This document shows positions 1-64,000 of a DNA stretch of 64,000 nucleotides, one piece after another. The notes beneath the pieces are model-generated. The model did no database searches. It saw only the letters and a program-made list of their open reading frames with translations, and was not told the origin of the DNA. A program made the position numbers and the translations under genes. Each line of letters starts with the position of its first letter. The stretch's first letter is position 1. The DNA is from Lachnospiraceae bacterium (lineage in GTDB: Bacteria; Bacillota; Clostridia; Lachnospirales; Lachnospiraceae): the NCBI GenBank assembly GCA_016284355.1, contig JAEEOQ010000080.1:1-64000 (forward strand). The letters run 5' to 3'.

Positions 1-781
1 AGTCCACCTTGCATTTTCCGTCCCAGATATTTACCGGGATCACATCGTCAAAGGTATATTCCGTATATGTATCTGAAACCTCGAAATTGTATACCTGGAT
101 CAGCTTTTGTTCAGGCATAACGACCCAATACTCGCGCACACCCGCTTTTTGGTACTTAGCTTTCTTTCTGAAGACATCGTGGTACCAGTTTGATTCGGAA
201 AGTACTTCTACTATAAGATCGGGAGCACCGTAAATACGAGCTTTGTTGATCTTATCTCTATCACAGACCACAAACACGTCAGGCTGTACCATGGTTTTAT
301 CGTCACAGTCAAGCTGAACATCTGTTGGAGCTATAAAAGCCATACAAGATCCGGTGTTTTTTGATATATAATCATTAAAAATCTGCGCCAATTCCAAGCC
401 GATTATCTGGTGAAAGGTAGTAGGCGCTGACATCAGGTAAAACACACCGTCTATCATCTCGGCTCTGATATCATCAGGCAAGGCAAGGTAATCGTCAAGA
501 GTTTTACCGGTACCTGAAAGATCTAAAGCACTTGTGCCGCTTACGTTTCCATAAGGAGTTGTGGTTTCATTTAGCATCAGAGATCGTCTCGCTGGATCTC
601 CTGTACTATATACTCCTGAAAAGGCTTTACTTAGAGCCTCGAGAGTACTACGCCTCGGAGTAGGAGTGATCCCGCTGAAAACTTTTTGTACTGTACTTAA
701 AGGAACACCGGACTTTTCGGATATATACTCAAGGGAGTATCCATTTTTCTTCTTTAATTCTACCATTTCATCAACTGTCAT
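1..781 (-). CDS. XRE-type HTH fused to Uma2-family (DUF820, PD-(D/E)XK-like) putative endonuclease, 3' truncated by window edge
   Basis: Manual reverse-strand translation from ATG at 781: MTVDEMVELKKKNGYSLEYISEKSGVPLSTVQKVFSG... (HTH) then ...GKTLDDYLALPDDIRAEMIDGVFYLMSAPTTFHQIIGLELAQIFNDYI...PDVFVVCDRDKI...GAPDLIVEVLSESNWYHDVFRKKAKYQKAGVREYWVV (Uma2 signature). Open to position 1. Confidence 0.85.
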   Translation of the reverse strand, partial: MTVDEMVELKKKNGYSLEYISEKSGVPLSTVQKVFSGITPTPRRSTLEALSKAFSGVYSTGDPARRSLMLNETTTPYGNVSGTSALDLSGTGKTLDDYLALPDDIRAEMIDGVFYLMSAPTTFHQIIGLELAQIFNDYISKNTGSCMAFIAPTDVQLDCDDKTMVQPDVFVVCDRDKINKARIYGAPDLIVEVLSESNWYHDVFRKKAKYQKAGVREYWVVMPEQKLIQVYNFEVSDTYTEYTFDDVIPVNIWDGKCKVD

Positions 782-927
782 ATTATAACCCTCCTGCCCG
801 CAAATCCTTATTTTAGCATTGATTACTGTAATTGCTGCGAGATTATTATAACAAAGTATTATGTCTGCGTCAAGTTATAAACTTCCAATTAACTTCCATA
901 AAGTTTCCAAATAAAGCTTCATGCAAT

Positions 928-965
928 AAAAAAACAGATACCTGTGTCAAACGATGACACAGGTA
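928..965 (-). terminator. intrinsic terminator downstream of GH13 gene
   Basis: 11-bp perfect stem TACCTGTGTCA/TGACACAGGTA (939-949/955-965), followed on the minus strand by CTGTTTTTTT. Confidence 0.8.
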
Positions 966-980
966 CCGGTACATATGTGC

Positions 981-2606
981 TCACATAATACTCATATACA
1001 TCCTGCTCTCGAATGGTCTAAGTAGTTTATCATCTCCCGCATCACAATAATTTGAAATTATAAGCTTGTCTTTGTCGGGAATTGATATATTTACAGGCAC
1101 GTCGTTTTCCTTTGTAAAATTGCAAACGACCGTAAGCGTATACTTTTCACCTTTTCGTTCATAAGCATAAACTCTCTCATCAGTAGGTAAAAGGTCAACA
1201 TATCTTCCGTCTTTAAAAACATCGTATTTCTTTCGCAGCTTTATCAAAGCTCTGTAATAGTTAAGCACAGAGTTTTGGTCTACATCTTCATCAAGAGCGT
1301 TTATATGCTTGTAATTATCATTAACTTTAAGCCATGGTTCTCCGGTTGTAAATCCGGAATTTTCGGTATCGTTCCACTGCATCGGAGTCCTTGCGTTATC
1401 TCTTCCTCTTGCATGGATAGATGTCATAACATCTTCGACATCATAGCCCTTTTCCAGTCTTTCAGCATACATATTCAGAGTCTCAATGTCTTTGCAATCT
1501 TTTATATCAAGATCTGCATTTGTCATACCCAGCTCTTCGCCCTGGTATATGTACGGAGTTCCTTGCATTCCGTAAAGAATTGTTGCAAGCATTTTTGCCG
1601 AAACTTCTCTAAACTCATCAGAGTCATTTCCCCACCTGGAAACTATCCTAGGCAGGTCATGATTGTTCCAAAACAGGCTGTTCCATCCCTTTCCATACAA
1701 CTCGGTCTGCCACTTATTCATAACCTTCTTCAATTCAGTTAGTTTAAGCGGCGCAAGGTCCCATTTTTCTTTTCCCGGAATCTGATCCAGCAAAATATGT
1801 TCAAACTGAAAAACCATGGAAAATTCGCTTCCGTCCGGATTGCTAAAAAGCTTAGCTGTATCCGTTGTAGCGCTCCAGGTTTCTCCCACTGTAACAAGAT
1901 TTTTTCCATGAAAAGTTTTAAGATTCATTTCTCTGAGATAGTCATGAAGGTTCGCACCATTTGCCGTAACCTTATTATCAGGTTCTTTAGCTACCTGATC
2001 AATGACATCGAACCTAAATCCGCATACACCTTTTTCTATCCAGAAATTCATTATTCTATACAACTCTTCACGTAGTTCAGGATTATCCCAGTTTAAGTCA
2101 GGCTGAGCTATCGCAAATTGATGAAAATAGAACCGGTCCACCTCGGGTACGTAGGTCCATGCAGGACCGCCAAACGTGGCTCTCATATCGTTAGGAAGCT
2201 GGCCATCCTTGTTATCTCTCCACACATAATAATCATGGAATTTATTATCTCTGCTTTTTTTAGCTTCTTTAAACCAAGGGTGTTCATCTGAGGAATGATT
2301 AAGGACCATATCTAAAATAATCCCTATGTTTCTTTCCTTTGCTTCCTTAATTAGCTTTTCCATGTCTGCCATATCTCCAAACATCGGATCTATATCCGTA
2401 TAGTCAGAGATATCATATCCGTTGTCCGCCTGAGGAGATTTAAAAATAGGGCAAAGCCAGATTGCATCAATACCAAGCTTTTCCAGATAATCAAGTTTAC
2501 TGATTATTCCTTTAATATCTCCAATACCGTCTCCATCGCTGTCACAAAAGCTCTTAGGATATATCTGATAAATAACGGCGTCTTTCCACCAGTCAGTCTT
2601 TCTCAT
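981..2606 (-). CDS. GH13 alpha-glucosidase (oligo-1,6-glucosidase/GH13_31-like)
   Basis: 541-aa ORF; WWKDAVIYQIYPKSFCDSDGDGIGDIKGII, GFRFDVID, GETW, NNHDLPR are classic GH13 motifs. Confidence 0.92.
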   Translation of the reverse strand: MRKTDWWKDAVIYQIYPKSFCDSDGDGIGDIKGIISKLDYLEKLGIDAIWLCPIFKSPQADNGYDISDYTDIDPMFGDMADMEKLIKEAKERNIGIILDMVLNHSSDEHPWFKEAKKSRDNKFHDYYVWRDNKDGQLPNDMRATFGGPAWTYVPEVDRFYFHQFAIAQPDLNWDNPELREELYRIMNFWIEKGVCGFRFDVIDQVAKEPDNKVTANGANLHDYLREMNLKTFHGKNLVTVGETWSATTDTAKLFSNPDGSEFSMVFQFEHILLDQIPGKEKWDLAPLKLTELKKVMNKWQTELYGKGWNSLFWNNHDLPRIVSRWGNDSDEFREVSAKMLATILYGMQGTPYIYQGEELGMTNADLDIKDCKDIETLNMYAERLEKGYDVEDVMTSIHARGRDNARTPMQWNDTENSGFTTGEPWLKVNDNYKHINALDEDVDQNSVLNYYRALIKLRKKYDVFKDGRYVDLLPTDERVYAYERKGEKYTLTVVCNFTKENDVPVNISIPDKDKLIISNYCDAGDDKLLRPFESRMYMSIM

Positions 2607-2790
2607 ACTGTTTTCCTCTCAAAATAAAGTTATAGGTCGATCCAAATTATACTCCAATATTTGAGATATGGAACCTAAAATTTTATAATCTGCCCCCTGT
2701 CTGACTCATCTGTTTTATGCACCAGTTCCACAGGTATTACAAAATATTCACTTCAGGAGAATAGTCTCCTGAAGTGAAAAAAAATAGTTG

Positions 2791-5700
2791 TTACTGGAAA
2801 TTCCCTTTAAGCCATTCCATATTCCATCCGGTCATTCGATAATGAAGGTTAAAGTCATCAGCTTCAACCCAATCACCATTTGAATATTGTGAAATAACAA
2901 CTCTTAAGTTATTCCAGTTGTTAATTGAACAATCATTATTAATTGCCGCACAAGGAATTACAAGTTCTATTCTTCCGGAATTTACCTCCCATTGCGGAGC
3001 TATAGCGTTGTTTACCATTCCTTCAGCATTCCACATTCCATTCGAATATATGTAACGAACATAATCATCGCTATCGTTGCTTCTCATGAGCATGTAATTC
3101 ATACTATGATCCATGGCATTACCGCTAATGCTTATATTGCTACCATTATTTCCTCCATCAGAGTATACTTGAACTGCGAACTTACTTGTACTCATATATT
3201 CAGGTAGTTTCCAATCGTCAAGATCAATCTTAACATAAATATTAGAGTTGTCATTTGCTACAGCAACATTTTTAATGTCGTATGAGTATGAGCCCAGCTG
3301 TAAATCATCATCTAGTCTGTCAGTGTAATAAGGAATGTTATCCCATTGAGCCCAATCACCTGCACATCCTCCACTTACACAAATGTTTTTATATGCTCCG
3401 GCATTTACCTGCGGAGAGTATACTCGCATATCAAACTTCCCGGCATATGCAAGTGATGTCATAAGGAATGCCGCTCCTGTTATTGGCTCACACATTGTGC
3501 TCAAATGAGGTTTTAAGGTAATGTTCGAGAAATTCTCACCCTGTGGCATATATCCTTTAGCTGTTCTATTTACATACCACTTAAGTCTGTTATATGCATT
3601 GATATAATTTGCTTCACTTCCTGACTGAATTTCGTACATGCCAATCCACATTGCCATTTGTGGCCAAGACGGTTCATCCTCAAGAGCTTCATTAGCCCCC
3701 GGATCCCATGGCATCCTGTGATAAAATCCATCATTTTCGTATCTAGCCACTCCATATGTGTCATGACCGATTCTTTCAGTTATCTTATCAATATGAGACT
3801 TTGCTCGTGAAGACTCTGCATCAACTACACCATATGCGATCATACAATCAGATGAAGAATCACATATAGTATTAGGCGTTCCATCCATGCTAACTGCTCG
3901 GTTAAAACGCTGTTCACTTACATTCCATTCACCAGGGTTAGTCTCTGTGTCATCTCTCATTATGGCAGTTCTGATAGTGGAAGCCCCGCCATTATACATA
4001 TCAGCTATATCCTGATATCCCATAGCCTGTGCCATATACTGAGCTGCATCAAGACCTGACACATATAATCCCTCAGTAAATGAGTTATACTCCGTCTGCT
4101 CTTCCCAAATACTACAATCAGGAAGTCCAAAACCATTTGAGCCAATATTCTGAAGAACCAGATCTGCACTTCTCTTATATGCCGGCCAGATGTTGTTTAA
4201 AAAGTTCACTTTTGCCTGTCCGGTTAATTTTTCATAATGTCTGTATGCCCCCACAAGGAACATGCCTATAGAATCATATTCCGGTTCAACAAACGATACA
4301 GGACCGTTATCCCAAATCCAATAACATGTCCAGAATGTACCAGGTTTCTTCCAACCACCTTCATCATTGGCTATCTGCCTGTCAGCAAGCCAATACCAGT
4401 ATTGTTCAGCTTCTTCAAGGTGACCGGTTGCATCCATACTCATAGCAGTAACTGCAGAATCTCTTGCCCAAACTTTATACGAGTAAGCAGATGGATTTGT
4501 TGTGGCAGGGAATGCCGCAAATTTTACTTTTCCATCGCTTCCGATACCCGGAACTATAGATTGCTTCATAAATACAGAAATACTCTTATATGCATCAACT
4601 ATCTCTTGATCGTTAACATCAAGTATTTCTCCTTCATTTAGCCAATCAGCATATTTTCCTGAAGTAAAGTTCTCCCAATAAGCCCCATTATGTTGTGTTA
4701 ATTCGGCAAGAACAAATGATAACTCACTGTTGTTTTTTCCTGCAGCAAGATAGAAATATACTCTCTTCATCTCACCAGGTGCTAATGTTACATTGACGCT
4801 ATACGCGGTACTAACATCAGATGCGCTGACATATCCATTATTATATAAAGCTCGGTCGCTATTAAATAAATGCCAAGGCGAACATTTACCGTTATAAATA
4901 TTTGATATTGTATCATCAGCAACCTGATAAGAGAAACCATATTCCTGCGAAAGGATTCCATGTGCAACTGAGGCTGCATCATTTCCCGGAAGATCAATTA
5001 AAACTGATTTAAATCCATTATTATATGATGCTGTCGTTTGACCTCCTAATTCGTTATTAACATGAAGCATATCAAGAATACTAAATGATCTTGAAGTATT
5101 TCCTTCATTCAAAAGGTCATATTCTACAATAACAAACTGTTTTCCCGGTACCATATTATACTTTTTAGTAAGTGATATTGGCATATTCTCATTACCGTAC
5201 TTTTCATATTCATTAATGAGAATTCCATTTTGATCAAAATAACCTGTCGAAGTATACTCGCTTGCGCTGGTATACTTAATTCCTGATGTTGTATCCTTAA
5301 GGAATGTTGAGTAATTTCTGATCAAATTAGTATTATAATTTCCATTTACACTACCATCATAATACCTAAGCTCGTATAACGAAGGTCCATCATTATTTGT
5401 AGGTGCAGCCTGATTAATAAAAGTATCTTTCCAGATTGCCACAAGATTGTTCCAGTTATTCATGTACAAACTTCTTGCAGACTCTTCATTTTCTTTTAAT
5501 GTAAGACTATCAAGATTGATTGCCCCATGATTTTCGTATCCATAATATACAACAATACTGTGAACTCCCTTTTTCAGTTCTACTCCAACTTCTGAATTTG
5601 CCCATGTATTCCAATCAGAGAGATTCGCAAAATAAGAATTCTTTGCTTTCTTTCCATCTACTATAATGCTCCTTGTTGCCTCATCTCCTATGGAATTAGC

Positions 5701-8076
5701 ATATCTAAATGACAGAGTGTATTTTCCATCTTCCGGAACTACAATAGTAAAGCCTACGCTGTCACCTACATTATCAAAACCGTCTACAAATCCTGCTCCG
5801 GTATAGCCGTAGTGATCTGTATTTGTAGATACACCGGATCTTACTCCGGCTTCTGCCTCATACTTGCCTGTAATATTTTCTATAGATCTCTTAATATAGA
5901 TCATATCCCAATACTCAAGTTTAGGCACAGTAAAAGCAACGTATTTGCGATTTCCATCATATCCAATGCTGAAATCAAGACTTGTTGTCAGGCAACTGTC
6001 ATAATCCGGAGAAGCAAGATAAACTCCGTCTATATTGAAATCATCATCAATATAATATCTTGTCTCAAGATTACTCTTAACGGTTGGCGTAGCGGTAGTG
6101 TTTCTCCACATGTTATCATTTTCTGATGAAAGGTTGATAAGGTGAAGAATGCTGTATTCATCGGTATGTCTACCAATATACCAAATAGTTCCACTCTCAC
6201 CATTTCCGCTTATATTTTCACCGTTGATTGAAAGATACTGTAATCCGGTATCTGCATATTTAACTTCCGGAGAAAAAAGAAGGTTCTCATAAGCAGTTAT
6301 AAAATCGTAATGATTTTTCATAGCCTCTTTTAACGAATTTCTAACTGATTTAGCCTTCATCGGATAATATTCATGTCCAAGCATTGTAACATCCTTGTCA
6401 GCACCAAGCTCAATATGCTGTGCTCCTGAAGCAGCAAATGCAGCATCTGCAAGTCTTATTGAGTTTTCATCAAATTCGCCAAGAGTCAGGCAATCAACAT
6501 TTATAGCTCCATAGCAGTCATTTTCATATGAAAGCTTAACGCTATGATTTCCTTGTGTTAGATATGCCGAGCAAGAGGCATCATAAGCCCAAGTATCCCA
6601 TGAGCTGTTAACACCAAATGAAACCTGATCAACTATTACATTGTCTACATACACTTTTCTAACAGCAGGAACTGCAGCATTAGCATAGGTAAAATCAAAT
6701 GAATACAAACCATCTTCCGGGGCTGTTATGTTAAAAGTAATGCTGTCTCCAACTGCTTCAAAACCATCAACAAAACCGCTTCCTGAAAAGCCATAGTGAT
6801 CCGTATTGGTAGATACATTTGATAAAGATGCATTTTCAGCTTCATATTTATCTCCACTAAGGTCTCTGTAGTTCATATATGCAGCTAAAACAAGCGCCTT
6901 GCCTCCATTATTATCTCTTACCTGCTCAATATAATTTTTTATGTCGTTATAGCTATCTGATAACCACCATATCTCGCTAAAATCAAAATCTGTATCTGCT
7001 TTTGTAGTAACATTATCCATTGCCCAGCCATTAGCCGTTCCGTCAACAATATTAAATGTTACAGTATTTTTGTTTGGATTGTTGGCAGTCAATTCTTTTT
7101 TTGTCTGATTTACCAAAGATGAAAAGGTATCTTCAAGGTAAACTCTTCGACCACGATAGTCGAAAACATTATTACGCTGGCCCATCTGATCCATTTGTAA
7201 GCCATCAAAGCCAAATGTATTAATGGCATCCTTATACTGATCAACCATTATATTCTGCCACTCAGTGTTAGCCGGATTAAAAAGCCACAGATATGTACTG
7301 TTATTACCAAAATCAACGTTAAGCTGCGATGAATGGTTCATATCAGTAAACAAACCGTAAGAAGGATCAATTCCGACATCGCCATATCCTTCTCTTGCGG
7401 CATATGACATAACATAAGCCATTGCATTGGCATTATTCTCATGGATTGTACTGATATAATCTAAAATTGTTTCTGTACTGATAGATCTGTTAAAAAGATC
7501 ATTCCAATGAGAAGCAACACTTCCATTTTCTCTTTTTATCAGTGTCTCATGTCTCCACATCCAATCATAAAGCTGATATGCATTGATGTGATATCTTTTT
7601 GATAATTCATCAATTGTTTCTTCTGCAACAGGATTATCAGTAAATTCTGCAACATATCCATATCTGGGATATGCCGAAAAATCAGATGAACAATCAATAG
7701 CAGTTGCTACACTCTCGTCACCGATATGTGCCTTAACCAGATAACCCATAAAATCTGTACTTGGCGTGGTCCAAGCCACATTAATACTTGTTTCTGTATT
7801 TCCGGGAACAGAAACACTGCTTTGAACCGTGTCGATCACTCTTTCCAAATGATATATATCGACATTTACGATTCCGCACCATGTTGAATTGTTTGGGTTA
7901 TTTACTTTAATAGTAAACTCAACCATATCACCCGGAGAATACATTGCTTTGTCAGCAAGAATATCCGTTACTACTGCATTGGTAACAGACGCCCTTACAT
8001 TAGGAGCAAATCCAAAAACCAATGAAATAATAAACAATACCGAAATGACGCTATTAAACATTTTTTTCATTTTCAC
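2791..8076 (-). CDS. Secreted multidomain dextran-active enzyme: GH66 (with inserted CBM35) - CBM35 - GH15 - glucodextranase-type C-terminal domain
   Basis: 1761-aa ORF with signal peptide; GH66-like YGYVAEF...INAYQLYDWMWRHE...FDGLQMDQMG; two CBM35-like YEAE..(S/G)VSTNTDHYG(F/Y)(S/T)G(S/A)GFVDGF modules, the first interrupting GH66; GH15-like VWARDSAVTAMSMDATGHLEEAEQYWYWLADRQ...DCSIWEE...PWDPGANEALEDEPSW. Confidence 0.85.
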   Translation of the reverse strand: MKMKKMFNSVISVLFIISLVFGFAPNVRASVTNAVVTDILADKAMYSPGDMVEFTIKVNNPNNSTWCGIVNVDIYHLERVIDTVQSSVSVPGNTETSINVAWTTPSTDFMGYLVKAHIGDESVATAIDCSSDFSAYPRYGYVAEFTDNPVAEETIDELSKRYHINAYQLYDWMWRHETLIKRENGSVASHWNDLFNRSISTETILDYISTIHENNANAMAYVMSYAAREGYGDVGIDPSYGLFTDMNHSSQLNVDFGNNSTYLWLFNPANTEWQNIMVDQYKDAINTFGFDGLQMDQMGQRNNVFDYRGRRVYLEDTFSSLVNQTKKELTANNPNKNTVTFNIVDGTANGWAMDNVTTKADTDFDFSEIWWLSDSYNDIKNYIEQVRDNNGGKALVLAAYMNYRDLSGDKYEAENASLSNVSTNTDHYGFSGSGFVDGFEAVGDSITFNITAPEDGLYSFDFTYANAAVPAVRKVYVDNVIVDQVSFGVNSSWDTWAYDASCSAYLTQGNHSVKLSYENDCYGAINVDCLTLGEFDENSIRLADAAFAASGAQHIELGADKDVTMLGHEYYPMKAKSVRNSLKEAMKNHYDFITAYENLLFSPEVKYADTGLQYLSINGENISGNGESGTIWYIGRHTDEYSILHLINLSSENDNMWRNTTATPTVKSNLETRYYIDDDFNIDGVYLASPDYDSCLTTSLDFSIGYDGNRKYVAFTVPKLEYWDMIYIKRSIENITGKYEAEAGVRSGVSTNTDHYGYTGAGFVDGFDNVGDSVGFTIVVPEDGKYTLSFRYANSIGDEATRSIIVDGKKAKNSYFANLSDWNTWANSEVGVELKKGVHSIVVYYGYENHGAINLDSLTLKENEESARSLYMNNWNNLVAIWKDTFINQAAPTNNDGPSLYELRYYDGSVNGNYNTNLIRNYSTFLKDTTSGIKYTSASEYTSTGYFDQNGILINEYEKYGNENMPISLTKKYNMVPGKQFVIVEYDLLNEGNTSRSFSILDMLHVNNELGGQTTASYNNGFKSVLIDLPGNDAASVAHGILSQEYGFSYQVADDTISNIYNGKCSPWHLFNSDRALYNNGYVSASDVSTAYSVNVTLAPGEMKRVYFYLAAGKNNSELSFVLAELTQHNGAYWENFTSGKYADWLNEGEILDVNDQEIVDAYKSISVFMKQSIVPGIGSDGKVKFAAFPATTNPSAYSYKVWARDSAVTAMSMDATGHLEEAEQYWYWLADRQIANDEGGWKKPGTFWTCYWIWDNGPVSFVEPEYDSIGMFLVGAYRHYEKLTGQAKVNFLNNIWPAYKRSADLVLQNIGSNGFGLPDCSIWEEQTEYNSFTEGLYVSGLDAAQYMAQAMGYQDIADMYNGGASTIRTAIMRDDTETNPGEWNVSEQRFNRAVSMDGTPNTICDSSSDCMIAYGVVDAESSRAKSHIDKITERIGHDTYGVARYENDGFYHRMPWDPGANEALEDEPSWPQMAMWIGMYEIQSGSEANYINAYNRLKWYVNRTAKGYMPQGENFSNITLKPHLSTMCEPITGAAFLMTSLAYAGKFDMRVYSPQVNAGAYKNICVSGGCAGDWAQWDNIPYYTDRLDDDLQLGSYSYDIKNVAVANDNSNIYVKIDLDDWKLPEYMSTSKFAVQVYSDGGNNGSNISISGNAMDHSMNYMLMRSNDSDDYVRYIYSNGMWNAEGMVNNAIAPQWEVNSGRIELVIPCAAINNDCSINNWNNLRVVISQYSNGDWVEADDFNLHYRMTGWNMEWLKGNFQ

Positions 8077-8419
8077 TTTACCTCCTGTTTTTGTTGAATT
8101 TGTTCAATAGTGCAAATAATTAGCAAAATTTTTCCACCTCTGTCGAAGTTGTAAACCCATACATAAAAGCGTATTAAATCTCGCTAATTACAGTAAATTA
8201 TGATATACTGATTTTATATGAAAGTAAATTTATAAAGTCGACATTTTTTGTATAATAACTACCACTTTTGTGTCAGACTGCTTATCAAGTTATTTTTCAT
8301 TATATGTCGCTATTATACAAATGATGACGTTCTAATCCATTGTCTAGAAACGGCTGGCGGGCCTATTATATAGATGCTTCTATAGAGCAACTATATAATT
8401 AAATCAAGGAGAAGATGAA

Positions 8420-9715
8420 ATGAAAAAAAGTATTTTAAAAGCAATTTCACTACTTATGGTAGCAATACTTATTATGTCCTGCTTATCAGGATGTTCTAAA
8501 TCAGCTGAAAAAGTGGCCGAAGACGAAAAAGCGCCTTTAGGTTCCACCGGTTCAGAGTCCTCTTCTTCAGTTAAAGATGAAGAGATCACACTTACCTTTT
8601 GGCATACTTACGGGGACGCTGAAGAAGCACAGTTAAAAAATGAAGTTCTTCCTATGTGGGAAAAATCGCATCCAAACATTAAGATTGATGCAGTTCGTCA
8701 GGATGGAGGTCAGTTCCATCAGATGATCGTAACTTCATTTGGTACCGGTATGAGTCCTGATGTTGCGAGAGTGGATATCGCAAACATTGCTGCCTACGCT
8801 AAACAGGGTGGCCTTGTTGCATTAAGCGATTACTCGGATTTTTCAGATCTTGCAAAAGACTATATGGACGCACCTCTTTCAACCAACCTTTATCAGGGAA
8901 AATATTACGGTCTTCCTCTTGATACCAACTGCAAGGCTGCTGTTATCAATACGAATATTATGGGAGAGCTTGGAATAAACGGTGCGCCGACAACTATGGA
9001 AGAATTCATAGCAGCCGCTAAAGATCGCGGTTCATACTCACTTAACGTTTCAGGTGTCGGTGACTGGGATATGTATCCTTATTTCTGGCTGTTTGGTGGC
9101 ACTCTTACAGATGACGGTTTTACAAAGGCTACCGGATATCTCGACAGCGAGGCCAGTGTTAATGCCATGAAGAAGATCATTGAGCTCCATGATGAAAAAA
9201 TATTTACCATTAGAGATATTGACGGTTCTGTGGATGCCTGGGATGGGATCAACAGTGAATATGCAATGTTCTTTGAAGGTCCTTGGTATTTTGGCTCATA
9301 TGATGATTGTGCAGCAAAAGGTATCATCGCTTCTACTATTCCAACATTTAATGGAAACAGCGCATCTGTAGTCGGTGGTGAAGATATTGCCGTATTTGCT
9401 ACCGGTAAACACCCTGAGGTATCTTATGAATTTGCAAAGTTCATGACTTCCAAGGACGTTCAGCTTGCTATGTTAAAATCAGGTCAGCTTCCTATCCTCA
9501 AGTCACTTGTAAATGACGAAGCCATTACAAGTAATCCTGTATGGTCTGTATACATGAAACAGCTTGAGTCTGCAAAAGCAAGAATTCCATCTCCAAACAA
9601 CACAGCCATTCAGGAAATTTGGAGCGAAACTGTAACAAGCATTTTTATTGACGGAGTCGACCCACAGTCAGCCCTCAGCAGTGCTGCTGCTCGTATAGAC
9701 GAAGAGTTACGTTAA
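8420..9715 (+). CDS. Sugar ABC transporter substrate-binding lipoprotein
   Basis: 431 aa; lipobox MSCLSGC; ITLTFWHTYGDAEEAQLKNEVLPMWEKSHPNIKI typical of family 1 SBPs; RBS AAGGAGAAG upstream. Confidence 0.93.
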   Translation: MKKSILKAISLLMVAILIMSCLSGCSKSAEKVAEDEKAPLGSTGSESSSSVKDEEITLTFWHTYGDAEEAQLKNEVLPMWEKSHPNIKIDAVRQDGGQFHQMIVTSFGTGMSPDVARVDIANIAAYAKQGGLVALSDYSDFSDLAKDYMDAPLSTNLYQGKYYGLPLDTNCKAAVINTNIMGELGINGAPTTMEEFIAAAKDRGSYSLNVSGVGDWDMYPYFWLFGGTLTDDGFTKATGYLDSEASVNAMKKIIELHDEKIFTIRDIDGSVDAWDGINSEYAMFFEGPWYFGSYDDCAAKGIIASTIPTFNGNSASVVGGEDIAVFATGKHPEVSYEFAKFMTSKDVQLAMLKSGQLPILKSLVNDEAITSNPVWSVYMKQLESAKARIPSPNNTAIQEIWSETVTSIFIDGVDPQSALSSAAARIDEELR

Positions 9716-9787
9716 AATTTTATTTGTGGGCCGTGGATTACACTGCAAGGTGAATGCACGGCTCACCTTTAATCGGGGGTAAAAAAG

Positions 9788-10717
9788 TTGCATAAATCTG
9801 CAATTAACAGTAAAAAACTTAAAAAGGGATTACGAGGATGGCTTACAGCATGTCCTTTTATTTTACCCGGTCTTATCCTGGTAGGCCTGTTTATTCTTTA
9901 TCCAATGGTATTTACGATCAGGATCTCTCTTTCCGAATACCAGATAGTTCAAGGCAAGATCACATTCATTGGACTTCAGAATTTCAAAAATGTTCTTGCC
10001 GGCGGATCACGTTTTTGGTATGCATACAGGAACAATATTCTTTATGCCATCGTAACTGTTCCATTTATTATCCTTGGGGGCATGTTATTCTCCTACCTTA
10101 TCAACAATCTGAAACACGGTGGAAGCATTTTCAGAGTAGGTTTTTACCTTCCCGTTATTACATCATGGGTAATAGTAAGCCTTGTATTTCAGTACATGTT
10201 TAACAACTCTGACAGAGGTCTTATCAATTACCTTCTTGTAGATGTTTTTCATATCTTAGACGACTATGTTCCTTGGCTTCTTCGCGAATGGTCAGGAAAT
10301 GCCGCAATCTGGCTTATGGGCATCTGGAAAAACATGGGATGGGCTATGCTGATCTACCTTGCCGCTCTTCAGGGAATTCCTGCAGATTATTATGAGGCAG
10401 CTAAGCTTGACGGAGCCGGACTTTGGAAATCATTTGCTTATATTACCATCCCTTGTTTAAGGCCTACAACTTTCTACGTAATGGTAAATATGATAATCGG
10501 TTCTTTTAATGTATTTATCCAGGTTTTAATGTTAACAGGCGGAAATCCAAACGGAAAAACTTCAGCCCTTCAATATTTGCTTTATGATAAAGCCTTTAAT
10601 AAATTTGAATTCGGCGAAGCGTCAGCTGTCGGTCTAATATCCGCTGTTTCCATAGTGATCCTCACTTTGGTTCTTAATAAAACATTTAAGCTTGATTCAG
10701 TAGAAAAGGAGGGCTAA
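9788..10717 (+). CDS. Sugar ABC transporter permease (MalF/LacF type)
   Basis: 309 aa; EAAKLDGAGLWKSFAYITIPCLRPT EAA loop. Confidence 0.93.
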   Translation: MHKSAINSKKLKKGLRGWLTACPFILPGLILVGLFILYPMVFTIRISLSEYQIVQGKITFIGLQNFKNVLAGGSRFWYAYRNNILYAIVTVPFIILGGMLFSYLINNLKHGGSIFRVGFYLPVITSWVIVSLVFQYMFNNSDRGLINYLLVDVFHILDDYVPWLLREWSGNAAIWLMGIWKNMGWAMLIYLAALQGIPADYYEAAKLDGAGLWKSFAYITIPCLRPTTFYVMVNMIIGSFNVFIQVLMLTGGNPNGKTSALQYLLYDKAFNKFEFGEASAVGLISAVSIVILTLVLNKTFKLDSVEKEG

Positions 10718-10721
10718 TTTA

Positions 10722-11594
10722 ATGAAGCAAGGTAAAAAAGCTACTTTTTATATTGGTCAGGCTCTGCTTTGGATTTTCCTTCTTGGAGCATTATTTGTAT
10801 TTTCAATTCCTTTTTTGTTTATGATTTCAAACTCATTTGAGGAATTTAGTTATGTTTTACCCTATCCACCAAGGATCTTTCCATCAAAGTTTAACTTTGA
10901 TGCATACAAGTATGTGCTGGAGCTTGATCTGTTTGGTACAGCTGTAAGGAATAGCATTATAAACACAATAGTAACAGTTGTTATTGCTGTGTTCATCTCT
11001 ACGCTTTCCGCTTATGGCTTTGCCAAAATAGAGTTTCCCGGCAGAGACAAAATATTTGCAATTTATTTATTTACTCTTATGATGCCGGGGTTTCTTAATA
11101 TAATCCCGCAATTCCTAGTTTTAAAGGGAATTAAGATATTCGGTGGAGAAACCGGTCTTGTTGGCACAAGAGCCGGCCTGATTCTGATCTATGTAGCCAC
11201 AAACGTATGCGGCCACACATTTTTCCTTAGGAACTTTTTCAGATCCCTTCCGGAATCGCTATCAGAATCAGTATTACTCGATGGAGGCAGCAGATCAACT
11301 ATCTTTTTTAAGATAATGCTTCCACTTTCAAAACCTGCGATAGGAACCATGTCAATCTTTGCCATTCAGGGATTTTGGGAAGAATACTTTACAGCAAAGG
11401 TTCTTGTAGGTGCAAATGAAAGTATGATCACTTTTCCACTTTTACTACAAAGATTAAACGGACAGCATGCCACAAGATGGGAATGGGTATTTGCCGCCTC
11501 TCTTCTTGCGTTAATACCAATAGTCATTTTATTTATCATTTTCCAGAAAAAAATGGTTGTTGGCGGTTTGACAAGCGGTGCCGTGAAAGGATAA
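10722..11594 (+). CDS. Sugar ABC transporter permease (MalG type)
   Basis: 290 aa; ESVLLDGGSRSTIFFKIMLPLSKPAIGTMSI; terminal VVGGLTSGAVKG. Confidence 0.93.
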   Translation: MKQGKKATFYIGQALLWIFLLGALFVFSIPFLFMISNSFEEFSYVLPYPPRIFPSKFNFDAYKYVLELDLFGTAVRNSIINTIVTVVIAVFISTLSAYGFAKIEFPGRDKIFAIYLFTLMMPGFLNIIPQFLVLKGIKIFGGETGLVGTRAGLILIYVATNVCGHTFFLRNFFRSLPESLSESVLLDGGSRSTIFFKIMLPLSKPAIGTMSIFAIQGFWEEYFTAKVLVGANESMITFPLLLQRLNGQHATRWEWVFAASLLALIPIVILFIIFQKKMVVGGLTSGAVKG

Positions 11595-11596
11595 CT

Positions 11597-13198
11597 ATGA
11601 AATTTACCAAAGCTCAATTTAAAGAGCATGATCAAATAGAATTTACCATCGACTCAGATTTTAATCAGCCGAAGCTGCAGATATCGCACCTTGAAGATCA
11701 GCTTTTTCCGACAGTTACTGTAAATGGTCGTTTTTATTCTATTTCCTCATTACCTGTCGGCGGTTACGGAATAATAATAAAAGACGACACACACTTTGAA
11801 GAAGGTGCCTTCGATGTTGTTTCATCAGAAAAAGACATCGTAAGATACGGTTTCTTATCAGATTTTTCTGAAAGTGATGATGACACGGCAGATGTAGATT
11901 GGATGAAAGATCTGCATATAAATGCAATTCAGTTTTATGACTGGATGTACAAACACGATGACCTGATATGTACTCAGGATTCTTATACAGATCCTTTGGG
12001 TCGAAACACAAGTCTTTCGTCCATAAAAGCTAAAATAGACAGGTGTAAGCAGCTTGGTATTCGCCCTTTTGCTTATGGTGCCGTGTATGCTGCCACTAAA
12101 AGCACATTTGAAAAGCACCCGGATTGGGCTATGTATACCTTAGATAAGAAGCCCATGACATTCGCCGGTTGGTTATATTATATGAATATTTCAGACAAAA
12201 GCGGCTGGAGCGATCATATAGTAAATGAATTTAAAAAAACCATAGGCTTTGGTTTTTCCGGCATTCACATGGATACTTACGGGTTTCCAAAACTTGTAAG
12301 AGACTTTAACGGAAATGCTGTTGATCTTTCAGAACATTTCCCCACACTCATAGATCATTCAGCTGCGGCCGTCTCAAGTATAGATCCTTCAGGAGGTGTC
12401 ATTTTTAATGCAGTAAACAACTGGCCTGTTGAGGCAGTTTCCGGATCGGATCAGGACTCGGTTTACATTGAAGTTTGGCCGCCGAATGATACCTACTACG
12501 ATCTTTACACTCTCATAAGAGAGGCTAAGATCTATTCGAAAAAAAATGTCATCCTTGCTGCTTACTTAAAAGCTTTCAAAGAAAATGACGTAAAATCAGC
12601 TGAGCGATCCTTTAAACTTGCCTTTGCTTCTATTTGTGCTTCAGGCGGAACACAGCTTGTGTTAGGAGAAAACAAATGCGTACTCTCCGACAGTTATTAT
12701 GCCGATCATTCAAGTATTTCTGACGATTTTGCTACAGAAGTTCAAAAATACTGCGATTATCTCGTAAGGTACAACGAACTCCTTTATAACGACACCGGTT
12801 CTGACATCAGTAGAACTGCTGCTGATGGCATAAATGAAGATATAGTGTTTATCTCAGACAACGTGTCCTTTTCATCAAACGGCTCTTCAAATACCGTTTG
12901 GACAATCATAAGAAAATCGTCATCAATGATTACCATTAACATGATAAACCTTGTCGGTATAAACAACAGATGGAACGAGCCCAAAGAAGAGCCTACACAT
13001 ACAGGAGAGTTTATGATAAGGTTACGACTCGATCGAAACGTAAAAGGATTTTTCTTTGCAACGCCGGACGAGGATACTTTGTCTGCAAAGTGCTTAAATT
13101 ACAGTATCAACGATAATACTGACCAGGGTAGGATTTACGAAATAACAGTGCCTTCTGTACACTATTTTTCTACAATATGGGCCAGGACGGAGGATTAA
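11597..13198 (+). CDS. Cytoplasmic GH66-family protein (dextranase/CITase-like), no signal peptide, no CBM35
   Basis: 533 aa from ATG 11597, 2 nt after the upstream stop (the listed ORF start 11477 overlaps the permease). VRYGFLSDFSESD...LHINAIQFYDWMYKHDDLI...GFSGIHMDTYG... matches the GH66 module of the 2791-8076 gene. Confidence 0.85.
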   Translation: MKFTKAQFKEHDQIEFTIDSDFNQPKLQISHLEDQLFPTVTVNGRFYSISSLPVGGYGIIIKDDTHFEEGAFDVVSSEKDIVRYGFLSDFSESDDDTADVDWMKDLHINAIQFYDWMYKHDDLICTQDSYTDPLGRNTSLSSIKAKIDRCKQLGIRPFAYGAVYAATKSTFEKHPDWAMYTLDKKPMTFAGWLYYMNISDKSGWSDHIVNEFKKTIGFGFSGIHMDTYGFPKLVRDFNGNAVDLSEHFPTLIDHSAAAVSSIDPSGGVIFNAVNNWPVEAVSGSDQDSVYIEVWPPNDTYYDLYTLIREAKIYSKKNVILAAYLKAFKENDVKSAERSFKLAFASICASGGTQLVLGENKCVLSDSYYADHSSISDDFATEVQKYCDYLVRYNELLYNDTGSDISRTAADGINEDIVFISDNVSFSSNGSSNTVWTIIRKSSSMITINMINLVGINNRWNEPKEEPTHTGEFMIRLRLDRNVKGFFFATPDEDTLSAKCLNYSINDNTDQGRIYEITVPSVHYFSTIWARTED

Positions 13199-13201
13199 CC
13201 G

Positions 13202-14101
13202 ATGCTCTTTTATTATGATGCAGATGTATTACCAAAAGTAAGAATGATGGGACAGATACGCTATACAACCCCTTGGATACACTTTCCTCGCTCGATCGGC
13301 GAGTATGTTTTATACGCTATAACAGAAGGAAATATGTACTTAAGAGAAAACAACGAAGAATACTCTCTTAAGGCCGGTGATGTTTTCATATTAGAGCCGG
13401 GACTTTTTCACGAAGGATATCAAAAAGCAACCTGCTCGTATTATTACGCTCACTTTACCCAGAGCAGCATTTCACCGGCTATCGATGCTAATAAAGCTCT
13501 TGAAGACTTCAATGAAAACAGAAAAAAGAGCCTTATAAGCTATAATCTCGATGAACAGGACCCAACGGACTCGCTGACCTGTGTGCCTAAGTTGTTCCAT
13601 CTTCGTAACAGTACCATTAGAACAAGGCTTTCATCCGCTGTCGAATACTATAACTCAAGAGAAGAAAACTACAAGCGAAAAACCGCTACCGAGCTGCATC
13701 TGTTTCTTCTTGATATGGCACATGAATATTTGCTTTCTGAGAACAATCTAAGCAAAAGTAAGATAAATAAATCAGAAGCTATAGTTGAGAAAATACTGGC
13801 CTACTTAAACTCAAATTATTCGCAGCATGTAACAAGTCAGGATATAGCAGAGATCTTTGAAATAAACTTTGATTATATCAACAGAGTGTTTGCCGCAAAG
13901 ACAGGCTCTCCTATTTTTGCTTATATAAACTTTTTGCGGATATCCAATGCCAAGCAACTTATAGCCACCACTGAATTACCCTTTTCCGAAATAGCTTATC
14001 TTGTAGGCATTGAGGATAGATACTACTTTTCTAAGTTATTTAAGAAAATAACGGGGCAAACACCGTCTGACTACTATAAAGAATCAAGATATAAAATTTG
14101 A
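13202..14101 (+). CDS. AraC-family transcriptional regulator (cupin + HTH_18)
   Basis: 299 aa; C-terminal NAKQLIATTELPFSEIAYLVGIEDRYYFSKLFKKITGQTPSDYYK. Confidence 0.92.
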   Translation: MLFYYDADVLPKVRMMGQIRYTTPWIHFPRSIGEYVLYAITEGNMYLRENNEEYSLKAGDVFILEPGLFHEGYQKATCSYYYAHFTQSSISPAIDANKALEDFNENRKKSLISYNLDEQDPTDSLTCVPKLFHLRNSTIRTRLSSAVEYYNSREENYKRKTATELHLFLLDMAHEYLLSENNLSKSKINKSEAIVEKILAYLNSNYSQHVTSQDIAEIFEINFDYINRVFAAKTGSPIFAYINFLRISNAKQLIATTELPFSEIAYLVGIEDRYYFSKLFKKITGQTPSDYYKESRYKI

Positions 14102-14128
14102 TAAATACTCCATAACACATGTACCAGG

Positions 14129-14174
14129 TACATATGTAAAAATATGACATACGTACCTGGTACATGTGTATGTT
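14129..14174. terminator. long inverted repeat between convergent genes, likely bidirectional terminator
   Basis: ACACATGTACCAGGTACATATGT-AAAAATATG-ACATACGTACCTGGTACATGTGT; about 23-bp arms with a single G.U-compatible mismatch, between the AraC stop and the convergent esterase gene (coordinates approximate). Confidence 0.6.
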
Positions 14175-14183
14175 AAATGCTAA

Positions 14184-15845
14184 TTATTCAATTATCTCGA
14201 TCTGTCCATCCGCATTTCTTCTGTATTTCTTTATGAAATCCCAGGCCTTGCGGCAGGTAAAGATACGAAGTTCGTGGGCATGGTTTGTTACTGTCATAAA
14301 GCCGGTATATACTTTTCCGTCTGTACTTTCGTAAGAATGAAGGGTGTATACGCTGTCAGGGAAATCAGGGTCGCTAAAGGTCTCTACCTTATCGCCCTTA
14401 GTGCCGATATACGGATCTTCCCACTTTGTTTTGTCATCTCCTATATCAAAGCTCTTTTTAAGCTTATTTACGCCTCCCACGTATTGCAGCATCTTTAATG
14501 CTCTTTCATTTTGCACGGGAAGCTCGATAAGAGGCGAACTTGCTCCGCCAATATAAAATACAGGAAGGAGCGTATCTTTATTGATCCTTTCGGAAGGAAC
14601 GTCCCCGCCAAAGCAGTTGCTTTCAGGGAAAGTTATGGCATCCATAGGTGCTACCGCCGCAAATGTATCCGGGCACTCCTTAAACAGATCCCAGCTCTTG
14701 ATACCGCCCATAGAAAAGCCTGTAGCGTAGATTCTTGTCCTGTCAATGTTGTAAATGCCTGCAAGGTGCTCTATCACAGAAAGAACTTCTCTTGCAGATA
14801 CCTTAAGATGCATCTCCACAGCGCAGGTAATAAAGCCGTCTTTTTGTCCTATCTCAGGCCACTCGGCTATAGTTGCCGTAGCAAGCGCAGAGTCACCGCC
14901 GCCGTGAAATACCAGTACAAGAGGCACAGGTGTATTCTTAACGTCAAGCTTCTCATCGTAGAATACATAATAACCCACTTTGTGCTCCTTTGGCCCAAAT
15001 GGTCCAAACTTATTTGTAAAAAACTCGTTATCATCAGAAACAGGTACCATACAGGAGCCGGGCTTTGCGATAATGCCCTCTGACTCGTAGTTATAGGCCT
15101 TAACGATCTTGCCGCCCCAGCGTCTATAGGCTCCGGCTTCTTTAAGGAAATCTCTCTTATAATCTACAGTCTCTTCTTTTGTAAATCCTCCCAGGTTTTC
15201 CTTTAAAGGCTTATTATATTCATCGCTGTTTCCAACCGAAATAACACGTATGTCGCACTTTTCAGGTTTTGGTATCTTATTACCTTTTACGAGAGTACAG
15301 CATACCATGGTAAGGTCTGCAAGCCCAAGGTCGCCAAGAGATACATCTCCTTTAAACTCGCGAAGCGCATGGGAAGAAATATAATCAGCTCCGCTTCCTA
15401 TAGCGTACACATACATACGAACGCAGCTTCCAAGAAGGGAATATGACCTCTCATCAGGACATCCCGGCTTTTCCATTATGGCAAGGCCGTCTCTGAAATT
15501 ACTCTGAGCGATACCGTAGCTTTTTGCCGCCGCAAGATATGCACCCTCATCCTCATTTTCCCATGTCTCCCCGTTCTTTGGGTTCATGAATAAAAGTCCG
15601 CTGCCCTGCTCCCTTGCAAGATTAGCAAGACCGCAGTTTTCAGCGTAATCTTTTGCTTCATCCATAGAAAGAGACTTTTCCGGAAATACCACAAATGCAG
15701 GAGCTGTAAACCCGTAGTTGATAAGGTTTATCTGCATATCCGATGCCGGAACATAGTAAACTCCCCTGTAGCCCATAAGGTCAAGCTCGTATACGATACC
15801 GCCGTCCTTTAGTGTTTCAAACTTATCGATCTTTTCAAAACTCAT
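14184..15845 (-). CDS. alpha/beta-hydrolase (PHB-depolymerase/COG4099-like esterase), no signal peptide
   Basis: 553 aa; IYATGFSMGGIKSWDLFKECPDTFAAVAPMDA nucleophile elbow. Confidence 0.75.
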   Translation of the reverse strand: MSFEKIDKFETLKDGGIVYELDLMGYRGVYYVPASDMQINLINYGFTAPAFVVFPEKSLSMDEAKDYAENCGLANLAREQGSGLLFMNPKNGETWENEDEGAYLAAAKSYGIAQSNFRDGLAIMEKPGCPDERSYSLLGSCVRMYVYAIGSGADYISSHALREFKGDVSLGDLGLADLTMVCCTLVKGNKIPKPEKCDIRVISVGNSDEYNKPLKENLGGFTKEETVDYKRDFLKEAGAYRRWGGKIVKAYNYESEGIIAKPGSCMVPVSDDNEFFTNKFGPFGPKEHKVGYYVFYDEKLDVKNTPVPLVLVFHGGGDSALATATIAEWPEIGQKDGFITCAVEMHLKVSAREVLSVIEHLAGIYNIDRTRIYATGFSMGGIKSWDLFKECPDTFAAVAPMDAITFPESNCFGGDVPSERINKDTLLPVFYIGGASSPLIELPVQNERALKMLQYVGGVNKLKKSFDIGDDKTKWEDPYIGTKGDKVETFSDPDFPDSVYTLHSYESTDGKVYTGFMTVTNHAHELRIFTCRKAWDFIKKYRRNADGQIEIIE

Positions 15846-16062
15846 TTTAACCTTCCTCCGTTTTTAAATCATTAACATAATTATAGGCCTCGCAAAATTC
15901 GCAAACTATAAATAAAATCAGCTATTATTGTGATTATGTAAACATGGGCACAAAAAGTGTGTACATTATTGTGACACATGTGTTTCATTTTGTATTTACT
16001 TTCATGCTTCAATCGTTTACAATGGTAAAGGTTTAAAATAAAGAAAAAAGAGGATTAAAAAG

Positions 16063-17238
16063 ATGAATGAAAAAAACAAAGTTCGTTTATGGACGATGCC
16101 CTTTATAATGCTGATCATCGTCAATGTTTTCAACGCCACGGCAGGTCAGATGACCTTCCCTCTGGTTGCTGATTTTGCAATGTCGCTTGGGGCAAAACTT
16201 ACTGTTGCCTCATCCATAGCAGGTCTTATGTCACTTGCGGCTCTTTTTGTCTGCCCTGTTGCAGGCGTAATTTCTGATTACCTTCCAAAGAAGGTCATCC
16301 TTTCCGTAAGTTCTGTATGCTATGCCGTTTTCCTGTTTTTACACGCTTTTTGTACTTCCATACCTATGCTTATCTTTTTAAGGCTTGTAACAGGAATATT
16401 CTTTTCGATAATAAATGTCACTGTTGTGGCTTATTCAAGCGGATTTATAGCAAAAGAAAGACTCGGTGAAGGTCTTGGTTATGCAGGTCTTGCCAATATC
16501 CTTGCACAGGCCCTCGGTCCTGCGGTTTCACTTTCCCTTGAAAAAACCTTCGGCTTTTACTCGGTATTTTATGCCGCAGGCGCATGTGCTCTTGCTGCTT
16601 TCCTTCTTCTTTTTGCCATGCCAAAAGCAAACGAAGTTCAAAATGAAGCAAGGCCTAAAAAGAAGCTTACCTTAAACAGCATATTTGCCTGGGACTACAC
16701 TATTTTCATGCTGCTTGCCGTGCTTTTTGCAGCCTGCAGTTCCATGATACTTACATACCTTAAGATAATCGCAGATGAAAGAAATATCGCAGGCATTGCC
16801 CTTTTCTTTACCGTATATTCTGCGGCTATGGTTGTCATGAGACCATTTACCGGTAAATTTATGGATAAGTTTGGTGTCTATAAGATAGTTATCCCCGCCA
16901 TTATCCTTGGCTCCGTAAGTATTGTGATGATAGGCTTTGCATACAGCCTTCCTATGATGATAGCAGCTTCGATCCTTATGGCATTTGGCCAGGGCGCAGG
17001 AACCCCTTCGCTCCAGGCACACACCATCAAAAAGCTTGATAAAAGTCAGTCAGGTGTAGCCACAAGTACCATCCAGATCGGTATGAATATAGGCCACGCA
17101 TTTTCCCCTATGATAGGCAGCTTTTTCGTTACCTCCTTTGGCTACGAAGCAATGCTTTCGGGAGTAGGTGCCATCCTTCTTGTTTTTGGATCTCTATTAC
17201 TCCTTTTACAGTATTTAAAAGAAAAGAAAAAAAGCTAA
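16063..17238 (+). CDS. MFS transporter
   Basis: 391 aa, 12-TM-like, VAGVISDYLPKKVILS motif. Confidence 0.88.
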   Translation: MNEKNKVRLWTMPFIMLIIVNVFNATAGQMTFPLVADFAMSLGAKLTVASSIAGLMSLAALFVCPVAGVISDYLPKKVILSVSSVCYAVFLFLHAFCTSIPMLIFLRLVTGIFFSIINVTVVAYSSGFIAKERLGEGLGYAGLANILAQALGPAVSLSLEKTFGFYSVFYAAGACALAAFLLLFAMPKANEVQNEARPKKKLTLNSIFAWDYTIFMLLAVLFAACSSMILTYLKIIADERNIAGIALFFTVYSAAMVVMRPFTGKFMDKFGVYKIVIPAIILGSVSIVMIGFAYSLPMMIAASILMAFGQGAGTPSLQAHTIKKLDKSQSGVATSTIQIGMNIGHAFSPMIGSFFVTSFGYEAMLSGVGAILLVFGSLLLLLQYLKEKKKS

Positions 17239-17384
17239 ATAATATGAACCGGTTCGCGTAAACATTATTGGATATTTGCACCCCTCTAAACAAAAAAACG
17301 TTTTCATACGCGCAGATTCTGAAAAGAAGATGTAAGCAAACGTTTAAAACTTGTAAACATTTTGTGAACATATAGCAAAGCCTA

Positions 17385-17414
17385 TTGACAGGTTGGTTAC
17401 ACGCGGGTTATAAT
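17385..17414 (+). promoter_or_regulatory. sigma-A-type promoter upstream of MCP
   Basis: TTGACA (17385-17390), 18-nt spacer, TATAAT (17409-17414). Confidence 0.75.
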
Positions 17415-17430
17415 TCGCAAGCTTAATATG

Positions 17431-17467
17431 ATAGCAAAGTATTAAAACAATACTTTGCTATTTTTTT
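17431..17467 (+). terminator. intrinsic terminator in the MCP leader
   Basis: 13-bp perfect stem ATAGCAAAGTATT/AATACTTTGCTAT, loop AAAAC, followed by TTTTTTT; lies between the promoter and the MCP start at 17518. Confidence 0.8.
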
Positions 17468-17517
17468 GAGAATAAGTATTTTAGTGTGTTTGTTTAAGTT
17501 TACGAAAGGATCAAAAA

Positions 17518-19257
17518 ATGAAAAGAAACAGAAACATGGTCAGGACCATCATCCTGATTGCATCTGCATTAGCACTTATTATGTCTGCTGCCATTGCAGT
17601 TATTGGTTTTAACCACATCCAGACAGCTTATTTTAATTCCTTCTCAGAGGAATTACATGCTGCAGCCATTATGCTTGATGACAATATCAATAATCAGTTT
17701 TACGGCGACTGGGAAATGGCCGATAACGGCGAGCTCTATAAAGCAGGAACCGTATTTTACAACAAATTTGCTCCTCAGGTGGATTCACTTCACGAAAGAA
17801 CAGGTATCCATTTTACCGTTTTCTACGGTGATACACGTTATGTAACATCGATGGTTGATGCCTCAACAGGTAAAAAGATGGAAGGCACAAAGGCTTCCGA
17901 CGCAGTTATCGAAAAAGTATTAAAGGGCGGCGAAGAGTACCTTGCAAAGAACTTTAAGATCGGCGGAAAGAACTGGTACGCTTACTATCTTCCTCTTAAG
18001 AATTCAGACGGTACTGTCGTAGGCATGCTTTTTTCAGGACGTGAAACAGACGTTGTAACTAACAATCTTAAGAAGGCCGGAATCGTTATGATAATCCTTT
18101 ATATCGGTTTCTTCTTCTTTAACTTTGGAATTGCGCGTTACCTCATTTCTACTTCAACCCGTTCCATGAAAGATATCGTAGGCGGACTTAAGGAGCTTGA
18201 AAAAGGTCAGCTTTCATTTTACATACCTGAAAACACCTGGAACCGTAAAGATGAGCTTGGTATCATCGCAGAAACTTCTGCTGAGGTAAGAGATAAACTT
18301 CAGGATGTTATAGTAGCTACCAAACAGCTTTCAGCAGACGTAGCAAAGTCAGGCGAAAAGCTTTCAGATTCAGCAAGCACAGCTTCAAATGTGGCCGATC
18401 AGGTAACAAAAGCTGTTGAAGATATCAGTAAAGGCGCTGTTTCACAGGCAGAAAGTGTTGAGGATTCAATGAACAACACCGAAGAGATGGGTCAAAGCAT
18501 CGATGAGATCACAACAAGCATCGAAGAGCTTTCATCTGCCGCAAATGTTATGCTTTCAGGCGCTAACAACACTGTAGATACACTTGCAGAGCTTGTAAAT
18601 AAGAATGAAAATGTTATGAGTTCCATGGACGAGATCAGCACTCAGATCCGTCAGACAAATGTTTCTGTTAAAAATATTGCTGAAGCTTCAAGCATTATCG
18701 CTAACATTGCTTCACAGACCAATCTCCTTTCTCTTAACGCTTCAATAGAGGCAGCAAGAGCAGGCGAGCACGGAAAAGGCTTCTCTGTAGTAGCTACCGA
18801 GATCGGTTCTCTTGCAGAGCAGAGCAAGCAGGCTGCTGTTTCTATCAACCAGATAGTAGAGGCACTTGTAGCCGATTCAGAAAAGAGCGTAGAGACAATC
18901 GAAAAGCTCAGTGATGATATCAACGGTCAGAATGCTCAGCTTTCAAAGGCTCAGGCTGATATGGATGAGGTAGTGTTTAATGTAAATAATGTTGAGCAGT
19001 CAACAAAAGATATCGCAGGCAAGATTGAGGCTCTCGGAGCACTTAAGACAAGCTTTATCGACATTATTTCCGAGCTTTCTGCAATTTCACAGCAGAATGC
19101 TTCCTCAACTCAGGAAACAAACGCTTCTATGGAAGAGCTTAACGCCACATTCAGTCTTATAGCAGAGGCAGCAAAAGACCTTAGAGGTCTTGCAGAGACT
19201 CTTGATGAGAAAATGGCTTATTTTACAGTTAAAGAAAAAGGCGACAAGCTTGCTTAA
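17518..19257 (+). CDS. Methyl-accepting chemotaxis protein with single-Cache-like sensor
   Basis: 579 aa; HAMP plus [43 protein letters not shown] signalling hairpin. Confidence 0.95.
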
Positions 19258-19287
19258 TCAACGCATAGATTATACAGATCAGAGTAT

Positions 19288-19321
19288 CAAAAAAGGGAAC
19301 CCGATTGGATTCCCTTTTTTG
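19288..19321. terminator. bidirectional intrinsic terminator
   Basis: CAAAAAAGGGAA...TTCCCTTTTTTG between convergent genes. Confidence 0.8.
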
Positions 19322-19348
19322 TCGCTTTTTTTGAGGAAAAAACTCTAA

Positions 19349-20545
19349 CTACTTTGTATATACACTTTCAAGTGTTTCCTTATTTCTTGAGAAATGAGAG
19401 AAGAACTCAAAAATCTGTCTGCTCATTTCAGGAGTAGGCCAGTGCGGCATATTCATCTCGCACATTACCTTCATACGTACAACTCCGTCGCTGCTTTTAA
19501 AGTTAGCGATGTAATTTGTAACGCCGTCTGCCACAACCGTTTCAAAGCAATCGTTTGGAAGCGGGTAGCCCATGGCTCTTGCAGCTTCGCAATACTCCAT
19601 ATTTCCCTTTACGGCGTCAACTTCTTCCACCGTTATCTTCCTGGCATCATTTACATCTGCCCAGTGGTTGATGCCGTCTACCAGCGTCTGTTTGTTGTAC
19701 TTAAGAGACGGGATGTCAGGTGCCTTAAAATCGTACATAGGGAATCTGAAGCCGTCAAGGTTTCCTGCTACGTTCATAACAGGCATATATACGCCTTTTT
19801 CCTTTGCTCTTGATTTTCCGTCAAAAGGAGGCTGAGGCTCAGGTCCTACCGCATTTTCACAGTATCCGTCTGAAATTGGTGCTCCGCAGGGAGCTACCGC
19901 AGCAAAAAGATCCGGTCTTAAATTGCCAAGGTAGTTGCTCATAAAACCGCCGTATGAAAAACCGCAGCTGTAAATCCTGCTCTCATCTACAGGGTAGAGT
20001 TTCTTTGCATCTTCAAGTATCTCTTCTATTACATCATCAAGTTCTACGGAAGGAACTATAACTATCCACTCGCGCCTTGCTGCTTCCTGCGGAAATCCCC
20101 ATCCGTCTATGATGCTTACAGGGTTAAAGCCGCCGTGAAGAACTACAACTACAGGATATTTCTTCTTCTTTCCTTCTTCGCTAAATGCCGAAACCGGAAC
20201 AAATGAAGTCCAGTGTTTTGCAAGATTCTGATGTCCTTCAGGGTTATATTTCCAGGTGTATCCTGTTTTCTTGCCGTATGCTTCCCAGTCTATAGGCTTG
20301 TCTTCCCCGTGGAACTCTTTTACCATACCGCGCTTTGCCCAGTATGCTATAACCTCAGGAGCCGAATCGTCAAAGTTCATAAGCACAGGCTCCATCATCT
20401 CGTAAAGAGGCTCAATATATCCGCCGTCTTTAAGAGCCTGCAGATCAACTTTATCGTTAAAAGTGGTATACAGGTCTTTAACTCTGTCGATCCTGCCGGC
20501 ATCAGTCATCTTAAACTGCATATCAAGTATCTTGTCGATATCCAT
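19349..20545 (-). CDS. alpha/beta-hydrolase esterase (PHB-depolymerase-like), no signal peptide
   Basis: 398 aa; IYSCGFSYGGFMSNYLGNLRPDLFAAVAPCGAP. Confidence 0.75.
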   Translation of the reverse strand: MDIDKILDMQFKMTDAGRIDRVKDLYTTFNDKVDLQALKDGGYIEPLYEMMEPVLMNFDDSAPEVIAYWAKRGMVKEFHGEDKPIDWEAYGKKTGYTWKYNPEGHQNLAKHWTSFVPVSAFSEEGKKKKYPVVVVLHGGFNPVSIIDGWGFPQEAARREWIVIVPSVELDDVIEEILEDAKKLYPVDESRIYSCGFSYGGFMSNYLGNLRPDLFAAVAPCGAPISDGYCENAVGPEPQPPFDGKSRAKEKGVYMPVMNVAGNLDGFRFPMYDFKAPDIPSLKYNKQTLVDGINHWADVNDARKITVEEVDAVKGNMEYCEAARAMGYPLPNDCFETVVADGVTNYIANFKSSDGVVRMKVMCEMNMPHWPTPEMSRQIFEFFSHFSRNKETLESVYTK

Positions 20546-20573
20546 CTTGCTTTTCCTCCAATACTTTATATTT

Positions 20574-22103
20574 TTACTTTTTTAAAGTACACTCAAACGG
20601 AAATACAGGAAGTCCGTTTCCTGCGTAAAGGTTTGGCTCGCTGTAATTGTCTCTTGCGTACTTGACTGTGATCTCTTCAGCTGAAGCTATAGCGGAATCT
20701 TCGATCACGATCTGATCCCCTTTTACAGTTACATCAGGAAGAACATGGTATTCTTCTGCAAATACATCAAATGCCTTAAGCTCGGTTCCCTTAAAGCAAA
20801 GACCACTGCTTGCATGGCTAAAGGTAAGAACCACTTTCCCGCCAAATCTTTCGCTCTTAACAAGTATAGGGCTGTCAGCCTCAATATCTTTTCCGTATAC
20901 ATGTTTAAGAGCAAGAAGACCCAGTCTTTCACCTACAGGTCTCTTGTTACGCGGGTGGATATTTGTTCTGTGTCCGCAGTCAGTACTGCAAGAGCACCAT
21001 ACGTTTGGAACCGTGTCTGCCACCTTTTCGATCTTTTCTCTTATAACAGGGTATTTTCTTGCAAGCGCGAAGAAGTTTCCTTCAAATGGAGGAAGCTGAA
21101 CTGCAAGGAACGGCATATCTTTTCCAAAGTTATCTCTGAAGGTATCTATAACAGCGCCAAGTGATATATCATAAAACTCCGAGCGTTTGATCTCGTCTTC
21201 TTCTCCCTGATACCAGAGAGCTCCTGCAACCTCCGCTCTTCTTACTTTCTTTAACATAAACTCATAAAGGCCGAAAGGTCTTCTGTAGTTCTTTGGTCCT
21301 ACCGCCATAGTGAGCATGCTCTTTTTTTGTGCTTCAGGGTCAGGATTTGCAAACATTTCTTTAAAATGATCGCTCATGTCCCTTCCCATCATAAACATAT
21401 CCATAAAATGCTGGCCCTCGGCAGGATCTTTAGCTGCTGCCTCGTCATTTGCCGCATTATATTCGTCCATATCAAGAGTCTTAACAAATTCTTCGTACTC
21501 ATTAACTATTTCCATAAGTTCAGGGTGCTCTGCCGCTCTTTCAGGGCTTGTCCAGCCTATAGCGTTGCAACCGCCCCAGTTAATGCCGATTATACCTACA
21601 GGAACGTTAAGTTCTTTTCTAAGCTTTGCTCCAAAATAAGCGCCCACTGCAGAAAACCACTTGGCATCTGTATCTTTCCATCTTCTCCAGAAGCCGTAGT
21701 TTTCAAAATGTCCAAGTTTTTCCTGCTCTACAGAGCAGGCTTCCGGTACATCATAAAAACGAAGAAGGTCATCTTCTTCTATCATCTCGTCAGGGATTCT
21801 TTCTTCATCATATTTATAAAGAAATTCCATATTTGACTGACCGCTGGCAAGCCAGACCTCGCCTACTGCAATATCTTTTATTACAGTTTTTTTGCTGCCG
21901 CACTCAATAACAAGCTCCTCATATGTACCAGCAGGTACCGGAGCAAGTCTTACTTCCCACTCTCCGTCTTTTACGATTCCCTTAGCACTTTTCCCGTTAA
22001 ATAAAACTGTTACCTCTTCTCCATCCGATCCTTCTCCCCAGACTACTATGTCCTTATTTTGCTGAAAGATCATATGATCTGTAAAAAAAGCCGCTGCTTT
22101 CAT
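20574..22103 (-). CDS. Sialate O-acetylesterase-like SGNH esterase, cytoplasmic
   Basis: 509 aa; IAVGEVWLASGQSNMEF and ALWYQGEEDE motifs. Confidence 0.88.
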   Translation of the reverse strand: MKAAAFFTDHMIFQQNKDIVVWGEGSDGEEVTVLFNGKSAKGIVKDGEWEVRLAPVPAGTYEELVIECGSKKTVIKDIAVGEVWLASGQSNMEFLYKYDEERIPDEMIEEDDLLRFYDVPEACSVEQEKLGHFENYGFWRRWKDTDAKWFSAVGAYFGAKLRKELNVPVGIIGINWGGCNAIGWTSPERAAEHPELMEIVNEYEEFVKTLDMDEYNAANDEAAAKDPAEGQHFMDMFMMGRDMSDHFKEMFANPDPEAQKKSMLTMAVGPKNYRRPFGLYEFMLKKVRRAEVAGALWYQGEEDEIKRSEFYDISLGAVIDTFRDNFGKDMPFLAVQLPPFEGNFFALARKYPVIREKIEKVADTVPNVWCSCSTDCGHRTNIHPRNKRPVGERLGLLALKHVYGKDIEADSPILVKSERFGGKVVLTFSHASSGLCFKGTELKAFDVFAEEYHVLPDVTVKGDQIVIEDSAIASAEEITVKYARDNYSEPNLYAGNGLPVFPFECTLKK

Positions 22104-22222
22104 CCTTCTCCTCCTTATAAATAATAAGTAAACATTTGAGTAAATTATACACCTCGAAAAACAGCGCCTTCTATCAAATAAAAATCCTCTTATATCAAAA
22201 AAGTAACATTTCAGGAAAGAAA

Positions 22223-22256
22223 AAAGCGTATGGCGCTTTTGTAAGCCATACGCTTT
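22223..22256 (-). terminator. terminator of MoxR/DUF58 operon
   Basis: AAAGCGTATGGC / GCCATACGCTTT hairpin just after the stop at 22260. Confidence 0.7.
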
Positions 22257-22259
22257 ATA

Positions 22260-23483
22260 CTACTTTATTATCTTATCAAAGCTTTGTTTTGCCATAGCCA
22301 CATCATCTTCGGTTATGTCGCCTTTTCCATATCTTGCTTTAAGATAAATGCTTCGAAGGGTTTCTTCTTCCGCGCTTTCACCGCAAATGCCCTCAGATCT
22401 TTTAAGGATATCAAGAGAAGTATCTGCTTCAAGGCGTTTAAAACCTCTTTTTTCAAGATAAGAAAGATACTCCGAATAAATCCTTCGCACCTTTGCGGCA
22501 GGTCCTATGGCCTTTTCTTTTCTTATACGTCTCTTTTTAGTACGTGTATATTCAAAGTGCGTGGTATCCTCAAAAGTATTTTCTTCCTCTTTCTTTTTTT
22601 CACCCCTCTTTGAAAGTTTTATTACGACATAAACGCCTACGGCAAGGAAAACTGCAAAAAGGATCCAAATAAATACCGTTATGGTGTTATCTGAGATCTG
22701 TGGCATGGTGGTATCATAATCCATATTTTGGACTGCCTGAACCTGAGGGGTATCGATAACCGGAAGTTCGCTTTCACTTTCAGTCTCCGGCATCTCGCCT
22801 TCCATAGGATTTTCTATGATCATAGCTTTTTCATTTCCGCCAAAAAGCGAAAACAGCCATGAAAGAAGGATCCTGACCGGGGTGATCAGATATCCGAATA
22901 CAAACCTCATTCCTTTAAAAAAGTAGTAAAGTCCAAAGGAACCCCCAAGCAAAAACGCTATAGCCGCAAAAAGCGTGCCCGCTCCCGCAAGATGCCAGCG
23001 AAGATCCATCCCGGTGCCCATCTGCATAAGGCGAAGAGCTACAATGCCTAGCACAGCAAAAAGAGCCATATAGACTATACTGTATCCGTTCCAGGTTCCT
23101 TTAGTGTCTATAACAAAATTAAAACCGCTTATAAGGAGCCCTAAAAGGCTGCAGGCAAACATAAAAATAAATGCTTTTCTGTATTCCGACACTATTATAT
23201 CTTTTTCTTCTCTTACGGAAAGTACAAAATAAAGCCAGGCAAGCATAGGGGCGACAACCCCAAGGCTAATGTTTCCCATAAACAAAAAGGCTCCGGGGAA
23301 AAGTGCCAGCACAAGCCTTATTATAGGATTTTCGCAAAAGCACGCCGCCAGACCAAACACAAAGCAGGCAGCGGTAAATAAAGCCATCTGCATCTTAAAC
23401 CCGCTCGCAAACGGAAAAAGGAAAAATACAGCATTAAAAAAACATATCTCAGAGGTGATCCTGAAAGCTGTAGCATGTTTCAT
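22260..23483 (-). CDS. DUF4129-type membrane protein
   Basis: 407 aa, multi-TM N-terminus; C-terminal region VRRIYSEYLSYLEKRGFKRLEADTSLDILKR typical of DUF4129; 4-nt ATGA overlap with the upstream DUF58 gene. Confidence 0.7.
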   Translation of the reverse strand: MKHATAFRITSEICFFNAVFFLFPFASGFKMQMALFTAACFVFGLAACFCENPIIRLVLALFPGAFLFMGNISLGVVAPMLAWLYFVLSVREEKDIIVSEYRKAFIFMFACSLLGLLISGFNFVIDTKGTWNGYSIVYMALFAVLGIVALRLMQMGTGMDLRWHLAGAGTLFAAIAFLLGGSFGLYYFFKGMRFVFGYLITPVRILLSWLFSLFGGNEKAMIIENPMEGEMPETESESELPVIDTPQVQAVQNMDYDTTMPQISDNTITVFIWILFAVFLAVGVYVVIKLSKRGEKKKEEENTFEDTTHFEYTRTKKRRIRKEKAIGPAAKVRRIYSEYLSYLEKRGFKRLEADTSLDILKRSEGICGESAEEETLRSIYLKARYGKGDITEDDVAMAKQSFDKIIK

Positions 23484-24526
23484 ACTCCGCTCACCTCCCC
23501 GCTATAGACTAGAAGCCCGGCATCACTAAAGTTTTGAAGTCTTTTTAGTACAGGTTTTTCCGTCTCTCCCACAGACGGAGTTATGACTATATAACTGTCA
23601 GACCCCAAACGATTTTCAAGGCATCTTTCCACAAGGCTTTCAAAGGAGATATAACAGGCAGTCCCCGCAATTCCGATCCTTTTTAGCATTGGTCTTAAAT
23701 GAGAACCGCCAAGTCCTTCCCGAAGTTCAAAAAGCTCTCCGTTTGAATAGATCGAATAAGGTATTTTCCTTTTTTCAAGTTCTTCGCAAACAGACCTAGT
23801 AACCGAAAGGCAATGTTCAAAAGCCGCCCTGTTTTCAGTCTGAAGATTTACCACAAGAGTAATATTCTGATCTGCCGTATGGTCATAAACCTTAACAGTC
23901 ATCTTGTCGTTTTTTGCAGTCTGAACCCAGGAAATCTGCTTCATAGGCTCGCGTCCGGTATAATCTCTGTACCCCATAAGAAGCGTGGGGTCGTCGTGTA
24001 TAAATCTTCTTACAGATGTCTGACCCATAAGCCCACCAAAGGAATCAGGCATTTTTAAATCTGCCTTCTTTGCGGTACATATTACGTGTTCACCTATGTC
24101 AAATGAGCTTACTGCAGGAAAAAGCCCAAGAAGATCGCTTTTTTCCACGTAACATCTGCCAAGATCGTAATATCCTCTTTTATTTAGTGCCACCCTGATC
24201 TTTCCCGTAAATTTGGTATGAGGAAAAAGATAGAGCCTGTGATCGACTATGGTACCAAAACTATTTGATGTAACATGCTTTTCTATCCACTCTTTATCCT
24301 CGCAGACAGTAAAGCAGTCGTCAAAATGCAGACCAAGGCTTACATAAAGCACCGGTAAAAAGCTTTCATTTCTTATTGTATATTTTAAAGTTATGATCTC
24401 CCCCGGCTCCACAAGATCCATATCTGCGTGAAAATCTATCCGCAAAGGCCGCAGGTCCTCCTGCACGGAAAGAAGTTCAAGGCATACTGCAAGAAGCAGG
24501 GAAAATATAAAAATAAAGAAGATCAT
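23480..24526 (-). CDS. DUF58 domain protein (vWA-like)
   Basis: 348 aa; GYRDYTGREPMKQISWVQTAKNDKMTVKVYDHTADQNITLVVNL. Confidence 0.88.
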   Translation of the reverse strand: MIFFIFIFSLLLAVCLELLSVQEDLRPLRIDFHADMDLVEPGEIITLKYTIRNESFLPVLYVSLGLHFDDCFTVCEDKEWIEKHVTSNSFGTIVDHRLYLFPHTKFTGKIRVALNKRGYYDLGRCYVEKSDLLGLFPAVSSFDIGEHVICTAKKADLKMPDSFGGLMGQTSVRRFIHDDPTLLMGYRDYTGREPMKQISWVQTAKNDKMTVKVYDHTADQNITLVVNLQTENRAAFEHCLSVTRSVCEELEKRKIPYSIYSNGELFELREGLGGSHLRPMLKRIGIAGTACYISFESLVERCLENRLGSDSYIVITPSVGETEKPVLKRLQNFSDAGLLVYSGEVSGV

Positions 24527-25464
24527 AGTTTTTCAAGAGGTACAGGTACCTCAAGAAGCATATTTTCAACAAATTTATCAGCAGAAAGATGGCTTTCAGC
24601 TGCCACCGAAAGTCTGTGGGGAAGTACGTAAAGTGCCTCAGTCTTAACATCTTCCGGTATAACGTAGTCGCGTCCTGCAAAAGCTGCTGCAATCTGGCAT
24701 GCTCTGTAAAGAGCAAGGCTTCCTCTTGTAGAGATACCGCATTCAAGAAGCTTGCTGTTTCTCGTATATTCAACTAAATCCATTATATAGCCCGCTATAT
24801 CATCGCTTACATTTACCTGCGAAAAAGCTGCCCTTAAGGCCTTAAGCTCTTCTATGGTTACAACTTTGGTAAGGGTGGCAATGATATCCTTTACATCCTC
24901 GCGTCTCATAACAGAGATTTCCTGCTCTCTTGTCATATATCCCATGGAAAGCTTCATAAAAAATCTGTCAAGCTGCGCCTCGGGAAGCGGAAAAGTTCCA
25001 AAGGACTCCACAGGGTTTTGGGTAGCCATTACCATATAAGGTTCGCTCATCATATAGGTCTTTCCGTCTACCGTTATCTGCTTTTCTTCCATAACCTCAA
25101 GAAGAGCTGACTGGGAACGGGGCGTAGCACGGTTTATCTCATCTGCAAGAACAAGATTGGTAAAAAGAGGTCCCTGACGGAATTCGAATTCTCCTCTCTT
25201 CTGATTAAAATAGTGGATTCCCGTAATATCGGAAGGCATAAGATCGGGTGTAAACTGAATCCTTCTAAAATCGCTTCCTATGCTTTTTGCAAAGGCACGA
25301 AGCAGCATGGTCTTACCGGTACCCGGTAAGTCTTCAAGCAGAATATGTCCACCTGCAATAAGGCAGATCATTATCTGCAACACCACATCATCTTTACCCA
25401 CAATAACTTTACCACAGTTTTCTGTGATCTTTTCCCTGAATGAAGTAAAAATACTTGTCTCCAT
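24523..25464 (-). CDS. MoxR-family AAA+ ATPase
   Basis: 313 aa; GHILLEDLPGTGKTMLLRAFAKSI, ADEINRATPRSQSALLEVMEE. Confidence 0.95.
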   Translation of the reverse strand: METSIFTSFREKITENCGKVIVGKDDVVLQIMICLIAGGHILLEDLPGTGKTMLLRAFAKSIGSDFRRIQFTPDLMPSDITGIHYFNQKRGEFEFRQGPLFTNLVLADEINRATPRSQSALLEVMEEKQITVDGKTYMMSEPYMVMATQNPVESFGTFPLPEAQLDRFFMKLSMGYMTREQEISVMRREDVKDIIATLTKVVTIEELKALRAAFSQVNVSDDIAGYIMDLVEYTRNSKLLECGISTRGSLALYRACQIAAAFAGRDYVIPEDVKTEALYVLPHRLSVAAESHLSADKFVENMLLEVPVPLEKL

Positions 25465-25615
25465 AAAATAATCCCTTTCCTTAGAAATAGTTGATAATTC
25501 AGTATATCACAGGTTGCAGTCAAAACACAACCGATTGGCGTTTTTGCTGTTCTTTTTAGAATAACGACCAGTAACTTTTTATTGCGTGAAGTTAGTTGAC
25601 TTTCTTCATATTTCA

Positions 25616-25644
25616 TTGACTCATTAGCAAAAAGGCATTATAAT
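25616..25644 (+). promoter_or_regulatory. sigma-A-type promoter for MCP at 25721
   Basis: TTGACT, 17-nt spacer, TATAAT. Confidence 0.75.
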
Positions 25645-25720
25645 AGAATTTAGCATCAATAATCGTTATTTTTATATTATTATTAACAAAATTTTATCAA
25701 TAATCTTACGGAGGTAAAAA

Positions 25721-27745
25721 ATGGCACAAAATTCAACAAACGGAAAGGCTGTAAAATCAATCAGCCGCAGATTATCCGTAATCATCGCAATTATACTTAT
25801 CGTCAGTATGGTTGCCGCAGAGTTGATCGTAGTCGGTCTCGGATACGGTATGGTAAATGACCTTATCCACTCCTCTCTTTCAAACGAGGTATCTTCTGAT
25901 GCCGGTTACGTTAACAGAGAGCTTAATGCCACCTTCTACTATTTAAATGGTGTAGCTGATGCCATTGAGCAAAACAGTTTTGCCACAAAAGAAGACATCC
26001 GTTCATACCTTGAAGGTACCGTAGGCAGATACGACCTTATCCCTACAGGTTGTTATCTTGCTCTTGAAGACGGAACCTTTATCTACCCTGCAGATCCAAG
26101 CATCGAAGAAGGCTTTGATGCCGTAAGCAAGGCATGGTATGTTGAGGCTATGGATTATCCAAACAGCTGGTTCTATTTTTATGATGTTCCGTATTTTGAT
26201 ACCGCAACCAATCTTCTTTGTGCTACCGTTCAAAGAAAGATCAAGATGAAAGACGGAAGAGTCGGATGTTTTGATGCCGATTTCCTTATGGGTTCAGTTC
26301 AGGAAACACTTAACAACATAAGTCTTTACAAGACAGGTAAAGCTATGATGGTTACCTCCCAAGGTCTTATCCTTTCATATGCAGACGGCAGCGTTTGCGG
26401 AAGTACACTTGAAGAACACGCTGACGATCCTTTCCTTTCAAAGATCGCTCCGATCCTTGAGCAGGAAGACGGTGTTGTTACTACAGTAAATGCAGGCGCC
26501 AAGTATTATATGACAAGTTCAACCATAAGCGGTACCGACTGGAAGGTCATCATTTACGTTAAGACTTCAGAGGTTCTTGCCGCTGTTACAAGTATTGTTG
26601 TAACACTTATCATATTTACCGTTATCGCTGTTGCAGTTGTAGTCATCCTTATGATGAATGTTCTTTCACGTATGATAAAGAAGCCTGTTGCAAATCTTAC
26701 AGAAAATATTGAGCACATAGCAGGCGGCGACTTCACTGTTGAAGTACAGTCTAAGGGCGATGATGAGATCGCATTTATGAATTCTGCCATGGGCGATTTT
26801 ATCGGCGGCATGAGAGGCACCATAAGAGAGATCAAAGAGATCTCAGAGCTTCTTAGAAGTGAAGCGCGTACATCAAAAGAAACCGCAGATTCTCTTGAGT
26901 CAGCAGCAAAAGAACAGTCAGCATCCATGGAGCAGATCCGTGGCAATATCTCCAATATGTCTGATGCCGTAACAGAGGTTGCCGAAAGTGCTACAAGGCT
27001 TGCACAGGCTATTGAAGAAGTAAACCAGGGCGAGCAGCACATAGAGCAGTCTATGAATGCCCTTGTTGAAAAAGCCGGCATAGGTCAGAAGGATATGATG
27101 ACAGTCGCTGAAGGTATGGATGATATCGTTAAATCAATGTCTGAAATGGCTGATGCTGTTTCAAGCGTTGATGAGGCAGCAAACAAGATCAACAATATCG
27201 TTGATATGATCAATGCTATTTCTTCACAGACCAATCTCCTTTCTCTCAATGCTTCAATTGAGGCAGCAAGAGCAGGTGAGGCAGGACGTGGCTTTGCAGT
27301 TGTTGCTGCAGAGATCGGTGAACTTGCGGGCAACTCATCACAGGCTACAAGCCAGATCGGTGAGATCATTCGCGATATGTCATCAAGAGTTAAACTTCTT
27401 TCCGAAAAGTCAGAAGCCAACTCAACACTTATCAACAACAGTGCCGAGTATGTTAACTCTGCTGCAGCTACTTTCCAGCAGATCACCGCAGAGCTTTCAG
27501 ATGCCACAGGCACTCTTAACAGCATCGCTTCACAGATGAGCACGGTTAATGATGTAGCCATGAACATGGCTTCTATCTCAGAAGAGCAGTCTGCTTCTAC
27601 AGAAGAGATCGCTTCTGCTGTAGACCTTGTAACTATCGCAGCAAAAGATGTTGCCGATTCAAGTGATAAGGTATCAGGCGCTGCAAGCTCGGTTGCAGAA
27701 GCTGTTGAGACCATCAATAACAACCTTGATCATTTCAATATCTAA
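25721..27745 (+). CDS. Methyl-accepting chemotaxis protein (dCache-like sensor)
   Basis: 674 aa; periplasmic sensor, [48 protein letters not shown]. Confidence 0.95.
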   Translation: MAQNSTNGKAVKSISRRLSVIIAIILIVSMVAAELIVVGLGYGMVNDLIHSSLSNEVSSDAGYVNRELNATFYYLNGVADAIEQNSFATKEDIRSYLEGTVGRYDLIPTGCYLALEDGTFIYPADPSIEEGFDAVSKAWYVEAMDYPNSWFYFYDVPYFDTATNLLCATVQRKIKMKDGRVGCFDADFLMGSVQETLNNISLYKTGKAMMVTSQGLILSYADGSVCGSTLEEHADDPFLSKIAPILEQEDGVVTTVNAGAKYYMTSSTISGTDWKVIIYVKTSEVLAAVTSIVVTLIIFTVIAVAVVVILMMNVLSRMIKKPVANLTENIEHIAGGDFTVEVQSKGDDEIAFMNSAMGDFIGGMRGTIREIKEISELLRSEARTSKETADSLESAAKEQSASMEQIRGNISNMSDAVTEVAESATRLAQAIEEVNQGEQHIEQSMNALVEKAGIGQKDMMTVAEGMDDIVKSMSEMADAVSSVDEAANKINNIVDMINAISSQTNLLSLNASIEAARAGEAGRGFAVVAAEIGELAGNSSQATSQIGEIIRDMSSRVKLLSEKSEANSTLINNSAEYVNSAAATFQQITAELSDATGTLNSIASQMSTVNDVAMNMASISEEQSASTEEIASAVDLVTIAAKDVADSSDKVSGAASSVAEAVETINNNLDHFNI

Positions 27746-27767
27746 TAATATAGTTACTGCATTACTT

Positions 27768-27806
27768 AAAAATAACCAAAAGAGCATGTCTCTTTTGGTT
27801 ATTTTT
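27768..27806 (+). terminator. intrinsic terminator after MCP
   Basis: 17-bp perfect stem AAAAATAACCAAAAGAG/CTCTTTTGGTTATTTTT, loop CATGT, then TTGTC. Confidence 0.85.
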
Positions 27807-27976
27807 TGTCTAAAATGTAAAAATCTTACCTATTTTTGGTTGAAAAATTCCGTTCACATATGCAAATTGGTATAATAAAATCATTCTTGGATAGTGAAAG
27901 TGCACAAAAAATAAGTGCTTTTTACTATTACACAAAACACTTTTTATAATCTATTCATTTTAAGGAGGAGAACAAA

Positions 27977-29263
27977 ATGAAGAAGTATTTAGCCATGCTG
28001 CTTGCAGTAGTTATGGTCCTTTCACTTGCCGGATGCGGTAAGTCAGGTTCAAACGGTGGTGCCGCTTCAAACGGTGGCAGCTCAGACGGAAAGACAAAGA
28101 TCACAATGTGGTGTATCGCTACAGAGTCAGATTCAAACCGTCATGCTTATGAGCAGGCGATTGCCGACATAAAAGCTAATCACCCTGAGATCGAGTTCAC
28201 ATGGGAAGCTATTGAGAATGAAACCTACAAGACAAAGATCAAATCAGCTGTAGCTGCTAACGAGCTTCCTGATATCTTCTTTACATGGGCTTGTGCATTC
28301 CTTGGCGATTTCGTAAATCAGGATAAGGTTTACTGCCTTGATGATACACTTGCAAAGTATAAGAATGAGCTTCCTGAGAATATGCTTGGTAACACAACAT
28401 ATGACGGAAAGCACTACGGCGTTCCTACCACAATGAACATCGTTGGTCTTTTTGCAAATATGGATCTTCTTAAGCAGGTTGGATATGATGAGATCCCGGG
28501 AACATATGATGAGTTCATCGCTTGCTGTGACGCTCTTAAGGCTGCAGGAATCATCCCATTTGGATGTGCAGGCGGCGAGACATGGTGCGTTACAGAGTAC
28601 CTTGAGTCAGTTATTGAAAAGAGTATCGGTGCTGACGCTCTTAACGATATTTTCCTTGGAAGAAGTACATGGGACAATGCAGAAGTTGCTGCAGCTGTTG
28701 ACAGATTCCAGGGTATGGTAAACAACGGCTACTTCGATCCTGCAGGCGCTTCACTTTCAAACGATGAGATCAAAGCTAACTTCATCGACGGAAGATACGC
28801 TTTCTACATGAACGGTACATGGAACTGTGCTGACTTTGCAGCAAATGCAGACTTCTTCCCTAAGGTAAAGGTTGCTGAGTTCCCTGTTATCAATTCTTCA
28901 AGTGCTAAACTTGGTCAGCTTATCGGTGGTCCTTCAGATACACTTGCTGTAGCTAAGTCTTCACCAAACGCTGAAAAAGCAGCTGAGATCGCAGCTGAGC
29001 TTGGAAAACTTATCTGCCACTACGGATATCTTGATGGTTGTGGTCTTCCTGCTTGGACACCTTACGGTGACACAAGTTCTGTAAACGAACTTACTCAGAC
29101 TGTTGCTGAGATCTGCGGAAAAGCTGATGCTTACGTTCTTTTCGGTGATACAGCCATGAGCGCTGACGACAAGGATAAATACCTTGAGTTCGTAGCTAAG
29201 GTTTACGGCGGCGAAGTTGACGGCGCAGGCTTTATCAGCGGACTTAAAGAAGCTATCAGATAA
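27977..29263 (+). CDS. Sugar ABC transporter substrate-binding lipoprotein
   Basis: 428 aa; lipobox LSLAGCGKSG; SBP family 1 features. Confidence 0.93.
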   Translation: MKKYLAMLLAVVMVLSLAGCGKSGSNGGAASNGGSSDGKTKITMWCIATESDSNRHAYEQAIADIKANHPEIEFTWEAIENETYKTKIKSAVAANELPDIFFTWACAFLGDFVNQDKVYCLDDTLAKYKNELPENMLGNTTYDGKHYGVPTTMNIVGLFANMDLLKQVGYDEIPGTYDEFIACCDALKAAGIIPFGCAGGETWCVTEYLESVIEKSIGADALNDIFLGRSTWDNAEVAAAVDRFQGMVNNGYFDPAGASLSNDEIKANFIDGRYAFYMNGTWNCADFAANADFFPKVKVAEFPVINSSSAKLGQLIGGPSDTLAVAKSSPNAEKAAEIAAELGKLICHYGYLDGCGLPAWTPYGDTSSVNELTQTVAEICGKADAYVLFGDTAMSADDKDKYLEFVAKVYGGEVDGAGFISGLKEAIR

Positions 29264-29287
29264 TATTTTTAGATATTGATCATTTCC

Positions 29288-29336
29288 GGCCTTTCCTTAA
29301 GAGAGGTTAAACCTTAAGGGAAGGCCGAAATTTGCA
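29288..29336 (+). promoter_or_regulatory. intercistronic stem-loop between SBP and permease genes
   Basis: GGCCTTTCCTTAAG...CTTAAGGGAAGGCC, 14-bp arms with one mismatch, no strong U tract. Confidence 0.6.
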
Positions 29337-29384
29337 TATTAAGAGTTCAAAAAAAATCAGAAAAGTTGCATGGAGGAAAATGAC

Positions 29385-30278
29385 ATGCATAAAAAAAACA
29401 AAGGAATCACGATCTTCCTTTTTTTACTTCCCGCTCTGGCCTTGTTCTTTGGAATACTCATCGCACCGATCATAGCATCTGTGCACCACAGTCTCTTCCA
29501 GTACAAAACCTTTGAAAATGCGGGAGATTTTGTGGGTTTAAAAAACTACAGGGATCTTTTTACAAGTGAATACGATTTTGGAACAGCCTTAAAGAATGCT
29601 CTCATTCTTGCGGGTCTTTCAGTATTTATTCAGTTGCCTATTTCACTGGGACTAGCATTAATGCTTGGTAAGGGAATCAAAGGTGAACGTTTTTACCTTT
29701 CAGTATATTTTATGCCGGTACTTATCTCTGCGGTAGTTATCGGTATGTTGTGGGAAAAGATCTATAACCCTATTTACGGACTGATCTTTAAGAGTTTTGA
29801 AGCCTTTGGCTGGGAATCGGTACTGCCCCCTGAAGGACTTCTGGGAAACAAAAAGACTGCTCTTATGGCGGTATTCATTCCTACCATATGGCAGTATGTA
29901 GGTTATCACATGCTCCTTATGTATGCGGGCGTTAAAAGCGTATCGCCTGAACTTCGCGAGGCAGCAATGCTTGATGGCGCTACAGACGGACAGGTAAACC
30001 GCTACATTGTAATACCTTCAATAAAGCAGATCATAAAGGTTTCCATTATTTTTGCCATCACCGGCTCGCTTAAATCCTACGACCTTATAAAGGTTTTTGC
30101 AAAAGACGCATACAACTGCTCTTACAAGGTTCCAAGCCTTATGCTTGTGCGGTACGCATTTAACAATGCGGGCGGTATCGCAAGTGCCATCGCAGTCATA
30201 ATGATCATACTGTGTTTCGCATTTGCAATTACTATAAACTGGTTATTTAAGGAGAGGGATCCATATGGCAAAAAATAG
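29385..30278 (+). CDS. Sugar ABC transporter permease
   Basis: ATG 29385 preceded by TGGAGG RBS; EAAMLDGATDGQVNRYIVIPSIKQIIKVS EAA loop. Confidence 0.92.
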   Translation: MHKKNKGITIFLFLLPALALFFGILIAPIIASVHHSLFQYKTFENAGDFVGLKNYRDLFTSEYDFGTALKNALILAGLSVFIQLPISLGLALMLGKGIKGERFYLSVYFMPVLISAVVIGMLWEKIYNPIYGLIFKSFEAFGWESVLPPEGLLGNKKTALMAVFIPTIWQYVGYHMLLMYAGVKSVSPELREAAMLDGATDGQVNRYIVIPSIKQIIKVSIIFAITGSLKSYDLIKVFAKDAYNCSYKVPSLMLVRYAFNNAGGIASAIAVIMIILCFAFAITINWLFKERDPYGKK

Positions 30279-31185
30279 TCTGACAGATGTAAATCTTGAG
30301 ATCTACAAAGTCAAAAAGACGAATAAAGCCGTAAAAGTCATTATTTACATAGGACTTATCTTCTGGCTCCTTATCGATCTTTTTCCTTTGTACTATATGT
30401 TTACTTTCTCGCTCAAAAGCTCACACGAGATCATGGGCGACAACGTAGCCGGCCTTCCTAAGGAATGGATGTGGAGCAACTACACCAGAGTTTTCGAGAT
30501 GGGTAAAAAGACCGGTGAACCACCGATGCGCCATTTCTTTGCATACGGCGGCCTTGAAAGATGTTTTTCAAACAGTATCCTCGTTGCTGTGGCAACCATT
30601 GTTATTTCAATGCTTGCAGCACTTATGGCAACATATGCCATTACAAGGATCGTATGGAAGGGCAGCAAGCTTTTAAATTCAATCTTTATGCTTGGTATCA
30701 CAATTCCTATGCATGTAGCCCTTTATCCGATCTACTCACAGTTTTCAAAAATGGGAATACTTCGCTCCTACACTTCACTTATCGTTCCATATGCAGCATT
30801 TGCGCTAAGTATGGCCATAATGGTCTGTACCGGCTTTATGAATGATATACCAAAGGAGCTTGACGAATCGGCCTGTATCGACGGATGCGGCCTGTGGGGC
30901 ACATTTTTCCACATAATTGCCCCTCTTATGAAGCCTGCACTCGCCACCATGGGAATTTACACATTCCTTCAGTGCTGGAATGAGTTTATGTTCGCCAGCG
31001 TTTTTGCAAATGAGGCTCACTACACTCTCCCGGTTTTCGTTGCCAACCTTAAGGGAAGCAACATCACAGACTGGGGACTTGTAGGTGCAGGACTTGCACT
31101 TGCCACCTTCCCGATGCTCATCGCTTACATCTTTATGAGCAGCAGGATCCAGGAAAGTTTTATGGTTGGTGCAGTTAAAGGTTGA
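30265..31185 (+). CDS. Sugar ABC transporter permease
   Basis: 306 aa; ESACIDGCGLWGTFFHIIAPLMKPALATMGI; C-terminus SFMVGAVKG. Confidence 0.93.
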   Translation: MAKNSLTDVNLEIYKVKKTNKAVKVIIYIGLIFWLLIDLFPLYYMFTFSLKSSHEIMGDNVAGLPKEWMWSNYTRVFEMGKKTGEPPMRHFFAYGGLERCFSNSILVAVATIVISMLAALMATYAITRIVWKGSKLLNSIFMLGITIPMHVALYPIYSQFSKMGILRSYTSLIVPYAAFALSMAIMVCTGFMNDIPKELDESACIDGCGLWGTFFHIIAPLMKPALATMGIYTFLQCWNEFMFASVFANEAHYTLPVFVANLKGSNITDWGLVGAGLALATFPMLIAYIFMSSRIQESFMVGAVKG

Positions 31186-31230
31186 CGATTTTCTTCATAG
31201 CTATATTTTTTTCTTAAAATTTTTCTCCGA

Positions 31231-31278
31231 AAAAGCTCTCCCCTATAGGTAAAAACTTGCCTTAGGGGAGAGCTTTTG
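31231..31278 (+). terminator. terminator of ABC operon
   Basis: AAAGCTCTCCCCTA ... TAGGGGAGAGCTTTT hairpin. Confidence 0.75.
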
Positions 31279-31290
31279 CACTATAATTTA

Positions 31291-31319
31291 TTGTTTACAA
31301 GTCGTGAATGTGATACAAT
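31291..31319 (+). promoter_or_regulatory. candidate sigma-A promoter for histidine kinase
   Basis: TTGTTT, 17 nt, TACAAT. Confidence 0.5.
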
Positions 31320-31334
31320 GAGGATTAACGAATA

Positions 31335-33185
31335 ATGAATATTAAAGTACTAAGCAACGGGGTAAAACTTGTGAATGGGGTAAAACGATACAAAGAAAAG
31401 AAACAGAATATAACCTTTGAAAGCAATTCTCTTGCAAAAAAGCTTCGTATCGTCTTTATATGCATGATCGTGCTATTTGTTGCCACCTTTGTTTGCTCGC
31501 TCTTTTATATAATCAGAAAAGAACGGCAGGAAAACGCCATGAGGGAGTCTTCAAATACGCTGCGAGGTCTTTCTGACGGCATATGCTCAGATGTTACAAG
31601 ATATAAAGAACTTTCCCGTCTTATTATGGTAGATGAAGGTCTTGTTAAATATCTTAAGGCGGACGATGAAGAAATAGATGCGGGCCTTATAAACAACTCC
31701 CGCTACTCCGTACTTGCCATCCTTAATGTTACCACTATGGTGGATTCTGTCTTCTTCTTTAGAAACGATGGCAACTACCTTGCCACCAACCGCGGTTCCT
31801 ACATGTTTAACTACGACCGCATTAAATCCGAAGAATGGGAATACAACATTTTAAGCAAAAAGGGCGGCACAGTTATTTCCGTTAACGGAGACAACGCCCT
31901 GTTTAAGACAAGCGGAGAGCCAATTGTTACCATCGGGCGAACCATATACGATATCAGCACCCAGAAAAAGCTTGGTATCATGCTTATGAACATCTCCTGC
32001 GATGTACTAAAGCAAAAGCTTTTTAACCTTAATGCAGACAACGCTGTTATAGTGGGCTGCGACGGAACCTTTCTTTCAGGAAATGAAAACATTTTAAAAG
32101 AGATAGATAAGGAAGATTATTTAAATCCGGAGAAATATCACAACTATGTTACAGGCGAAGACCTCACTGTTTACAATGAGGTGGGCGCTCTTAACAACCG
32201 AAGGCTTATCTCAGCCTGCAAGGTTCCAGATATGCCGATCGTTATAATAAACTCCACTCACCTTGGCAACGGCTTTTTTATGTACGAGACCGTTTATGTA
32301 CTGCTTATAGTCATGCTGGTCTACCTTATAGCCGCCATAATAACAGGTGCTTTTGTTACAAAAAATATTGCAACGCCTGTATTTATGCTGACAGAAGCTC
32401 TTGAAAAAAACCGTGAAGAAGGTAAGCTTACGGAAATTGACGTTGATATACCTGACGGCGAGATTGCCGTACTGAAAGATTCTTACAACAGTATGGCAAC
32501 AAGGATCAATTCTCTTTTTGAAAACCTCCTAGAGCAGGAAAAGCTTGTTCAAAAGGCAGAGATGCGAGTTCTGCAAGAGCAGATAAAACCGCATTTTCTC
32601 TACAACTCCCTTGAGACAATAAGCTACCTTGCCTTAGAGGAACACGCCGAAAATGTGAGCCACGCGGTTGAGACTCTTGGCCGCTTTTACAGAAACTTCC
32701 TTAGTAAAGGCGACAGAGAGATCCCTTTAAGACTGGAAGTCATGATAATCAAAGACTATCTTTCTCTCCAAAAGCTTCGCTATGGCGACATACTTGAAGA
32801 TGAATACGATATAGCAGAAGAAACTCTTGATTTTAAGATACCAAAGCTTATATTACAGCCCCTCGTTGAAAACAGTATCTACCATGGCATACGTCTTAAG
32901 GGCGAGCCGGGTGTAATAAAGATAAGCAGCTTCTTTAAAGATGAGGATCTTCACATAGTTATACGAGACACGGGCGTTGGCATGACAGATGAACAGATTT
33001 CAAATGCCCTTCTTAAAGGAGCTCAGGTTGAAGGACCTATTTTACCTGAAAGTTTCGGTCTTCCGGGTACAATCGAAAGGATCCGCTACTACTGCGGGCG
33101 CGATGATGTGGTCAAGATACGAAGTGAAGTCGGAGAATTTACCGAGATAGAACTTATCATTAATAAAAACGACAACAGAGTATAA
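31335..33185 (+). CDS. YesM-type sensor histidine kinase
   Basis: 616 aa; EQIKPHFLYNSLETISYLALEEHAENVS (His_kinase), LVENSIYHGI. Confidence 0.92.
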   Translation: MNIKVLSNGVKLVNGVKRYKEKKQNITFESNSLAKKLRIVFICMIVLFVATFVCSLFYIIRKERQENAMRESSNTLRGLSDGICSDVTRYKELSRLIMVDEGLVKYLKADDEEIDAGLINNSRYSVLAILNVTTMVDSVFFFRNDGNYLATNRGSYMFNYDRIKSEEWEYNILSKKGGTVISVNGDNALFKTSGEPIVTIGRTIYDISTQKKLGIMLMNISCDVLKQKLFNLNADNAVIVGCDGTFLSGNENILKEIDKEDYLNPEKYHNYVTGEDLTVYNEVGALNNRRLISACKVPDMPIVIINSTHLGNGFFMYETVYVLLIVMLVYLIAAIITGAFVTKNIATPVFMLTEALEKNREEGKLTEIDVDIPDGEIAVLKDSYNSMATRINSLFENLLEQEKLVQKAEMRVLQEQIKPHFLYNSLETISYLALEEHAENVSHAVETLGRFYRNFLSKGDREIPLRLEVMIIKDYLSLQKLRYGDILEDEYDIAEETLDFKIPKLILQPLVENSIYHGIRLKGEPGVIKISSFFKDEDLHIVIRDTGVGMTDEQISNALLKGAQVEGPILPESFGLPGTIERIRYYCGRDDVVKIRSEVGEFTEIELIINKNDNRV

Positions 33186-33206
33186 CATAATTTACAGGAG
33201 GAAAAT

Positions 33207-33950
33207 ATGTACAGGGTAATGCTGATCGACGATGAAAGATCTGCAAGAAAGCTGATGCTTGGGGTTATTGACTGGGCATCACTTGATATGGAAGTTGTAG
33301 GGGAAGCCTCAAGCGGTATAGAAGCCATAAACGTAATTGACGATATGCGGCCCGATATAGCTTTTGTGGATATTTCCATGCCTTTTATGAACGGAATAGA
33401 GTTTACGGAAATGGCCACCAAAAGATATCCGGATCTTTGCATCATCATTATGACCGCTTTTGACGATTTTGAATACGCAAGAAAATGCGTAAGTCTGCCG
33501 GTTTTTGAGTATATGCTTAAACCTATCGTAAAGGAAGAAGTTATGGAAACTTTACGAAGAGTAAAGGAAAGGCTTGATGAAAAGAAAGCAGAAACTGGCG
33601 TATTAGCTGAAGGCGAAAATGATGAGGATCTTTTCGAAGAAGGCACCGCCTCAGACCAGATCATAAAATATATCGAGGAAAACTACAAAGATCCGCAGCT
33701 TAATCTTACGGCCACTGCCCAGCACTTTGGTTTTTCCAGCAGCTACCTTAGCCGCAAGTTTAAAGGCGAGACCGGCAAAAACTTTGTGGAATACCTTACC
33801 GACTGCCGCATGAAAAAGGCCATAGAGCTTGCCGCAAAGAACGTAAAGATGTATAAAGCCGCTGAGGAAGTCGGCATCCCAGACCCTAACTACTTTGGCA
33901 AATGCTTCAAAAAATACGCCGGCGTCAGCTACTCTGAATACGCGAAATAG
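33207..33950 (+). CDS. YesN-type response regulator with AraC output domain
   Basis: 247 aa; MYRVMLIDDERSARKLMLGVIDW receiver plus FGFSSSYLSRKFKGETGKNFVEYLTDCRMKKAIELA HTH. Confidence 0.93.
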   Translation: MYRVMLIDDERSARKLMLGVIDWASLDMEVVGEASSGIEAINVIDDMRPDIAFVDISMPFMNGIEFTEMATKRYPDLCIIIMTAFDDFEYARKCVSLPVFEYMLKPIVKEEVMETLRRVKERLDEKKAETGVLAEGENDEDLFEEGTASDQIIKYIEENYKDPQLNLTATAQHFGFSSSYLSRKFKGETGKNFVEYLTDCRMKKAIELAAKNVKMYKAAEEVGIPDPNYFGKCFKKYAGVSYSEYAK

Positions 33951-34345
33951 CCAGGGGGTTGTTCGAGTGACGGAGCCTGCCTGGCGTGTTTTCTTCCTGA
34001 TTTTTGATTTTTTTTGCCCGCAAGTTAACCCTTCTCGTCCCGCGGGCGTTACCACGGGACTCGGCGTAAATGAAGGCCCGAGCTTTTTTACGGAGCGCTA
34101 AGGTGGATAAACCGCCTTTATGTTACAAGAGCTGCGACCGGACAAATCCTTTGGATTTGTCCGGTCGCAGCTCTTTTCACTAGCAGGCTGAAATATTCAG
34201 CCTGCTTCGCGCTCCTTATTCTATCTCCTGCGATTCGCACTGCCTTCGTTATACGTTACGATACGCACAGGGCAGTTGCGCAAAAAAATTCAAAAATCAT
34301 GATAGAAAACACTGGTCGCGGCTCCTGATGCATCTTTAATCTTAC
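33951..34345. repeat. structured intergenic element with inverted-repeat ends (MITE-like/interspersed repeat candidate)
   Basis: GTGTTTTCTTCCTGATTTTTGATTTTTTTTGC (33986-34017) is an imperfect inverted repeat of GCAAAAAAATTCAAAAATCATGATAGAAAACAC (34280-34312). At least four internal hairpins, including a 23-bp perfect stem (34127-34175). Confidence 0.5.
34127..34179. terminator. very strong hairpin/terminator inside the intergenic element
   Basis: AAGAGCTGCGACCGGACAAATCC-TTT-GGATTTGTCCGGTCGCAGCTCTT then TTCAC; 23-bp perfect stem, 3-nt loop. Confidence 0.75.
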
Positions 34346-34347
34346 TA

Positions 34348-35226
34348 TTATTTCAGCCCGAACTCTTTGTATAGCTGCTCACGTTTTTCCTTATTCTTTG
34401 AGGCTTCTGCTATTTCCTCAGTTCTACCGGCCTCGGAAAGAATGACCGCCAAGCGGCCAAAAAGCTCCGCTCCAGCTTCTACTCCTTCTTTAAAGCCCTG
34501 GTTATGCAGTCTTTCTGCCACTTCACACATACTATCAGCTCCTTCCACTTCAACCTCTTCGTATCTTCTGTCTCCTGTCATTGCTGACAAGAATTTTAAA
34601 ACTGCGTCCACATGCTCGATTACTGTTACATCATCCGGCACGTACTCCGGATCTTTACGTTTTTCAACAAAGAATCTTGCTACTACGCCAAAATCACTCT
34701 TAAACTTGTTTACTGTTTCATCATCAAGCCAAGAAATCTCAAATACATTGATCCTGTAGTCATTAACATATTCATCAAGTGCATCCGGAATGTCAATAAC
34801 CTCTTTTAACTGTTTGGGATAGTTCCAGTGGTCAGCGCCAAAATAAAGCACTATTGTCATTACCGGGAATATGTTAGGCAATTTCTTCCTTTTTCGTTTT
34901 GCTTCGTCCCTTTCTATAAGCTGTGACCTGTATGACACACCGTCATACGCTAGTGCACGAAGCGGGAAATACTTATCTGGACCTGTTTGGTTTTCAAGTC
35001 CAACAAGAGCAATCTGCACGTTTTCTCTGACCCATATCTTAGCAACGTCACGTTCCATTTCGTGCATCTTACCCTTTTCAGCCTTAAACTGCGATCTGAC
35101 CTTTGTCGCAACAAGTTCATTCTCCTTGATAGAATCCTTTCCATCAAGGACTAAAACATTAACTATATCGGAAAAAATGTCGTTATAGTCTTCAAGCAGT
35201 TTTTCTGTAATATCTTTTTCAGCCAT
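34348..35226 (-). CDS. Rpn-family (PF04754, transposase_31/YhgA-like) recombination-promoting nuclease/PD-(D/E)XK protein
   Basis: 292 aa from MAEKDITEKLLEDYND; preceded by GGAAAGG RBS. KDSIKENELVATKVRSQFKAE...WVRENVQIALVGLENQTGPDKYFPLRALAYDGVSYRSQL...FPVMTIVLYFGADHWNYPKQLKEVI matches Rpn family style. Confidence 0.75.
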   Translation of the reverse strand: MAEKDITEKLLEDYNDIFSDIVNVLVLDGKDSIKENELVATKVRSQFKAEKGKMHEMERDVAKIWVRENVQIALVGLENQTGPDKYFPLRALAYDGVSYRSQLIERDEAKRKRKKLPNIFPVMTIVLYFGADHWNYPKQLKEVIDIPDALDEYVNDYRINVFEISWLDDETVNKFKSDFGVVARFFVEKRKDPEYVPDDVTVIEHVDAVLKFLSAMTGDRRYEEVEVEGADSMCEVAERLHNQGFKEGVEAGAELFGRLAVILSEAGRTEEIAEASKNKEKREQLYKEFGLK

Positions 35227-35384
35227 ATTACGCCTTTCCATAATAATAACATATTTTCTTGTTTTTTCAATGTATTTTGGAACCTCTTAGAACAAAAGAC
35301 GGTTTCAGAAATATTGAAAAGATATAAAACAGACATTCTCGCGAAAGATATCTTACATTGTAACATAGAAAAAGTCAAGATAAA

Positions 35385-35412
35385 AAGACAGATGCCAAAA
35401 TGCATCTGTCTT
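35385..35412 (-). terminator. terminator of miaA
   Basis: AAGACAGATGC-CAAAAT-GCATCTGTCTT. Confidence 0.7.
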
Positions 35413-35419
35413 CCTTTTA

Positions 35420-36313
35420 TCAGTCATTATAAAACTCTTTAATAAGCGCTTCCGCTTCGCCCGCAGGTTCTGCTGCCATGTCGATCCAGTGGATGTCGGT
35501 GCGCTTACGAAACCAGGTCATCTGCTCTTTTGCAAGGTGACGGATTTCCATAAAGAGTTTGTTGTAGAAGGCATCAAAGCTTTCAAACTCGCCCCGAAGG
35601 TACATTAAGATATAGCGATACTCAAGGCCGAGCTTGTATAAGAATTCGTCTGTGGCGCCTGCTGCACGAAGGTCTTCCACTTCTTTTATCATGCCCTCGG
35701 AAAGTCTTCTGTCAAGGCGCTCCCTTATGCGCTCGTAAAGCACTTCACGAGGCCAGGTTACACCTATTACAAGGGTTTCATAACGCGGCTTGCTTGGGTT
35801 TTCATTTAAGGCTCCTGCGTAGATCTTTTCTACGGCGCGTTCCACGCGCCTTTTGTTATTTACATCTACCCTTTCAAGCATATCAGGGTTCTTTTCTTTC
35901 ATTACGGCAAGAAGCTCAGGTAAACTCATAGCCTCTACTTTAGCGCGGATTTCTTTATCAGGCTCTGCAGCTGGAAGATTATATCCGTCTACAACGCTGT
36001 TTACATAAAGGCCTGTTCCTCCTACAAGGAAAGCCTTTTTGCCGCGTCCTGTTATATCATCTATGGCATCGTAGGCGCCCTTTTGAAAGTCCTTTAAAGA
36101 GAAGAAATCATTTGGCTTTGCCACATCTATCATAAAATGCGGCACTCCCTGCATCTCTTCTTTTGTTACTTTCCCAGAGCCAAGATCAAGACCTTCAAAT
36201 ACCTGCCTTGAATCAGCCGAGACGATCTCTGCGTCAAATCTTTTTGCAAGCTCTATTCCAAGTCCGCTTTTTCCCGATGCATTTGTACCTGCTATTACTA
36301 CAAGCTTTTCCAT
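35420..36313 (-). CDS. miaA: tRNA dimethylallyltransferase
   Basis: 297 aa; VVIAGTNASGKSGLGIELAKRFDAEIVSADSRQVFEGLDLGSGKVT; VGGTGLYVNSVVDGY. Confidence 0.93.
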   Translation of the reverse strand: MEKLVVIAGTNASGKSGLGIELAKRFDAEIVSADSRQVFEGLDLGSGKVTKEEMQGVPHFMIDVAKPNDFFSLKDFQKGAYDAIDDITGRGKKAFLVGGTGLYVNSVVDGYNLPAAEPDKEIRAKVEAMSLPELLAVMKEKNPDMLERVDVNNKRRVERAVEKIYAGALNENPSKPRYETLVIGVTWPREVLYERIRERLDRRLSEGMIKEVEDLRAAGATDEFLYKLGLEYRYILMYLRGEFESFDAFYNKLFMEIRHLAKEQMTWFRKRTDIHWIDMAAEPAGEAEALIKEFYND

Positions 36314-36361
36314 AAGTCTCCCTCAGTGATATTCGCAATCCGCTCCGCTACTTGTTCATAT

Positions 36362-36390
36362 AAAAAAGGCTGCCTAATAAGAAGGCAGCC
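36362..36390 (-). terminator. terminator of pgi
   Basis: GGCTGCCT-AATAAGA-AGGCAGCC with A-run on + side (U-run for minus transcript). Confidence 0.75.
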
Positions 36391-36404
36391 CATATTTCAA
36401 AGAA

Positions 36405-37985
36405 TTAAATGTTAAAGATCTCTGAAAACTCTTTAAGAGCTCCCTCTGTTTCGTGTGCAAGAACTGCTGTAGCAAGCTTCTTTCCAAGCTGTACGCCTTC
36501 CTGATCGAAACTGTTGATATTCCAAAGGAAGCCCTGGAACATAACCTTATTTTCAAAGTGTGCAAGAAGAGCACCAAGAGCCTTAGGATCAAGCTTCTCA
36601 CCGATGATGATGCTTGAAGGTCTGCCGCCGGCAAAGCTCTTGTTAGGATTCTCATCCTTCTTGCCGCATGCAAATGCGATGATCTGTGCAGCAACGTTTG
36701 CGCAAAGCTTAGCCTGGCTTGTGCTGCCCTTTATCTCAACATCTGTTCCGATCTGGCTTGCCTTAAATCCAACAAACTGAAGAGGAACGATGTCTGTACC
36801 CTGGTGAAGGAGCTGATAGAAGGAATGCTGTCCGTTTGTACCCGGTTCACCAAAGATAACAGGACCTGTTACGTAATTAATGTCTTCGCCGAATCTGTTT
36901 ACAGACTTGCCGTTTGATTCCATATCAAGCTGCTGAAGGTGTGCAGGGAATCTGCTAAGTGCCTGTGAGTAAGGAAGAATGGCTGTAGCAGGATATCCGA
37001 GTACGTTACGCTCATAAACACCGATAAGAGCATCAAGCATCTCAGGGTTTGAAAGAACGTCTTCATTTGCAGAAAGCTTATCTTCCTGCGCTGCACCGTC
37101 AAGGAAATCAGCAAATACCTTTGGTCCGAAGGCAAGTGAAAGAATAGCTCCGCCTACAGCAGATGTTGAAGAATAACGTCCGCCGATATAATCATCCATA
37201 AAGAAAGCTGCAAGGTAATCACTGCTGCTTGCAAGAGGACTTGTCTCTGAAGTAACTGCGATCATATGCTTGCTTGCGTCAAGGCCTGCCTTCTTAAGGG
37301 CATCTTTAACAAATGCCTCATTGGTAAGTGTCTCAAGTGTTGTACCTGACTTAGATACAAGGATAAAAATAGCATGTGCAAGATCTGTACCTGCAAGAAC
37401 TGCTGCTGCATCATCAGGATCTACGTTGGAGATGAATTTGGCATCCATCTTAAATGTACCGTTCTTCTTAGCCCAGTTTTCAAGAGCAAGATACATAGCT
37501 CTAGGGCCAAGGTCTGAACCGCCGATACCGATCTGAACTACTGTAGTGAACTTCTCTCCTGCAGCGTTTGTGATCTCGCCGTTATGTACCTTGTTTGCAA
37601 AGTCAGCGATCTTCTTCTGCTGAGCTACATAAAATTCTCTCTTGTCGCCGCCGTCAGCTGTAACGTTATCTCCAAGCTGACCTCTTGTAAGCTGGTGAAG
37701 AACCATTCTCTTCTCACCGGTGTTTATTACTTCGCCGTTGTAAAGAGCCTTAAACTTTTCTGAAAGCTGAGCCTCTTTTGCAAGAGCTACAAGCTTTTCA
37801 AGGATCTCATCGTTAACCTGTTTTGCAGCATAGTTATATGTAAGACCTGCTGCCATCTTTACGTTGTACTTTTTAACCCTGTTTACACCGCTCTCTCCTG
37901 ACATATCTTTTACAAGATCTGTCCTATTAACTGCTTTAAGAGCATCAAATGCACTTAATCTGTCGAGATTTTTCCAATCTGCCAT
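36405..37985 (-). CDS. pgi: Glucose-6-phosphate isomerase
   Basis: 526 aa; VVQIGIGGSDLGPRAMYLAL, VSKSGTTLET, SNGKSVNRFG. Confidence 0.95.
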   Translation of the reverse strand: MADWKNLDRLSAFDALKAVNRTDLVKDMSGESGVNRVKKYNVKMAAGLTYNYAAKQVNDEILEKLVALAKEAQLSEKFKALYNGEVINTGEKRMVLHQLTRGQLGDNVTADGGDKREFYVAQQKKIADFANKVHNGEITNAAGEKFTTVVQIGIGGSDLGPRAMYLALENWAKKNGTFKMDAKFISNVDPDDAAAVLAGTDLAHAIFILVSKSGTTLETLTNEAFVKDALKKAGLDASKHMIAVTSETSPLASSSDYLAAFFMDDYIGGRYSSTSAVGGAILSLAFGPKVFADFLDGAAQEDKLSANEDVLSNPEMLDALIGVYERNVLGYPATAILPYSQALSRFPAHLQQLDMESNGKSVNRFGEDINYVTGPVIFGEPGTNGQHSFYQLLHQGTDIVPLQFVGFKASQIGTDVEIKGSTSQAKLCANVAAQIIAFACGKKDENPNKSFAGGRPSSIIIGEKLDPKALGALLAHFENKVMFQGFLWNINSFDQEGVQLGKKLATAVLAHETEGALKEFSEIFNI

Positions 37986-38123
37986 TATCTATAACCTCCA
38001 TTTTATAAAAACGTTTTCTATATCAATACTTGCTGTATTATAACCGAATTTTGCCGCATTTTCAAGTGCGGTTACACGCACCCGCGGGAAACTTCCGCAT
38101 TTAGGCACAAATAACTCAAAACT

Positions 38124-39335
38124 TTACTTTCCGTGTCTTGAATAATACTTTGCAAGTCCGCCTTCTGCGGTCTCTTTATATTCGTTGTTCATGTTGATAC
38201 CGGTCTCGTACATGGTCTTTACCACCATATCAAAGGAAATATTTCTTGAACCCACAAGGATATGCGAAAGCTTTGCCGCGTCCATGGCACGGGTAGCAGC
38301 TACCGCATTACGCTCTATACAAGGTATCTGCACAAGGCCGCAGATAGGGTCGCAGGTAAGGCCAAGAGAATGTTCCATGGCGATCTCTGCCGCATACTCA
38401 CACTCTTCTACGGAATAATCAAGAAGACATGCAACTGCTGCTGCCGCCATAGAAGTAGCGGTTCCGATCTCTGCCTGACAGCCGCATTCGGCGCCTGATA
38501 TGGAAGCATTTCTTCTTACAAGATTACCAAAAAGGCCTGCCACTCCAAGGGCTCTTAAGATCTTTTCGTCAGTAAATCCGCACTTTTCTTTCATATAATA
38601 AAGAGTAGCGGGAAGCACACCGCAGGCTCCGCAGGTAGGTGCGGTAACTATGGTGCCGTTATCTGCATTCTGCTCTGCTACCGCAAATGCGTAGGCGCAA
38701 ACCTTTTTAAGCTCCTTTGTCTCAGGGTCGTCTTCTTCAAGGATCGATTTAAAAAGAATACGAGCCTTTCTTTCTACTTGAAGGCCGCCGGGAAGTACTC
38801 CGCTTGCATCAAGCCCCTCTTTAATTGACTTTTGCATAACGTCCCATATCTTCTTAAGGAAGTCCCATATCTCCTCGCCTTCGTTCATCTCAACGTACTC
38901 CGGAAGAGAAAGGTGTCTCCACTTGCAGAACTGGTTTATCTCTGCAAAAGAATTTTCAGGATATACGCTCTTTTCCGAAAACATCCTCTCGCCGTCAATG
39001 CGGACATTGCCGCCGCCGATGCTCTCCACTCTTATCTGCTTTATCTCTTTTCCGTCTTTATATGCAAAAAGGTCAAGAGTATTAGGGTGCTTTACATCCT
39101 CAGGGACCGATTCGCTAAAAACGATCTCACAAGGTACAGGAGCAAGGGTTTCTGTGATAACTCTGTCGGTACCGTGTCCTTTTCCGGTCTTTGCAAGGGA
39201 TTTATAAAGAACCGCCTTATAACTGTCTGCATCTTCCGTAAGACCCTTAAAATAAGCTGCCGCTCTTTCAGGCCCCATGGTATGGGAGCTTGAAGGGCCT
39301 TTTCCGATTTTATATAATTCTCTGATCGATTTCAT
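38124..39335 (-). CDS. L-serine ammonia-lyase (iron-sulfur, single polypeptide)
   Basis: 403 aa; GKGPSSSHTMGPERAA, TAPTCGACGVLPATLYY, GLTCDPICGLVQIPCIERNAVAA. Confidence 0.93.
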   Translation of the reverse strand: MKSIRELYKIGKGPSSSHTMGPERAAAYFKGLTEDADSYKAVLYKSLAKTGKGHGTDRVITETLAPVPCEIVFSESVPEDVKHPNTLDLFAYKDGKEIKQIRVESIGGGNVRIDGERMFSEKSVYPENSFAEINQFCKWRHLSLPEYVEMNEGEEIWDFLKKIWDVMQKSIKEGLDASGVLPGGLQVERKARILFKSILEEDDPETKELKKVCAYAFAVAEQNADNGTIVTAPTCGACGVLPATLYYMKEKCGFTDEKILRALGVAGLFGNLVRRNASISGAECGCQAEIGTATSMAAAAVACLLDYSVEECEYAAEIAMEHSLGLTCDPICGLVQIPCIERNAVAATRAMDAAKLSHILVGSRNISFDMVVKTMYETGINMNNEYKETAEGGLAKYYSRHGK

Positions 39336-39483
39336 GAAATGATCCGCCTTTAAATATATATTGATTTATTTTATTTACCAGGGAAATTATAGTTTGGTAA
39401 AAGACCTTTGTCAAGGCATAAGAAGTATATAAAAAGCCGTCGTTTATTCAGTATTTTGGCACATTTGCGGCATCGCAAACACC

Positions 39484-39512
39484 TTGACATTTAGATAAAA
39501 CTGCGATAAAAT
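39484..39512 (+). promoter_or_regulatory. sigma-A-type promoter for GH3 gene
   Basis: TTGACA, 17 nt, TAAAAT. Confidence 0.65.
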
Positions 39513-39577
39513 AAAGTTTGTGGTACACGTGTCCTACACGTGTTTAATTAAGGATAAAAGATTGGAGGAATTTCAAT

Positions 39578-41857
39578 ATGTGGAAAGAGAAAAAGACCGC
39601 GTATAACTTTAACGTAGTTGAAAATGAAGGCGGAAAAACTCTTACTTACTGTCCCGAGTCCGGTGTAAAGATCATCGAACAGGACGGATTTGCATTTAAA
39701 GATCTTGCAAAGACAGGCAAGCTTCTCCCTTATGAAGACTGGAGACTTCCTGCTGAAGAGCGTGCAGACGATCTTGCAAGAAGACTTTCTGTAGAGCAGG
39801 TTGCAGGCCTTATGTGCTTTTCTGCTCACCAGTTTAAGATTGATAAAGACGTTAACGACGAGCAGAAGGCTTTCCTTGACAAACACCTTCGTAGCGTACT
39901 TAACTCCTGCGGTATGGGCGGTATAGGCGACGATGTGCAGATTGCATGGTCAAACGCTATGCAGCGTTATGTTGAGGCAAAAGACTTTGGTATCCCTTGC
40001 TACTTTGCTTCAGACCCTCGTAACGGACAGGGCGTTGCAGACTGGCCGGGCAACCTTGGCCTTGCTGCCACATTTGATCCTGAGCTTGCAAAAGAATCTG
40101 CAAAATGCCAGAGCCGCGAGCTTCGCGACATCGGTGTTGCCTGCTTCCTTGCTCCTCAGGTAGATATTTCTTCTGACCCTAGGTGGTTTAGAAACAGCGG
40201 TACTTTCGGTGAAGACCCTGCTCTTTCAAGAGATATGGTAAGAGCATTCTGCGACGGTCTTCAGAGTACTTACGGTCCTAACGGCGAAGACCTTGGCTGG
40301 GGCAAAGATTCCCTTACAGCCATGGCTAAGCACTGGACAGGTGAAGGTGCCAGCGAGGGCGGCCGTGAAGGTCACCTTGAAGGCGGTAAATACGCAGTAT
40401 ATCCAAATAACAACTTCGAAGCCCTCATGATCCCGTTTGTAGATGGTGCTTTCAGTCTTGATGGCAAGACCGGCACTGCTGCTGCCATCATGAGCTCATA
40501 TACCGCTTCTTACAGCGAAGACGGTTCTCTTGGCGAGGTTGTGGGTTCAAGTTATTCAGAGTACAAGATAAAGAAACTCCTTCGTGAGCGCTACGGATTC
40601 AAGGGCGTTGTTTGTACCGACTGGATGGTACTTAACGAAGGCGATCGCTGCAACGGCTGGGGCGAGCACATCGAAGACAAGAGCGTAACTCCTGGCGAGA
40701 GAGCTTTCCTTGCCATTATGGCCGGCGTTGACCAGATGGGCGGATGTTCTAACCCTCAGGTTCTTATGGATGCTTACAAGTTTGGCTGCGAGAAGGTTGG
40801 AAAAGAAGTTATGGACGAGGCATTTGCTGTTTCAGCTCAGCGTCTTCTCCTTGGATACTTCCTTACAGGTCTTTTCGAAGATCCATATCTTGATGAAGCT
40901 GCTGCTCTTGCAGATGTTAACAGCGAAGATAAGCAGGCTGCTGCTCTTGCCGCACAGGTTAAGGCAGTTGTTATGCTTAAAAATGAAAATAATGCCATCA
41001 AGAAGAGCACAAAGCGTATGAAAGTTTATGTTCCTGCTCTTTTTGAAGAAGAACACAAGGCATTTAACCACGTATGGGGCCTTCAGACAGTCGAGGCTAA
41101 GGTATCATACCCAATAAGCCTTGAGACATGCGAAAAATACTTTGACGTGGTTACAGATAAAGTAGATGGAGCAAACATTACAAGACTTACAGCAGACGAA
41201 CTTAAAGGTATCGATATGATCCTTATCCCTGCCAAAGAGCCGGGTAACTCCTTCCCGCAGGACGGAAGAAATGAAGACAAGGAGTGGATCCCTATTACAC
41301 GTCAGTACCGTCCTTACACTGCAGACGGTCCTTATGTACGTAAGGTTTCCATCGCAGGTAACAAGCTTCCTGACGGCGGCAAAGAAAACAGAAGCTACTT
41401 TGGACATACCGCAGTTACTACAAATACTCAGACTCTCGATCAGATCCTTGAGATGGCTGCTCTTGCAAAGAAACTTAACGTTCCTTCCGTAGTAGCTATG
41501 TTTACAGGCGCTCCAATGTGCTTTTATGAGTTCGAGAAGGATGTAGATGCTATCGTAACTACATTCTGCGGCGCTTCTATCTACGGCGGTGCAAATACCT
41601 CTTCTGAGGCTCTTGCAAGGATCATCGCAGGCGTTGATGAGCCAAGCGGACTTCTTCCTATGCAGATGCCAAAGGATATGGATGATGTAGAGCGTCAGGC
41701 TGAAGATACTCCTCGTGATATGGAGTGCTACACCGATTCAGTAGGCCACAAATATGATTTTGCTTATGGTCTTAACTACAGCGGCGTTATAAATGACGAG
41801 CGTGTTAAGAAATATGCAGTACCTGTAGTTCTTAAACCTGCTAATATGGGCAAATAA
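39578..41857 (+). CDS. GH3-family glycoside hydrolase (cytoplasmic)
   Basis: 759 aa; RDIGVACFLAPQVDISSDPRWFRNSGTFGEDP, GVVCTDWMVLN; no signal peptide. Confidence 0.9.
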   Translation: MWKEKKTAYNFNVVENEGGKTLTYCPESGVKIIEQDGFAFKDLAKTGKLLPYEDWRLPAEERADDLARRLSVEQVAGLMCFSAHQFKIDKDVNDEQKAFLDKHLRSVLNSCGMGGIGDDVQIAWSNAMQRYVEAKDFGIPCYFASDPRNGQGVADWPGNLGLAATFDPELAKESAKCQSRELRDIGVACFLAPQVDISSDPRWFRNSGTFGEDPALSRDMVRAFCDGLQSTYGPNGEDLGWGKDSLTAMAKHWTGEGASEGGREGHLEGGKYAVYPNNNFEALMIPFVDGAFSLDGKTGTAAAIMSSYTASYSEDGSLGEVVGSSYSEYKIKKLLRERYGFKGVVCTDWMVLNEGDRCNGWGEHIEDKSVTPGERAFLAIMAGVDQMGGCSNPQVLMDAYKFGCEKVGKEVMDEAFAVSAQRLLLGYFLTGLFEDPYLDEAAALADVNSEDKQAAALAAQVKAVVMLKNENNAIKKSTKRMKVYVPALFEEEHKAFNHVWGLQTVEAKVSYPISLETCEKYFDVVTDKVDGANITRLTADELKGIDMILIPAKEPGNSFPQDGRNEDKEWIPITRQYRPYTADGPYVRKVSIAGNKLPDGGKENRSYFGHTAVTTNTQTLDQILEMAALAKKLNVPSVVAMFTGAPMCFYEFEKDVDAIVTTFCGASIYGGANTSSEALARIIAGVDEPSGLLPMQMPKDMDDVERQAEDTPRDMECYTDSVGHKYDFAYGLNYSGVINDERVKKYAVPVVLKPANMGK

Positions 41858-41881
41858 TTCATCTTTATTTTCAATTCCTCA

Positions 41882-41918
41882 AAAAGGGCTGCCGCTATTT
41901 TAAGCGACAGCCCTTTTA
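41882..41918. terminator. bidirectional terminator
   Basis: AAAAGGGCTG(C)CGCT-ATTTTA-AGCG(A)CAGCCCTTTT between convergent genes. Confidence 0.75.
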
Positions 41919-41940
41919 ATATATTTCAATTAATCCCTTT

Positions 41941-43722
41941 TTATTTTACTGCTACTTTTGCGCTTTTTCCGATACGCTCCCATTTACCGTTTGCGTTCTT
42001 TGCGTAAGCATATACAACGTACTCGTAAGCTCCGCTTACTTTCTTGTTTGTAAACTTAGCAGATGAAACTGTACCAAGTTTAACGAGAGCACTGCCCTCT
42101 TTACCGCCAAATACAACATATTTCTTTGCTCCGTTTACTTCGCTCCATGTAAGCTTGTGAGAACCTGCTGTAGCCTTTGCGCTTACCTTAAATGTCTTTT
42201 CAAGGCTCTGAGCCGCGATCCATGTAAGGAAATTTGCATAGCCCTTTCCGATCTCAGAAGGTCTTACTGTCTTAGCAGTAAGGATCTCTTCCTTTGTCTC
42301 TTTTACAAGTTTGCTCTCATCGTAATCAGGAAGCTGATATGGAAGCCATCCGTAATTGTCTGTTACGTCTTCGCCGTCATATGTAGCCTTTGTAACAACG
42401 ATATCTTTAAACTTAACAACGCCGTCTTCTACGCACCAGTCGTATGACTCGCCGTCTCTCTTTACATACCAGTCTCTCTTTTCGTTGCTTGAGATAAAGT
42501 TCTTTCCGTCGTAATCATCGCCAAGACCATCGAAATTGTGCTGTGGGTATACCCAGCTAAAATGGCTCATATATGGCTGAAGTCCGTCCATAAGTCCGTC
42601 ATAATCACACTCTGAGAAAAGTGCTGCATATACAGGAGCCTTTGACTCTTTAACGCCTAATGCCTTGTATGCATTCATAAGTCTGCTGTACATATGGAAT
42701 GTTGCGTTTGGATTACATGTGTTATCCTCGATGCAATGGATAAGATAGATTGCTGTTGTCTTTTTACCCTTTGCTGCAGGAGCTGCGATCTTTGCGCAAT
42801 CCTCATCTGTAAGCTCACCTGCCGCACAGATAGGGAATGCTGCTGCAAAGAAGTTAGGATAATTCTTAAGCATGTTTACTGTACCGGCACCGCCCATTGA
42901 GCATCCGCCTACGTAGATCCTGTTCTCGTCAATATCATACTCGCGAAGAGTCTTCTGGATAGCTTCCATGATCCATGCAGGATTGTGGCCCCATGAACCT
43001 GCTGCGGCTCTGTCTCCGTCATACTGAGGAGCAAGGATAAATGCGTTATCAAGGATAGCCTGTGCATCATCCTTAGCCCAGTTGGTTACCATATTGCCAA
43101 CGATCTGTGCTCTGTTGTTGTTTCCTGACTCACCTGCTCCGTGGATCCAAACAAAAAGAGGATTCTTTCCTGTAAGTTTCTTAGGAACAAAAAGTCTGTA
43201 TGTAAGGTTTTCTGTTTCAAGATCAAGGAATTCATCTACTATTTCATTTGTAGTACCCTTAAATGTAAATGTCGACTTCTTATCAAATGCAGTTCCGCCT
43301 GTTGTTACCTTGCTGACAAGCTCAACCTTTGCGGTTTTTTCTGCCATCTCTGTAAGAAGGAACTGACTGTTGTTTACTGTCTTAAGGTTAAGTGTTACTT
43401 TACTTCCGCTTACGCTGACGCTTTCAACTTCTCTTTCAACGGTTCCCTCAACGTTTGCATATACGCCATAATCAAAATAGGAATAATCGTTTGTAAACTT
43501 AAAATCCTTTGTGCTGACACTCTTAGCATCAACTTCGCTCTTAAGGTCAACTACAACGCTTGTTATAGCCTCGCCCCAATCGTAACATGAAGTACCCATC
43601 TTGAAGGTTCCTTTTACCTTCTTGCTTCCGGCTGCAAGTGCGCTGCCGGAAAACGGACAGCTGCCAAGCACAAGTGCTAAAGCAATCAGTCCCGCAAAAA
43701 CTCTTTTTACTGCTTTTTTCAT
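41941..43722 (-). CDS. Secreted EstA-like alpha/beta-hydrolase esterase with N-terminal Ig-like and C-terminal Fn3-like domains
   Basis: 593 aa; signal peptide; CYDWGEAITSVVVDL N-domain; NPLFVWIHGAGESGNNNRAQI...IYVGGCSMGGAGTVNML; HCIEDNTCNPNATFH; MSHFSWVY. Confidence 0.82.
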   Translation of the reverse strand: MKKAVKRVFAGLIALALVLGSCPFSGSALAAGSKKVKGTFKMGTSCYDWGEAITSVVVDLKSEVDAKSVSTKDFKFTNDYSYFDYGVYANVEGTVEREVESVSVSGSKVTLNLKTVNNSQFLLTEMAEKTAKVELVSKVTTGGTAFDKKSTFTFKGTTNEIVDEFLDLETENLTYRLFVPKKLTGKNPLFVWIHGAGESGNNNRAQIVGNMVTNWAKDDAQAILDNAFILAPQYDGDRAAAGSWGHNPAWIMEAIQKTLREYDIDENRIYVGGCSMGGAGTVNMLKNYPNFFAAAFPICAAGELTDEDCAKIAAPAAKGKKTTAIYLIHCIEDNTCNPNATFHMYSRLMNAYKALGVKESKAPVYAALFSECDYDGLMDGLQPYMSHFSWVYPQHNFDGLGDDYDGKNFISSNEKRDWYVKRDGESYDWCVEDGVVKFKDIVVTKATYDGEDVTDNYGWLPYQLPDYDESKLVKETKEEILTAKTVRPSEIGKGYANFLTWIAAQSLEKTFKVSAKATAGSHKLTWSEVNGAKKYVVFGGKEGSALVKLGTVSSAKFTNKKVSGAYEYVVYAYAKNANGKWERIGKSAKVAVK

Positions 43723-43889
43723 TTTCTTTCTCCTTTTCTAAAATCTTTTTTTCGAAGTGTTCCTTCGGGGATTATTATTGCACCCGCCAGGGCTTTATTA
43801 AAGGCTCATTATTTGTCCCCCTGTTTCCCAAATTTGAGTATGCAAGGTTTTTCAGGATTCACATTTACATAAAAAAAGATACAACTAAG

Positions 43890-43920
43890 AAAAAGAGGCC
43901 CTGTAAACAGGCCTCTTTTC
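43890..43920 (-). terminator. terminator of triple-esterase gene
   Basis: AAAGAGGCC...GGCCTCTTT hairpin. Confidence 0.65.
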
Positions 43921-43958
43921 CCTTGGAAAACTTATGAATTGGTTGTTATCAGCTAAAA

Positions 43959-46900
43959 TTATTTAACAGTAACGTTAACTACTGCCGTTTTACCGTCAAG
44001 AGCCACAACATAAATCTGACATGTTCCTTCGCTTACGGCTGTTACTTTGCCGTTTGCAGAAACTGTTGCAACGCTGCTGTCAGTACTGTAGTAACGAAGC
44101 GCCTTGTTGCTCTTTGAGTTAAGCGCCTTCTTTGCATCATCTTCAACCGTATGGGTTGCCTTGATAGTAAAGGTCTTGCCTTCTTTAAGAGAAACAGCCT
44201 TCTTTGCAAGAGTGATCTTGCTTACATTTGTGTAGCCTTTGGTCTTTGTGGTACAACCGACAGTCTTTTCGCTCTTTTCAAGTCTGTTACCCTTTGCATC
44301 AAATGCTGTTACAACATACTTGCGAAGACCTGCCTTAACATTCTTTTCGGTAAAGAATGTAGCTGAAGTTGTACCGAGTTTCTTATATGAGCCTCCCTGA
44401 TCGGCGCCGTAAACAACGTATTTAACAGCTCCTTCGACTCTTCCCCATGAAAGGTTGATAGTGCTCTTTCCTGCGGTAAGCTTAACTACGAAAGGAACTT
44501 CTTCCTTGGTAGCTACAGCACCCTGTGCAGTTTCTTCTTCGGAAAGTTCAAATTCCTGAGTATTTCCGTCATTGCCGCTATTTGCTGTGTTTCCGCCGGC
44601 TACAGGATTGTAATAGTAGCTGCTGCCTCCGTTTGAAGGATTTGAAGGATTAGCAGGCTGTGCCTGATTATCATTCTTCTTATCCTCACGTGTCTGGTCT
44701 GCGAGCCATGCAACAAAGTTTGCATATCCCTTGCCAATCTCAGATGGGCGAACGGATTTAGCATAAAGGAAATTGTCCTCTTTTTCTTCTATAACAAGTT
44801 TAGACTTGTCGTAATTTGGAATGATATATGAAAGCCAAGCAATATAATTTGTAACATCCTGTCCTTCATATGAAGCCTTTAAGATCTTCATATCATTAAA
44901 TACTACCATTCCGTTTTCTACGAAGTACTCGTAATCTCCACCCTCTTTGGTGACTTCACGATCCACATCACTTGAAATGAAGTTAGCTCCGTCATAGTCT
45001 TCTCCGAGACCATCAAAGTTATTTTCTACATATATCCAGCTCCAGTGGCTGAGGAATGACTGGAATCCATCAGGACATCCATCAAAGTCAACCTGTGAGA
45101 AAAGAGCTGTATAAGCAGGGATATCAGCCTCATCAATACCAAGAGCCTTATATGCATCTACAAGGTTTTTGTATGTGTGGAATGTAGCGTTCGGATTACA
45201 TGTGTTATCCTCGATACAATGGATAAGGTAAATAGCTGTTGTCTTCTTTCCATATGCTGCAGGAGCTGCAATCTTTGCACAATCTTCAGGAGTAAGCTCT
45301 CCTGCAGGGCAGATTGGGAATGCTGCTGCAAAGAACTTAGGATATGCCTTAAGCATATTTACTGTTCCAAGGCCACCCATGGAGCAGCCACCAACATAGA
45401 TTCTATCAATATCGATATCATAATTGTTGATGGTTTCCTGAATAGCCTCCATAACATATTTTGGATCATGTCCCCAGCTGTTTATATTATTAGCCTGAGG
45501 AGCAAGTACAAATGCATTATCAAGAACAGCCTGATTCTCTGCGTTAGCAAAGTTAACTACAGGGTTTCCTGCTATCTGTGCTCTGTTATCTGTACCTGAT
45601 TCTCCTGCTCCGTGAAGCCATACAAGAAGAGGATTCTTTCCTGTAAGTTTCTTTGGAACATAGAGTCTGTAAGTGATATGATCTGTTTTCTTCTCAAGGA
45701 AAGCATCAATCTCAGGGTTCTTAGCACCTGTAACTGCAAATGTGCAATCAGCAAGGCTAATGCCACCGTTTAATGTAACCTCGCCTGCAAGAGTTAACTT
45801 AGCAGAATCAAGTGAAACTTCTGTATACTTAACCTCATCACTCATAGCACTTGTTACAAGGTTAAGAACAACTTTAGAACCGTTTACTTCTACGCTTTCA
45901 ACGCTTCTTACTACGTGACCAACCTTAACCTTCTGACCATCGTTATAATCGGTGTACTTGTAATCGCCTTCGTATACGAAATCTTCTGTGTCAAGGCTCT
46001 CAGCATCAACAGGAACCTTAAGATCGATGACAACGCTTGTTATAGCCTCGCCCCAATCAAAGTTTGTTGCGTTAAGCTCAAAGTCTCTTACATCTGTAAG
46101 GCTCTGATCTGCGAGCCATGTAAAGAAGTTTGCATAGCCCTTACCGATTTCAGATGGACGAATGGATTTAGCTAATAAATCAGCTTCGCTTGTTTTATAG
46201 GTCTTTCTTGAATCTTCTATAAACCAAAGTTCCCACCACTGGCCTGTGAATTCTTCTCCGTCTACATAAGTGATGGTAGAAATATCTTTTAATACTACGT
46301 TTCCATCTTTTACGCAATACTGATAATCGCCACCCTCAGATGTCCAGTCAAGATCCACATCACTTGAGATGAAGTTTACTCCGTCGTAGTCATCGCCAAG
46401 AGCGTCAAAGTTGTTTTCAGCATATACCCAGCTCCAGTGGCTAAGGTATGACTGAATTCCTTCAAGGCATCCGTCAAAGTCTACCATAGAGAAGAGAGCT
46501 GTATAAGCAGGGATATCTTCTTCCTTAACACCAAGTGCCTTGTATGCTTCTACAAGATTGCTGTATGTATGGAAGGTAGCATTTGGATTACATGTGTTAT
46601 CCTCGATACAATGGATAAGATAAATTGCTGTAGTCTTCTTTCCTGCTGCTGCAGGTGCTGCGATCTTAGCGCAGTCTTCTGCTGTAAGCTCTCCTGCAGG
46701 GCAGATTGGGAATGCTGCTGCAAAGAATGTTGGATATGCTTTAAGCATATTTACTGTTCCAAGACCTCCCATTGAGCATCCGCCTACATAAATTCTATCT
46801 GTATCGATATTGTAATCTGCGATAGTTTTTTCAATAGCTTCCATTACCCATTCAGGGTTATGTCCGAAGCCACCCCAGCCTCTATTTGAATCATACTGAG

Positions 46901-49253
46901 GCGCAAGAACAAATGCATCATCAAGCTCTTCGGCTCCTGCAAAATTAACTACAGGATTTCCTGCAATCTGAGCTCTGTTGTTGCTTCCTGTTTCGCCGGC
47001 TCCGTGAAGCCATACAAGAAGAGGTTTCTTCTCATCTCTATTTTCAGGAACATAGAGTCTGTACTCGATGTTTTCTGTTTCAAGTTCGAGGAACTTATCA
47101 ATCTCAGGATTGCTGATTCCTGCAAATGTAAAGTGAGTTGCAGGAACTTCCTGTCCTCCGTTTACTGAAACATGATCGTCAAGCTCAAATACAGCAATTG
47201 CTGTAGCAGTTACAAAACCTGCCTCATCGAGTGTATCATTAAAGATAACAGGATCAAGATCAAGGAAAACCTTGCTTCCGTCTACTGTAACGTTTGTAAT
47301 CGTTTTTCCGTTATAGTAGAAATCATCTTTATCAACGCTTGATTCATCTACAGTTGCGCCAAGGTCAACAATGATCTGAGTTACTGCCTCGCCCCAGTCA
47401 AAGTTCTTTGAAACGAGTGAGAACTCTCTTTCCTCAGGAACCTGAGTTTCAAGAGTCTGATCTGCAAGCCATGTAAAGAAATCTACGTAGTTGTCGCGGA
47501 TCTCGTTTGGACGAACAGATTTAGCTGTGAGCTCATATTCGTTTGTTACATAACTAATTCTAGATTCATCTACTCCCCAAAGATCCCACCAGTTACCTGT
47601 AAATAATTCACCATCAAGATAAGTGGTTGTAACAGCATCTTTAAGAACTACACTTCCGCCGCTTACGCAGTAAGTATAGCTGCCGCCCTCAGATGTCCAA
47701 TCACGAGCAACGTCACTTGAAATAAAGTTTACGCCGTCGTAATCATCACCAAGAGCATCAAAGTTATTCTCAGCATATACCCAGCTCCAATGGCTAAGAT
47801 ATGACTGAATTCCATCAGGACATCCATCAAAATCAACCTGTGAGAAAAGTGCTGTATATGCAGGGATCTTTCTATCTCTTATACCAAGTGCCTTATATGC
47901 ATCTACAAGGTTGTTATATGAATGGAATGTAGCGTTTGGATTACAGGTATTGTCTTCAATACAATGAATGAAGTAAATAGCTGTAGTCTTCTTTCCTTCA
48001 GCTGCAGGTGCTGCGATCTTAGCGCAATCTTCTGCGGTAAGTTCTCCAGCCGGGCAGATTGGGAATGCTGCTGCAAAGAAGGTTGGATATGCTTTAAGCA
48101 TATTTACTGTTCCAAGACCTCCCATTGAGCATCCGCCCACATAGATTCTTTTCTCATCTATGTCATATTCAGCAAGTGTCTTTTCGATTGCTTCCATTAT
48201 CCATTCAGGATTATGTCCCCAGGTTCCATATGCACCGCGAGCCTGATCATACTGAGGTGCAAGAACAAATGCATTGTCAAGAATTTCCTGAGAATCAGCA
48301 CTTGCAAAGTTGGTTACAAGGTTTCCGGCGATCTGTGCTCTGTTATCAGAACCTGTTTCTCCTGCACCGTGAAGCCAAACAATAAGTGGATTCTTGCCGT
48401 TTAAATTCTTTGGAACATAGAGTCTGTACTCAATGTTATCTGTTTCACGCTCTAAGAAAGCGTCAATTGCAGGACTGTCAACGCCCTCATATGTAAGAAT
48501 AGCGTTGCTTGGTACAACCTCGCCACCGCGAGTTACTTCTCCAACATACTCAAACTTCTGTGTTGTATCTAAAAGCTGAGTATATTTATAAGCATCGCCA
48601 TACTCTGTGTAAAGGTTAAGCTTAATTACGTTGTAGTATACCTCAACGCTTTCGATCACTCTTTCAGTTGTTCCGATCTTTTTTTCTTGATTATGTTCAT
48701 AATCAACATAAGAGTAATCATATGAAACAACAAAGTCGTCTACGTCTACGCTTTCAGCGTCCACATCTGTACCCATGTTTACGTATACGCTTGTGATAGC
48801 CTCGCCCCAATCATAACATGTTGCTCTGAACTTGTAGCCAAACTCAGGAACAACTACCTCAGGCTCTTCTTCCACAGGATCCTCTACAGGAGGCTTTGGT
48901 GGTCCCGGTGGTGTAACCGGCTCGTCGGGTTTTGGACCATCAGGTTTTTCAGGTCCTACCGGTCCTGCAGGTTTCCCGCCTTCTTCAGGTCCTGCAGGCT
49001 TCTCACCTGCTTCAGGTCCTACTGGTTTTTCAGGCTCTCCCGGTTTATTAGGCTCACCAGGTTTACCGGGTTCTCCGGGAGTTCCCGGTTTTACTTCCTC
49101 ACCGGGTTTTGGAGGTGCTTCAACCTTTTTCTCATCCCCCGGAGCCGCTTTTACTTTTGTACCAAATCCTGCAAATACGCTTGTAAAAAGCATTGCGGCC
49201 AAAAGCAAATAGCTGACAGAGACTTTAAGTCTCTTTTTCAGTACTTTTTTCAT
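43959..49253 (-). CDS. Secreted multidomain protein: signal peptide, Pro-rich PGxPxKPGEP linker, three tandem EstA-like esterase modules, Fn3-like domain, BIG2-like domain
   Basis: 1764 aa from MKKVLKKRLKVSVSYLLLA (ATG at 49253 preceded by AAAAAGGAGAAAGGAA). Three copies of IYVGGCSMGGLGTVNMLKAYP, HCIEDNTCNPNATFH, LSHWSW. Ends STDSSVATVSANGKVTAVSEGTCQIYVVALDGKTAVVNVTVK. Confidence 0.85.
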   Translation of the reverse strand: MKKVLKKRLKVSVSYLLLAAMLFTSVFAGFGTKVKAAPGDEKKVEAPPKPGEEVKPGTPGEPGKPGEPNKPGEPEKPVGPEAGEKPAGPEEGGKPAGPVGPEKPDGPKPDEPVTPPGPPKPPVEDPVEEEPEVVVPEFGYKFRATCYDWGEAITSVYVNMGTDVDAESVDVDDFVVSYDYSYVDYEHNQEKKIGTTERVIESVEVYYNVIKLNLYTEYGDAYKYTQLLDTTQKFEYVGEVTRGGEVVPSNAILTYEGVDSPAIDAFLERETDNIEYRLYVPKNLNGKNPLIVWLHGAGETGSDNRAQIAGNLVTNFASADSQEILDNAFVLAPQYDQARGAYGTWGHNPEWIMEAIEKTLAEYDIDEKRIYVGGCSMGGLGTVNMLKAYPTFFAAAFPICPAGELTAEDCAKIAAPAAEGKKTTAIYFIHCIEDNTCNPNATFHSYNNLVDAYKALGIRDRKIPAYTALFSQVDFDGCPDGIQSYLSHWSWVYAENNFDALGDDYDGVNFISSDVARDWTSEGGSYTYCVSGGSVVLKDAVTTTYLDGELFTGNWWDLWGVDESRISYVTNEYELTAKSVRPNEIRDNYVDFFTWLADQTLETQVPEEREFSLVSKNFDWGEAVTQIIVDLGATVDESSVDKDDFYYNGKTITNVTVDGSKVFLDLDPVIFNDTLDEAGFVTATAIAVFELDDHVSVNGGQEVPATHFTFAGISNPEIDKFLELETENIEYRLYVPENRDEKKPLLVWLHGAGETGSNNRAQIAGNPVVNFAGAEELDDAFVLAPQYDSNRGWGGFGHNPEWVMEAIEKTIADYNIDTDRIYVGGCSMGGLGTVNMLKAYPTFFAAAFPICPAGELTAEDCAKIAAPAAAGKKTTAIYLIHCIEDNTCNPNATFHTYSNLVEAYKALGVKEEDIPAYTALFSMVDFDGCLEGIQSYLSHWSWVYAENNFDALGDDYDGVNFISSDVDLDWTSEGGDYQYCVKDGNVVLKDISTITYVDGEEFTGQWWELWFIEDSRKTYKTSEADLLAKSIRPSEIGKGYANFFTWLADQSLTDVRDFELNATNFDWGEAITSVVIDLKVPVDAESLDTEDFVYEGDYKYTDYNDGQKVKVGHVVRSVESVEVNGSKVVLNLVTSAMSDEVKYTEVSLDSAKLTLAGEVTLNGGISLADCTFAVTGAKNPEIDAFLEKKTDHITYRLYVPKKLTGKNPLLVWLHGAGESGTDNRAQIAGNPVVNFANAENQAVLDNAFVLAPQANNINSWGHDPKYVMEAIQETINNYDIDIDRIYVGGCSMGGLGTVNMLKAYPKFFAAAFPICPAGELTPEDCAKIAAPAAYGKKTTAIYLIHCIEDNTCNPNATFHTYKNLVDAYKALGIDEADIPAYTALFSQVDFDGCPDGFQSFLSHWSWIYVENNFDGLGEDYDGANFISSDVDREVTKEGGDYEYFVENGMVVFNDMKILKASYEGQDVTNYIAWLSYIIPNYDKSKLVIEEKEDNFLYAKSVRPSEIGKGYANFVAWLADQTREDKKNDNQAQPANPSNPSNGGSSYYYNPVAGGNTANSGNDGNTQEFELSEEETAQGAVATKEEVPFVVKLTAGKSTINLSWGRVEGAVKYVVYGADQGGSYKKLGTTSATFFTEKNVKAGLRKYVVTAFDAKGNRLEKSEKTVGCTTKTKGYTNVSKITLAKKAVSLKEGKTFTIKATHTVEDDAKKALNSKSNKALRYYSTDSSVATVSANGKVTAVSEGTCQIYVVALDGKTAVVNVTVK
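44690..48845 (-). repeat. three tandem ~1.3-1.4 kb coding repeats (esterase modules)
   Basis: Recurrent near-identical DNA, e.g. 'ggattacatgtgttatcctcgatacaatggataag' around 45190 and 46585 and the related 47938 copy. Boundaries approximate: about 48845-47440, 47430-46105, 46090-44690. Confidence 0.75.
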
Positions 49254-49642
49254 TTCCTTTCTCCTTTTTATATAGTTTTTTGAGCTAACCCCTACGAGGT
49301 CTCTCTGCCCCAAATTATTGCACGGAGAAACAATTCTTACCATGTTCAAAATTTGTCCTAAAGTTACACTTCATTATTTTTGTACAATTTTTAATGTGTG
49401 CCCGTAACTGTTAAATAAGATGCAATCATCCTAGAAATAGTCAGAATATACCACCTGTAAGCAGCTTACAGGTTTTACGGTACATCGTTTTACGAAAAAC
49501 ATAATAAACATGTTCATAATTTTCTATTTATGATTTTTATTTACACAAAAAATAAAGCCACCCTCAAATCAAATTTTGAGAATGGCTTTAACAGCATACC
49601 TGTAACTATATATAGTTTAGTAAAATGTTTGGTTTTCCTGAC

Positions 49643-50674
49643 CTACTTACAATATGCAGCCAGCAGACAAAGTGTATTCTTTACGCCGTCTATATGGCTT
49701 CTTTCGTATCCGTGGGAAGCGTAAACGCCTGCGCCCACAAGGCCGTGGCGGATATCGTATCCGGCATCAAGCGTGGCCTCTACATCTGAGCCGTAGTGCG
49801 GATATACATCTACAGCAAAGTCAAGCTTAGCCTCTTTTGCGGCTTTTATAAGGCCTGATACAACATCATAGTTGTAAGGACCGTGTGAATCCTTAGCACA
49901 GATTGAAACCTGGCGCTCTGTGCAGGCAAGGCCATCGCCAACGCAGCCCATATCAACTGAGATCATCTCTTTTACGCCCTCAGGTATGGAGCCTGCTCCG
50001 CCGTGTCCTACTTCCTCATATACGGTAATGTAGTGATACTGCGCATTTACAAGGTCAACTTTTTCTTCTTTAAGGTACTTGGCATATCCAAGAAGGATAC
50101 CAACAGAAAGCTTGTCGTCAAGGAAACGGCTCTTTATATATCCGCTGCTTGTAATGGTTGTACGAGGATCAAAGCATACGATATCGCCTGTCATAATACC
50201 AAGCTTTAAGGTATCTTCTTTGCTCTTAACCTTCTCATCAAGAACAACCTCGCAGGTATCATAACTTCTCTTGCTGTCTGAATAATCGCCGTTTACATGT
50301 ACAGAAGCGTTGCAAAGCTGGAAAGCACCTGTATATACGCCGTCATTTCTGGTATAGATACGGCAGTTTTCAGCCTCTGCATTGTTTGGATTCATACCTC
50401 CAAGCGGTGTACACTTAAGGTTTCCGTTTCCCTTAACTTCGCAGACCATAGCCCCAAGTGTATCTGTGTGCGCCGCAAGTACGATGCCGTTATCTTTATC
50501 TTTTCCGCCGATTTCAGCTATAACGCCGCCCTTTGTGGTCATATAAGCGTTATATCCAAGTTTCTTATACTCATTAAGTACAAACTCTGCGGCCTTTTTC
50601 GTAAAACCTGTAGGGCTGTCAATGGCAAGAAGCCTCTTAGTTACGTCAACCGCATAATCTACATATTTCATCAT
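49643..50674 (-). CDS. M42-family aminopeptidase/peptidase
   Basis: 343 aa; VLAAHTDTLGAMV, FLDDKLSVGILL, TVYEEVGHGG. Confidence 0.88.
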   Translation of the reverse strand: MMKYVDYAVDVTKRLLAIDSPTGFTKKAAEFVLNEYKKLGYNAYMTTKGGVIAEIGGKDKDNGIVLAAHTDTLGAMVCEVKGNGNLKCTPLGGMNPNNAEAENCRIYTRNDGVYTGAFQLCNASVHVNGDYSDSKRSYDTCEVVLDEKVKSKEDTLKLGIMTGDIVCFDPRTTITSSGYIKSRFLDDKLSVGILLGYAKYLKEEKVDLVNAQYHYITVYEEVGHGGAGSIPEGVKEMISVDMGCVGDGLACTERQVSICAKDSHGPYNYDVVSGLIKAAKEAKLDFAVDVYPHYGSDVEATLDAGYDIRHGLVGAGVYASHGYERSHIDGVKNTLCLLAAYCK

Positions 50675-50792
50675 TATTTCCTCCCTTGCTAACTATCCCA
50701 AAAGCAACTATAAACGTCCCATAAAATAATAACACAAGTACAATAAGAAAAAAAGCCCATCCGTAAGGATGAGCTTTAAAAATCGTATAAGA

Positions 50793-51476
50793 TCAGGTTC
50801 TGAAATCGAAGCTGCCTGCAAGGATCTGATTAACTGCAGGAGCAGCCTGAGCAGAAGCTGTATATGTAGCGCCGGAGTTACCTGCTGCGCTCGCTATATT
50901 TGAAGCCTTTGTAGCAATACTTCCGATAACACCGTAGCTGCCGGTAAATGCGGACTGAAGCTTTGATGTATCTGCACTCTTAAGCTTTTCTTCGTCTAAT
51001 GTAAGCTTGTTGTCTGAGCCAACCTTGATACCCACATCAGAAAGAAGGTTTTTGTTCTTTCCGGTGTACTGGGTCATGTAAACTGCATTACGAAGTACAC
51101 TCTTGCTGTCTGAATCTGCTGCTTTATCAACTGTGTCGTTGTAACTTTTAACAAAGTTCTTTGCTGCCTCAAGAATAGAGTCTCTGTCTACAGACTTGGT
51201 TCCGTCTTCAGCAACTTTTGGCTGATAGAGGTTTCTGTTCATAAGAGCTTTTGCTGAAGAAGCAAGCTCGTTTGCGCTCTGCTTCATAGTAGTCTGCTTC
51301 TTTGCAGCTGCTTTAAGCTCGCTCTTTGAAACGGAGTTCTCGCTGCTGCTCTTTTGGGTGCCATAATAAGCTTTAACAAGCTTCTTGTAGCTACCGCTCT
51401 TGATCATATCGTAGCTGCTGTAATCAAAACTCTGAGAGTTGCTACCGTAAAGACCACCTAAAATATTATTTGCCAT
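50793..51476 (-). CDS. FliD C-terminal-like / flagellar-cap-related protein, 227 aa
   Basis: ATG at 51476 with AGAGGTGATAGT RBS; LLSDVGIKVGSDNKLTLDEEKLKSADTSKLQSAFTG resembles FliD_C patterns; no signal peptide. Confidence 0.5.
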   Translation of the reverse strand: MANNILGGLYGSNSQSFDYSSYDMIKSGSYKKLVKAYYGTQKSSSENSVSKSELKAAAKKQTTMKQSANELASSAKALMNRNLYQPKVAEDGTKSVDRDSILEAAKNFVKSYNDTVDKAADSDSKSVLRNAVYMTQYTGKNKNLLSDVGIKVGSDNKLTLDEEKLKSADTSKLQSAFTGSYGVIGSIATKASNIASAAGNSGATYTASAQAAPAVNQILAGSFDFRT

Positions 51477-51645
51477 ACTATCACCTCTGATAATAAAAAG
51501 GCTCGGTTTATATGTATCTCTATTTTGATTTTGTTTTATCATTGCGTCGTTTATAGTTACCTATATGATAACACACTTTCCACTTTTTTTCAAGCATTCC
51601 CCGATCTGTTCTTACACATTTTTGCTGTCATTCGCCCGAAAAATC

Positions 51646-52233
51646 TTAGTTAAAAAAGGATTTAATAAATATCTCAAGGCCTATCCCTATAAGGATCACG
51701 CCGCCAAGGATACCTGCTTTTCCTGCAAGCTTCTCTCCAAACTTCTTACCAAAGCGAAGCCCTGCCATACATATGGCAAAGGTAACAACTCCGATAATAA
51801 GAGATTCCACAAAAGCAAAAGGAAAAGTATAGTCTGCTATGGTAAATCCGACCGAAAGAGCATCGATGCTGGTAGCAACACCCTGGATCAAAAGTCCTAA
51901 GAGCCCTACGGCAGGTTTTTCATCTTCTGCGTCCTTATTCTTTATTCCTTCTATAAGCATCTTGCCGCCGATATATAAAAGAAGAGCAAGGGCAATATAT
52001 GGAATAAACTTTTGAAATGAAGTAAATACTTCCGCTATGGTGTGTACAAAAAGCCATCCAAGAAGGGGCATTGCGATCTGAAACCCTGCAAAAACACCGG
52101 CCATCCCGCTCATGCGCTCTTTCTTCATATCGGGCTCATTTAGTCCGTTTACGATCGAGACCGAAAAAGCATCCATCGCAAGACCAACACCAAAAAGTAC
52201 GCTGTTTAAAAAGAATAAAAAATCGTAACTCAT
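51646..52233 (-). CDS. mntP: Manganese efflux pump MntP
   Basis: 195 aa from ATG 52233 (GGGGAAAGCT RBS); GLAMDAFSVSIVNGL, GVATSIDALSVGFT duplicated signature. Confidence 0.88.
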   Translation of the reverse strand: MSYDFLFFLNSVLFGVGLAMDAFSVSIVNGLNEPDMKKERMSGMAGVFAGFQIAMPLLGWLFVHTIAEVFTSFQKFIPYIALALLLYIGGKMLIEGIKNKDAEDEKPAVGLLGLLIQGVATSIDALSVGFTIADYTFPFAFVESLIIGVVTFAICMAGLRFGKKFGEKLAGKAGILGGVILIGIGLEIFIKSFFN

Positions 52234-52294
52234 AGCTTTCCCCAAAAGTATTAAATCGCTTAAAAATGTTCGATTCAACGTTGAAACAAATGTG

Positions 52295-52323
52295 AGAATA
52301 TCACAATCACTGGGTGCTGTCAA
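52295..52323 (-). promoter_or_regulatory. sigma-A promoter for mntP
   Basis: Minus strand TTGACA (52318-52323), 17 nt, TATTCT (52295-52300); overlaps the longer listed ORF start and so supports the 52233 start. Confidence 0.7.
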
Positions 52324-52403
52324 TTATCTTTTCCCTTATTTTTTCATTGTTAACAGATCGTTCAAAAACAGGTTTCAAAAATGAAATAATTAGCTTTTTT
52401 GAT

Positions 52404-52432
52404 TTGACTTTTCCTTTTCTTTTTTATACAAT
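52404..52432 (+). promoter_or_regulatory. sigma-A promoter for SLC13-like transporter
   Basis: TTGACT, 17 nt, TACAAT. Confidence 0.65.
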
Positions 52433-52494
52433 CGGTATAGTCTCAAAAAAGCCTGTTTTATGGGCTTTATGAACATCTAAAAGGAGAATTTATA

Positions 52495-53775
52495 ATGATC
52501 AAAGCTCTTGTCGTATTTGTACTTATGTACATAGGTATGCTGGCCTTTTCAAAATGGCGTGTTTATTTTGCCGTTGCGGGCGCAGCATTTATGATTATCC
52601 TTGGCGTGCTTCCCGTTACATCAGCGCCTGCCGCCATCAACTGGAACGTTATCATGATGATAGCGGGAACCATGGGGCTTGTTACCCTGTTTATTGAAAG
52701 CGGTATGCCTGCCCGTCTTGCAGATCTTATGCTTAAAAAAGTTCCAAATGTCTGCTGGGCCATCATCGCTCTTTCTGTTTTTTCCGGTGTTGTTTCCGCA
52801 TTTGTAGATAATGTGGCTACAGTTCTTATGGTAGCGCCTGTAGGGCTTGCAATCTGCAAAAAACTTAAGATCAACCCTATTCCTGTTATTATATCAATAG
52901 CAGTTTCATCAAACCTTCAGGGTGCTGCTACCCTCGTTGGCGACACCACAAGTATCCTTCTTGGGGGATATGCCGGAATGAGTTTTATCGACTTTATCTG
53001 GTGGCTCGGTCGCCCAAGTATCTTCTGGGCAGTTGAGCTTGGAGCTGCAGGTACCGTTGTTATCCTTTATTTCATTTTCAAAAAGGAAAAGGCTCCTGTT
53101 GAAAGCGAGCGTTTAACTCCCGTAACTGACTATATACCGGGTATCATGCTCTCCCTTGTGGTTCTTTTCCTTATAATCGCCTCATTCTTTGAGATCCCGG
53201 TTATAGATGATTACAAAAACGGCCTTATCTGTATGGCTATGTTCCTTATAGAGCTTTGCCGCAACTGTATCAAAAACAAGTCCGCTTCTCCTCTTAAGCT
53301 TGTGGCAAAAGAAATGGATTATCAGACTATCGCCATGCTCTGCGGTTTGTTTATAGTTATCGCTTCTATTACAGAAGCAGGCATAATCGATGCCATTGCC
53401 ACCTGGTTTGCAGGCATCGGCGGCGGAAATGTGTTCCTTCTTTACACTATAATAGTATTCGGATCGGTTATTATTTCCGCATTTGTAGATAATATCCCTT
53501 ACGTTGCCGCTATGCTTCCTGTAGTTCAGTCACTAGCGGCTCAGATTGGAATTAATCCTATCGTGCTTTACTTCGGACTTCTTACAGGCGCTACTCTTGG
53601 CGGTAACCTTACCCCATTTGGTGCTTCAGCAAATGTAACAGGTATCGGTATACTTAGAAAAGAAGGCTACACCGTAAAGAACTCGGATTTCTTTAAGATA
53701 GGTCTTCCATTTACCATGACTGCGGTAATTATCGGATACGCATTTACCTGGATCGTATGGTCAGGGCTTAAATAA
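52495..53775 (+). CDS. SLC13/ArsB-NhaD superfamily ion transporter
   Basis: 426 aa; repeated SAFVDNVATVLMVAP / SAFVDNIPYVAAMLPV, TGATLGGNLTPFGASANV. Confidence 0.88.
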   Translation: MIKALVVFVLMYIGMLAFSKWRVYFAVAGAAFMIILGVLPVTSAPAAINWNVIMMIAGTMGLVTLFIESGMPARLADLMLKKVPNVCWAIIALSVFSGVVSAFVDNVATVLMVAPVGLAICKKLKINPIPVIISIAVSSNLQGAATLVGDTTSILLGGYAGMSFIDFIWWLGRPSIFWAVELGAAGTVVILYFIFKKEKAPVESERLTPVTDYIPGIMLSLVVLFLIIASFFEIPVIDDYKNGLICMAMFLIELCRNCIKNKSASPLKLVAKEMDYQTIAMLCGLFIVIASITEAGIIDAIATWFAGIGGGNVFLLYTIIVFGSVIISAFVDNIPYVAAMLPVVQSLAAQIGINPIVLYFGLLTGATLGGNLTPFGASANVTGIGILRKEGYTVKNSDFFKIGLPFTMTAVIIGYAFTWIVWSGLK

Positions 53776-53869
53776 TTAGTTTCATCGGATCAGGGCTTAA
53801 ATAAATTTCTTATCATTTTTCATGAAACAAACATGCCACTTGATTGGCACAAACGTAACTTTAAAACCG

Positions 53870-53941
53870 AACCTCCATGTTATATAATCATATTATGGGT
53901 ATTTATTTGTAAGCATGATTATATAATATGGAGGTTTTTTT
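53870..53941 (+). promoter_or_regulatory. terminator-like hairpin whose 3' arm contains the Shine-Dalgarno of the next gene
   Basis: AACCTCCATGTTATATAATCAT (53870-53891) pairs with ATGATTATATAATATGGAGGTT (53915-53936), one G.U-compatible mismatch, then a T tract to 53941 and ATG at 53942. Confidence 0.6.
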
Positions 53942-55057
53942 ATGGAAAGCAAAAAAAATGTGGCCGTAATAGGCTCAGGCAGTATAAGTGAGCAGTATCT
54001 TACCAATATGATAAATTTTTACAAAAACCTTAATGTGGTAGGTTGCTCAGCAAGTAATATAGAGCATGCCAAAAAGCGTGCTGCCCAGTTTAACATCAAA
54101 GCCATGACCAATGAGGAGATCTTTGCAGATCCTTCTATCGATATAGTTGTTATTCTCGTGCCTACTCCTGTCCATGCCACTCTTATCGAGCAGGCATTAA
54201 ATGCAGGAAAACATGTCTATACAGAAAAGACCATTTCTGAAAATACAAAAGATGCCGCAAGGCTTCTTAAACTGGCAAATGAAAAAGGTCTTTATCTTGG
54301 TTCGGCTCCCGACACCTTTATGGGGGCTGCTCTCCAGGAAGCAAGGCGTATTCTTGATGAAGGCACCATCGGTGAGCCTCTTTCCTTTTCACTTAACATC
54401 AACAGAAATGTGGAATTTCTTGCAAGTATTTTTAATTTTCTTCGTATGCCGGGAGGCGGACTTGCGTATGATTACGGCGTTTACTATTTTACCGCCCTTG
54501 TTTCTCTTTTAGGTCCGGTAAAAGATGTATTTTCCGTAGTAAAAAACCTTTCAACAGAAAGGACCAACGTCTTCCCCCAGTCTCCTGATTTCGGCAAAAA
54601 ATACGAATACAACAACGAAAGCCAGCTCTATGCTCTTTTAAACCTTGAAAGCGGCATAACAGGCACCGTTTCTATGAATGGCGATTCCGTAATAATGGAT
54701 ATCCCTTATTTTTACATATATGGTACAAAGGGAATACTAAAGCTTTCATGTGCCAATGATTTTGGCGGAGATCTTGAGGTGACATTAAATCCTGAAGGTT
54801 TTAATCCGCCACCTGTTAAGACATTTAAAGGCTCATCTCCTATAACCGGAGAAAAGCGCGGCATAGGACCTGCCGAAATGGCTCTTGCCATAGATGAAAA
54901 CAGGCCAAACCGTGCAAGCAAAGAAATGGCTTATCACGTACTTGATCTTATAGAAACAATAATGAAAAGCAGCAATGAGAAAAAATGCCTTGAGGTGACA
55001 TCGACCTGCAGTATCCCTGCCCCTCTTACAGATGATGTCATTGCAAAACTAATTTAA
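53942..55057 (+). CDS. Gfo/Idh/MocA-family oxidoreductase
   Basis: 371 aa; VAVIGSGSISEQYLTNM Rossmann; GKHVYTEKTISENTKDAARL. Confidence 0.92.
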   Translation: MESKKNVAVIGSGSISEQYLTNMINFYKNLNVVGCSASNIEHAKKRAAQFNIKAMTNEEIFADPSIDIVVILVPTPVHATLIEQALNAGKHVYTEKTISENTKDAARLLKLANEKGLYLGSAPDTFMGAALQEARRILDEGTIGEPLSFSLNINRNVEFLASIFNFLRMPGGGLAYDYGVYYFTALVSLLGPVKDVFSVVKNLSTERTNVFPQSPDFGKKYEYNNESQLYALLNLESGITGTVSMNGDSVIMDIPYFYIYGTKGILKLSCANDFGGDLEVTLNPEGFNPPPVKTFKGSSPITGEKRGIGPAEMALAIDENRPNRASKEMAYHVLDLIETIMKSSNEKKCLEVTSTCSIPAPLTDDVIAKLI

Positions 55058-55075
55058 ATTCAGGGGAGATAATAT

Positions 55076-56722
55076 ATGCGATTCGGTGTTAACTTATTTG
55101 GTTCAAATGTGGAATTCACAAAGGACAAAGAAGGTTTCTTAAAAAAGATAGCTGAGCTTGGTTACAGATACGTAGAGCCTTGCATCAGTTTTATAGACGT
55201 ACCGAGGCTAAAGGAACATGCCTGGAGCTTGGAGGAGCTATCTGAAAACTTTGCCCTTCTTAAAAAATACGGATTAAAGATATATTCTGCTCACATTTTT
55301 TCGGCAGATATCAAAAAGGATGCCGGGGCATTGGCAAGCCTCGCAAGGGAGTACGATATAAAGCAGTTTATCTGCCCTCTTATGGTAAATGAACAGACAA
55401 AGGAAGCATACGAAAGCCTTATCCCTGTCCTTTCATCTATTGCAGACACTCTTAAAGAAGCGGGCGCCGAGCTTTTACTTCATAACAGCGAAAATGAAAG
55501 TAAGGCCAGAATAGACGGCATATCAGCGTATGAATATATTCTTCATAAGTTAAAGGGCAAAGCCTACGCACAACCTGATGTTGGCTGGCTTTATGCAGGC
55601 GGTACAGATCCCGAAACTTTTCTTTGGAGAAATGAAGATCAGATAAGATCTCTTCATTACAAGGATTTTATAAAATCAGGTGATACTTTTACCGAAGTTG
55701 CCATCGGAACAGGCGATATAGACATGATGGCTTGTTTCCAGTTTGCAAGATACGTTGAGGTTATACAGATCTCAGATCAGGACAGCGCAGCTACGACTAT
55801 GCTTGCAGACCTTGAATCTACAGCAAGCAGATTCAGGATGCTCTCCCAGGGCCGTGATAATTCAAAGAGCACCCTTTGCATTATGGATGCGGATACAGGT
55901 AAAGTGACAGAGCTTAAGACCTTTGACGGCGTTATTGAGGCTCCAAACTGGTACCAGCAGGATGATAACTATCTTTACTACAACGCAAACGGTCTTATCT
56001 ACAGATACGAGATAAGCAGCGGAACTGCCACAGCTCTTGAGAGCGGCAAGTGTACCAACTGTAACAATGACCACGTTATATCAGCAGACGGCAAAGAAAT
56101 AGCTGTAAGTCACTCTGATTCAGGCTGGCAGTCACAGGTTTATATATTCCCTATTGAAGGCGGTAAGCCGCGCCTTATTACAGAAAACTTCCCTTCTTTC
56201 CTTCACGGATGGTCTCCTGACGGAAAAGAGCTTGCTTACTGCGCTTTCAGGGGCGATATGTCAAAAGGAAGCTTTTCTGTGGATATTTACGCCATATCAA
56301 GAGACGGTGGCAAGGAATGGCCTCTTACAAAGGATGCGGGCTTTAACGACGGGCCTGAATACTCTCCTGACGGCAAAAAGATCCTTTTTATAAGCACCAG
56401 AACAGGTCTTATGCAAAACTGGGTAATGGACAGAGACGGCTCAAATCAGACTCAGCTTACATTTTCAGAGCGTAACAACTGGTTTGGTCACTATTCACCT
56501 GACGGAAAAAGGATCGTTTATCTTTCATACAGCAAAGAAGGCCTTGATCCAAACGAGCATCTTCCAAATATGAAGGTGCAGCTTCGCATGATGGATGCCG
56601 ACGGTAAAAATGACAGGGTGATCCTTGAATTTTTCGGCGGACAGGGTTCCATAAACGTAAACTCCTGGGCACCTGATTGCAAACGCTTTGCATTTGTGAA
56701 ATATGAGTTGATTCATAAATAA
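55076..56722 (+). CDS. Fusion: sugar phosphate isomerase/epimerase-like TIM barrel + TolB/PD40-type beta-propeller
   Basis: 548 aa; residues ~1-255 AP-endonuclease-2-like (MRFGVNLFGSNVEF...RYVEPC...LHNSENE...AQPDVGWLYAGG...HYKDF); residues ~260-548 PD40 repeats (GWSPDGKELAYCAFRG, EYSPDGKKILFISTRTGLMQNWVMDRDGSNQTQLT). Confidence 0.85.
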   Translation: MRFGVNLFGSNVEFTKDKEGFLKKIAELGYRYVEPCISFIDVPRLKEHAWSLEELSENFALLKKYGLKIYSAHIFSADIKKDAGALASLAREYDIKQFICPLMVNEQTKEAYESLIPVLSSIADTLKEAGAELLLHNSENESKARIDGISAYEYILHKLKGKAYAQPDVGWLYAGGTDPETFLWRNEDQIRSLHYKDFIKSGDTFTEVAIGTGDIDMMACFQFARYVEVIQISDQDSAATTMLADLESTASRFRMLSQGRDNSKSTLCIMDADTGKVTELKTFDGVIEAPNWYQQDDNYLYYNANGLIYRYEISSGTATALESGKCTNCNNDHVISADGKEIAVSHSDSGWQSQVYIFPIEGGKPRLITENFPSFLHGWSPDGKELAYCAFRGDMSKGSFSVDIYAISRDGGKEWPLTKDAGFNDGPEYSPDGKKILFISTRTGLMQNWVMDRDGSNQTQLTFSERNNWFGHYSPDGKRIVYLSYSKEGLDPNEHLPNMKVQLRMMDADGKNDRVILEFFGGQGSINVNSWAPDCKRFAFVKYELIHK

Positions 56723-56825
56723 AAGTCATACAAAAGTGAAAAAGAAGGCATTTAATTTTATTGCCTGTTGACCTATAATAAACCATTGTGAGAGTACAAA
56801 TTTAAAAAACGGAGAAAAAAAGACA

Positions 56826-58280
56826 ATGGAAGAAACAAATCAAGTAAAGCGCAGGACTATGGCGCTTGACTATGTCCCCGTCGGAGACATCGAAGAACAA
56901 AAGAATCACAAGGGGAAGATCACAGTTCCGGAAGGTGTTACCAACCAGATGATCTACAAGGACATCGTGCTTATAGCATGGCCGTCCCTTATCGAGCTGC
57001 TTCTTACGCAGCTTGCTTCAATGGTAGATATGATGATGGTTGGAAAGCTTGGTTCAACCGCTATTTCAGCAGTCGGACTTACAGTTCAGCCAAAATTCCT
57101 TCTCATGACAGCATTTATGGCACTTAACGTAGGTGTTACAGCCATGGTAGCCCGTTACAAAGGCGCCGGAGAGCCTGAAAAGGCAAAGCTTATCTTAAGA
57201 CAGGGCGTTCTTATGACCCTTGTTCTTACGTCTATTATGTCGATACTTGGCTTTATCTTTTCGGAAAAGCTTATCGCTCTTATGGGCGCGCCTACACCTG
57301 AAAGCCTTCACGGTGGTACGGTTTATCTTCAGATCCAGATGGCAGGTTTCCTTTTCCTTGCTCTTACAAGCACCATTACGGCAGCGCTTAGGGGCGTGGG
57401 TGATTCCAAAACAGCCATGATATACAACATTATCGCAAATGTGGTAAATGTTATATTTAACTACTTTCTCATTTACGGTAAATTCGGTTTCCCAAGAATG
57501 GAACTTGCAGGTGCTTCACTTGCTACCGTTATCGGACAGACAGTTGCATTTATCCTTGCTTCAATAATAATAATCAGAGGCAAAGGATATCTTAAATTAG
57601 AATTTAACAAAAGCTTCAAACCTGATTTTAAGGCACTTAAAGCGATTTTCCAGATTGGTATTCCATCTGCTATCGAGCAACTTCTTATGCGTTTCGGCAT
57701 GATAGTTTATACAAGAACAGTTGCCGGTCTTGGCGATGTAGCTTACGCAACTCACCATGTATGTATGTCAATTCAGGCTCTTTCCTTTATGGTAGGACAG
57801 GGATTTGCGGTATCTGCCACAAGCCTTGTAGGACAAAGCCTTGGTAAGAAAAGAACCGATATGGCAGAGCTTTACAGTAAGCGAACAAGCGCCATAGGTT
57901 ATGTTGGTGCCTTTATACTTACCGCTCTCTTCCTTATAGCAGGAAAAGAGATAGTAATGCTTTATACTAACGAAGTTCCCGTTATTGAAACCGGTACAGT
58001 AATCCTTCGCTACGTAGCATTCCTTCAGCCATTCCAGTGTATGCAGTTTATCCTTGCCGGTGCCCTTAGAGGTGCAGGTGATACAACAGCTACTGCAGTT
58101 ATCACTGCTGTGACCATGATGATCATAAGACCGGTTATGGCTCTTGTACTTATCAATGTTTTTGGTCTCGGACTTACCGGTGCATGGTTTGCTCTTATCG
58201 CAGATCAGGTAGTAAGATCACTTCTTATCTTTGCAAGATATAAGACAGGTAAATGGAAATTCTTAAGAATAGCACAATAG
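56826..58280 (+). CDS. MATE-family efflux transporter
   Basis: 484 aa; WPSLIELLLTQLASMVDMMMVGKLGSTAISAVGL. Confidence 0.93.
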   Translation: MEETNQVKRRTMALDYVPVGDIEEQKNHKGKITVPEGVTNQMIYKDIVLIAWPSLIELLLTQLASMVDMMMVGKLGSTAISAVGLTVQPKFLLMTAFMALNVGVTAMVARYKGAGEPEKAKLILRQGVLMTLVLTSIMSILGFIFSEKLIALMGAPTPESLHGGTVYLQIQMAGFLFLALTSTITAALRGVGDSKTAMIYNIIANVVNVIFNYFLIYGKFGFPRMELAGASLATVIGQTVAFILASIIIIRGKGYLKLEFNKSFKPDFKALKAIFQIGIPSAIEQLLMRFGMIVYTRTVAGLGDVAYATHHVCMSIQALSFMVGQGFAVSATSLVGQSLGKKRTDMAELYSKRTSAIGYVGAFILTALFLIAGKEIVMLYTNEVPVIETGTVILRYVAFLQPFQCMQFILAGALRGAGDTTATAVITAVTMMIIRPVMALVLINVFGLGLTGAWFALIADQVVRSLLIFARYKTGKWKFLRIAQ

Positions 58281-58282
58281 CA

Positions 58283-58368
58283 ACGAAAATAACCAAAAGG
58301 GACAGTCCCCGATGGCTAAAACACTTGAGTTTTAGCCATCGGGGACTGTCCCTTTTGGTTATTTTCGT
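58283..58368. terminator. 86-nt perfect inverted repeat (40-bp arms, 6-nt loop), bidirectional terminator
   Basis: ACGAAAATAACCAAAAGGGACAGTCCCCGATGGCTAAAAC-ACTTGA-GTTTTAGCCATCGGGGACTGTCCCTTTTGGTTATTTTCGT, exactly between two convergent stop codons. Confidence 0.85.
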
Positions 58369-60345
58369 CTACTTAGTCAGTCTTAATAGAATCTCATTGC
58401 TTCTTGCGATGAATTTTGTCATAGCCTCAGGTTTAAGCGGCTTATGGCTTATCATGGCAAGATCGTAAAGCTGCTCGGCAAAGATATTTACATCTTCTTT
58501 GTCTTTATTATCAAAAACGTACTTAACAAGCTCATTGTTTGCATTAAGCACAAGCGTCTCGCCTTCGCCAAACATGTCATCATCAAGGCCCGCGCCGCCC
58601 ATAGAATACATCTTCATCATATCCTGCATACGGCGGGATTCTTCTGATAAGGTTATCATTGAAGAAACCGAAGCATTCTTGATATCTTCAACTTTAACAT
58701 TAAGTTTTTCTTTGTTAAGTACCTTTCTAAAGAGCTCTTCAAGAGCTTTCTGCTCTTTCTCAAGAGCCTTCTCATCTGTTTCTCCCTTAAGAGCTCCTGC
58801 TACATCTGCATCGATACGCATAAACTTGATCTTATCGTTCTTTGCTTCAAGGCTGTTTATAAACGGCTGATCGATGTTGTGGGTAAGGATAACAGCGTCC
58901 ATGCCCGCATCTTTAAACATATTGATGTACTGGCTCTGAAGGACCTTATCTGTTACGTAGTAAACAGTATCCTTTTTAACTTCCTTGTCAGAAGCCTCAT
59001 CCTTCTTTGCATCTTCAGTATTTTCAGCAGTTTCTTCTTTGCTTTCTTCCTTTGATCCATCATCCTTCTTAAGGTATTCAGGAAGTGTAACGTACTTATC
59101 TTCAAGGTTCTTAAAGATGATTACGTCTTTCATCTTCTCTTCGAATTTTTCATCTTTAAGGCAGCCGTATTTGATGAACGGACTGATGTCATCCCAGTAT
59201 TTCTCGTAGTTTTCACGGTCTGTCTTGTACATACCCGTAAGCTTGTCTGCTACCTTCTTAGAGATATAGTCAGAGATCTTCTTTACAAAGCCGTCGTTTT
59301 GAAGAGCACTTCTTGATACGTTAAGCGGAAGATCCGGACAATCTATAACACCCTTAAGGAGCATAAGGAATTCAGGTATAACTTCCTTAATGTTATCTGC
59401 GATAAATACCTGGTTGTTGTAAAGCTTGATGGTTCCTTCTATTGCATCGTACTCTGTGTTGATCTTAGGGAAGTATAAAATACCCTTAAGATTAAACGGA
59501 TAATCCATATTAAGGTGGATCCAGAAAAGAGGCTCCTTGTAATCGTGGAATACGTGTCTGTAGAACTCTTTGTATTCATCATCGTTACACTCGTTAGGGT
59601 GCTTTGCCCAAAGAGGATTCGGATTGTTTACAGGCTTTATCTCTTCCTTCTTTTCTTCGCCCTCTTTTTTCTCATCTACCACTGCTTCCTTTGGCTCTTC
59701 TTTGGCAGCATTGGCATTTGTATAATAAATCTCAACAGGCATAAAGGAACAATACTTATCAAGTACTTCCTTTACTCTGTATTCGTTTGAAAACTCGTAG
59801 GAATCTTCGTTAAGATAAAGGGTGATCTTTGTTCCGTGGCCTTCTTTATCGCCCGTACTCATCTCAAAGTTAATCCCCTCTTCGCTCTCCCAGTGAACAG
59901 GCTCGCTGCCCTCCACATAAGAAAGAGAATCGATGGTAACCTTGTCTGCTACCATAAATGCAGAATAAAAACCAAGACCAAAGTGGCCTATGATCTGGTC
60001 TTCAGAGGCCTTATCCTTATACTTTTCCATAAAGGCCTGAGCGCCGGAAAAAGCGATCTGGTTGATATATTTTTTAACCTCATCTGCTGTCATACCGATA
60101 CCGTTATCTATAAAGGTAAGGGTCTTCTCATTCGCATCTGTTATTACGTCTACTCTGTATTTTTCATCTTCAGGTGCGTTATACTCACCTACTAAAGAGA
60201 GTTTTTTAAGCTTTGTGATGGCATCGCATCCGTTTGAAACAAGCTCTCTGATGAAAATATCATGGTCAGAGTAAAGCCATTTCTTTATTATCGGAAATAT
60301 ATTTTCCGAAGTAATGGACAAACTGCCCTTTTCTACATTACCCAT
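58369..60345 (-). CDS. htpG: Molecular chaperone HtpG (Hsp90)
   Basis: 658 aa from MGNVEKGSLSITSENIFPIIKKWLYSDHDIFIRELVSNGCDAI; GHFGLGFYSAFMVADKV. Confidence 0.95.
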   Translation of the reverse strand: MGNVEKGSLSITSENIFPIIKKWLYSDHDIFIRELVSNGCDAITKLKKLSLVGEYNAPEDEKYRVDVITDANEKTLTFIDNGIGMTADEVKKYINQIAFSGAQAFMEKYKDKASEDQIIGHFGLGFYSAFMVADKVTIDSLSYVEGSEPVHWESEEGINFEMSTGDKEGHGTKITLYLNEDSYEFSNEYRVKEVLDKYCSFMPVEIYYTNANAAKEEPKEAVVDEKKEGEEKKEEIKPVNNPNPLWAKHPNECNDDEYKEFYRHVFHDYKEPLFWIHLNMDYPFNLKGILYFPKINTEYDAIEGTIKLYNNQVFIADNIKEVIPEFLMLLKGVIDCPDLPLNVSRSALQNDGFVKKISDYISKKVADKLTGMYKTDRENYEKYWDDISPFIKYGCLKDEKFEEKMKDVIIFKNLEDKYVTLPEYLKKDDGSKEESKEETAENTEDAKKDEASDKEVKKDTVYYVTDKVLQSQYINMFKDAGMDAVILTHNIDQPFINSLEAKNDKIKFMRIDADVAGALKGETDEKALEKEQKALEELFRKVLNKEKLNVKVEDIKNASVSSMITLSEESRRMQDMMKMYSMGGAGLDDDMFGEGETLVLNANNELVKYVFDNKDKEDVNIFAEQLYDLAMISHKPLKPEAMTKFIARSNEILLRLTK

Positions 60346-60431
60346 ATTAAAATTCACTTTCCTTTCCTTTGTTGGCCATCTGGCCTTCAAGGAATATTGT
60401 AGTCCCGGCTTATCCCTTTGTCAAGAAAAAA

Positions 60432-60458
60432 TTAGCACTCACCATAGGTGAGTGCTAA
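60432..60458 (-). promoter_or_regulatory. perfect CIRCE element (HrcA operator) upstream of htpG
   Basis: TTAGCACTC-N9-GAGTGCTAA exact consensus, about 87 nt upstream of the htpG start. Confidence 0.95.
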
Positions 60459-60505
60459 CATGAGGAGTTTTATCATATAAACTATAGAAAACTTATTATC
60501 AAATA

Positions 60506-62539
60506 TTAAAGTGTAAATGCTTTCATGCTCTCTTCAAGAGTATCAGAGATCTCGATAAGCTTGCTTGATTCACTTACAAGATTGGTAATAGTGTCATTAA
60601 GCTCGTTCATAGACTGAGCTGCAACTGTTGTAGATGCTGCGTACTCTTCTGAGATAGCAGAAAGGTTGCTGATAAGCTGATCAACCTTGATCTGTACCTT
60701 ATTACACTCATCTACTGCCTTCTTGATGGTAGCTGTCTTATCTTTAGCATCGTTGATACCATTTGTAACAACATTAAATTTCTCTCTGGTATCTGAAAGC
60801 TTTTCGTTCTGAACGCCGGTTCTTTCAACGACCTCAGCCATAACCTCAAGTGTCTCCTTAAAGTCTGCGATAAGAGCGTTGATAACCTTATCGATATCAG
60901 ATGCTGACTTGTTGGACTGATCTGCAAGCTGCTGGATCTCGTTTGCAACTACCGCAAAACCTCTTCCGGCATCACCTGCTCTTGCAGCCTCGATACTTGC
61001 GTTAAGAGAAAGAAGGTTTGTCTGGCTAGCAATATTTGCAATAACTGCTGTAGCCTTCTTAATTGACTGAACTGATTCATTGGTCTTATTGATCTGAGCA
61101 GAGATCTTTGAAATACCCTCTGTCATCTTATCGTTACTGTCATCAAGTTCCTTAATTATATCTGAAGCAACGGAACCTGCATTTGCCATATCTGTTGCTG
61201 TAGTATCAAGCTCTGAAACGCTGTCTACGATATCAAGCATAAACTTGCTGAGTTCTGACATCTGAAGTGCTGACTGCTCAACATCCTCTGCCTGTGTGGT
61301 AGCACCGTTTGCAATTTCATCTATTGTAACGCTTACCTGGTTAGAAATATTGCTTGTAGACTCAGCCATATTCTGAAGACCGTTACCTGATTCATTAACA
61401 TCTGTTGCAATAGTTCTGACATTTGAAAGGGTTCCCTGAAGGATACCTGCCATCTTATTAAGAGACTCGCCGAAAGCATCAAACTCGTTGCCTGCATCTG
61501 TCTTAGCCTTCGCAGTCATATCGCCGCCGGCGATAACGCTTAATGTTCCTTCAAATGCCTTTATGTTCTTCTTTACTCCAAGTGCAACGATAGTTGTAAG
61601 AACGATTATAACAAGTGCACTTGCGATAATGATGCCAAGAATAAGGATAGACATGGAAACAAGAGCCTGTTTACTGTTCTTTTCTACCATTTCCTGAAGT
61701 TCCTGGCAATAATATGTAAGATCTGCATTAAGAGAGTTTACCATGGCCTTTGTATTGGCAATGGTTGTATCTTTTTGGGCAATCTCATTAAATGCTGTTC
61801 TCTTCTTTTCTACTGATGAAATAACGCCGTCTGCCATTCTGCTGTCAGCTACGTTTGTCATAGCGTTATCTGTAATAGCGCTGAGGGCCTTGCTAACCTC
61901 CGCAGCAAGTTCTTCTGTTGATGCACCTTCTGCTACAGCCTTGGTATATTCGAGGAATTTATTGTTTGCCTCATTAAGAAGTGAAGCCCAGTGAATGTTC
62001 TGAGGAAGAACTGTAAATCCTACGTTCATAACCTCATCAGGCTCGATAAATGAAGCATAAAGTCCGCTCTCAGGGTTAAGTCCACGCTCAATATAAGAAC
62101 TGCTGAGCACCTTCATAGCGTTCTTGATCTCTTTGATCTTACCCTCAATTGAGCTTACTTTACCTGCGTAGGTTTTGCCGGCGTAAGTCTTTGCCTCGTT
62201 AACCTCTGTCTCCATCTTTGTAAGGTTGCTGACAATATCGTTATTATACTTGGTATCAAGTAAATAACGGAAGGAAAGCTCTGATGCAGTATTTGCTGTC
62301 TGCATAAGATTTATGTTTCCAACACTGTTTAAAAGTCTGGTATTTGAGTTGTTGGTGGAAAGAAGGTAAAAACCTGCCCCTCCAAGTACCATGGTTGTTA
62401 AAAATGCTGCTCCTCCAAGGATAGCAAGTTTACCAAGGATACTCTTAAAGATGTTTGATTTCATCTTTCCGGCCTTAACAGCCTTTTTTTCCTTTTTTGC
62501 TTTATTTTCGCCTTTTACTTTAGCGTTTGTTTTTTTCAT
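60506..62539 (-). CDS. Methyl-accepting chemotaxis protein (4-helix-bundle-like sensor)
   Basis: 677 aa from [16 protein letters not shown] (ATG 62539, AAAAAGGAGAAC RBS); [43 protein letters not shown]. Confidence 0.94.
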
Positions 62540-62758
62540 ATTGTTCTCCTTTTTCTTAAAACAAACCATAACCATGTTCATAAGGTTACAAATTTCATAA
62601 AAATAACACACATAATCAGCATTTTACAACCGCTTCGTCATATAGTCAAGCAAAGATTATCAAGGACTTTGTAAATTTTTCGTGAATTCAAAATGAGCGC
62701 GTTCAAGCAAAAGGACTTCAGCGTGTTATGTCGCGCCGAAGTCCTGCATATCCTATAA

Positions 62759-64000
62759 TTATAATGTAAATGATTTCATGCTCTCTTCAAGAGTATTCGA
62801 AATGTCTATAAGTTTATTGGACTCACCAAGAAGATGCTGGATCGTGTCGTTAAGTTCTGACATTGACTGAGCAGCTTCTGTTGTGGATGCCGCATACTCT
62901 TCAGAGATAGCCGAAAGATTGCTTATAAGCTGATCAACCTTGATCTGAACCCTATTACATTCATCAATGGCATTCTTGATCTCTTCGGTCTTATCCCTTG
63001 TCTCGGTTATACCGCCTGATACAATGTCGAATTTTTCTCTTGTATCTGTAATCTTTTCATTCTGTTCATTTGTAATCTCTTCAACTTCGTTCATAACATC
63101 AAGAGTTTCTTTAAAATCAGCGATAAGTGCTGTGATAACTCTGTCGATGTCCTCTGCGGATCTGTTTGACTGATCTGCAAGCTGCTGTATCTCACTTGCC
63201 ACTACCGCGAAGCCCTTACCTGCATCCCCTGCTCTTGCAGCCTCAATTGAAGCATTAAGTGAAAGAAGGTTAGTCTGGCTTGCAATATTGGCGATCATCG
63301 AAGTTGCATCTTTGATAGACTGGACGGATTCGTTTGTCTTGTCGATCTGAGAAGCGATCTTTGAAATACCGCTTGTCATTTTACCGTTACTTGCGTCAAG
63401 TTCTTTGATTATCTCAGATGCTGCTTTTCCGGCCTCAGCCATGTTTTCGGAAGCCTTATCAAGACTTTCGATATTAGTAACAATGTTTGTCATATATTTT
63501 CCAAGATCTGACATCTGAAGTGCTGACTGTTCTACATCCTCTGCCTGAGCTGTAGCACCATTTGCAATCTCTTCTATGGTGACGCTGACCTGCTCGGAAA
63601 TGTTACTTGTTGATTCAGCCATGCTCTGAAGTCCGCTGCCTGATGAATTAACCTCATCCGCAATACGATTTACATCTCCAAGTGTATCCTGAAGCACCCC
63701 AGCCATCTCGTTAAGCGACATACCAAAGGCATCAAATTCATTTCCTGCATCGGTTTTTGCCCTTGCTGTCATGTCACCCTTTGCAATAATGCCAAGAGTT
63801 CCCTCAAATTTAGAAATACTCTTCTTTACTCCAAATGAGATAAACATTGTAAATAAAACGATAACAACCGCACTCGCCACAAGGATACCCACAATAAGGA
63901 TAGTCATAGTCACAACTGCAGCCTTGGTATCTGTATCTACTGCATTTTTAAGATCACTGCACATGTTCGTAAGGTCACTGTTAAGCGCATTAAGAGCACT
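62759..64000 (-). CDS. Methyl-accepting chemotaxis protein, 5' truncated by window edge (paralog of 60506-62539)
   Basis: Frame stays open upstream of the listed Met at 63964 ([21 protein letters not shown]...); signalling domain nearly identical to the neighbour. Confidence 0.93.

Follow-up and report, generated by a model that had tools for sequence, protein, structure and literature searches.

The transglycosylation of starch products into cyclic alpha-1,6-glucans is carried out in different bacteria by separate or by fused enzymes. The CITase of Thermoanaerobacter thermocopriae (TtCITase, WP_028992696) consists of a GH66 part followed by a GH15-like region at residues 1184-1559 (PMC12446779). 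For its C-terminal part, formation of isomaltooligosaccharides from maltooligosaccharides has been reported (PMC12446779, PMC13084667), and the protein has been described as a single enzyme with CITase and 6-alpha-glucosyltransferase domains (PMC13084667). The GH15 product of Tepidibacillus decaturensis (46GT) reportedly turns maltodextrin into isomaltooligosaccharides or alpha-1,6-glucan (PMC13084667). Dextran dextrinase is a retaining GH15 transglucosylase, and its cluster is defined by two dyads, Phe-Tyr and Gly-Glu (PMC12446779). It makes alpha-1,6-glucan from starch dextrins.

We analysed a window of 64,000 nucleotides from a Lachnospiraceae bacterium (contig JAEEOQ010000080.1). It contains an intact ORF of 1761 amino acids with a GTG start (2791-8076, minus strand), which encodes a secreted fusion of a signal peptide, a GH66 CITase, a CBM35, a GH15 of the dextran dextrinase type and a C-terminal domain. 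All parts of the fusion are on the minus strand. The hydrophobic signal peptide covers about aa 1-29. The GH66 half follows (aa 30-732; 5881-7989), with the Pfam Glyco_hydro_66 profile at aa 42-727 (E 5e-149). Its barrel is interrupted at about aa 409-533 by an inserted module, CBM35-1 (6478-6852), where the CBM_6 profile matches aa 419-532. The CBM_35 profile matches two stretches of the protein, the better of which (aa 738-861, E 4e-22) falls in CBM35-2 (aa 738-862; 5491-5865). The GH15 half comprises an N2-type N-terminal beta-sandwich domain (about aa 863-1165; 4582-5490) and an (alpha/alpha)6 catalytic domain of the dextran dextrinase cluster (aa 1166-1550; 3427-4581), in which the Glyco_hydro_15 profile matches aa 1290-1462 (E 9e-8). 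The protein ends in a beta domain (aa 1551-1761; 2794-3426) that is conserved in fused and split relatives. A preliminary description, made from the sequence alone, had placed the CBM35 in the GH66 barrel at the correct coordinates, and Pfam and the signal peptide agree with its second CBM35-like module and GH15-like domain in one secreted ORF. Its assignment of a glucodextranase-type C-terminal domain did not hold: Pfam found no match above the cut-off at aa 1551-1761 in the window protein or in the relatives, so that a Glucodextran_C at this end is not supported and the type of the domain stays unassigned.

This architecture is already published, and the window protein adds to a known type rather than being a new dextran degrader. 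The preliminary description had known of no characterised enzyme with this order, and had held that such an enzyme would speak against its reading; TtCITase has the order (PMC12446779, PMC13084667). By published coordinates, the GH15 region of TtCITase (1184-1559) corresponds to that of the window fusion (about 1166-1550), although TtCITase, unlike the window protein, comes from a thermophile. The same order was also found in nine other complete loci, where the proteins are 1769-1838 aa long, and in further ones in the host's order. A chance ORF and an artefact of assembly are thus both rejected. A relative from Thermoanaerobacter wiegelii is only 45% identical over the part that it retains. 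This copy (L021, 6664-10092) lacks the GH66 catalytic part and has one in-frame TAG, which shows that decay does happen among these proteins and lends some substance to the idea that the window fusion is itself degenerate or inactive. We find that idea scarcely credible, since the window ORF is intact, keeps every catalytic residue and has intact close relatives.

Judged by sequence and modelled structure, the GH66 half is of the CITase type. In a phmmer search of the PDB, CITase 3WNK scored 787 bits over aa 36-728, against 339 bits for the best dextranase. An AlphaFold2 model of this half (pLDDT 83) matched CITases with a TM-score of 0.95 and 51% identity, against 0.75 and 29% for the best dextranase. 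Asp296 and Glu368, whose columns are invariant across 14 homologues, align with Asp309 and Glu381, the catalytic residues of PsCITase (PMC5408701). Together with the CBM35 insert, these results support the CITase identity that the preliminary description had proposed. The CITases of Bacillus circulans T-3040 and Paenibacillus sp. 598K likewise have a GH66 with a CBM35-1 insert, followed by CBM35-2, and are 51% identical to the GH66 half of the window protein. Unlike the window protein, they have no GH15, and their CBM35-1 carries a tryptophan (W515/W514) where the window protein has serine. Strain 598K has its 6-alpha-glucosyltransferase as an enzyme of its own (GH31 structure 5X7O).

The canonical-site tryptophan of CBM35-1 is kept, with Trp493 corresponding to PsCITase W507. 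The lateral-site W515 of PsCITase is replaced by Ser501, and its Tyr470 by Leu457; the W515-equivalent position also varies among the relatives in our alignment. With the mutations W507A and W515A, PsCITase made about 25% and 65% less cyclodextran in total, respectively, of unchanged ring size, while Y470A kept activity (PMC5408701). Since mutation of W515 cuts cyclodextran yield, cyclisation by the fusion could be weaker, and the loss of this one tryptophan contact appears to be a somewhat unusual point of the window protein. It would also fit a GH66 half that is chiefly an endodextranase, cyclises little and yields linear isomaltooligosaccharides. However, both sequence and structure are much nearer to CITases than to dextranases, and the insert and Trp493 are retained. 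We consider a mainly endodextranase function very unlikely and prefer a CITase that closes rings.

The GH15 half, searched alone against the PDB at E up to 5, had a single significant sequence match, the dextran dextrinase of Gluconobacter oxydans (9JU0, E 1.4e-66). The glucodextranase of Arthrobacter globiformis (1UG9/1ULV) gave no match even at this threshold. In Foldseek, the AlphaFold2 model of this half (pLDDT 84) again had 9JU0 as its top match (E 2e-54), and glucodextranase 1UG9 scored much lower (E 5e-23). The acid/base Glu1325 and the nucleophile Glu1514 lie in GH15 regions S3 and S5. Catalytic glutamates alone cannot separate retaining from inverting GH15 enzymes, for which the dyads are a correlate (PMC12446779). 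Both cluster dyads are present in the window protein, as Phe1451-Tyr1452 in S4 and Gly1513-Glu1514 in S5. Among the 23 GH15 sequences compared, Gly-Glu occurs in all and Phe-Tyr in all except one (L022). By sequence, dyads and model, the GH15 half is of the dextran dextrinase or 4(6)-alpha-glucosyltransferase type and not a glucodextranase. The preliminary description was right that the protein joins GH66 and GH15 activities, but its exo-acting glucodextranase is contradicted by the match to 9JU0, the structure search and the dyads.

The alternative is a GH15 half that acts as an inverting exo-glucodextranase, releasing glucose from alpha-1,6-glucan and forming a dextran-degrading pair with the GH66 half. 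The A. globiformis enzyme does share the GH15 fold, with an N-terminal beta-sandwich and a catalytic barrel, comes next among the GH15 structures in the Foldseek ranking, and both catalytic glutamates occur in either type. Yet it is an inverting hydrolase that sequence search did not find, and it has Pro-Glu (AgGD Pro627) where the window protein has Gly1513 before Glu1514. The Phe-Tyr dyad is likewise present here, and the closest characterised relatives of the GH15 half are transglucosylases. We judge a glucodextranase to be highly improbable. A GH15 half of the dextran dextrinase type leads us to predict a starch-to-cyclodextran machine and not a dextran-degrading one.

Dextran dextrinase 9JU0 resembles the window protein in its CBM35-like N1, its N2 and GH15 A domains and its Phe-Tyr and Gly-Glu dyads, with 37% identity over the GH15 catalytic domain. 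It differs in having no GH66, in a C-terminal beta-helix in place of the conserved C-terminal domain of the window protein, and in making long dextran. CBM35-2 sits directly N-terminal to N2, the position of N1, a domain that about half of the dextran dextrinase-type members have. One locus (L020, 7564-10692) encodes a stand-alone CBM35-N2-GH15-C protein. In a CBM35 tree its N1 falls among the CITase CBM35-2 domains with 93/92 support; support was too weak to place the Gluconobacter N1, which has a very long branch. The L020 grouping agrees with the published idea that N1 originated from a GH66 protein, although it is suggestive only. The equivalence of N1 and CBM35-2 bears on how GH15 turned into a retaining enzyme. 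Other relatives point to the donor. A Paenibacillaceae MAG (L019, 6058-15737) encodes two tandem proteins that combine CBM25 modules with a dextran dextrinase-type GH15 and have no GH66. These GH15 relatives carry two to four of the starch-binding CBM25 modules, in keeping with an alpha-1,4-glucan donor.

Genes next to the fusion encode a matching import and breakdown route. An operon divergent from the fusion gene (plus strand) encodes a solute-binding lipoprotein (8420-9715), two ABC sugar permeases assigned by Pfam (9788-10717 and 10722-11594), a GH66 that lacks both a signal peptide and a CBM35 insert (11597-13198; the ORF is listed from 11477, with 11597 the likely start) and, also from Pfam, an AraC-family regulator with a cupin-like sensor and HTH (13202-14101). 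In the PDB, the lipoprotein matches best to 9XF5 (E 1e-91), a structure of the cyclic isomaltooligosaccharide-binding protein TdCIBP in complex with cyclic isomaltooctaose, and residue mapping showed that all nine of the conserved CI/IG-contacting residues of TdCIBP are identical. Downstream of the fusion gene lies a GH13 gene (981-2606, minus strand), whose product resembles glucan-1,6-alpha-glucosidases and oligo-1,6-glucosidases and has no visible signal peptide. Its best PDB match is 4AIE (E 2e-193), with glucan 1,6-alpha-glucosidases closest. A perfect 14-nt inverted repeat with a 4-nt loop (2747-2778), directly downstream of the fusion gene, is probably a terminator between it and the GH13 gene. 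Several imperfect inverted repeats occur at 8077-8419, in the divergent promoter region that separates the fusion gene from the transport operon; the AraC regulator likely has its operator here.

The leaderless GH66 is a probable cytoplasmic dextranase that opens cyclodextrans. A second GH66 suited to ring opening argues further against an endodextranase as the GH66 half of the fusion, although TdCIBP-type binding proteins also accept linear isomaltooligosaccharides. The importer bears on the GH15 half as well: glucose released from dextran outside the cell would compete with the adjoining cyclodextran importer, which disfavours a glucodextranase.

In the pathway that we propose, with a ring-forming GH66 half and a transglucosylating GH15 half, the GH15 half would act outside the cell. 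Starch dextrins would donate glucosyl residues from their non-reducing ends, and transfer of these to O6 positions would build an isomaltosyl chain. Guided by its CBM35 insert, the CITase half would cut this alpha-1,6 chain and close it into cycloisomaltooligosaccharides. The CIBP-type lipoprotein would bind the rings and the ABC permeases import them. Inside the cell, the leaderless GH66 would open the rings, and the GH13 1,6-glucosidase would finish the breakdown to glucose. From the sequences and models, we hold it highly probable that one secreted protein performs two consecutive transglycosylations, followed by ring import and intracellular breakdown. The domain architecture, the catalytic residues and dyads, the ligand residues of the binding protein and the conserved gene neighbourhood are what the data show; the reactions themselves, the sizes of the product rings and any channelling between the halves are what we only infer.

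The cluster of T. decaturensis is organized similarly. It includes a CITase, 46GT, a TdCIBP-type binding protein, permeases and an intracellular GH66, and its GH15 domain is 56% identical to that of the window. Unlike in the window, CITase and GH15 are encoded by adjacent genes, and the GH15 gene has its own start and signal peptide and no CBM35 (N1) domain. A fusion in T. decaturensis, as a 1899-aa open frame, was ruled out by translation: the two genes are separated by TAA-TAG, a ribosome-binding site and a new start with signal peptide.

A scan of genome contigs found dextran dextrinase-type GH15 proteins encoded at 23 loci. At nine of these (L005-L010, L012, L013 and L015) the fused order is complete, and another (L011) is cut by a contig end. 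In the Clostridial relatives L005-L008, the same transport and GH66 gene set adjoins the fusion. The halves are adjacent genes at five loci, in Tepidibacillus, two Paenibacillus and two Cohnella. In a GH15 tree, the window protein groups with the fused Clostridial proteins (10 rows, 99/99), and the split Bacilli form a separate clade together with L019 (99/97). The latter includes one fused member, Cohnella fermenti, in which the halves are joined by a different linker, an Asp-Pro repeat. Its position within the split clade suggests that fusion or fission probably occurred more than once.

We found a strong match to the fusion in the host only, among 299 genomes of its family. In the host's order, 7 of 392 genomes had one, with a frame of fusion length in each except one cut short. 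The closest relatives are 78-81% identical to the window's GH15 and 75-83% to its permeases. RpoB identity between the host and the genomes with these relatives is about 65%, compared with 77-82% within the host's family. The contig's glucose-6-phosphate isomerase gene is 76% identical to that of a host-family member (G009). Against the genomes with the closest fusions, its identity reaches 33% at most, or 38% over a short segment. This check draws on one relative, G009, since two other family members gave weak matches. The resemblance makes a misbinned contig unlikely and horizontal transfer the better explanation. The GC of the locus is somewhat below that of its surroundings. This apparent horizontal transfer between distant Clostridia and the recurrent fusion or fission are two further somewhat unusual points.

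Several other features were seen elsewhere in the window. A 1796-aa protein (43959-49349, minus strand) has three esterase/alpha-beta-hydrolase repeats, with matches to Peptidase_S9 and to EstA_Ig_like in three stretches apiece, and ends in a Big_2 domain. It adjoins a 593-aa protein (41941-43722) with a single copy of the esterase repeat. An open-ended ORF at 2-781 (minus strand) shows, by eye, a helix-turn-helix followed by a Uma2/DUF820-like nuclease domain. An HSP90-type ATPase (58369-60390, minus strand) has its profile match split into two stretches.

A bolder picture, which we regard as doubtful, is that the fusion is a channelling starch-to-cyclodextran converter, that a CBM35-1 without the lateral tryptophan yields ring sizes unlike those of CI7/CI8 producers, and that the cluster moves horizontally and makes shared starch private and importable for some uncultured Clostridia. 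The preferred pathway of transglycosylation, import and breakdown already changes the biology of the locus, which would be one of eating starch via cyclic alpha-1,6-glucan and not of degrading dextran. The pathway, so far known from Bacilli and Thermoanaerobacter, would then reach into uncultured Clostridia as well, and there is evidence that it has spread laterally. Fused and split proteins may also offer a ready comparison of whether covalent linkage of the two transferases raises cyclodextran yield from starch.
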